A stretch of DNA of 34,197 bases from Aeropyrum sp. (lineage in GTDB: Archaea > Thermoproteota > Thermoprotei_A > Sulfolobales > Acidilobaceae): contig WANT01000014.1 of NCBI GenBank assembly GCA_015521685.1, positions 1-34,197 on the forward strand. Reading direction: 5' to 3'. The number at the start of each line of letters is the position of its first letter. The first letter of the stretch is position 1. The translations under genes were made by a program, and so were the position numbers. This document shows positions 1 to 34,197 of this stretch, one piece after another. Below the pieces are notes generated by a model that saw only the letters and a list, made by a program, of their open reading frames with translations, had not been told where the DNA came from and searched no databases.

Positions 1-1214
1 ACAGGGAGGAGGCCCCTCACGGTAGCCACGTAAGCTGCGAGCCGGGATGAGTAGGAGGACCTGTAGAGCCTTGCCTCCCTTATGGAGCTCCTCCTAACTA
101 TCACGAGGTCCTCGGGCCCCACCCTCCCCTCCATGAGGAGGGAGGAGGCCTTGTCTAGCACCCGGTGGGCCTCCATCAAGGCCTCCCCGAAGCTCTCGGG
201 CCTCTCGGCTTTGGCCAGCTCCATTATAGCCCTCCTCTGGGCTCGGGCCACGATGCGCGGCGTGTCCCTCCTGACAGCCATTACCCCCTTGACCTTTACC
301 CCCCCGTCCTCGAGGAGCCCGTAGTACTTGTTCCCAGCACCCACGCCGCCCAAGGTCCTCGGTATGTAGAGCCACCTGTAGACCGCCTCGACCTTGACCC
401 CTATCCCGGTCTCCCTCTCTATGAGCCGGGCCAGCTCTCCGGGGCTCGGGGCTTCCGAGCCGGCTGGCTGGACGAATATGCTGTCTACTATGGAGTGGAC
501 TATCCTGAACCCGGCCCTTCTGGCCGCTCGCTCAGCCTTCAGCAGCGTCCTCCTGGCTATGGCGGTCACGTTCTCGTAGGCTAGTATGCTGCCGAACAGG
601 CTATTCCTGAAGCCTAGGTAGCCGAAGCCAGACACTAGTATCCACTTCAGGGCCTCAGACCTCTCCCTCAAAACACCGCTTTGAGTATCGATAGCTGCGG
701 ATAGGGCCTTCTTTATGGCCGCCCTCCTCGAGACTAGCCCTCCGAGGACCTCGGCCACAACGCCACGCACGTCAGTGCATACGGGGTGGGCGCCCCCCTC
801 GGGCACCTCTGAGCGGCAGCCCCGCGCCCCCACAGTCTCGCCGGAGAGGTTGTGCCTGGCTATTATGGTGGGGTAGAGGCTGTGGAAGTCGAGCTGGAAG
901 ACCCTCCAGTACAGGCCTGACCTGGGAGTCCTGACCAGGCCGGCCCTATCCCAAGCCCTAACATCGCCGAGCCTCCTCCAACCCTCAAGCCTGGGGGCCC
1001 TCGGGTCTAGGGCCATCCTCCTCTCCAGGGCGCGCAGAGCCTCGGCTGAGGTCAGCACCCTCCCTATGCTGGCCTCTGCAGCCCTGGGTAGGGGTAGCCT
1101 GGAGATCCTGCTCCACTCAACCGCCCCGTGGAACCCTATAGGCACTCCTGGCTCTGGGACGAATAGCGCTCCTCCAACCAGCCTCCACCGCCTCCTGGCT
1201 GCTATGGCTCGCAT
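1..1214 (-). CDS. Catalytic part of a split B-family DNA polymerase (PolB2-like), cut by window edge
   Basis: The minus-strand frame opens only after a TGA at 1226 and starts at ATG 1214 (TTG 1217 also possible). It stays open to base 1, giving 404 visible codons. It holds the palm and fingers of a family B polymerase. Motif A is LDFHSLYPTII with Asp109. Motif B is KWILVSGFGY from Lys190, where the usual Asn is Val. Motif C reads VHSIVDSIFV, so the first Asp of the usual DTD is Ile242 and the second, Asp244, is kept. The KYYG motif that follows motif C in the family is present. The upstream segment EWSRISRLPLPRAAEASIG resembles PolB2 proteins. The N-terminal and exonuclease-like parts are missing here and lie on the opposite strand from 1377. 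By family it would extend or bypass DNA, perhaps in repair; activity is uncertain. The stop lies outside the window. Confidence 0.85.
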   Translation of the reverse strand, partial: MRAIAARRRWRLVGGALFVPEPGVPIGFHGAVEWSRISRLPLPRAAEASIGRVLTSAEALRALERRMALDPRAPRLEGWRRLGDVRAWDRAGLVRTPRSGLYWRVFQLDFHSLYPTIIARHNLSGETVGARGCRSEVPEGGAHPVCTDVRGVVAEVLGGLVSRRAAIKKALSAAIDTQSGVLRERSEALKWILVSGFGYLGFRNSLFGSILAYENVTAIARRTLLKAERAARRAGFRIVHSIVDSIFVQPAGSEAPSPGELARLIERETGIGVKVEAVYRWLYIPRTLGGVGAGNKYYGLLEDGGVKVKGVMAVRRDTPRIVARAQRRAIMELAKAERPESFGEALMEAHRVLDKASSLLMEGRVGPEDLVIVRRSSIREARLYRSSYSSRLAAYVATVRGLLP

Positions 1215-1290
1215 CAACCCGCCTCAGCCTCGCCTTAGAGATCCTAGTGTCTGGGGAGTGAGGCTTGAGGAGGCGGGAGGGGGTGGGCGC

Positions 1291-1300
1291 CGATAATATT
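1291..1300. promoter_or_regulatory. AT-rich island in the divergent promoter region of the split polymerase
   Basis: The 162-bp spacer between the two head-to-head starts (1214 and 1377) is G+C-rich apart from an island around ATAATATT. This could serve as a TATA element in either direction. It lies about 80 bases from each start codon, which would mean leaders of roughly 50 bases on both sides. The assignment rests on composition and position only. Confidence 0.3.
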
Positions 1301-1376
1301 TGGCTTTGTGGAAATACTCTCGCATCCCCCCGGGCCTTCCGGCTTCCATCATCAAGTAGCGTAGGGTTGGCTCGCC

Positions 1377-2039
1377 TTGTCGTTCGTACTAGACGCCCGC
1401 CCCTCTAGGGAGGGGGGCCTCGAGGTCCTCGCCTATGACGGCGTCTCCCTAGAGTCGAGGAGGCTGCCGGGCGTGCCGTTCAGGATCTACCTCAAGCCTC
1501 TAGGCTTGGATGCCCGCGTTCTAGAGCGGTCGATAGAGGATTCTGGCCTGGCTGAGGCTTGGATAGAGGAGTGGCTCTCGCCTCCGGATTACTCTAGGAG
1601 CGTGGAGCTCGTTGTGGCAGAGTCTAGGCACGCTGGCCAGCTCTCGAGGCTGGCCGCCAAGGCCGAGGAGGCTGGCGTGGCTTACAGGGTCAACACCTAC
1701 CCCGGGATGGTGGTGGAGGCTCTCCATAGGAGTGGGGTGTGGCCGGGGTATCGTGTGAGGCTCCGCAGCGATGGCGGCGAGGTCCTAGAAGACCCCTCAG
1801 ACCCCCTCTACGAGCCCCCAGACCTGCTGGTAGCCCGGCTAAGGGCCGTGTCGTGGCACGGGCCTGCGGTCTCTCTAGGCGAGAGGATCCGCGGCTTTCT
1901 GGTTGAGATTGGAGGGGAGGAGCTGGGTGTGCTCGACTACTGGGATGTTGTTGAGGCTATCGAGGCGTGGAGGCCCGCGGTGGTCATGGCTAGGCATTTA
2001 GACCTAATGCTCCTGGATAGGGCTGCGGGAGAGGGTTAG
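1377..2039 (+). CDS. N-terminal/exonuclease-like part of a split B-family DNA polymerase
   Basis: This 220-residue protein starts at TTG 1377; an in-frame TAG at 1362 rules out a longer form and no better start is near. Residues 1-140 resemble the N-terminal domain of family B polymerases (FVLDA, then YDGVSLESRRLPGVPFRIYL). Residues 145-215 follow the layout of the 3'-5' exonuclease domain but have lost its acidic residues. The strand that normally reads like SFDIE is SWHGP, and the later GYN-type motif reads ARHLD. It was probably once contiguous with the catalytic half on the other strand, since together the two give a complete PolB2-like layout. It may bind DNA or assemble with the catalytic chain (inference). 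Its stop overlaps the stop of the convergent ABM-domain gene. Confidence 0.7.
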   Translation: MSFVLDARPSREGGLEVLAYDGVSLESRRLPGVPFRIYLKPLGLDARVLERSIEDSGLAEAWIEEWLSPPDYSRSVELVVAESRHAGQLSRLAAKAEEAGVAYRVNTYPGMVVEALHRSGVWPGYRVRLRSDGGEVLEDPSDPLYEPPDLLVARLRAVSWHGPAVSLGERIRGFLVEIGGEELGVLDYWDVVEAIEAWRPAVVMARHLDLMLLDRAAGEG

Positions 2040-2359
2040 GAGGGTGTTTTGAAGTCTACGACCTCGAACTCTATGCCCTCTGAGCTCGTCCCTTCGAGCC
2101 TCCTACTCCTAGCCCTCTCGTGGGCCTTCTTGAACTCCTCGCTCTCGACCCAGGCCTCGAAGGCCTTCTTTGACTCCCACACGGTTATTACTAGGACCTC
2201 GCGGCGGTCGGGATTGGCGAGTATTAGGAGGGCTTTGAAGCCGGGCCTCCCCTCGACCAGCCCCCTCCTCGTCTTGAAGGACTCGACTACTTTCTGGAAC
2301 GCTTCTGGAGTCTCGGCCCTTATGTGGTTCATGATTGCGAATGTAGCGGGGGATTCCAC
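2036..2359 (-). CDS. Antibiotic biosynthesis monooxygenase (ABM) domain protein
   Basis: This small 107-residue ferredoxin-like-fold protein shows the ABM/heme-degrading monooxygenase pattern. A first strand FAIMNHI is followed by a helix with repeated Phe and Glu, then PGFKALLIL, then VLVITVWESKKAFEAWVES, where the Trp-Glu-Ser and following helix are typical. The C-terminal strand is IEFEVVDF. Members may be small oxygenases or heme-binding proteins, but many have no known substrate and none can be assigned here. The GTG start at 2359 has a GGTGG about 8 bases upstream; ATG 2332 would cut into the first strand. The stop codon overlaps that of the convergent polymerase fragment by two bases. 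Confidence 0.75.
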   Translation of the reverse strand: MESPATFAIMNHIRAETPEAFQKVVESFKTRRGLVEGRPGFKALLILANPDRREVLVITVWESKKAFEAWVESEEFKKAHERARSRRLEGTSSEGIEFEVVDFKTPS

Positions 2360-2390
2360 GGCTTGCCACCACTATACCCTTGGTTTGGGG

Positions 2391-2400
2391 CTATAATTAA
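2391..2400 (-). promoter_or_regulatory. TATA-like element for the ABM-domain gene
   Basis: Read on the minus strand the sequence is TTAATTATAG. It lies about 35 bases upstream of GTG 2359, the spacing expected for an archaeal TATA box driving a transcript with a short leader. Confidence 0.45.
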
Positions 2401-2505
2401 GCATTTTTATCAATGAGGCTGGTCTTAAGGCTTAATGTTTTCTAGTTGTACAATTAATAGATTTGATCTGCATTATATACGTAATAGTGTCGGTTACAAA
2501 CATAT

Positions 2506-4455
2506 TCATAGGATACTTCTTATTATGAATCCGGCGGCCAACCCAATAACAAGCCCCACAATTGCTGCAGCAGCCGACATCAAGACAACGAAGCCAAGGC
2601 CCAAACCCCCGGGCTGCCTAGTTATTGTGACCTCCATGGTCTCCGTCACGGTATTCTCCTTAATCTTAGTAACAACCACAGTCTCAACCATGGGAGATCT
2701 GGCGCCCTCTTGCTCTAGGTTTCGGTCGACCATGCTTCCAAGATAGCCTGAGGCTAGGGCATCCGCGGCTAGATACATTAGAGCCTTGCTCGCCACAGCC
2801 AGCCTCTCCCAGCCCTCAGCATATCCCGGCATAGACTGTAGTAGGAGTGTTGGATGTGGGGGAGGCGACTCGAAGCTGCCAGCGAGGCGGGCTGCCACAG
2901 CCGCTATCGACAACGCTGTCCTCTCCGGCTCGAGGCTGAACTCTCTGTTGAGGTAGATTGTTGCTTGCGAGATAGACTCGATGCTGTACCCTATCGCCTC
3001 GAGGGGGCTTGTCGCGGTGATGGCGAGCGATGCGAGGTAAATAGCCTGCTCTGCCCTCTCCTTACCAGTCTCGGAAGCTATATAATCCGTGTAGGCGGAT
3101 GTAGTTGCCGCCTGGCTAACCAGAAGCTTAGACAGCTCCTCTATACTACCTGGGTCTATGCTTGGCCCCGATAGCTCGGAGGCGAGGGACGCCCAGAATA
3201 ATGCCCACTCTGCAAGCCACCTAGCGTAGTAGAGGTCTATCAACGGCTCCACACTTACGCCGCCCAGAAGGCTTCTTGGGAGATAGTATTCTCCATCCTC
3301 CTGATCTAGGCTTTCAACTGCCTTAGACAGCCTGTATGACGCGAGCCCCGCGACTCCATAAGCCTTTATGATAGCGTCAAACGAGTGCAGGCCTTGGACT
3401 TCCGTATTGCTCAAGGCATCGAGAGCTGTGTCTAGACTGCTGGTAGCATCTTCGACGATGCTTGTGACGTTGAGGCTCTGCCCCTCTATCAGGGATGCTA
3501 GTGTGCTCGCAGACTCTGCGTATGCAGCGGCTAATAACGAGTTTGCAGCCGCTGCAAAGACGAAACCCTCGTCCACAAGCTGCTCCGCCCTGGCAGCCCT
3601 ATCCAGGGCTAGACGTGCTAGCTCGCCCAGAGCACCCTCAGCTCCGCTCAGAGGATTTGCCTCTCCCCGGGCGAACTCTATGTTCCCCCGGGCAAACTCC
3701 TCCATCCTAGAAGAAACATATTCGGGTGGCTTGAAGCCAGTCTCGAGGTTAGGTGTTGGAAGGCCTAGGGCCTGAGCGGCCTCCATCAGTGTGGAGACGC
3801 CCACTACGCTGACTCCCAGGTCCTCTCCCAGCTTAACCAGGTCGACTGTTACAGGCTCGCTTACGATCCTGACCAGAGGGCCTATTCTCTCCACTCTTCT
3901 AGCGACGTAGGTATATTGCTCCTGACCTGCGGGGATTAGGAATATATCGTAACCACTTTCTGCTGCGGCCTCGAGTTTCTCCTTCAAACCACCTACTGGC
4001 CCGACGCTGCCATCGGGTAGAATCATTCCTGTAGCTGCGAACCCCTCTGGGCACTCGGAGCCCGTGAGGAGGGCGTAGGTAGCTATGGCCATGGCCAGGC
4101 CGGCGCTGGGTCCTCCCACTATTATGCTGGGGGAGACTATCTGGTAGTAGAAGTCGTAGCTTCCCATATTGACTCCTGCCAGTATTGAGGCTGCGAAGGC
4201 AGCGACCCTAGCGCTCCCGAGAGTGTCGATTTGGCTGGCTGGGCTTGTTGATATGAATACCCTACCCGAGCCTGGACTGCTGATGGTCACTGTTAGGGTG
4301 CTGACTACTCCTCCTCCACCACTGGAGACAGCCACTATAGGCACGCTGCAGGAGGCCCAGGTCTGTGGGTCGCTGGATGATAATGCTTCTATTGGGTAGA
4401 GTAGTGACACTAGTATTATTGCTGTTAAGATTGCCGTTACGACAGCCCTATACAT
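2506..4455 (-). CDS. Membrane-anchored, exported Lon-like (S16) serine protease
   Basis: The 649-residue protein has an N-terminal hydrophobic signal segment (residues 4-24), a Lon-type proteolytic domain (about 35-240), a long Ala/Glu-rich helical region (about 250-590) and a C-terminal membrane helix (about 622-645). The protease domain has IIVGGPSAGLAMA with Ser117 and VGPVGGLKEKLEAA with Lys160. These correspond to the Ser-Lys dyad of Lon, and the 43-residue spacing equals that of E. coli Lon Ser679/Lys722. There is no AAA+ ATPase domain. It probably acts outside the membrane, tethered at its C-terminus (inference), matching archaeal predicted S16-like secreted proteases. ATG 4455 immediately precedes the signal segment. 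It is divergent from coxS. The physiological substrate is unknown. Confidence 0.85.
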   Translation of the reverse strand: MYRAVVTAILTAIILVSLLYPIEALSSSDPQTWASCSVPIVAVSSGGGGVVSTLTVTISSPGSGRVFISTSPASQIDTLGSARVAAFAASILAGVNMGSYDFYYQIVSPSIIVGGPSAGLAMAIATYALLTGSECPEGFAATGMILPDGSVGPVGGLKEKLEAAAESGYDIFLIPAGQEQYTYVARRVERIGPLVRIVSEPVTVDLVKLGEDLGVSVVGVSTLMEAAQALGLPTPNLETGFKPPEYVSSRMEEFARGNIEFARGEANPLSGAEGALGELARLALDRAARAEQLVDEGFVFAAAANSLLAAAYAESASTLASLIEGQSLNVTSIVEDATSSLDTALDALSNTEVQGLHSFDAIIKAYGVAGLASYRLSKAVESLDQEDGEYYLPRSLLGGVSVEPLIDLYYARWLAEWALFWASLASELSGPSIDPGSIEELSKLLVSQAATTSAYTDYIASETGKERAEQAIYLASLAITATSPLEAIGYSIESISQATIYLNREFSLEPERTALSIAAVAARLAGSFESPPPHPTLLLQSMPGYAEGWERLAVASKALMYLAADALASGYLGSMVDRNLEQEGARSPMVETVVVTKIKENTVTETMEVTITRQPGGLGLGFVVLMSAAAAIVGLVIGLAAGFIIRSIL

Positions 4456-4558
4456 TAGCTAATACCCTACTTTGGATGTTTACAGCATGGGGGGTTAATA
4501 CGTGGAATGAGTGAATCCTTGTTGAATTGATTCTTGTACTGTCAAAGCATCATTGCTG

Positions 4559-4567
4559 GTTAAAATA
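4559..4567 (+). promoter_or_regulatory. TATA-like element upstream of coxS
   Basis: GTTAAAATA lies about 50 bases upstream of the coxS GTG start in the divergent spacer 4456-4615. It would place the transcript start near 4590, leaving room for the GGTGTGAT SD-like sequence just before the start codon. Confidence 0.4.
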
Positions 4568-4615
4568 ATGGTATTGCCACCCTCACTATTATGATGCCCC
4601 TAGGGGTGTGATCTG

Positions 4616-5125
4616 GTGTCCCAACAGGGGGAGCAACTAGTAAAGATAACTGTTAAGGTGAACGGTAGGACCTATACCCATGAAGTACCTCCCCGGATGC
4701 TTCTAGTGCACTATATCAGAGATGTACTAGGCCTCACAGGAACCCATGTAGGCTGTGACACGAGCAACTGTGGGGCATGCACGGTTATAATGAACGGGAA
4801 GGCTGTCAAATCCTGCACCCTCTTCGCCTTCATGGCCGACGGCGCGGAGATTATAACTGTAGAAGGGCTAGCAAGCAATGGCAAGCTCCATCCAATACAG
4901 GAGGGCTTTAGGGAGAACCACGGCCTCCAGTGCGGATTCTGCACTCCAGGCATGATCATGACTCTCTACGACTTCTTAAACAGGGTGAAGAGAAAGCCGT
5001 CGGAGGCCGAGGTCAGAAGAGCTATCGAAGGAAACCTTTGCAGGTGCACCGGCTACGTTAACATAGTGCGCTCCGCCCTCTGGGCGGCTGAGAGGATGTA
5101 TGGAGGTGGTGGAGGTGGCCGTTGA
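4616..5125 (+). CDS. coxS: Molybdenum hydroxylase small subunit, two [2Fe-2S] clusters
   Basis: This 169-residue iron-sulfur subunit of a xanthine oxidase/CO dehydrogenase-type enzyme passes electrons from the Mo site to FAD. The N-terminal plant-type ferredoxin domain carries Cys47, Cys52, Cys55 and Cys67 ([10 protein letters not shown]). The C-terminal helical domain carries the second cluster at Cys106, Cys109, Cys142 and Cys144 ([16 protein letters not shown]). Length is normal for the family. The start is GTG 4616, preceded by GGTGTGAT, which matches the archaeal SD consensus well. Its last codons encode a run of glycines, which coincides with two SD-like GGAGGTGG copies around the start of the large-subunit gene. 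That gene overlaps it by 26 bases. It is first in the coxSLM operon. Confidence 0.95.
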
Positions 5126-7469
5126 GACTCCCAAAAGGTACATCGGGAAGCCGGTCAAGAGGAAGGAGGACCTCAGGTTCATAACGGGCAAGGGACTCTA
5201 CGTAGACGACATCCACCTCCCGGGAATGCACTACGCTGCCTTCCTGAGAGCTAGCTATGCCCACGCACGCATTAAATCCATCGACACCAGTAAGGCTGAA
5301 AAGATTCCTGGAGTAGTCGGCGTCTTCACTGGAGAGTACTTCAGGGACAAGGTTGCGCCCCTCGGCACTGCCTGGGCCTTGACGAACGCAGACCTAAAGC
5401 CAGTCACCTGGCCTGTTGTCGCCTACGATAAGGTCAGGTTCACTGGCGACATAGTTGCGGTGGTAGTAGCCAAGGACCCATATATTGCGTACGATGCTCT
5501 AGATGCAATCGAGGTTGAGTACGAGCAGCTCCCAACAGTAGTCGACCCAGAGGAAGCTGTAAAGCCCGGAGCGCCGCAGCTCCACGACGAAGCGCCGAAC
5601 AACATAGCATTCACCTGGAGGTTCCAGGGTGGAGAGAGCTTCGAGGACCTCGAGCGGAAGGCAGACTTTGTGATCCGGAAGAGGCTGATAAACCAGAGGC
5701 TCATCCCCTCCGCTATGGAGCCCAGGGCTGCAGTAGCTGCCTACAACCCCGGCACCGAGGAGCTCACGGTTTGGGTTACTTCGCAGAACCCCCACGTCCA
5801 CAGGCTGATAATGGCTGGCTCTCTCGGCATACCAGAGCACAGGATCAGGGTTATAGCCCCGGATGTGGGCGGAGGGTTCGGCAGCAAGATACAGGTCTAC
5901 CCTGGAGAGGTGATCGTGTCCAGGCTGGCTATGGACCTTGGAGTCCCGGTTAAGTGGGTTGAGACGAGGAGGGAGAACTTCATAGGCACGATACACGGCA
6001 GGGATCACATAGACGATGTAGAGATCGCAGCGACCAACGACGGCAGGATCCTCGGGCTCAGGGTTAAGACTCTAGCCAACATGGGCGCATACCTGACAAC
6101 AGCCGCACCTGGCGTCCCCACAATACTCTTCGGCCTAATGCTCCAAGGCCCCTACAAGATAGCGGGCGTCGACGTGGAGGTCAAAGGCGTCCTCACAAAT
6201 ACAACACCCGTTGACGCATATAGAGGCGCTGGAAGGCCGGAGGCAACATACATCCTAGAGAGGGCGATGGACCTAGTCGCCCTAAGGCTAGGCATGGACC
6301 CGGCTGATGTCAGGAGGGTGAATCTACTAGATAAGGCTCCAGCAACAACAGTCACGGGCCTAATCTACGATAGCGGGGAGTATAAGAAGGTGTTCGAGAA
6401 GGCTCTCGAGATAGCAGAGTACAAGAAGTGGAGGGAGATCCAGGAGAAGGCCAGGAAGGAGGGGAGGCTCATAGGAATAGGCATATCAAGCTACATCGAG
6501 ATGTGCGGCCTAGCACCCTCCAGGATAGCTAGAGCCACGGGCTTCGGCCTAGGACTCTGGGAGAGCGTGCTGATAAGAGTCCACCCCACGGGCAAGGTGA
6601 GCGTATACGTAGGGAGTCACCCCCACGGCCAGGGCGAGGAGACAAGCTTCGCCCAGATCGTGGCAGACGAGCTAGGCGTCTCTATAGACGACGTGGAGAT
6701 AGTCCACGGAGACACGGACGAGACGCCCTTCGGAATGGGCACATACGGCAGCAGGACTACCCCCGTCGGCGGTGGCGCACTAGCGCTGGCCGCCAGAAGA
6801 ATAAAGAGAAAGGCCAGGAAGATCGCTGCAGCCCTCCTAGAGGCGAGAGAGGAGGATATAGTGGAGGGTGAGGGCAAGTTCTGGGTTAAAGGCAGCCCAG
6901 ACAAGGCAGTGACCTTCCAGGACGTCGCTCTCGCAGCCTATACTGCCGACAAGCTTCCGGACGACGTGGAGCCGGGCCTCGAGGCAACCGTGTTCTACGA
7001 CCCAGAGAACTTCGTGTTCCCCTACGGCACCCACGTCTGCATTGTGGAGATAGATCCGGAAACGTTTAAGCCCAAGATACTCAGGTACGTCGCCGTTGAC
7101 GACGCAGGAGTAATCATAAACCCACTCCTGGCCGAAGGCCAGGTGCATGGTGGTGTGGTGCAGGGCCTAGCCCAGGCGCTGTTCGAGGAGGCGGTGTTCG
7201 ACGAGAGGGGCAACCTGCTGACAGCTGGTTTCAATGACTACATGATCCCCACCGCGCTAGACGTCCCCAACATAGAGTCCTACTTCGAGCAGACCCCCTC
7301 ACCCCACAACCCGCTGGGAGCCAAAGGCATAGGAGAAACTGGTACAATAGCCTCGACGCCTGCCGTAGTGAATGCTATTATCGACGCACTAGCACACCTA
7401 GGTGTTGATCATATTGACATGCCTCTGACACCGTTCAAGATTTGGAAGGCTCTCAAAGGGAAGAAGTAG
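5100..7469 (+). CDS. coxL: Molybdenum hydroxylase large subunit (form II CoxL-like)
   Basis: The 789-residue catalytic subunit binds the molybdopterin cytosine dinucleotide-type cofactor. Molybdopterin-binding stretches are visible (GGGFGSK near residue 260, [10 protein letters not shown] near 515). The active-site loop reads AYRGAGR at residues 373-379, the form II signature. True CO dehydrogenases (form I) have AYxCSFR with a catalytic Cys, absent here. The catalytic Glu lies in GIGETGT (Glu746). The enzyme therefore hydroxylates an aldehyde, purine, N-heterocycle or similar substrate; CO is possible but not supported. Sulfolobus glyceraldehyde oxidoreductase is a comparable three-subunit enzyme. 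ATG 5100 overlaps coxS; GTG 5115, with GGAGGTGG about 5 bases upstream, is an equally plausible start. Confidence 0.93.
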
Positions 7470-7484
7470 TGGAGGTGGATGGGC

Positions 7485-8354
7485 ATGTATCCCCCTGAGT
7501 TCAAGGTCCTGGTACCCAGCAGTCTAGAGGAGGCTCTGAAGCTCCTCAAGGAGCATGGAGACAACGCTAAGATACTGGCTGGAGGACACAGCCTAATACC
7601 CATGATGAGGCTAAGGCTGGTAAAGCCAGAGGTAGTGATTTACCTCGGAAAGGTACCAGGCCTCCGGTACATCAGGGAGAACGGCTCCACGATAAAGATA
7701 GGTGCAATGACGACCCACGGCGAGATAGAGTCCTCCAGCCTACTCGCAGAGAAGAACCCACTCCTACAGGAGACTGCCTCGAAGATTGGAGACCTGCAGG
7801 TAAGGAACATGGGTACTATCGGAGGCAGCATAGCCCACGCAGACCCCGCGGCAGACTACCCAGCAGCCCTCACAGCTCTCGAGGCGACAGTAGTTCTGAA
7901 GAGCCTTGATGGAGAGAGGGAGGTAAAGGTCGATGAATTCATACAGGGGCCCTACTTCACAGATGCCCGCCCCGACGAGCTGCTGGTGGAAGTGAGAGTC
8001 CCCTCCCTGTCAGGGAGGTTCGGAACCGCCTACGAGAAACTCTACTTCAGGGCCACAGACTTCGCCATAGTAGGCGTAGCTGCATACGTGGAGGTTGATG
8101 GAGGCGCTTTCTCCAGGGTAAGAGTCGGGCTCACCGGGGTAGGCGATAAGCCTGTGAGGGCGAGGCAGGTTGAGGAGGAGCTAGTTGGTAGGGAGGCAAG
8201 CGAGGCTAGTATAGAGAAGGCTGCAGACCTAGCTTCCGAGGGTCTTGAGCCGCCGAGCGATGTGAGGGCTTCCAGCGAGTATAGGAAGAAGATGGCTGAG
8301 GTCCTCACGAAGAGGGCTCTAACACGGGCTCTATCAAAGGCCAAGGGAGGATGA
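7485..8354 (+). CDS. coxM: Molybdenum hydroxylase medium (FAD-binding) subunit
   Basis: This FAD subunit of the same enzyme (289 residues from ATG 7485) takes electrons from the iron-sulfur subunit and delivers them to the final acceptor. The two family FAD-binding motifs are present: AGGHSLIP near residue 33 and GTIGGSIAHADPAAD near residue 110. The C-terminal CO dehydrogenase flavoprotein domain follows (for example FRATDFAIVGVAAYVEVDG). The perfect SD GGAGGTGG at 7471-7478 is 6 bases before ATG 7485, whereas ATG 7479 would touch the SD. The gene lies 15 bases after coxL, completing the S-L-M order. A T-run follows at 8375. Confidence 0.94.
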   Translation: MYPPEFKVLVPSSLEEALKLLKEHGDNAKILAGGHSLIPMMRLRLVKPEVVIYLGKVPGLRYIRENGSTIKIGAMTTHGEIESSSLLAEKNPLLQETASKIGDLQVRNMGTIGGSIAHADPAADYPAALTALEATVVLKSLDGEREVKVDEFIQGPYFTDARPDELLVEVRVPSLSGRFGTAYEKLYFRATDFAIVGVAAYVEVDGGAFSRVRVGLTGVGDKPVRARQVEEELVGREASEASIEKAADLASEGLEPPSDVRASSEYRKKMAEVLTKRALTRALSKAKGG

Positions 8355-8374
8355 AATACTTCGAATCCAAAAAC

Positions 8375-8380
8375 TTTTTT
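8375..8380 (+). terminator. T-run terminator after coxM
   Basis: A run of six T followed by CCTCC lies about 20 bases past the coxM stop and before the coxD gene. Archaeal termination often uses such T-runs without a hairpin. It may separate the structural operon from the accessory genes, or only attenuate read-through. Confidence 0.4.
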
Positions 8381-8459
8381 CCTCCCCACCTGTAAAATCT
8401 CATTACCCCAGAGATAGGGCTCTGTGTCACCTCCTAGAAGAGTGGAGAGTGGATAGAGA

Positions 8460-9353
8460 TTGGAAAGCTGGGAGAGGTTTATCGAGGGCTTAACACCAGA
8501 GAAGCTGAGGGAACTCCTCCTAGCTAGAGGCTATATTCCCGGCGAGGACCTCGTTACTACCCTCTGGCTCGCCCTCAAGATGGGTAAGCCTTTACTGCTC
8601 GAAGGAGAGCCCGGGTGCGGAAAGACGGAGCTGGCCAAGGTCCTCGCTGAAGCTCTAGAAACAGAGTTGATCCGCCTGCAGTGCTATGAGGGAATTGAAG
8701 CCTCCCAGGCTCTCTACGATTGGGACTATCCGAAGCAACTACTAGCTATAAGGATGCTGGAGAGGACCTCAGACCCCCAATCCATCGAGAGGGAGATCTA
8801 TTCCGAGAAGTATCTGCTAAAAGGCCCCCTACTGCGCGCCGTATTACACGAGGGTCCTAGGCCTCCAGTTCTCTTGATAGACGAGATAGATAGAGCTGAC
8901 GAAGAGTTCGAAGCATTTCTCCTCGAGTTCCTAGCGGAGTTCCAGGTGACAATACCTGAGCTTGGGACTTTCAAGGCTAAGACTAGGCCTATAGTGATAA
9001 TCACCTCTAACAGGACAAGGGAGATAGGTGATGGGTTGAGAAGAAGGTGTCTATACCACTACGTCACCTATCCCCCGAAGGACAGGGAGATAGAGATAAT
9101 CGTGGCCAAGGTGAACGGTATTGAGAAGAAGCTAGCCGAACAAGTAGTCACAGCTGCCGGGAAACTGAGGTCTATGAAAAACATTATGAAAAAGCCTGGG
9201 GTCTCGGAGACTGTAGATTGGGCCAACGCCCTAAAGCTGTTAGGATATAAGGAGCTGAATGAAGAGGCTGTGGAGAGGACGCTCGCCTGCGTTATAAAGT
9301 CTGGTGAGGACCTCAGAACCGTTAGTCCAGATGACTTGGTGTCAAATGGATGA
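8460..9353 (+). CDS. coxD: MoxR-family AAA+ ATPase (CoxD-like)
   Basis: The 297-residue MoxR AAA+ ATPase has Walker A GEPGCGKT at 49-56, Walker B LLIDE at 138-142 and sensor 1 IVIITSNR. The arginine-rich segment that follows (GLRRRC) is typical of the family. In aerobic CO dehydrogenase clusters CoxD works with the VWA protein CoxE to mature the Mo centre, including sulfuration of the Cu/Mo site in form I enzymes; here it probably serves the form II enzyme next to it (inference). TTG 8460 is the first usable start and follows a purine-rich stretch. Its stop overlaps the coxE start in an ATGA, so the two are surely cotranscribed and probably translated in a coupled way. Confidence 0.92.
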   Translation: MESWERFIEGLTPEKLRELLLARGYIPGEDLVTTLWLALKMGKPLLLEGEPGCGKTELAKVLAEALETELIRLQCYEGIEASQALYDWDYPKQLLAIRMLERTSDPQSIEREIYSEKYLLKGPLLRAVLHEGPRPPVLLIDEIDRADEEFEAFLLEFLAEFQVTIPELGTFKAKTRPIVIITSNRTREIGDGLRRRCLYHYVTYPPKDREIEIIVAKVNGIEKKLAEQVVTAAGKLRSMKNIMKKPGVSETVDWANALKLLGYKELNEEAVERTLACVIKSGEDLRTVSPDDLVSNG

Positions 9354-10441
9354 CGGTTATACCGAGGCCAGATGAGCTGCCTAGGAGGATAGTGGAATTC
9401 GTTGACGCCCTGAGAAGGAATGGGATGAGAGTATCTACATCGGAAGCGATAGATGCAGCCCGGGCAGCGATGATAGCAAGCAGCCTAGACTTAGAGGTTT
9501 TTAGGCTATCACTTAGAGCCACTCTAGCTAAGAGAAGCGAGGACCTACTCCTCTTCGACGAGCTCTTCGCCAAATACTGGATGAACGTTACGCATTGGGA
9601 GCTTCCCAGGCCGAGAACCGCGGTTAGGATAGTTTATGATGAGCCGCCGGGAGACCCTGTAAGCCACTTCCTAGGCGTGTATAGCCCTCTCGATGTTTAT
9701 TGGGAGGGTTTGAGCATCGAAGAGCCGCATCCAGACGCCGTTAAGAGGTATAAGGTAGGGGTTAGAAGCCTAGTTAGGGCGGCTTCGCTTAAGGAGGGAA
9801 GGCGGAAGACCCGTTTGAAGAGTGGAGATATGGACTTCCGAAAGATAATGAAGAGAAGCCTGAAGGCCTTCGGAGAACCGTACTGGCTAGTCAAGAGTGG
9901 TAGGAGGAGAACCAAGTCGAGGCTGGTATTAGTGGCTGACGTGAGTAACTCTATGAAGGACTACTGGGTAGAGCTTTACGCCCTTTTATCGTCTCTAAAA
10001 AGCCTCCCCTCAGGCTCATACGAAGTTTTCCTATTCAGTACTAGGCTCTTCAGGGCTACAGAGATTCTGCAGTCCTCTAGAAGCGCCTTGGACTTCCTCA
10101 GGAGGACTCAAGAGCACGTCGGATTGTGGGGTAGTGGAACTAGGATAGGAGACTCTCTTGCAGTCCTGGCCGAGAGATATAGCGGAATATTGAGTAGTAG
10201 GGCTATACTTGTGATCGTGAGCGATGGCTGGGATCTCGGCGATCTCGACAAGCTAAGGGAAGTCCTCCGAGCCATTAGAAGGATGGTTGGATTAGTGATA
10301 TGGGTGGTCCCAGGCCGTGTTCCAGAGGCAGACCGGCCGGCTGGGCTAGATGTTGCTCTGGAGGAGTCTCACACCGTTATGACCTTGGAGTCGCTCAAAG
10401 ATCCTAGGCTCGTTAAAAGGGCTGTATATTTTGTGAAGTAG
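9350..10441 (+). CDS. coxE: VWA domain protein, CoxE-like
   Basis: The 363-residue protein has an N-terminal helical region (1-180) typical of the CoxE family and a C-terminal von Willebrand A domain. The metal-ion-dependent adhesion site is seen as DVSNS at 197-201, with the Thr-containing loop GSGTRIGDSL and the later Asp in IVSDGWDLGD. CoxE proteins pair with MoxR-type AAA+ ATPases as a chaperone-like module for maturation of the Mo enzyme. The ATG start sits in the ATGA overlap with coxD. No signal peptide is present, so it is cytoplasmic. Confidence 0.92.
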   Translation: MTVIPRPDELPRRIVEFVDALRRNGMRVSTSEAIDAARAAMIASSLDLEVFRLSLRATLAKRSEDLLLFDELFAKYWMNVTHWELPRPRTAVRIVYDEPPGDPVSHFLGVYSPLDVYWEGLSIEEPHPDAVKRYKVGVRSLVRAASLKEGRRKTRLKSGDMDFRKIMKRSLKAFGEPYWLVKSGRRRTKSRLVLVADVSNSMKDYWVELYALLSSLKSLPSGSYEVFLFSTRLFRATEILQSSRSALDFLRRTQEHVGLWGSGTRIGDSLAVLAERYSGILSSRAILVIVSDGWDLGDLDKLREVLRAIRRMVGLVIWVVPGRVPEADRPAGLDVALEESHTVMTLESLKDPRLVKRAVYFVK

Positions 10442-10508
10442 TGCCTGTCTGCGAGGGTTGTACTTGGTTTAATTCTAGACTTGGGGCTATATACGCTTTG
10501 CTTCAACG

Positions 10509-10520
10509 ATATATCAAAAA
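10509..10520 (+). promoter_or_regulatory. TATA-like element upstream of coxG
   Basis: ATATATCAAAAA lies about 30 bases before GTG 10544, so the transcript would start almost at the start codon. A second candidate, TATATAC at 10488-10494, is further upstream. If the first is used, the open frame upstream of it (from 10481) cannot be part of the protein. Confidence 0.42.
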
Positions 10521-10543
10521 CTAGATCTTTATCATGGGTGGGG

Positions 10544-10996
10544 GTGAAGGGTTTGGAGCTGAATTATAGTGGCTCGTTCACAGTATCAAAGAGTGTCGAG
10601 GAGGTTTTCGACTTTCTGTCTGACCCTGATAAGTTTGCTAGGTCCTTCCCGGGATTCAAGTCTGTGGAGCGGGAGAACGGGAGGTTCACCATCAACCTTA
10701 GGCTGAGCCTGGGGCCAATTAGGGGTGATGCTAGCGTTAGAGCTGAGTTTGAGGAGCTCGACCGGCCGAAATATGCTAGGGTGAGGGGTAGTGGGAGGGG
10801 TGCTGGTAGCACTCTAGATTTCACTCTAGAGTTCACGGTCAAGGCTGAGAATGGCTCCACAAAGGTTGAATGGGCCTTCAGTGGGTCTGTGGGGGGTTTG
10901 GCCGCCTCGATGGGTGGGAGGGTGCTGAATAGTTTGGCTAACAGAATGATCAATGATATAATTTCTGGCATCAAGAGGGAGTTAGAGTCTTCATAA
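10544..10996 (+). CDS. coxG: CoxG-like SRPBCC-fold protein
   Basis: A roughly 150-residue protein of the CoxG/SRPBCC (START-like) family. It shows the signature beginning SGSFTVSKSVEEVFDFLSDP, then FARSFPGF, a sheet-rich middle (RFTINLRLSLGPI) and a long C-terminal helix (GGRVLNSLANRMINDIISGI). In carboxydotrophs CoxG helps place the CO dehydrogenase at the membrane and is not essential for its catalysis. In this cluster it probably helps recruit the hydroxylase to the membrane-bound acceptor chain (inference). The open frame begins at 10481, but the family domain starts near residue 28 of that frame and a TATA element lies at 10509. GTG 10544 or TTG 10553 is therefore the likelier start. Confidence 0.85.
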   Translation: MKGLELNYSGSFTVSKSVEEVFDFLSDPDKFARSFPGFKSVERENGRFTINLRLSLGPIRGDASVRAEFEELDRPKYARVRGSGRGAGSTLDFTLEFTVKAENGSTKVEWAFSGSVGGLAASMGGRVLNSLANRMINDIISGIKRELESS

Positions 10997-11040
10997 GGAC
11001 TATAAATACGTCAGCTTTAAAACCTATCTACCAGAAGGCC

Positions 11041-11057
11041 TATATTTTAATTTTATA
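11041..11057 (+). promoter_or_regulatory. TATA-like AT-rich element upstream of xdhC
   Basis: The stretch TATATTTTAATTTTATA ends 16 bases before TTG 11074. This predicts a leaderless or nearly leaderless transcript and separate transcription of the XdhC-like gene. Confidence 0.5.
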
Positions 11058-11073
11058 GTGGGTTGGTTGAAGA

Positions 11074-11946
11074 TTGCCCGAGGTAAAGTACGATGAGAAC
11101 CTAGCTGAGTGGGTTGACCTAGTCAGAAACCTAATAGAGGAGGAGAGGGAATTCGTTATTGCTGTAGTTGTTAGCGTGAAAGGCTCTGCAGCGGCCAAGG
11201 TAGGGGCTAAGGGTGCTATACTCCCGGACGGGAGCGTCTTGGGGTGGCTCGGGGGCTGGTGTAGTGAGAACGCTATACTCCTTGCTGCTCTAGAAACTCT
11301 GAAGACGGGCAGGCCTAGGATCATAAAGCTTGTTATGGCTGGTAAAGAGCTTAGGCAGGTGTCCGAGGACGTAATCGAGGTTGGGACGCCGTGCGGTGGG
11401 GAGGTTATGCTTTACGTAGAGCCTGTCTACCCCAAACCCCAGGTTATAGCGTTCGGTCACAATAGGGTTGTCCGCGCTCTCGTCGATATCATGAAGATAC
11501 TCGGGTTCAAGACTGTAGTTGTCGATCCAGCCGCATCCAGAGAAGCGTATCCCAGTGCAGACAGCATAGTAACCAGCCTCGAAGACCTAGACAAGCTGAG
11601 GTGGGACAGACACACATATAGCGTGCTCGCGAGTATGGGCAGAACAGACATAGATCTCGAGGTGCTCCAAAAGATTCTAAGAAGAGAGCAGGCAGCAGTA
11701 TTTCTGGTCTCGAGTGTTAGAAGAGCCGACGAGATAATAAGGACACTTATTAGGAGGGGGTTCGGCGATGAGATCAATAAGATACAGACTCCCGCGGGCA
11801 TTGATCTCGCGGCTGTGACTCCCGAAGAGCTAGCCCTAAGTATTGCAGCAGGGATAGTAGCCAAGAGAAGGGGGGGTACAGGAAGGTTCTTGAACGAAGT
11901 TAAGGGAGACCCAGTCAAGAAGGCGGTCACTACTCTAGAGAGATAA
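11074..11946 (+). CDS. xdhC: XdhC/CoxF-family molybdenum cofactor insertion protein
   Basis: The 290-residue protein has an N-terminal XdhC domain (about 1-110) with VSVKGSAAAKVGAKGAILPD followed by GWLGGWCSENAI, which matches the conserved Gly-Gly-x-Cys loop. A C-terminal Rossmann-like domain begins with VIAFGHNRVVRAL. XdhC binds the sulfurated Mo cofactor and inserts it into the apo large subunit; CoxF and CoxI are its equivalents in CO dehydrogenase clusters. It is the last plus-strand gene of the cox region. TTG 11074 is the first start after an in-frame TGA at 11068, and the AT-rich element just upstream supports it. The convergent small gene ends 24 bases away. Confidence 0.9.
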   Translation: MPEVKYDENLAEWVDLVRNLIEEEREFVIAVVVSVKGSAAAKVGAKGAILPDGSVLGWLGGWCSENAILLAALETLKTGRPRIIKLVMAGKELRQVSEDVIEVGTPCGGEVMLYVEPVYPKPQVIAFGHNRVVRALVDIMKILGFKTVVVDPAASREAYPSADSIVTSLEDLDKLRWDRHTYSVLASMGRTDIDLEVLQKILRREQAAVFLVSSVRRADEIIRTLIRRGFGDEINKIQTPAGIDLAAVTPEELALSIAAGIVAKRRGGTGRFLNEVKGDPVKKAVTTLER

Positions 11947-11970
11947 AGAAATTACTGATGCATGTCGTGT

Positions 11971-12207
11971 TTAGACCTTCTTAACGACAACTCTGCCCTC
12001 TGAGGTCTCAACAACTTCGGCTATCCCTAGTTGTTGGAGCCTGTCGAGAGCCTCTATGAGCAAAGACTCCATTCCCTCGAAATCCGTTATAGCCACTTTA
12101 GCCCCTCTAGGCGTCTTTCGAAGATTTGTTAGGAGGGCTGCTATCACGCCTCCACAGCGCCTAGCCTCTTTACTCAGTGATATTGAGGCTTCCACAGCTG
12201 GCACCAT
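11971..12207 (-). CDS. Small protein of unknown function (78 residues)
   Basis: I do not recognise this gene. From ATG 12207 it would encode 78 residues, with GTG 12204 next to it; a purine run AGGGGG lies just upstream. The frame is open to 12321, but the extra N-terminal part has no typical protein character. The protein is helix-rich, with a basic-hydrophobic middle (RRCGGVIAALLTNLRKTPRG), an acidic amphipathic helix (EGMESLLIEALDRLQQLG) and a final strand pair (AEVVETSEGRVVVKKV). This could be a small alpha/beta or winged-helix-like fold, but that is a guess. It lies between the cox genes and the transsulfuration genes and is convergent to xdhC. Confidence 0.55.
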   Translation of the reverse strand: MVPAVEASISLSKEARRCGGVIAALLTNLRKTPRGAKVAITDFEGMESLLIEALDRLQQLGIAEVVETSEGRVVVKKV

Positions 12208-12349
12208 TAGCCCCCTATTGGATATGGCGTTCTCCGTCCAAAGAATATTGTTAACTTGTAGGGTGGTATAGGTTCTGCTATAGAGGGATGGGCTCGAGAT
12301 ATCATGCAGGGGTGATAGCATTCATGTTATTATTTTGACATTCTCAAAA

Positions 12350-12365
12350 AGTTTATTATATTTAA
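12350..12365 (+). promoter_or_regulatory. TATA box upstream of the cystathionine beta-synthase gene
   Basis: AGTTTATTATATTTAA, preceded by an A-run that could act as a BRE, lies about 50 bases before GTG 12410. It predicts a transcript start near 12385 for the cbs-cgl operon. Confidence 0.55.
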
Positions 12366-12409
12366 GATTTTAGACTTGTTTTGAATATACTAACTGGTGC
12401 AGGCTTATT

Positions 12410-13582
12410 GTGCAGGTAGACCCTCCTAAACCAGCCAACACTATCCTAGACCTAATCGGAAATACCCCCCTAGTCAGGCTGGCTAGGTTGGAGAAGCTAA
12501 CTGGAATTAAGAGCGAGGTCTACGCAAAGCTAGAGTACTATAATCCAGGAGGAAGCGTCAAGGATAGGATAGGGCTATACATGATAAGGGGTGCCGTATC
12601 TGAGGGTCTTGTTGATGAAGGAGGAGTTTTAATTGAGCCGACCTCAGGGAATACGGGCATTGGTTTGGCTCTAGCTGCTAAGGAGTATGGCCTCACAGTC
12701 GTGGCCGTCATGCCTACAAAGATGAGCTTCGAAAAGGAGGCTATCTTGAAGGCTCTCGGCGCTATTATAGTTAGGACACCCACATCCGTCTCTCCAGACG
12801 ATCCAATCTCATACTATAATGTAGCGAAGGTTCTAAGGAACTTGATTTGGTCTCTAGGTAGGCGGCCTTTCCGAGAGGATATAGAGAGGATCGTCTCGGT
12901 GGTTCAAGAATGGATTAGGAGCGAGGACAGAGCTTCCCTTCTGAAGGCGTTGGAAATGGATGTTAAGCCCACGCCATACGCTTACATACCCAACCAGTAC
13001 GAGAACAAGTATAACCCTCTGGCCCACGAGGAAACTACAGCGAGGGAACTCCTATCGCAGACTGGCGGCAGGCTAGACTATGTGTTCGCGGGTATGGGGA
13101 CTGGAGGAACTATTACAGGTATAGCAAGATACCTCAAGCCCCGCCTAGGTTCGAGGATTAAAATCGTAGGAGTAGATCCTGAAGGCTCCATCTTCCACCT
13201 TGTGAAGAAGGGAATGCCTGTCGCCGAGGCGCAGAAGCTGGCCCGGACCTACAAAGTTGAAGGTATTGGCGAGGACATCATCCCCGAAACGATAGATTTA
13301 AACTTGGTAGACGAAATAGTTGTCGTCGACGATGCTAGGGCATTCGCCATGGCCAGGCTCCTAGCAAGAGTAGAGGGCCTCCTGGCAGGCGGCTCCTCTG
13401 GAGCCGCCGTATACGCTGCGGTCAAGTATTTGAAGGAGAGGCGTGTTAGGGGGAAGAGGGCTGTTGTCATTCTACCAGATACTGGGAGGAACTACCTGAG
13501 CAAATTTTATGATGACGGCTGGATGGAGGAAAACGGCTTCTCCACTAGAGACGAGGAGGTGCTCTCCGACATCCTAGGGTGA
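12410..13582 (+). CDS. cbs: Cystathionine beta-synthase-type PLP enzyme with an internal insertion
   Basis: This fold-type II PLP enzyme of 390 residues joins serine (or an activated serine) to homocysteine, or to sulfide if it acts as a cysteine synthase. The PLP lysine is Lys51 in NPGGSVKDR. The loop EPTSGNTGIG (76-85), the glycine loop GTGGTITGIA and the serine loop LAGGSSGA are all visible. Details such as MSFEKEAILKALGAIIVRTP, YNPLAH and YKVEGIGEDIIPETIDL match cystathionine beta-synthase better than CysK. It lacks the heme and CBS-pair regulatory domains of animal enzymes. Residues about 143-188 form an insertion of roughly 40 residues not found in typical members. The GTG start follows a TATA box, and cgl overlaps its end. 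Confidence 0.88.
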   Translation: MQVDPPKPANTILDLIGNTPLVRLARLEKLTGIKSEVYAKLEYYNPGGSVKDRIGLYMIRGAVSEGLVDEGGVLIEPTSGNTGIGLALAAKEYGLTVVAVMPTKMSFEKEAILKALGAIIVRTPTSVSPDDPISYYNVAKVLRNLIWSLGRRPFREDIERIVSVVQEWIRSEDRASLLKALEMDVKPTPYAYIPNQYENKYNPLAHEETTARELLSQTGGRLDYVFAGMGTGGTITGIARYLKPRLGSRIKIVGVDPEGSIFHLVKKGMPVAEAQKLARTYKVEGIGEDIIPETIDLNLVDEIVVVDDARAFAMARLLARVEGLLAGGSSGAAVYAAVKYLKERRVRGKRAVVILPDTGRNYLSKFYDDGWMEENGFSTRDEEVLSDILG

Positions 13583-13590
13583 GGCTGCCT

Positions 13591-14754
13591 ATGAAAGGGG
13601 AGCGGACTAGGGCCATACATCTAGGAGAAGACCCGTTAGAGACACAGCACGGGGACATAGTACCTCCGATACACGTCGCTGTAACTTTTGCCAAGAAGAG
13701 CGTTAGAGATGTGGAGTCAGGCTATGTATACAGCAGGACCTCAAACCCTACAAGGGATGTTCTAGAGAGGAAGCTGGCCGGCCTCGAGAGGGGGAAGTGC
13801 GGTTTCGCCTTCTCTTCTGGGCTGGCCGCTGAGGCCACAATTTTACTATCAATCCTGAGAAGCGGGGATAAGATAGTTGCGTTGGACGACTTGTATGGCG
13901 GGACTAAAAGACTATTCAGAATCCTAGAAGGTAGGTTTGGGGTGAGGGTCAGATATGTAGACGCCACCAATCTCCACGCCTTAGAGAAGGCCGTAGGAGA
14001 AGGTGCTAGGATCGTGTGGATCGAGACTCCATCGAATCCCCTTCTCAAAATAGTAGATATTAGAGAGGCAGCTAGGATTGCCCACGAGAGCGGTGCCTTC
14101 CTAGTAGTTGATAATACATTCGCGACTCCGGTGTTCCAAAAACCTCTGACCTTAGGCGCTGATATCGTTATCCACAGTGCAACGAAGTATTTGTCAGGCC
14201 ACTCAGACATACTGGCCGGTGCAGCGGTTGCAGTAGAGGAAGAGCTATGTGAGGGGATCGGCTTCATGCAGAACGCTCTCGGCGCTGTTCTATCACCGCA
14301 CGACTCGTGGCTACTCCTAAGGAGTATAAAGACGCTGCCCGCTAGGATGCGGATTCACGAGAGTAACGCCAAGACTATAGCCGAGTGGCTTGAACGGGAT
14401 GATCGAGTTGAGAAGGTATACTATCCAGGGTTATCGTCGCACCCTGGCCATGATGTTGCTAGGAGGCAGATGGCTGGCTATAGCGGCATGGTGTCATTCG
14501 AGATAAAAGGTGGTCCTGAGGTTGCTGTAAGGTTTGTTGAGTCTCTTAGGCTATTCCATCTCGCGGAGAGCCTGGGAGGGGTGGAGTCCCTAGTGGAGAT
14601 ACCGAGCTTGATGACCCACGCATCAGTCCCTAGAGAGGAGAGGCTCAGGCTGGGCATTGGAGACTCTTTAATTAGAATGTCAGTAGGGATAGAGGATGTT
14701 GAGGACCTCATTAGCGATATTGAGACAGCTTTGAAGAGGGCTTTTGAACAGTGA
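13591..14754 (+). CDS. cgl: Cystathionine gamma-lyase/gamma-synthase family PLP enzyme
   Basis: This Cys/Met-metabolism PLP enzyme has 387 residues from ATG 13591. The PLP lysine is Lys199 in SATKYLSGHSD. The family segments YSRTSNPTRD, FSSGLAAEA, VWIETPSNPLLKI and VVDNTFATP are all present. Next to a cystathionine beta-synthase it most likely cleaves cystathionine to cysteine, 2-oxobutanoate and ammonia (reverse transsulfuration). Gamma-synthase, methionine gamma-lyase or O-acetylhomoserine sulfhydrylase cannot be excluded from sequence alone. GTG 13579 overlaps the cbs stop, but GGTGAGG at 13578-13584 sits 6 bases before ATG 13591, favouring the latter. Confidence 0.88.
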   Translation: MKGERTRAIHLGEDPLETQHGDIVPPIHVAVTFAKKSVRDVESGYVYSRTSNPTRDVLERKLAGLERGKCGFAFSSGLAAEATILLSILRSGDKIVALDDLYGGTKRLFRILEGRFGVRVRYVDATNLHALEKAVGEGARIVWIETPSNPLLKIVDIREAARIAHESGAFLVVDNTFATPVFQKPLTLGADIVIHSATKYLSGHSDILAGAAVAVEEELCEGIGFMQNALGAVLSPHDSWLLLRSIKTLPARMRIHESNAKTIAEWLERDDRVEKVYYPGLSSHPGHDVARRQMAGYSGMVSFEIKGGPEVAVRFVESLRLFHLAESLGGVESLVEIPSLMTHASVPREERLRLGIGDSLIRMSVGIEDVEDLISDIETALKRAFEQ

Positions 14755-14761
14755 TGTTTTG

Positions 14762-14770
14762 ATTTTATAC
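14762..14770 (+). promoter_or_regulatory. TATA-like element upstream of the tryptophanase-type gene
   Basis: ATTTTATAC follows the cgl stop by a few bases within a T-rich stretch that may also terminate cgl transcripts. It lies about 34 bases before ATG 14800, so a short-leader transcript starting near 14793 is predicted. This argues against the TTG at 14773. Confidence 0.42.
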
Positions 14771-14799
14771 TATTGAATACTGGGACTTTAGTTATAAAT

Positions 14800-16212
14800 A
14801 TGTTTTTATCGCCGCCTTATCATCGCCCTACACACCTCCATCCATTAGGTGTAGAGGTCTTGGAGCCTCCCGTAGAGCCCTATAGAGTCAAATCAGTAGA
14901 ACCAATAAAGCTGCTATCCCGCGAAGAGCGGCTCACACGCCTTAGGAAGGCGTGGTGGAATGTTTTCCGTCTTCGCAGCGAAGACGTGTTTATTGATTTA
15001 CTCACAGATAGTGGCACTGGGGCGATGAGTTCACGCCAGTGGGCGGCCTTGATGCTGGGCGACGAGTCATACGCAGGATCGTCCAGCTACTATAAGTTCG
15101 AGGAGGCGGTCCGCAAATTCACTGGGATGGACTTTGTGCTCCCGACCCACCAAGGGAGAGCTGCTGAGAGGATACTATACACTACTCTAGTAGAACTATC
15201 ACAATCCAAGGTAGTCCCCGCCAATAGCCACTTCGACACAGGGAGAGCTGTACTACTAAACATAGGCGCTCAACCCATAGATATGCCAGTCAAGCATGCA
15301 TTAGATCCGGAGGATGAACACCCGTTTAAGGGCAACATTGACCTAGACAGGCTCGAGGCTACTCTTAAGAGGGGGAATGTAGCGTTTGTCCTACTCGTGT
15401 TGACGAACAACGCGGTCGGAGGCCACCCGGTCCACCCAGAGAATGTTAGGGAGGCCGCCAGGCTATCTAGGGAGCATGGAGTACCCCTAGTCCTTGACAT
15501 ATGCAGGATAGCCGAGAACTCGTATCTAGTCAAGAGGAGGGATCCAAGATACGCAGGGCGAAGCGTGTTTGATATAGTTAGGGAGACACTGTCTCATGCT
15601 GACCACGCTATTATGAGTGCGAAGAAGGATGGCCTCTCTAATATTGGTGGCTTTATTGCAACAAGCGACTCGGAAGTCTACGAGCATTTGGCCGCAAGGG
15701 TCGTGCTAGAGGAGGGGTTTATAACATACGGGGGCCTTGCTGGAAGGGACCTAGAAGCCATAGCCGAGGGGCTAACGGAAGCTCTAGACGAGAACTATCT
15801 TTACCATAGGATCAGCCAGGTGGAATATCTTGCAGACCTACTGGAAGGCAATGGAGTACCTGTGGTAAAGCCTCCTGGTGGGCATGCGGTATACGTCGAT
15901 GCGTCGAGGCTGCTACCTCACATTCCCAGAGAGCAGTTTCCCGCGGATAGCCTAGCCGCACACCTGTACATAGAGTCGGGCGTTAGGGCCGTTGGCCTAG
16001 GATACCTGGCTTTCGAGGACAAAGAGAAGCCGGAGCTACTAAGACTGGCAATACCCAGGAGGACCTACACGTCTTCCCACCTAAGGTGGGTCGCTGAGGG
16101 CCTCGCCAGGATAGCTGCCAAGCCCTATAAAGTAGTAGGGCTACGGCTTGTCTGGGAGCCTAAGGTTAAGGGTGTGAGGCACTTTCTAGCCAAACTAGCT
16201 CCAGCTGGGTAG
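14800..16212 (+). CDS. tnaA: Tryptophanase-type beta-eliminating lyase
   Basis: This 470-residue fold-type I PLP lyase is of the tryptophanase/tyrosine phenol-lyase family. It shows GDESYAGSSSYYKFE with the conserved Tyr, the phosphate-binding PTHQGRAAE, and LDICRIAEN with Asp and Arg around PLP. MSAKKDGLSNIGG carries the PLP lysine (Lys276 from ATG 14800), and PRRTYTSSHL closes the family pattern. The position that is Arg in tyrosine phenol-lyase (MERG) appears as Leu (VGLG). This resembles the hydrophobic residue of tryptophanase, so indole, pyruvate and ammonia from tryptophan are the likelier products (inference from remembered sequences). The frame opens earlier at TTG 14773, but a TATA element sits there. 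Confidence 0.85.
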   Translation: MFLSPPYHRPTHLHPLGVEVLEPPVEPYRVKSVEPIKLLSREERLTRLRKAWWNVFRLRSEDVFIDLLTDSGTGAMSSRQWAALMLGDESYAGSSSYYKFEEAVRKFTGMDFVLPTHQGRAAERILYTTLVELSQSKVVPANSHFDTGRAVLLNIGAQPIDMPVKHALDPEDEHPFKGNIDLDRLEATLKRGNVAFVLLVLTNNAVGGHPVHPENVREAARLSREHGVPLVLDICRIAENSYLVKRRDPRYAGRSVFDIVRETLSHADHAIMSAKKDGLSNIGGFIATSDSEVYEHLAARVVLEEGFITYGGLAGRDLEAIAEGLTEALDENYLYHRISQVEYLADLLEGNGVPVVKPPGGHAVYVDASRLLPHIPREQFPADSLAAHLYIESGVRAVGLGYLAFEDKEKPELLRLAIPRRTYTSSHLRWVAEGLARIAAKPYKVVGLRLVWEPKVKGVRHFLAKLAPAG

Positions 16213-16261
16213 GCGATGCAAACACTAACCTACCCCTATAACCCCTAGGAAGTCCCTTGGA

Positions 16262-17740
16262 ATGGACGGGTGTACTGGGCTGGCCGGGCCTGAGGACCTG
16301 AGATCCTATCTTGATTTCTTGGAGTCAAGAGGGCTTCTTAAGCGGGTCAAGGCCGAGGTAGATCCTGTCCTAGAGATCCCTGAAATATTGAGGCGGATCA
16401 TGTATAGGCGTCTCGGAGCTGTTCTCTTTGAAAACGTTAAGGGACACCCCGGGTATAGAGTCGCTGGTAATATATTCTGCGACATAGAGGTTGTAAGGAA
16501 AGCTCTAGGTGTTGAGAGGCTGGAGGATATCGGCTGGAGGCTCTTCGAGCCGTTACGAGGACCTCCTCCACTAGGCCTGGGTGAAAAGGTTAGGAGCCTC
16601 AAAGACGTGTTGACCATGGGCAAATACATGCCACGCAGGGCTGGGAGAGCCAAGTTCACCGAGAACGTTTTAGAAGGCAGTGAGGCAAGCCTCACAAAGT
16701 TGCCAGCTTTCAAGGTTTGGCCTAAAGACGGTGGTAGGTACCTGACCTACGCTTTAGTCCATGTTAGGGACCCAGTCGAGGGCGTGATGAACATGGGGGT
16801 CTATAGGGTTATGATTGCTGGTGATAGGGAGGGAGTCGTCCACTGGCAAATACACAAGAGGGGTATGCAGGCGGAGCAGGATGCGAGGGAGAAGGGGGAG
16901 AATAGGGTTCCAGCTGCTCTTGTTATTGGCAGCGATCCGGGAACCCTCTTGACGGGTGCTATGCCAGTACCTTACCCCATAGATAAACATCTATTCGCGG
17001 GAGTTGTTAGGGGTAGTGGTCTCCCTGTTTATCGTCTGCCTAATGGTGTCGATGTGCCTGCTAACGCTGAGATCGTGCTCGAGGGGTATATAGATCTCGA
17101 GGACCTCAGGCAGGAAGGGCCCTACGGAGACCATTTCGGATACTATGACAGGCCTAACAGGCTCTTCCCGACCTTCAGACTCGAGAGGATATGGCATAGG
17201 AGCGACCCAATATATTATGGGAGCGTTACTGGCAAGCCTCCTCTTGAGGATGTTGTGATAGGCAAGTTCGCTGAGAGGATATTCCTCCCTGCGATACAGA
17301 CGCTCCTCCCGGAGGTTGTGGACCTACATCTGCCCCCACATGGAGTATTCCAGGGTATGGCTTTCGTTTCCATTAAGAAGAGGTATCCTGGTCACGGTAA
17401 GAAGGTTCTGCTGGCTCTCATGGGGCTTGGCCAGCTTAGCCTAACTAAGATTCTCGTTGTTGTGGACCGAGATATAGATGTCCAGGATATAAACCAGGTT
17501 ATATGGGCGGTGTCCAGCCACGTAGACCCCCAAAGAGATGTCCTAGTCGTACCTTATAGCCACGCCGACGAGCTGGATCCCTCGACACCCACACCAAGGT
17601 ATGGTAGCAAGCTAGGAATAGACGCCACTAGAAAGCTGCCAGAAGAATATGGTGGGAAAGAGTGGCCTGAAGAGGTGGAGCCCGACCCAGCTGTGGCGGA
17701 AATGGTTGAGCGGCGGTGGAGAGAGTATGGCCTACCCTAG
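16262..17740 (+). CDS. ubiD: UbiD-family decarboxylase
   Basis: The 492-residue UbiD-type decarboxylase depends on prenylated FMN supplied by a UbiX partner, which is not in this window. Visible family parts are ENVKGHPGYRVAGNIF near residue 60, the cofactor/metal region MNMGVYRVM with HWQIHKRG, and the catalytic stretch EGPYGDHFGYYDRP with its acidic residues. The C-terminal domain has GHGKKVLLALMG and VVVDRDIDVQD. Its gene overlaps a UbiA prenyltransferase gene by 14 bases. That pairing suggests menaquinone synthesis by the futalosine route (MqnL with MqnP). An alternative is the archaeal anhydromevalonate-phosphate decarboxylase of isoprenoid synthesis, also a UbiD protein described from archaea. 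The two cannot be told apart here. Confidence 0.9.
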   Translation: MDGCTGLAGPEDLRSYLDFLESRGLLKRVKAEVDPVLEIPEILRRIMYRRLGAVLFENVKGHPGYRVAGNIFCDIEVVRKALGVERLEDIGWRLFEPLRGPPPLGLGEKVRSLKDVLTMGKYMPRRAGRAKFTENVLEGSEASLTKLPAFKVWPKDGGRYLTYALVHVRDPVEGVMNMGVYRVMIAGDREGVVHWQIHKRGMQAEQDAREKGENRVPAALVIGSDPGTLLTGAMPVPYPIDKHLFAGVVRGSGLPVYRLPNGVDVPANAEIVLEGYIDLEDLRQEGPYGDHFGYYDRPNRLFPTFRLERIWHRSDPIYYGSVTGKPPLEDVVIGKFAERIFLPAIQTLLPEVVDLHLPPHGVFQGMAFVSIKKRYPGHGKKVLLALMGLGQLSLTKILVVVDRDIDVQDINQVIWAVSSHVDPQRDVLVVPYSHADELDPSTPTPRYGSKLGIDATRKLPEEYGGKEWPEEVEPDPAVAEMVERRWREYGLP

Positions 17741-18626
17741 GTGGGATCCAGGCAAGCTTTCCAGGGCGGGCAACAAGATTGAAGCCTTCTCGAGGCTATT
17801 AAGGATAGAGCACACGCTTTTTAGCCTACCCTTCGCTTACGCAGGCGCTATTCTCTCTGGCTACCCCTTCACAGCACTCGACGCCCTATGGATGGCGACT
17901 GCCGTCCTTGGGCTTAGGACTGCGGCTATGGCCTACAACAATATCGCAGACCTGGATATAGATAGACTAAACCCTAGGACGGCTTCAAGACCCCTCGTTG
18001 TGGGAGCCGTCAGCCTTAGGGAGGCATGGAGCCTTGTCCTAGGGGGCTCGCTCCTCTACTTCATATCGGCAGCAATGCTGAATATCTACGCCCTCCTACT
18101 GTCGCCGATAGTGTTGGCGGTAGCAATCACGTACCCTCACGCGAAGAGGATACACCCACTGCCCCACATCCACCTTGGCCTCTCTCTAGGAGCGGTAGTT
18201 TTCGGCGGTGCTGTAGCGGCTTCAGGTGACGAGGCGGCTGGCTTGGGAGAGGTGCTTGTCAGTGTGCCCTGGCTACTTGTGGCTGCAGTCATCCTTTGGG
18301 TTGCAGGGTTCGACACGATATATAGCATAATGGATGCTGACTTCGACCAGAAGTATGGCTTAAGGAGCATACCAGCATTCCTAGGGCCTAGGTTATCGAG
18401 GCTGGCCTCGGTTGCCATGCATACTATTACGTCAATCCTTCTAATTCTGCTAGCCAGAGTTTACGGTTTCGGCATTCTCGGCTGGACTGCCGTGATAGTT
18501 TCAATAATCCTTATGGCTGTTGAGCATGTCCTCGTTTGGAGAGGCATGCTTAGAGAGGCGTTCAACACTAATCTAGCTATTGCCCTCCTATTATCACTGG
18601 GAATCATCGCCGACTACACGATCTAG
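17727..18626 (+). CDS. ubiA: UbiA-family prenyltransferase (4-hydroxybenzoate polyprenyltransferase-like, MqnP-like)
   Basis: This integral membrane prenyltransferase of 299 residues has about eight or nine hydrophobic helices. The two aspartate-rich Mg-prenyl diphosphate motifs are NNIADLDID at 71-79 and DADFD at 203-207. The beginning RIEHTLFSLPFAYAGA and FDTIYSIMDADFDQKYGLRS match the bacterial-type 4-hydroxybenzoate/MqnP branch better than archaeal lipid GGGP-type enzymes. It probably attaches an isoprenoid tail to an aromatic acid that UbiD then decarboxylates (inference). ATG 17727 lies 14 bases before the ubiD stop with GGTGGAG just upstream; the open frame from 17649 would overlap ubiD much further and is unlikely. 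Confidence 0.88.
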   Translation: MAYPRWDPGKLSRAGNKIEAFSRLLRIEHTLFSLPFAYAGAILSGYPFTALDALWMATAVLGLRTAAMAYNNIADLDIDRLNPRTASRPLVVGAVSLREAWSLVLGGSLLYFISAAMLNIYALLLSPIVLAVAITYPHAKRIHPLPHIHLGLSLGAVVFGGAVAASGDEAAGLGEVLVSVPWLLVAAVILWVAGFDTIYSIMDADFDQKYGLRSIPAFLGPRLSRLASVAMHTITSILLILLARVYGFGILGWTAVIVSIILMAVEHVLVWRGMLREAFNTNLAIALLLSLGIIADYTI

Positions 18627-18682
18627 CTAGAAGAATCTGAGAGAGCAGACTACTATATCCATGCCATGTCGTTGTAAGGCTT

Positions 18683-19384
18683 CTATTCCTTCTCCTTATC
18701 TCCAGGCAATCCAAGTATTAAGTTGTTGATCTTAAGGAGCTTCTTCTCCAGGGGAAGGCTCTCAAGCACTTCCTCAACTCTTATCATGGCGGGGCGCCCG
18801 GTTAGTAGCCCAACCCTATCAGATAGATACGCGACCTCGTAGACCTGATGGCTAACCAGCACAACAGTTACTCCACCCTTTAGAGACATGAGGGTTTCGC
18901 GGAGAGATGTGAGAGAGGATACGTCCAGACCGTTAAACGGCTCGTCCAGAAGTAGGATATCCGCGCCCAGGGCCAGTGCACGGGCTATGGCGGCCTTCCT
19001 CCTCGTACCACCGCTGGCTTGCCTAGGGTATAGTGAGAGGTTGCCGTCTAAGCCCACAAGGTACGTAGCCCTGAATACCCTCTCGTCTATCTCCCTCTTC
19101 TCAAGCCTTCTGAGCTTAAGGGGTAGCTCTATGTTTTCCCTCAGTGTTAGCCAGGGGAGAAGTAGATCGCTTTGTGGGACGAAGCCCACTGAGCCCTCAA
19201 CCCTTAGGCGACCCGAGTCCGGCTTTAGGAGGCCTGCAATGATTCTGAGGAGTGTTGTCTTGCCGACCCCGTTCGGTCCTAAGATGGAGTAGAACTCGCC
19301 CTTCGATACTGTTAGATTAACATTCTCTAGGATCTTCCTACCACCCAACGATTTCGATAGGGCCTTGAGCTCTATCACAGCCAC
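18683..19384 (-). CDS. ABC transporter ATP-binding protein, NitT/TauT type
   Basis: The 233-residue importer ATPase has Walker A GPNGVGKTT at 36-44, Q-loop FVPQSD, Walker B LLLDEP ending at Glu148 and the H-loop SHQ. The signature reads ASGGT followed by RRK, instead of LSGGQ with QRV. Substrate class follows from its partners: the permease and binding protein are of the nitrate/sulfonate/taurine/thiamine-precursor kind. GTG 19384 is preceded at 8 bases by AGAGGTGG; GTG 19378 would give a GTGA overlap with the permease stop. An ATG at 19462 would overlap the permease by 88 bases and is unlikely. It is the last gene of its operon and convergent to ubiA. Confidence 0.9.
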   Translation of the reverse strand: MAVIELKALSKSLGGRKILENVNLTVSKGEFYSILGPNGVGKTTLLRIIAGLLKPDSGRLRVEGSVGFVPQSDLLLPWLTLRENIELPLKLRRLEKREIDERVFRATYLVGLDGNLSLYPRQASGGTRRKAAIARALALGADILLLDEPFNGLDVSSLTSLRETLMSLKGGVTVVLVSHQVYEVAYLSDRVGLLTGRPAMIRVEEVLESLPLEKKLLKINNLILGLPGDKEKE

Positions 19385-20115
19385 TTCCGGGACCACCTCT
19401 CTAGGGGCTCTAGCAGGGTCTTGTCCAGTAGAAGCATCATCACTAGAAGCGCTAGTGCCCATCCCAGGAACCCTCTGTACTCGTGGAGCTCATAGAAGAT
19501 CCAGAGCCTGTACCCCATACCCCCTGCAGCACCGAAGGCCTCTGCAACGACACTGATTCTAAGGGCTGATCCAAGTGCGGGGCGTGATGAGGCCACTATA
19601 TAGGGTATGCTGGCAGGTAGGAGTACGTAGCGCAGGAAGGATCTTCCCCTCGCTCCAATTAGTGCTGCTGCCTCGCCGTAGTCTACGAGGGCCTGGTCGA
19701 ACCCCTTGAGGATCCCTGAGAGTAGAATTGGATAGGCTGTGGCGCCAGCAACTGCTATCGAGGGAAGGTTAGTGGAGAATCCGAATAGTAGTAGGAAGAA
19801 CAGTGCCCAGACAAGGGCCGAGACGCTCTGGACTATAGTGTTTAAAGCGTCCACGACGGATCTAGCAAGGGGGTGTGCCAGACCGGCCCAAGCTGTTGCG
19901 ATTGCAAGGATAAGGGCTATGGTGAAGCCTAGAACTGTGTTTTCAAGTGTAATGAGAGAGTCTGAGAGGAGGGTTCTCCACCTCTCCGCTGTGAACTGGA
20001 GGCTCTCCACTGGTGAGGGCATGATCTCCGGCCAGATTATGCTCGAGGCTAGCCATGTTAGCAGTACGGCGGCGAAGACTACTATGAAGCCAGTAATGGT
20101 TAGGTGTATTTCCAA
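19375..20115 (-). CDS. ABC transporter permease, NitT/TauT type
   Basis: The 246-residue inner membrane permease has about six hydrophobic helices. It shows the EAA-type cytoplasmic loop EAAALIGARGRSFLRYVLLP (about 150-170) that contacts the ATPase. This loop and the layout match the SsuC/TauC/ThiX branch of binding-protein-dependent permeases. It lies between the binding protein gene (52 bases upstream) and the ATPase gene (overlapping), so the three form one importer. The substrate is not deducible: sulfonate, nitrate, aromatic acids and thiamine precursors are all transported by relatives. Confidence 0.9.
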   Translation of the reverse strand: MEIHLTITGFIVVFAAVLLTWLASSIIWPEIMPSPVESLQFTAERWRTLLSDSLITLENTVLGFTIALILAIATAWAGLAHPLARSVVDALNTIVQSVSALVWALFFLLLFGFSTNLPSIAVAGATAYPILLSGILKGFDQALVDYGEAAALIGARGRSFLRYVLLPASIPYIVASSRPALGSALRISVVAEAFGAAGGMGYRLWIFYELHEYRGFLGWALALLVMMLLLDKTLLEPLERWSRKWL

Positions 20116-20167
20116 CAGCTAGATGCCCCCGAGGATAAACCAGGGAACTAGAGTCTTTATTACAGCT

Positions 20168-21154
20168 TTACGGGCACGTCACTATTCTCTCTTCGGGTGG
20201 CATCTCCTCAAGGTAGCCAGCGCTGTATACCAGCCTCCAGACGTCTAGCATCGCCTCCTTGAGTTCCTCACTAATACAAAGCCCAGTGTACATCTGGTTC
20301 CTCTCCCACACCAACTCAGCTACATCATAATCCAGGTTGTAGAGGCTCGCCAGCATATCTACAACGAAACTCCTATCCTCGTTCCACTTCTCTGCAGCCC
20401 TCCTATGGGCTTCAAGAACCTTATCCAATAATTCCCTATCGCTGACGACTTCAGCTCTGGCGATCCATACTAGCATGGGGGCGCTCTCCCTGCCCGACCA
20501 CTCCTCCCACAGCTCCTGATAAGAAGCCACTATTACAGCGCCGTGCTTCTCAACGGCAATGCTGACTATGGGATCCCATATCACAGCAGCATCAGCATCT
20601 CCCTTTAGAAGAGCGTTCAGAACGTCCCCAGGCCTCACATTGACAACTATAACGTCGCTCTCCCCCTCCTCGCTAACCGTTATGCCGTAGAGCTCCTTCA
20701 TGAAGCTTTTGAACATTGCATAGGTGCCGCTGCCAACAACAGCGGCGACCCTACGGCCCTTGAGGTCCTCGGGGCTCTCCACGCCGCTGCCGGGAAGAGC
20801 TATTATAGCCTGGTTCATCATGTAATCTAGGGCCACGATGTACACATCGCCGCCGCGGAGCATAGTAAGGCCAGCCAGCTCTACGGGCAGAACAGTAAGC
20901 TGAGTGTCCCCCCTAATTATCGCATCTATAGACTGAGGTGGTATCTGGAAGCGGAGCACCTCGATCTCCAGCCCTAGACCCTCAAGGATGCTCGGGTCCG
21001 TCTCGATTACATCGAAAGTTGACAGGCCAACAGTTATGGTTGAGGCCCTGAGGACCTCAGCCTCCTCAGGGCTAGAGAAGAGTAGGGCCGCGGCTGCCAC
21101 GGCAACAACCAACACCACAAAGCCAACCCCTAGAGCAGTCTTGCCCCGCAACAA
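20168..21154 (-). CDS. ABC transporter substrate-binding protein, NitT/TauT type
   Basis: This 328-residue NMT1/SsuA-like solute-binding protein begins with a membrane segment (residues 6-27) that works as signal or anchor. There is no lipobox cysteine, so it is probably held by this helix. The two-lobe periplasmic binding fold is seen in STITVGLSTFD, GDTQLTVLPVE, EDLKGRRVAAVVGSGTYAMF and GDADAAVIWDPIV. The pattern of short Gly/Thr-rich loops before helices is typical of the family. TTG 21154 is preceded by GCGAGGGA. A TATA-like element lies about 55 bases upstream. The substrate is unknown. Confidence 0.88.
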   Translation of the reverse strand: MLRGKTALGVGFVVLVVAVAAAALLFSSPEEAEVLRASTITVGLSTFDVIETDPSILEGLGLEIEVLRFQIPPQSIDAIIRGDTQLTVLPVELAGLTMLRGGDVYIVALDYMMNQAIIALPGSGVESPEDLKGRRVAAVVGSGTYAMFKSFMKELYGITVSEEGESDVIVVNVRPGDVLNALLKGDADAAVIWDPIVSIAVEKHGAVIVASYQELWEEWSGRESAPMLVWIARAEVVSDRELLDKVLEAHRRAAEKWNEDRSFVVDMLASLYNLDYDVAELVWERNQMYTGLCISEELKEAMLDVWRLVYSAGYLEEMPPEERIVTCP

Positions 21155-21206
21155 TCCCTCGCTACCTTTACATTAGGAGGGGGTGCAGTCTGAGACCTTA
21201 TACCCT

Positions 21207-21214
21207 GATTTATA
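21207..21214 (-). promoter_or_regulatory. TATA-like element for the ABC importer operon
   Basis: Read on the minus strand, TTATAAAT lies 53-60 bases upstream of TTG 21154, downstream of the T-rich terminator of the DsrE-like gene. It predicts a transcript start near 21185. Confidence 0.45.
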
Positions 21215-21240
21215 ACGCAGCTCTCTTCTCCACTCAATCG

Positions 21241-21260
21241 AGAAAAGCAAAAAAAGAAAT
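21241..21260 (-). terminator. T-rich terminator after the DsrE-like gene
   Basis: On the minus strand the sequence is ATTTCTTTTTTTGCTTTTCT, beginning about 24 bases after the DsrE-like stop codon. Such T-runs are typical archaeal terminators. It separates this gene from the ABC importer operon. Confidence 0.5.
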
Positions 21261-21283
21261 ACAGTGGAGCCTATACGCCGAGA

Positions 21284-21616
21284 CTAGAATACTAGAGGCA
21301 CGAACCCCTCATCAATAAGCCTGGCTATGATGGACCCCACGTACTCCGTCCTAACTCTACCCTCAATCCTATCCAGATACCCGCCGACCTCAGCAACCCT
21401 CCGGCAAGCCAACGGCTCTCCGCCAACAGAGGCGAAGCCGGAGAGAGCCTTCAGGAGGTCCTCATCCCCATTAGCCACAAGCTCCTCAACCGGGCCGAAG
21501 AGGATAAGCCTGACCTCGTCTACCCAGCGGTGCTTCAAGGCGTTGGTAGCCCACATTATCCCGGTGAGAGCCTTACCCTTATCGCCGCTGGATACGATCA
21601 CTAGAGCCTTAGACAA
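21284..21616 (-). CDS. DsrE/F-like family protein
   Basis: The 110-residue protein has the DsrE fold pattern. A first strand ALVIVSSGD is followed by a helix (KALTGIMWATNAL), then VDEVRLILFGPVEELVA, and a strand and helix with one cysteine (GEPLACRRVAEVGGYL, Cys71). It ends in a helix-strand pair. DsrE-like proteins carry persulfide sulfur or act in small sulfur-transfer complexes. Cys71 sits where such proteins carry their reactive cysteine, but no partner sulfur genes are adjacent. TTG 21616 is the only start that keeps the first strand intact, with GGTGGGAGG upstream. Function in this cell is unknown. Confidence 0.72.
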   Translation of the reverse strand: MSKALVIVSSGDKGKALTGIMWATNALKHRWVDEVRLILFGPVEELVANGDEDLLKALSGFASVGGEPLACRRVAEVGGYLDRIEGRVRTEYVGSIIARLIDEGFVPLVF

Positions 21617-21683
21617 GACCTCCCACCACAGCTAGCTCCACATTTTGATATGATTTAGGGAGCCGCGATATTTCAATACCAGT

Positions 21684-21911
21684 CTAGAGCCCCCGTGCGT
21701 CCTCCTCCCTCCGAGAGGGTTTTCGAGCTAGGCAGAGTATCATGCCTACCAGCAGGGGCTCCAGAGGGTCGGCCATATCCACGCTCTTATAGGCGTCGAT
21801 AATAGTCTCTCTGGCGCAAGAGACAAGCTCTTCCAGAACCCTAGCGTCCTCCTCGGACCTAAGGGCTTGGGCTGCCCTGAGGAGCCTCTCGGCCTCCCTC
21901 TCTATAGCCAT
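21684..21911 (-). CDS. Small helical protein overlapping the RecA-like gene (75 residues)
   Basis: I do not recognise this gene. ATG 21911 overlaps the stop of the upstream RecA-like gene by 10 bases, the usual sign of translational coupling. The protein is almost all helical and charged (MAIEREAERLLRAAQALRS, then EDARVLEELVSCARETIIDA), with a hydrophobic segment PLEPLLVGMILCLA before a basic end. The size and pairing suggest a small partner or regulator of the RecA-like protein (inference). The frame is open further upstream to 22031, but that part has the composition of a shadow of the RecA-like gene. Confidence 0.6.
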   Translation of the reverse strand: MAIEREAERLLRAAQALRSEEDARVLEELVSCARETIIDAYKSVDMADPLEPLLVGMILCLARKPSRREEDARGL

Positions 21912-22576
21912 TCTAGGAGACGGGGCTGTACGTCCCAATGAACGCCCACCTCCGTTGAAGGTATGCAAGTCTGGGCGGGGGGCCTGTGGGGGTGCTTGAC
22001 CAGCTCTAGCTTCAGAGACCTGGCACCGCATCGCGAGACCCGGGCTATAGCGTGGAGAGTATGGTGGTGGAACTTGCCTCCCTCGGGTAGGAAGCCCCGG
22101 CCGAAGACGGTTTCCCTGTTGAAGACTGCTATGCTTATGCCCCTGCCTAGAGCCCTCTTGAAGGCCGAGACTATGGGGGTGAGCCTCCAGTAGTCCCGCG
22201 GGCTGTCGGGGGCGAAGAGGAAGGGGTCCACGACAACGGCTTTCCTAACTCCCTCTGGTATGCTGTCTATGGCGTGAGGTATGGTTTCTGGTTTGAAGGC
22301 GCGCGAGAGCAGCACTCTAGAGAGGTCTCCGCCTAGTATCTTAGCGTGCCTCCCCACTAGGTAGGGGTCCAGCCCCCCGAACTCCTGGACTAGGATTACA
22401 GCTACTGGGCCCTCCCTGGATAGGCACGCTATGGATTTGTGCATGATGCTGTTGACGAGCCTCCAAGAACCGTAGATTTCCGCTGCGTATGGCTCTGGTA
22501 GCGGGTTAAGTAGTCTGTCTGCACCTTCTATGCATGTGACTCTCTCCAGCTTCAAACGGCTGGGGCTAGCCGTCAT
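21902..22576 (-). CDS. RecA/RadA-like protein with a degenerate P-loop
   Basis: The 224-residue protein follows the RecA/RadA core layout but lacks ATP-binding residues. Where RadA has GxxxxGKT, it reads GSWRLVNS at 36-43. The next strand and helix (VAVILVQEFGGLDPYLVGRH, about 59-78) correspond to the acidic-strand region of RadA. LLSRAFKPETIPHAIDSI and KAVVVDPFLF match the following helix and the Walker B strand. The later VFGRGFLPEGGKFHHHTLHA corresponds to the DNA-binding loop region. It is probably an inactive RecA paralog, perhaps a regulator or scaffold of recombination, comparable to archaeal RadA paralogs (inference). ATG 22576 has GGGAG at about 8 bases and a TATA box upstream. Confidence 0.6.
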   Translation of the reverse strand: MTASPSRLKLERVTCIEGADRLLNPLPEPYAAEIYGSWRLVNSIMHKSIACLSREGPVAVILVQEFGGLDPYLVGRHAKILGGDLSRVLLSRAFKPETIPHAIDSIPEGVRKAVVVDPFLFAPDSPRDYWRLTPIVSAFKRALGRGISIAVFNRETVFGRGFLPEGGKFHHHTLHAIARVSRCGARSLKLELVKHPHRPPAQTCIPSTEVGVHWDVQPRLLEWL

Positions 22577-22610
22577 ACGAGTGCTCCCTGGAGTAGCTGG
22601 TTGAGAACCC

Positions 22611-22617
22611 TATATAC
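22611..22617 (-). promoter_or_regulatory. TATA box for the RecA-like gene
   Basis: On the minus strand GTATATA lies 35-41 bases upstream of ATG 22576, placing the transcript start close to 22587 with a short leader that holds the GGGAG ribosome site. Confidence 0.5.
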
Positions 22618-22736
22618 ACTGGGGGGTCGCCGAGAGTGTTTGAGGAGTTATGCGAGAGAGCCGCAGTGGCCATACACGGCGCGTTTATTGATAGGATGGG
22701 TACCCCTCCTACTCTATGTGTGGGTGGAGCTGGCTC

Positions 22737-23591
22737 ATGGGGAGGAGCGCCAGCGGAGAGCTAGCTGGTGTTGTCTCGGCGATATCTGCAGCGGTACTCT
22801 GGGGCACGATAGGAGTTGTTCAGAGGCTTGCGGAGGAGGGTGGTGCTGAGACAGAGATGCTTATAGTGGGCCGAACTCTAGGGGCCAGCCTGCTATCCGT
22901 ACCTCTGCTGCTCTACTACAGGGCGGTGCCCACATGGAGGAGCGTCGTAATAGCTGTTGCAGCGCTCTCCCCACTCTACTACAGCTATATGAAGGCTGTC
23001 AGCATCATAGGGGCTGCCATATCTAGCCTGCTACTATACACTGCCCCGGCCTGGGTGGCTGCTGCCTCATACCTGATCCTGGGCGAGAGGCCCGGGGTGA
23101 GGGGGGTGGCAGCAGTATTGATGGGTGTTGTTGGGGCTGCCCTAGTCTCTGGAGCCCTCACTGGGTTGGGAGGTATTGAGGTTGTGGGAGTCATGCTGGG
23201 GCTTGCCTCGGGAGCCACGTACGCCCTCTACATATTCCTTGCTAGGTATTTCCAGGTGAAGGGCGCTACGGTGCTCGAAGTTAGCCTTGCTCCAATAGCT
23301 ATCTCGGGCGTGATCCTCGCTGCCCTGATAGGGCCTAGCCGCCCGCCTAACGGGGTGGAGGTAGCGGCATCCGTATACATGGCACTATTCACTATGATAC
23401 TACCCTACCTACTAAACGTGACGGCGCTCAGGTATATCGAGGCCCACAGAGTCTCGGTGATCAGCCTAGTGGAGCCCCTCACTGCAGTCGTACTCGCCGT
23501 CCTGATCCTCGGAGAGTCTCTGACTATACCTCAAGCCATTGGAGGCCTGATGATACTCTCGGCCTCCCTGCTGGTTGTGAGAGGAAAGTAG
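22737..23591 (+). CDS. DMT/EamA-family transporter
   Basis: The 284-residue membrane protein has ten predicted helices in two repeats of five, the EamA drug/metabolite transporter arrangement. Family features include the first helix AAVLWGTIGVVQRLA, a mid-protein loop LILGERPGVRGVAAVLMGVVG and the matching second-half motif LILGESLTIPQAIGGLMILS. The two repeats mirror each other, as in the family. Substrates of relatives include amino acids and other small metabolites; none can be assigned. ATG 22737 has GGTGGAG 7 bases upstream. The open frame begins earlier at 22716, but that start lacks a ribosome site. Confidence 0.88.
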   Translation: MGRSASGELAGVVSAISAAVLWGTIGVVQRLAEEGGAETEMLIVGRTLGASLLSVPLLLYYRAVPTWRSVVIAVAALSPLYYSYMKAVSIIGAAISSLLLYTAPAWVAAASYLILGERPGVRGVAAVLMGVVGAALVSGALTGLGGIEVVGVMLGLASGATYALYIFLARYFQVKGATVLEVSLAPIAISGVILAALIGPSRPPNGVEVAASVYMALFTMILPYLLNVTALRYIEAHRVSVISLVEPLTAVVLAVLILGESLTIPQAIGGLMILSASLLVVRGK

Positions 23592-23616
23592 CATAAAGTT
23601 CCCCCAAGCAGTTCAA

Positions 23617-25392
23617 TCAAGATCCTAATAGTGTGGACGATGTGATCGATACTATACTCTCGATCTTCTTCAAGCAACCAGTATCACAATGCACCGCCTC
23701 ACCAACCTCCCTAGCCCACTCAAGAGGCTTAACGGGATTCCTTTCAGGCCTCCCTCCTTTCTTGTATACTGTGGCTAGGACTAGCCTCGAGCTAGACCTA
23801 CCCAGCCTGCCAGGGCTCTCCCCCGCCATGGGGTAAACCGCCATAAGCCTATGCCAGGGCCTGTTAAGCGACTTGAGGACCTCGGCTATCCCTCTAACAC
23901 CTCTCTCAGAACCAGCGGAGATCAGCACTATAGAGTACCCGCCGGGCACTATGGATTCGGCGAGACGGAGCAACGCCTTAGATAGGTGCTCCGGGTATCT
24001 GGGCGACATAGGGTCTATCTCATCCCACTCCAAAATAGCACTGCCGAGGGAAACCCTATAGGGGTAGGCGTAGACTAGAGTGAGTTCTCGGTAGGATTGC
24101 ATGCCTGGATATGGGGGATCGGTAAACACCGAGTACACGCTTATACCCCCTCTAACTCCACCCCTAGAGTCGTATAGGAAAAACCTAGGGCTGCTCAGCC
24201 TCTGTCCGGCTTTACAGGACCTCTCATACCTCAACACCAGGCTGACTAGCCCTCCGCGGCCTACAGGCCTGCAGCCCGGCTCCGGAGGTAAGGGCATACA
24301 GCTAGAGGCCAAGGGATTCAGCATTGCAGGGTTCTGTGGAAGCCAGAAGGATTTGACGACCAATCCTGGGTTAATTCTGCCAGCTGGCTGGTAATAGAAT
24401 GATAGCAGGCTTGAGGTCCTCGTGGCAGTCCCTACAATCGCGATGCTCTCCTCTACAGTAGAATCGTCACTGAAGGCCAGAAAACTATGTATGGTTGCGA
24501 GCTGTCTAGGCGAATAGATAGCCCTAAACCCTTTGATCCCCGAGTTAAGAAGCTTTCTCGTCTCCTTACCCCCCGGGACTTCAAGATCGGGTATACCCTC
24601 AACAGCCTTAAGGACGTCTCGCATGCTATCTCTCAGGAACTCAGCTACCCTACCACCAAGCCCTTCGGCGCCACCTAAGGAAACCCACAATCTATCACCG
24701 TTGGCGAGGAGGACCTCGGCAGAGTAAGCCACGTACCCCGGGGCCTCCTCGGGGAGAACTGTGGTTAATTTGATTTTAGGCTCTCTCGGCGTTAGATCCT
24801 GGTCTCTGGTCCTGTGCAGCTCCAGATTCTCATCTAGAACGTATTTGAATCCACCCCTACCCTTGGATACCCATGCTGGAGCCTCACACGGAGGACAGGC
24901 GGCTAGGAGGACCTGGATTATGCAAAAGCCATCTCCGCACCAAAGGGCCTTCGAGGACCTCCATGCTGCACGGAGCCTCCTCCACAAACCACTTAACTTT
25001 TCTCTGCACTCGCCTGACAATAGCCTAGCCGAGGCTCTCGACACTAAAACTGCGTAGGGGTTAGAGTCGTAGCCTATTGAATCAAACCCCAGCCTAACAG
25101 CCTCCAGCGGTATAGTGCCTCCACCAGCGAAGGGATCTAGGACGAGCCTTTGCCTCGCCTTCCTCCTAACAAGCTTGATCGCATCCTTATCACCCATTAT
25201 AGCTGCGAACACCGGCTCGGAGGTTTCTACTGCTATCGATGCTAGAAGGGCTCTAACTACCCCCACCAGCCTACGGCCTGGCCACCAGAAGAGGCTATAC
25301 TCGGGTTTCCTCCTCCCCCACTCTAGCTTCATGGAGAGCTGGGATATTTTCACCAAGTCCTCCTTACCTAGTCTCTCAACGATGGGACTCAA
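23617..25392 (-). CDS. DNA methylase, DUF1156/COG1743-like adenine or cytosine-N4 type
   Basis: The 591-residue predicted DNA methyltransferase has SAM-binding motif I LDPFAGGGTIPLEA (motif at 86-93), then a large middle domain of about 330 residues and the catalytic motif DPPY at 425-428. The order motif I, large insert, DPPY fits alpha-type amino methyltransferases. The N-terminal WWPGRRL segment resembles the WWARRP region of DUF1156 methylases. One CPPC pair around residue 180 may be part of the Zn-ribbon seen in this family; I could not see a second pair. No restriction or partner gene is nearby, so it looks like an orphan methylase. TTG 25392 follows a strong GGGGAGG SD. Confidence 0.82.
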   Translation of the reverse strand: MSPIVERLGKEDLVKISQLSMKLEWGRRKPEYSLFWWPGRRLVGVVRALLASIAVETSEPVFAAIMGDKDAIKLVRRKARQRLVLDPFAGGGTIPLEAVRLGFDSIGYDSNPYAVLVSRASARLLSGECREKLSGLWRRLRAAWRSSKALWCGDGFCIIQVLLAACPPCEAPAWVSKGRGGFKYVLDENLELHRTRDQDLTPREPKIKLTTVLPEEAPGYVAYSAEVLLANGDRLWVSLGGAEGLGGRVAEFLRDSMRDVLKAVEGIPDLEVPGGKETRKLLNSGIKGFRAIYSPRQLATIHSFLAFSDDSTVEESIAIVGTATRTSSLLSFYYQPAGRINPGLVVKSFWLPQNPAMLNPLASSCMPLPPEPGCRPVGRGGLVSLVLRYERSCKAGQRLSSPRFFLYDSRGGVRGGISVYSVFTDPPYPGMQSYRELTLVYAYPYRVSLGSAILEWDEIDPMSPRYPEHLSKALLRLAESIVPGGYSIVLISAGSERGVRGIAEVLKSLNRPWHRLMAVYPMAGESPGRLGRSSSRLVLATVYKKGGRPERNPVKPLEWAREVGEAVHCDTGCLKKIESIVSITSSTLLGS

Positions 25393-25529
25393 TGGAACAG
25401 CCTCCCCCCAAGCGGGGCTTGTATCCGTTGTGATAATTAGAGTGGAGGGCTGGCCGGGGTATTACGAGCTAGCCAGCTTGCGTACCGTATGTAGAAGTGC
25501 ATCTAAGTTTTAGGAGGGTTTCCTGCAGG

Positions 25530-25814
25530 CTAGATTAGAGTAAGGCCAAAATCTCGAAGAACCCTCCGAAGCCTCCTAAGCTCTGCTAGGAGTTGTAGGC
25601 CCTTATCTGTCACATACACAGTTCTCGACCGGGGGTTTGACGGGTTTTCAACAGTCCTAACAACCCCCTTACTCTCGAGCTCTGCCAGGAGCGGCTGGAG
25701 CCTATCGTAGGGCATGTTTGCGACTGTAGCCAGCCTTGTGGGCGTGGTGGGCTCCTCCGAAAGCGCTTCAAGTATGTCGTAGACTATCTCCATCTTACTC
25801 CTCTTCCGCGCCAT
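25530..25814 (-). CDS. Winged-helix DNA-binding protein
   Basis: This 94-residue winged-helix regulator has a first helix MEIVYDILEALSE, a turn and helix TPTRLATVANMPYDRLQPLL, then LESKGVVRTVENP and a wing strand TVYVTDKGLQLLAELRRL. The pattern matches archaeal HTH_45-type winged-helix proteins. It begins two bases after the stop of the membrane-protein gene, so the two are cotranscribed. It might sense a membrane or redox state through its partner and regulate the adjacent cytochrome c maturation genes, but this is inference. No ligand-binding domain is present. Confidence 0.82.
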   Translation of the reverse strand: MARKRSKMEIVYDILEALSEEPTTPTRLATVANMPYDRLQPLLAELESKGVVRTVENPSNPRSRTVYVTDKGLQLLAELRRLRRVLRDFGLTLI

Positions 25815-25816
25815 AC

Positions 25817-26365
25817 CTACCCGCGCCTCGCCTCAAGCAAGTACATAACTGCTACAGCTGCAGACCCAAGACCCCTCACGGCCTCCCCCGACAGGAGTAG
25901 GAAGACACTCTCCTGAGAGGGTAGGGTTAGGAGGGCGGCTAGCCTCAGGATGAAGGCGACCGTGTAGAGTGACGCCAGAATCCTTGCATATCCGGAGAAC
26001 CTTGCGACTCCTATGGAGGACATTACTAGCGCGGCGAGATCAGAGACTAGAGGGACTGCTAGTAGGGGAGGGACTACTTGAAGCGAATGTGATTCTTTCT
26101 CCCTAGGTGACATAAGTAGGATGGCTATTGAAGCTGCGGTTAGCACTCCAGAGGCTATATAAAAGCTGAAGGCTAGCCTCCCCTCTGCTACAGGCACTAG
26201 AGCCCCTGAAAGCTGGGAGGCAGCTAGAAGGCCGAAACCAACAGCGGGATCTACACTCGAGTTTAGTAGTCTAGAGACCGTGTACACCCTGAGGGTTATG
26301 TAGAGGAGGCCAGCGAAGCCAACCAAGTTTACCATAGTGAATAGAATAGACAGGATGTCGGCCAA
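25817..26365 (-). CDS. Multi-pass membrane protein of unknown function
   Basis: This 182-residue protein has five or six hydrophobic helices (for example LVGFAGLLYITLRVY, VGFGLLAASQLSGALV, ASGVLTAASIAILLM). I do not recognise a family. Short charged loops (SPREKESHS near residue 90) separate the two halves. The TTG start at 26365 has GAGGTG about 7 bases upstream. It precedes the winged-helix gene and follows the small acidic-tail protein at the end of the cytochrome c maturation cluster. A sensory or anchor role for the regulator is plausible but not shown. Confidence 0.7.
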   Translation of the reverse strand: MADILSILFTMVNLVGFAGLLYITLRVYTVSRLLNSSVDPAVGFGLLAASQLSGALVPVAEGRLAFSFYIASGVLTAASIAILLMSPREKESHSLQVVPPLLAVPLVSDLAALVMSSIGVARFSGYARILASLYTVAFILRLAALLTLPSQESVFLLLSGEAVRGLGSAAVAVMYLLEARRG

Positions 26366-26405
26366 CGATAGGCACCTCGCCTGGGGGCAGCGGCTGGTTG
26401 AATTG

Positions 26406-26990
26406 TCAGCATCTCATGCCCATACACTCCTCCATATCCTCATGCATCCCCTCCCAATCCTCCCAATCGTCCTCCCAAGGTTTATCATCCTCATCCATAG
26501 GAGTCTGACCATAGTATTTGAGCTCGTAGCTCTTCCCGTCCACTACTAGAGTGAGCTGGTCGGCAACGAGAACCGGGCCCTCGTACCTCTCGAAGTCTAC
26601 CTCTACAAGGACGCCAGATGCCTCGATATAATCCGCCCTCCAGAGTAGCATCATAACACGCATATGGCTATAGAGTCTTTCACCATCACTCCAGACGCCG
26701 GGCTTAGCCAATATCGGCATTCCTTCCACTACTGGGAGGCCCATCATATGATGTATTCTAATGAAGTCCTCTACTCCTCCCTTAACCTTGCTCCCGCCAG
26801 GTTCGACAAGGCTGCGGGATATACTCTTCGCTACAGAATAGTATGGAACGTTTTCCCCATACCCATTCAACCCGTATTCTTGAATAAGGCTATAGGGGTC
26901 AGGCGCCTCGGGATAAACTATCGCAGCTATAGCTATAACCGCCAGTGCTATAAATACTATCCCGGCTGCTGGAAGGCTAACTCCACTCAT
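26406..26990 (-). CDS. Membrane-anchored protein with acidic Met/Trp/Cys tail, next to ccmF
   Basis: I do not recognise this 194-residue protein. It starts at ATG 26990 with one hydrophobic segment (residues 8-27), then an outward domain of about 140 residues containing a His-Met-Met pair (IRIHHMMGLP) and a strand-rich part (GPVLVADQLTLVVDGKSYEL). The tail has the pattern DEDDKPWEDDWEDWEG, then Met, His and two Cys to the end (EDMEECMGMRC). This tail could bind copper, iron or heme. It lies just downstream of ccmF on the same strand with its own TATA elements. A role in heme or thiol handling during cytochrome maturation is an attractive guess only. Confidence 0.7.
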   Translation of the reverse strand: MSGVSLPAAGIVFIALAVIAIAAIVYPEAPDPYSLIQEYGLNGYGENVPYYSVAKSISRSLVEPGGSKVKGGVEDFIRIHHMMGLPVVEGMPILAKPGVWSDGERLYSHMRVMMLLWRADYIEASGVLVEVDFERYEGPVLVADQLTLVVDGKSYELKYYGQTPMDEDDKPWEDDWEDWEGMHEDMEECMGMRC

Positions 26991-27060
26991 TCCTACAACA
27001 CCATCAAGGTATGGGGGGCTGATATAGGCCTAACTACACGCTGCTAGTGGCCGCACCACT

Positions 27061-27090
27061 GCTTTATAAAAGATGTTGCACCTTTATAAT
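27061..27090 (-). promoter_or_regulatory. Tandem TATA-like elements upstream of the acidic-tail protein gene
   Basis: On the minus strand TTTATAAAG lies at about 27061-27071 and ATTATAAAGG at about 27081-27090, between the ccmF stop and ATG 26990. Either would allow the gene to be transcribed separately from ccmF with a leader of roughly 45-65 bases. Confidence 0.48.
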
Positions 27091-27096
27091 GGAAAC

Positions 27097-30039
27097 TCAC
27101 AACGAGAGAGTTTGCCCTCTAGACTCCCTATTAGATTTCAAAGAATAAGCTAGGTACATCAGGCCCATTAGCACCCCCAGTACTCCTAGGAGTATTCCAC
27201 CCACCCATACTATCACAACCCCTGGGATTATCTTGACCTCTATCGGTATGCCCTCCTCCCACACTCTACTACCGAGTTCTCCCTTCTCAGCGTACTCTTC
27301 ACTCATTATATAGAGGTCTACCATGCCTTGAGCTACAACGGATGCTGCTTGGGCTGGCGGTAACCCCTGGATTGACCCGATTTTAATCCCAGAGGACATT
27401 ATGGCTAGCAAACCTAGGTACTCCTCCGGGCTGAGCTTGTCCTTTGATTCAGCCAGGTATGCCACTATCAGTTCGTGGTATTCTCCGAAGTTGCCAGTAG
27501 CTGGAGGAGCCCTAATCGTTATATAAATGTCCGTCAGGCCCCTCCTAATACTCATTACATCTATTACTAGTCCGTGTATTCCGATTGCCTCTCCATTTGC
27601 GTCAAACCTCACTCTAGGCGTGTAGACTTCGCCGTTAATTTCCAGCTTGAGGTTTAGAGCTATCCCTTCCGGAGCCCTGTATGGAAGCCTCAAGTCTGCT
27701 GGAGATTCGCCTAGTGTTCGGCTGCCGAGACCGCTTGACAGCAGGTCTGCAAACCCCGAGTCCAACACGTTTTTGAGGAGAGGTAGATCCCCCCTCTGAA
27801 TCGCTATATAATAGTATTCTCCCCTGGAGAGGGGGATCGGCACTCCATACTCTCTGCCATCGATTGAAACCTCTCCCCCAGACACTCCCAGGAGGTATCT
27901 ATCACCGTCTGTGAATAGCTGGAATTCGCTCACTCTTAGGCTTATTAATCCTAAATCCAAAACGTATGGATTACCCAGTACAATCCGTAACGATGTATCG
28001 GGGGATAGAAGGTCTTCTAGTGCCATGTTGGATTCTATACCTGATGCTAAGAGGCCTATATTCATTGTGCCTCCCCTAACCGTTCCATCTTGGCCGATTC
28101 TAGGTATAGTTGAAACCGTTAGACGTGCATCGAGAAGCCTTATCAAAAGCCCCTCCTCTAGGCCAGCATCTAGAGTTCTCGACGTCCCCTGCTCTACAGC
28201 CTGAACTAGTATGGGCTCTCCGCGAATCTCTACGTCACCAACCGGTGTATTATCCCGCTCTGCTAGGCTCCAAACGTCTTCTAGTTTTTGCGCCTCATTT
28301 CCAGCAGAGAGCCTTATGTCGCTTACAATTGAGGGCACGGTGTTATTGAGCAGTCTTAACCCCAGCCATGCGCCAGTTACTGTCGCTGAACTCGGGCTCA
28401 GATTAGATTTGAGATCCACGTATCCGCTGTAGAGCTCGTAGTCGGCCTCCACTAGTTTGATTGTTAGTCCTGCGAACTCTGCTGATTCCCCGGGCTTTAG
28501 GACGAACTTCTCGCCATACAGATTGTTGAAGGCGTAGCTACCGCTGATAGCCACACCAAATAGGATAAAGATCATAGTGAAGTGTATAAGCCTTGTAAAA
28601 ACAATCCTAATAGTGCTTGGCCCAATCCTCCTCCTTCTAAAAATGGTTGCAAAGTCTGCTATGACGCCTGAGAATATGGCTCCCAAGCCCACCGTTGAGA
28701 CTCCAAGAAGCACTGCTATTAGGATGTTGGTTGACAGGTCGCTTAGAGGTGATGGCCTCCAAACCCCCTTTACTACCGCCATCACTGATAGGGTGGTGAC
28801 CATAGCCATAGTAAGTAGTATAGGCTTCCATGCCCTAGACCCGAGGTGTGAATAGTAAATCGTGGAAGCTACTACTCCTGCCACGGCTATTGGAGTGAGC
28901 AGGGGATTATAGAATCTGGCGCCCTCAGCGAATGTTGGAAGCCTCGCCTCCACTCCCATGGCAGTCAAAACCGAGGCTGTAAATAGTGATGCGTAGATTA
29001 TGAACGATGTTAGGGAGACCGCAACGCCCGCAACAATTATGGATGCAAGGCTCGCGTTAGCACGCCTCAAGCTTCGCACAGCATTGGCAAGCCCCCTGAG
29101 GTTTAGACTCTCCTCTACCGCGGAGGCTGCGAGCCCAATCCCTATAGCGAGGAACAAAACGCTCATCGCCAGCAGCATGACGGCGGCAACGTCTTGTGCG
29201 GCAAAGCTGTGCAGAGGGCTGACTCCACTCCTTGTTACGTATAGTGCAAGGAATACCGAGCTCGCCGCCACGCTTACAAATGCTGGCTTAAAGCGTGCTA
29301 GGGGACCCATCATATGTATGGCTGCAGCCGCAGCAAGCCAAACTGAGAGTTGGCTAGTCTCGACTGGATCCCAAGCCCAGTAGCCTCCCCAGCCGAACGT
29401 GTCGTAGCTCCAAAGGCCTCCGAGGATGAGGCCAAGTGTTAGTACTCCCCAACCCGTGACTATGAAGCCTTTTGCGAGGTTTTGCTCTTTCAGGAAGAAG
29501 TATATGGATCCAGCCAGTATGAGGGTGTAGCCTGCAAAGGTCGTTAGGGGGTGGGGTATTATCCAGAAGTTCTTCAATATGGGGTTTATTCCTAGGCCTC
29601 CCAAGTGGTTGCCTGTAGCGAAGGCGTCTTGTAGTAGGGCACTTACAAGAACGAGAGCTAGGATTGCTGAGGGGACTGCTATCGATAACTTCGACTCTTT
29701 ATTCCTGCGGACTAGGGGTATGAAGAACAATGAGAGTAGGGCAGAGAACAAATATAAGCTAGATCCTCCGCTACTCCATGAAGCCCCAATCCTGAGGTAG
29801 AGGGGCAAGCCCTCGTTGGTGGTTTTCGCTACTTCCTCCAGCCTATAGTCTAGGGAGATATAGGCGTATACGTAGATGGGCCAGCCGAGTATCACTAAAG
29901 CCATGCCGGCAAGCATGGCCTGCCTGGCACGAGCCGTCCACCCAGCTAGGGATAACGGTATAGCTAAGGCCAGTAGGCCTAGGCCTGCCAGCGGCAGTAT
30001 TGTAGCGTAGTGGATACCTACCAGGGACTCTCCTGCCAA
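27097..30039 (-). CDS. ccmF: Cytochrome c heme lyase subunit CcmF, enlarged
   Basis: This 980-residue CcmF-type membrane protein joins heme from CcmE to apocytochrome c. The WWD heme-handling motif is at about 216-231 (GWGGYWAWDPVETSQL), and likely heme ligand histidines are His163 (WIIPHPLTT), His277 (SPLHSFA) and His486 (RLIHFTM). About 14 membrane helices precede a very long outward domain (about 505-935). A final helix follows (VVIVWVGGILLGVLGVLMG) and the end is charged. The family is usually near 650 residues, so this outward domain is several hundred residues longer than normal. TTG 30039 has GGTG about 8 bases upstream. It follows the thioredoxin-CcdA gene on the minus strand. Confidence 0.93.
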   Translation of the reverse strand: MAGESLVGIHYATILPLAGLGLLALAIPLSLAGWTARARQAMLAGMALVILGWPIYVYAYISLDYRLEEVAKTTNEGLPLYLRIGASWSSGGSSLYLFSALLSLFFIPLVRRNKESKLSIAVPSAILALVLVSALLQDAFATGNHLGGLGINPILKNFWIIPHPLTTFAGYTLILAGSIYFFLKEQNLAKGFIVTGWGVLTLGLILGGLWSYDTFGWGGYWAWDPVETSQLSVWLAAAAAIHMMGPLARFKPAFVSVAASSVFLALYVTRSGVSPLHSFAAQDVAAVMLLAMSVLFLAIGIGLAASAVEESLNLRGLANAVRSLRRANASLASIIVAGVAVSLTSFIIYASLFTASVLTAMGVEARLPTFAEGARFYNPLLTPIAVAGVVASTIYYSHLGSRAWKPILLTMAMVTTLSVMAVVKGVWRPSPLSDLSTNILIAVLLGVSTVGLGAIFSGVIADFATIFRRRRIGPSTIRIVFTRLIHFTMIFILFGVAISGSYAFNNLYGEKFVLKPGESAEFAGLTIKLVEADYELYSGYVDLKSNLSPSSATVTGAWLGLRLLNNTVPSIVSDIRLSAGNEAQKLEDVWSLAERDNTPVGDVEIRGEPILVQAVEQGTSRTLDAGLEEGLLIRLLDARLTVSTIPRIGQDGTVRGGTMNIGLLASGIESNMALEDLLSPDTSLRIVLGNPYVLDLGLISLRVSEFQLFTDGDRYLLGVSGGEVSIDGREYGVPIPLSRGEYYYIAIQRGDLPLLKNVLDSGFADLLSSGLGSRTLGESPADLRLPYRAPEGIALNLKLEINGEVYTPRVRFDANGEAIGIHGLVIDVMSIRRGLTDIYITIRAPPATGNFGEYHELIVAYLAESKDKLSPEEYLGLLAIMSSGIKIGSIQGLPPAQAASVVAQGMVDLYIMSEEYAEKGELGSRVWEEGIPIEVKIIPGVVIVWVGGILLGVLGVLMGLMYLAYSLKSNRESRGQTLSL

Positions 30040-30076
30040 GATCCAACACCATATTGATACTTTGCCATCTGAACGC

Positions 30077-31228
30077 TTACACTAGGCCGAAGCCGTAGAA
30101 TAGCATGAATGCTCCGCCAGCAACCATCATTGCGTATCCTATCTTCAAGACGAGGGCTGAGAGCCTGCTAGTGAGGATTTTCTCGCTCATGTTGAAGTTA
30201 GAAGCTAGTATTGCAGCAAGCACTGGCAATGCAATTCCAGTTGCAAACGCGATTAGGGCGTAAACACCGTAGCCCAATCCACCAGAAGCTATTATGAAGA
30301 GAGCTCCTGTTACTAGAGGCAGGCTGCATTGTACGGCTAGCAGGCCGTATAGGAAGCTGAATGTTGGGAGGCCTCCCTTCATCCTCAGAGCCATGGATAT
30401 GTGGGTTGGTATACCGCTTAACTCTAGTAGGCCAGCTCCAAACAAAAGAACTCCAGCGGCGGCGAGGAAGGCGCTGCCTATCCATGGGAAATAGGCTCCT
30501 AGGGCTAGGAAGAGGCCCCCCATAGCTAGGGCTCCTAGAGCGGCTGTAAACGGCGATATTATTATTGAGGCTCTTCCGAACTTCCTCCCGCTCGACACCA
30601 GGCTGGACACATAGGATACTAGGACTGGAAATACGCAGGGGCTCAGGGCAGCCAGCATTCCAGAAGCGAAGGACGCTAGCACTGCGATTATTGGAAGCTC
30701 TATGCCCAGGAGCGACTTATGCTTCTCCTCCTCAGACAAGCTCGTTATCTGAGTAACTTCCCTAGGCTCCTGAGCAGCTTGGAGAGATTCGGCGTCTCCT
30801 TGTATGAAGTTCCTCATCGCTTCCATTTGGTCGCCGTTGAACTTACCTACCCATCTTCCCCTTTCCTCTCCATCCACATAAAGTATGAATGTGGGCGTAC
30901 CCTCCACTCCATTAGACACGAAGGAGTCCAGCGTGTCTGGAGAGAGCTTGATTATCGCCACTTTAGCATCTCCAACCCCTTCCTTACAGAGCTTAAGCCA
31001 GTAGGGCTCTAACTCCTTGCAGGTAGGGCAGTTCTCGCTGCTAAACATCACTGCTGCCCTACCCTCAGATATGAACCCGTTGAAGGCGTTATCATCGGGA
31101 AGGTAGCATAAGCCCCCATACTCTCCCTGCAGTATGTTTGTGTACGAGAAGGCGTATCCGAAGAGGCCTCCAGCTAGTGCCAGTCCTAGCAGTAGGAATG
31201 CAGCTGAACCCTGCGCGGCTGCCCTCAC
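30077..31228 (-). CDS. ccdA: Thioredoxin-CcdA fusion, thiol reductant carrier
   Basis: This 383-residue protein fuses an outward thioredoxin domain to a CcdA membrane domain. A signal/anchor helix (8-28) is followed by the thioredoxin part with active site CPTC at 67-70 and the cis-Pro loop EGTPTFIL. A hydrophilic linker (about 150-175) leads to six to seven membrane helices. The CcdA cysteines are in ALSPCVFPVL and AVQCSLPLV. It moves electrons from the cytoplasm through CcdA directly to its own thioredoxin, keeping apocytochrome cysteines reduced (family knowledge plus inference from the fusion). This would replace a separate CcmG. GTG 31228 has GAGGGAG upstream. ccmE ends 12 bases before it. 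Confidence 0.92.
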   Translation of the reverse strand: MRAAAQGSAAFLLLGLALAGGLFGYAFSYTNILQGEYGGLCYLPDDNAFNGFISEGRAAVMFSSENCPTCKELEPYWLKLCKEGVGDAKVAIIKLSPDTLDSFVSNGVEGTPTFILYVDGEERGRWVGKFNGDQMEAMRNFIQGDAESLQAAQEPREVTQITSLSEEEKHKSLLGIELPIIAVLASFASGMLAALSPCVFPVLVSYVSSLVSSGRKFGRASIIISPFTAALGALAMGGLFLALGAYFPWIGSAFLAAAGVLLFGAGLLELSGIPTHISMALRMKGGLPTFSFLYGLLAVQCSLPLVTGALFIIASGGLGYGVYALIAFATGIALPVLAAILASNFNMSEKILTSRLSALVLKIGYAMMVAGGAFMLFYGFGLV

Positions 31229-31240
31229 ATCTACTCCCTC

Positions 31241-31756
31241 TCAGCCAGCCACGACTGCCTTTTCACCATCATATGAAGCGTGGCAGCCCTTCAGTATTGC
31301 CTTCACTTCTATAATATTAGTTATAGTGAACTCCAAATCAGCTCCTTGAACGCTGGCCGTCACCTCCGGCCTGAAGACGCCGTCAACCACAACCGTGTCC
31401 TCGAACACGGGCGATCCCCCATATTTGGACGTGAACTCTCTGGCATCATACAGGGCTAGAACTGAATATCCGTCGGAGCCTGTTAGGAAGAAGAATGCAT
31501 AAGATCTACCCTCACCGCTGAGGGGCTCCGCTATTCCGTAGTAGCCTTGGATCCTAGCTCTATATGGCTCACCATTTATTATTAGAGTCGCCTCACCTAC
31601 ACCCATCATCAGCGGCGAGCCTTGGACTGTTACGCGTGTGGGGCTTGATAGAGTTGCAAGTGTAGAGACGTCGCTGTAGGTTGATGAATAAACCATGTAT
31701 AGTCCGGCAGCGAATATGACTACAGCTATTCCCAGTGAGAGAAGGATTGTGCTCAT
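31241..31756 (-). CDS. ccmE: Heme chaperone CcmE, CXXXY type
   Basis: A 171-residue CcmE counted from ATG 31756. It has an N-terminal anchor helix (about 2-24) and an OB-fold outward domain, with the family pattern TVQGSPLMMG and later VVVDGVFRPEV. The heme-attachment site reads CHASY, with Cys158 in the place of the usual His of HXXXY, and Tyr162. CXXXY-type CcmE is established for archaea and some sulfate reducers, in systems that lack CcmH. A His follows the Cys directly. TTG 31762 is an alternative start; ATG 31756 lies about 35 bases from a TATA-like element. Confidence 0.92.
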   Translation of the reverse strand: MSTILLSLGIAVVIFAAGLYMVYSSTYSDVSTLATLSSPTRVTVQGSPLMMGVGEATLIINGEPYRARIQGYYGIAEPLSGEGRSYAFFFLTGSDGYSVLALYDAREFTSKYGGSPVFEDTVVVDGVFRPEVTASVQGADLEFTITNIIEVKAILKGCHASYDGEKAVVAG

Positions 31757-31785
31757 CTTCAATACTATTAGCCCCCACAGACCCG

Positions 31786-31798
31786 TTAAAGTATTATC
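31786..31798 (-). promoter_or_regulatory. TATA-like element upstream of ccmE
   Basis: On the minus strand CGATAATACTTTA falls in the short spacer between ccmC and ccmE, 30-42 bases before ATG 31756. It may provide extra transcription of ccmE, ccdA and ccmF in addition to the ccmC promoter. Confidence 0.42.
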
Positions 31799-31805
31799 GG
31801 GATTT

Positions 31806-32876
31806 TTAACTGATAGTATTTGCGTTCGACGAATTCAAATCATCCTTGTTCCAGCGCCTCAACAGCAGTGCAGATATGGATAGGGTATATAAAGCGACCC
31901 CGAGGGGTGTGCTCCAGTGTGGCACTACCTCAAATCCTTCATCCTTCAGCTTAATTAAATGGCCAACTATCGTGATCCTACCGTCTATCGTGATGGCAGG
32001 CACTATGGGTGAGGGGATTGGATTATCAAAGACGACCTCCCTCTCTCCCGACCCGTCGCTTACTACGAGCTCTATTATATTGCCGCTACTGTCTAGTTTG
32101 GCATCCACTACTCTATAGATTTCACCGCCTACAATAGGAGATGCTAGAGCAAGAGCAGCTATTATCCCCACAACAGCTACCGACGCCCCCAAGATCCTTG
32201 GAGGAGTCAAGCCTAAGTATCCGACGGCTAAAAGGCTGATAGCTGTGCCTAGGGCAAACAACATCCTCAGCCCAAATAAGACGCCTGTAACTGGCTCCGC
32301 CGAGAACTGCTGTATGGCCTGGCCTGTAGGGTGAAGGCTCTCCACAATCCTATTGGCTAGAAAGCTGACTATCACTAGGCTAAAGGCTGCGGCAGCGTAG
32401 GCTGCAGATACTCTCTCCCTCCTCTCGGGATCTGAGATACTTCTCCTAATCGGGAAGTAGGCTAGGAAGGCTAAGAATAGGAATAGGACCGCAGTTTGCT
32501 TAGGATCCCAGTTCCACGCAACTCCCCACGACTCTTGGGCCCACGTAGATCCCGTTATAAGTGTTAGCGCCGCATAGACAACGCCTAGAACCACGGCAGT
32601 GTATGATAGTTTGGCTCCCCTAGGATCTTCCTTCCACAGGTAGAGCATTGCGCCTAAGGCAGCGAGAGCGAATAGCAGATATGATGATAGAGCTATAGGA
32701 ACGTGAATGTATATGTTTCTATATGCTAGAGGCGAGCCTAAGGACACTGTCGCGGGGAAAGCTCCTTTAAAGGCAGCGTAAATCAAGGTAGCCATATCCA
32801 GTGTTAGAATAACTGGCACTACTAAGAGTATCGACCTCGACAAAACCCTCGGCTCTACACCAAGCTTCAATACCAT
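31806..32876 (-). CDS. ccmC: Heme exporter/handler CcmC with an extra C-terminal domain
   Basis: A 356-residue CcmC presents heme to CcmE at the outer face. Its WWD motif is WGVAWNWDPKQTAV (about 118-130), with ligand histidines in RNIYIHVPIA (about residue 58) and ESLHPTGQ (about 187). Six helices form the usual CcmC core (about 15-240). The core is followed by an added strand-rich domain of about 80 residues (IYRVVDAKLDSSGNIIELVV, GRITIVGHLIKL) and a final helix (LGVALYTLSISALLLRRW). Ordinary CcmC ends near residue 245. ATG 32876 or TTG 32879 starts the gene; ccmA diverges from the same spacer. Confidence 0.92.
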   Translation of the reverse strand: MVLKLGVEPRVLSRSILLVVPVILTLDMATLIYAAFKGAFPATVSLGSPLAYRNIYIHVPIALSSYLLFALAALGAMLYLWKEDPRGAKLSYTAVVLGVVYAALTLITGSTWAQESWGVAWNWDPKQTAVLFLFLAFLAYFPIRRSISDPERRERVSAAYAAAAFSLVIVSFLANRIVESLHPTGQAIQQFSAEPVTGVLFGLRMLFALGTAISLLAVGYLGLTPPRILGASVAVVGIIAALALASPIVGGEIYRVVDAKLDSSGNIIELVVSDGSGEREVVFDNPIPSPIVPAITIDGRITIVGHLIKLKDEGFEVVPHWSTPLGVALYTLSISALLLRRWNKDDLNSSNANTIS

Positions 32877-32913
32877 CAACCCAAGTAGACTTAGCGGTGA
32901 TAGTCGGCCCAGC

Positions 32914-32940
32914 TTATATGGACTTATTTAGGCATAAAAT
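32914..32940. promoter_or_regulatory. Divergent promoter region for ccmC and ccmA
   Basis: On the minus strand CATATAA lies about 40 bases before the ccmC start. On the plus strand TTATTTA and CATAAAAT lie at 32924-32940, about 45 bases before ATG 32981. The arrangement predicts two promoters back to back, coordinating the two halves of the system. Confidence 0.45.
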
Positions 32941-32980
32941 CCTTCCATCCAACCCAGCCAATAGGGTGTATTTCCCAGTA

Positions 32981-33628
32981 ATGACAGGACAAATCCAAAA
33001 ATCTCCGAAAACTAAAATCAACCTCCACAATGTCTGGAAGAAGCTTGGCAACACCTGGATCCTGAAGGGCGTAAGTCTGGAAGTCAGGGAAGGAGAGCCC
33101 ATCCTCATAATAGGAGCTAACGGCTCTGGAAAAACCACTCTACTAAGACTCATAGCGGGCTTAACGAAACCCACTAAAGGCGAAATAAGCATTGTCTGCA
33201 AGACACGTACCTGCATCGGGCTCTCAGGACACTATCCCAGCCTCTATCCAAACCTCACAGTAGAAGAGAACATCAGATTCTTCACACTATTACACGGTCT
33301 CGAAGATCCCGGGGAAACTGCGCTAGCAGCGTGGGACGCTTTCGGCCTAGACAAATACCGTCAGGCCCTGGTCTCAGAGCTTAGCTATGGCTGGAGGAAG
33401 AGAACTGATATCGTAAGGTGCCTGGCCGGAGATCCGGAGGTGATCCTGCTAGACGAGCCCTTCTCAGGCTTAGACTCTTCGACAGCCGCAACGCTATCAT
33501 CATTAATAAAGGATCTTATCGACCAAAGTAAGACTGTCATCGCGACAACGCCACGAATGGACGAGCAATACTCGAGCATAAACTGGAATATTTACTCGCT
33601 TAGAGGTGGACTCCTTGCCAAACGGTAG
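32981..33628 (+). CDS. ccmA: Heme exporter ABC ATPase CcmA
   Basis: The 215-residue ABC ATPase of the CcmAB complex powers release of holo-CcmE. Walker A is GANGSGKT at 45-52, the signature reads LSYGWRKR instead of LSGGQ, Walker B is VILLDEPF, and the final part ends in a strand typical of CcmA. The start is set at ATG 32981 because the TATA elements lie at 32924-32940; the open frame from 32897 would include those elements. Its end overlaps the ccmB start by 14 bases, so the pair is coupled. Confidence 0.9.
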   Translation: MTGQIQKSPKTKINLHNVWKKLGNTWILKGVSLEVREGEPILIIGANGSGKTTLLRLIAGLTKPTKGEISIVCKTRTCIGLSGHYPSLYPNLTVEENIRFFTLLHGLEDPGETALAAWDAFGLDKYRQALVSELSYGWRKRTDIVRCLAGDPEVILLDEPFSGLDSSTAATLSSLIKDLIDQSKTVIATTPRMDEQYSSINWNIYSLRGGLLAKR

Positions 33629-34197
33629 CCACCCGAAGGCACTAGCTGCTATAATATGGAAGGATGCTATCACAGACTTCAGAGATCCAACCCTAGTTAT
33701 GCTCCAGACAGTCTTCTCAATAGGCTCCGGCCTAGCAGTAGGTATAGCCGCGAGGAGCGGAATCTGGGGCGGTGAGCCCCTTATAGTGGGGGGAGTTGCC
33801 TTAGCTATGATGTTCCAATCGGTTTTTGCAATCCATGGGGCGATCCTCAGGGAGGTAGAGGCCAACAGCATAGAGGCCCTTAGGCTAGCGCCTGCGCCGA
33901 AATGGCTTCTCTTCACAGCCAAAACCTTCTACTCAACAGCAAATATTTTCGTCTTTACAACAGTCTTCCTACTAGCAAGTCTCCTATTCTCCCAGCAAAG
34001 CCTAGCCAAAACATTCCACGCCACGCCATGGCTAATAATAACCAGCACTTACCTAGGTATAGTCTCAAGCTTCACAGGAATAACCCTGATCTACAGCCAA
34101 GCCAGAAACACCGCCTCACCAGCAATAATCCTAGCCCTAACGCCACCCTACTTCTACTCCACGGTAGAACACCTAACACTTCTAGTCCAGGGAGTAA
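33615..34197 (+). CDS. ccmB: Heme exporter membrane protein CcmB, cut by window edge
   Basis: The first 194 codons of a CcmB-type membrane protein run off the right edge. The N-terminal stretch AAIIWKDAITDFRDP and the loop EVEANSIEALRLAPAPKWL match the conserved N-terminus and the cytoplasmic loop of CcmB. About five helices are visible. TTG 33615 follows GAGGTGGA by 4 bases; GTG 33606 is an alternative. It overlaps ccmA, and the two form an ABC complex. The end and stop lie outside the window. Confidence 0.85.
   Translation, partial: MPNGSHPKALAAIIWKDAITDFRDPTLVMLQTVFSIGSGLAVGIAARSGIWGGEPLIVGGVALAMMFQSVFAIHGAILREVEANSIEALRLAPAPKWLLFTAKTFYSTANIFVFTTVFLLASLLFSQQSLAKTFHATPWLIITSTYLGIVSSFTGITLIYSQARNTASPAIILALTPPYFYSTVEHLTLLVQGV

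Follow-up and report, generated by a model that had tools for sequence, protein, structure and literature searches.

PolB2 (Dpo2) is a B-family DNA polymerase of archaea that bypasses DNA damage, represented by Dpo2 of S. islandicus and PolB2 of A. pernix, in which the polymerase is made as one chain. It is normally accompanied by two partners, the RadA-like iRadA and PPB2 (PMC11791011, PMC4104785). The exonuclease part of PolB2 is generally decayed (PMC11791011, PMC8764526), and the enzyme is non-essential in S. islandicus, which survives its deletion (PMC8100216). The published survey of PolB2 left out truncated sequences (PMC11791011), so split cases may have escaped notice.

B-family polymerases divided between two genes have been described elsewhere in the archaea. 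The PolB3 of Methanobacteriales is encoded in two genes with no splicing signals (Kelman et al. 1999, as cited in PMC4104785); it belongs to another family, is thought to have arisen from faulty intein excision and is not described as a head-to-head pair produced by local inversion. In Nanoarchaeum equitans, two genes also specify one B-family polymerase (Choi et al. 2006, as cited in PMC4104785). There, a split intein joins the halves, whereas the Aeropyrum pair described here has no intein sequence.

The window analysed here is the whole 34,197-nt contig of a draft MAG (1.44 Mb, 68 contigs), apparently of the hot-environment archaeon Aeropyrum, and its base 1 is a contig end. It carries a PolB2 that resembles the described enzymes in the sequence and predicted fold of both halves, in motifs A and C, in the D(R) motif, in the iRadA-binding loop and in belonging to a genome that also encodes iRadA and PPB2. 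It differs from them in that it consists of two divergent genes and lies outside the iRadA-PPB2 operon. The locus is thus a variant of a known polymerase and not a new kind of system. The best reading of it is a lineage-specific gene fission by inversion; function as a two-chain enzyme is regarded as probable but unproven.

Two divergent genes for one polymerase

Instead of a single polypeptide, PolB2 appears as two open frames on opposite strands, arranged head to head, and this layout is real in the assembly. The catalytic, C-terminal half (3–1217, minus strand), starting at a TTG at 1217 or an ATG at 1214, comprises the last part of the N-terminal region, the iRadA-binding loop with the D(R) motif, and the palm, fingers and thumb. 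Since the contig ends at base 1, about 35–40 C-terminal residues of this half are missing. The N-terminal half (1377–2039, plus strand) encodes 220 aa between a TTG start and a TAG stop and comprises the N-terminal domain and the decayed exonuclease domain. The divergent starts are separated by an intergenic spacer (1218–1376, GC 0.61) of 159 bp from TTG to TTG, or 162 bp if measured from the ATG at 1214. The sequence-only reading had described two divergent genes with the latter spacing and a TGA just upstream of the catalytic start, and both observations hold: an in-frame TGA occupies 1224–1226, two codons before the TTG. A GAGG motif stands 4 bases ahead of the same TTG. Chance openness of the frames is excluded, as nucleotide shuffles gave about 12 stops in the C frame and about 6 in the N frame.

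The identification as PolB2, also proposed from the sequence, was borne out by a Pfam DNA_pol_B match of the catalytic half (PF00136, E 4.6e-23) and by the match of both halves, in order, to the same single PolB2 frame in relatives. The catalytic half is 57% identical to the single 628-aa PolB2 frame of one relative (G007). It groups with PolB2, being 42–57% identical to the PolB2s of the family vs about 30% to the two other PolBs of its own genome, and a PolB2 profile search yielded 553 bits vs 173 and 132 for those two. Invariant columns are retained. In alignment with relatives, motif A (DxxSLYP) is kept as DFHSLYP, and motif C is reduced to VDS (SIVDS) with loss of the first Asp of DxD, as in most PolB2. 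The D(K/R) motif and the iRadA-binding loop are present, with D90-R91 at the motif and D90 invariant.

The structural models agree with this assignment. For the catalytic half, AF2 gave a pLDDT of 87.3, the best PDB matches were the KOD and 9N polymerases, and the new N-terminus is predicted to be a disordered tail of 23 residues. Its residue 33 aligns with residues 331–333 of Thermococcales PolBs, positions that we take to lie just past the exonuclease domain. The N-terminal half had no match in the Pfam scan; its AF2 model (pLDDT 94.3) matches N-terminal/exonuclease regions of B-family polymerases in the PDB, as befits the N-terminal and decayed exonuclease domains of a PolB2, and the predicted fold ends just past a helix. 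Because each half is predicted to fold confidently alone, each is a plausible independent chain.

Unsplit relatives, junctions and the assembly

In all 12 relatives examined closely, both parts lie in one same-strand frame of 625–748 aa. An order-level survey of 214 genomes found the N-terminal half in 60, and the frame that holds it spans 543 aa or more in all but the window and one genome (G154). That exception was rejected as a split PolB2, as it is a same-strand frameshift and not a head-to-head pair; the frameshift is single, lies in the palm-entry region on a low-coverage MAG contig (C94, locus L141, coverage 2.97) and is probably a sequencing error. Among 398 genomes drawn from across the phylum, the short PolB2 frames examined were contig-edge truncations (G260, G357, G413, G428 and G514) or, in G537, what seems to be a same-strand interruption of the palm region. 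A scan of three genomes of the same genus and one of the same family did not find the split DNA, which is expected because no PolB2 was found in these four. A search for the same divergent pair in relatives, suggested by the sequence-only reading, thus returned no other genome: the pair was seen in none of the roughly 60 PolB2s of the order and none of the 80 named loci, and the head-to-head split is so far unique to this lineage.

Both halves break at one variable linker, which connects the decayed exonuclease region to the helices entering the palm. Residue 218 of the N-terminal half and residue 16 of the catalytic half coincide at one residue of G007, with no appreciable loss or duplication. 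Such near-lossless abutment fits a conservative inversion of about 0.8 kb, whereas independent truncation of two copies would not produce it. With the gene contiguous in relatives, an inversion, already put forward as the simplest history, is therefore the most economical one. The left breakpoint would lie at approximately 1215–1240, judging from the alignment to intact PolB2 and the TGA, where the catalytic half was joined to the upstream region of the N-terminal half. The right one would lie, by alignment, at approximately 2025–2045, where the N-terminal half was joined to the 3' end of a gene for an ABM-domain (antibiotic biosynthesis monooxygenase-like) protein (2036–2359, minus strand; PF03992, E 2.2e-13). 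The stop codons of these two genes overlap. An ABM orthologue with 70% identity occurs elsewhere in one relative (G003), and the homology reaches about residue 104 of 107. Undoing the inversion places the ABM gene, a spacer of about 160 bp with a promoter, and polB2 on one strand, which is an ordinary arrangement. The ABM gene would accordingly have sat upstream of polB2 originally; this predicted ABM-polB2 order was found in no other genome.

The spacer contains two further elements. Its sole long A/T run, the 9-nt ATAATATTT (1293–1301), is centred on the midpoint (1297) of both TTG starts and is a candidate bidirectional TATA element; shuffling the spacer yields 9 or more A/T in a row with a probability of 0.014. 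This run is the one feature that suggests the shared promoter proposed earlier. An imperfect 60-bp hairpin, CCCGCCTC...GAGGCGGG (1218–1277; DNA folding z = -2.8 on the plus strand), abuts the catalytic start, where the left breakpoint probably lies, and could have favoured breakage. No inverted repeats longer than 6 bp were found between the breakpoint regions, and no recombinase or invertase among those window proteins scanned with Pfam; within that scope, neither the inverted repeats at the ends nor the nearby recombinase of a programmed invertible segment was found. Pfam detected no intein domain in either half, and the halves stop at the linker without extra sequence.

The composition of the region was considered as a sign of foreign origin. 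Positions 1–2036 have a GC content of 0.636 vs about 0.54 genome-wide, which is extreme for this genome. However, polB2 is richer in GC than its flanks in 6 of 6 relatives measured (0.647–0.661 vs 0.57–0.585 in Aeropyrum; 0.661 vs 0.568 in G005), and the tetranucleotide profile of 1–2036 matches the host (91st percentile). Contamination at the contig end was rejected as unlikely on these grounds. The high GC of polB2 appears as a gene-specific composition bias.

The living genome might still hold a contiguous polB2, the layout being an inverted chimera made by the assembler near the contig end. The split is known from one MAG, a draft in 68 contigs, with no second genome showing the same layout, and the break falls no more than 2.04 kb from the contig end, which itself cuts the gene. 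Such a chimera would, however, require two clean junctions (catalytic half to spacer, N-terminal half to ABM gene) without appreciable loss, at breakpoints that offer no inverted repeat above 6 bp to mislead an assembler. The genome yielded no further copy of either half or of the C-terminal tail cut off by the contig end, and the composition is native. Furthermore, the iRadA-PPB2 site independently lacks polB2, which indicates that the rearrangement of the locus is real. We consider an assembly origin improbable. Contiguous relatives together with a misassembled window had been named as grounds for abandoning the two-gene account; the relatives are contiguous, but misassembly was not demonstrated.

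The iRadA-PPB2 operon without polB2

In the A. pernix/camini-like genomes G005 and G003, the gene order is iRadA, PPB2 and polB2, followed by a convergent cluster homologous to positions 5067–11946 of the window. In the window, polB2 is gone from behind iRadA-PPB2 and is found across that cluster. The iRadA homologue (21902–22576, minus strand), named by position and sequence following PMC11791011, is intact, and its homologues adjoin PolB2 in most relatives. PPB2, an arCOG07300-like small helical protein (21684–21938, minus strand), is also intact, with a TTG start, a GGAGGTG upstream and the (M)GRT motif described in PMC11791011. The two genes lie about 20 kb from polB2, so that the usual, although not universal, operon arrangement is absent.

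The place that polB2 takes in A. pernix/camini-like genomes is occupied here by about 9 kb (12410–21154) of genes for PLP enzymes, UbiD/UbiA-like proteins and an NMT1-type ABC transporter, flanked by a small minus-strand gene (11971–12321) and by PPB2/iRadA. A small ORF (21287–21556, minus strand), DsrE-like by eye only, lies downstream of PPB2 where polB2 would be expected. In both genomes of one genus (G030:C100 and G073:C12), iRadA and PolB2 are found on separate contigs; the present genome is therefore not alone in having a loosened operon.

In the tree of iRadA alone, the window protein falls outside the Aeropyrum/G034 clade, matching the position of PolB2, and the polymerase and iRadA may therefore share a history. 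Relatives without PolB2 (G001, G002, G004 and G006) are also without iRadA. As the two are absent together, the presence of iRadA here is weak evidence that PolB2 works.

Constraint on the halves and their possible fate

The reading that we favour begins with a single polB2 that first parted from the iRadA-PPB2 operon. The piece carrying the promoter region and the N-terminal half, about 0.8 kb long (about 1220–2036), would then have flipped where it stood. One breakpoint would fall in the variable linker that joins exonuclease and palm, the other immediately upstream of polB2, and two divergent genes would have been left. Both half-genes would most likely still be expressed from the common spacer, and their chains would come together again along the natural contact of the N-terminal/exonuclease block with the palm. 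A two-chain PolB2 of this kind may still act with iRadA and PPB2 in translesion synthesis. To this whole scenario, from operon separation to retained function, we assign a probability of roughly 0.4.

Codon usage scores 0.75–0.79 in frame vs 0.53–0.63 out of frame for both halves, and the in-frame values are like those of the neighbours. The nearest homologue has a protein identity of 57% for the catalytic half and about 40% for the N-terminal half. Relative-rate and private-change tests were used in place of pairwise dN/dS because saturation of synonymous sites is to be expected. The N-terminal half has no private changes at columns that do not vary among all other sequences, and the catalytic half has two mild ones, as does G007. 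Relative-rate tests against G007 with four outgroups showed no significant excess in either half; the N-versus-C contrast gave p = 0.04 with one of the four. On a fixed topology, the N-half tip measures 1.18 vs 0.69 for G007 (1.7 times longer), with an N/C ratio within the range of other lineages. Open frames, codon bias and conserved residues are signs of coding constraint and may reflect the selection on both halves that was suggested earlier, but a recent break would look identical, so that the intact frames may equally reflect a recent event.

A real inversion may thus have broken a dispensable gene, leaving a young pseudogene pair that does not yet carry stops. Near-lossless breakpoints suit a young event, the N-terminal half is slightly fast on the tree, and the gene has left its damage-inducible operon; moreover, PolB2 has been lost repeatedly in the genus (G001, G002 and G004 lack it) and is non-essential in S. 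islandicus (PMC8100216). Such inactivation has to be reconciled with about 625 codons free of stops and frameshifts, with the conserved residues and codon bias of both halves, with intact iRadA and PPB2, and with a usable start, preceded by GAGG, at the new end of the catalytic half. It is nevertheless a distinct possibility: PolB2 is dispensable and the break may be recent, and the facts therefore fit a recent knock-out almost as well as a two-chain polymerase.

A further option is that the catalytic half alone works with iRadA and PPB2 as a minimal PolB2, while the N-terminal half is a dying relic. The iRadA-binding loop and the D(R) motif (as defined in PMC11791011) do reside in the catalytic half, decay of the exonuclease part is common to PolB2 enzymes generally, and the mean column identity across the family is 35% for the N-terminal half vs 52% for the catalytic half. 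The N-terminal half nonetheless retains its open frame, codon bias and conserved residues without a significant rate excess, and we regard this option as very unlikely.

Were the split a recent knock-out or an assembly error, it would be commonplace for a dispensable gene. Under the favoured reading of gene fission by inversion, the locus could be, as we suggest tentatively, the first two-chain PolB2, split at the exonuclease-palm boundary, served by one promoter region and reassembled within the iRadA/PPB2 mutasome. Should both chains be made, PolB2 would tolerate splitting exactly between its decayed exonuclease block and the palm, and the pair would offer a natural two-piece system for the remaining role of the decayed exonuclease domain and for how iRadA and PPB2 hold the mutasome together.
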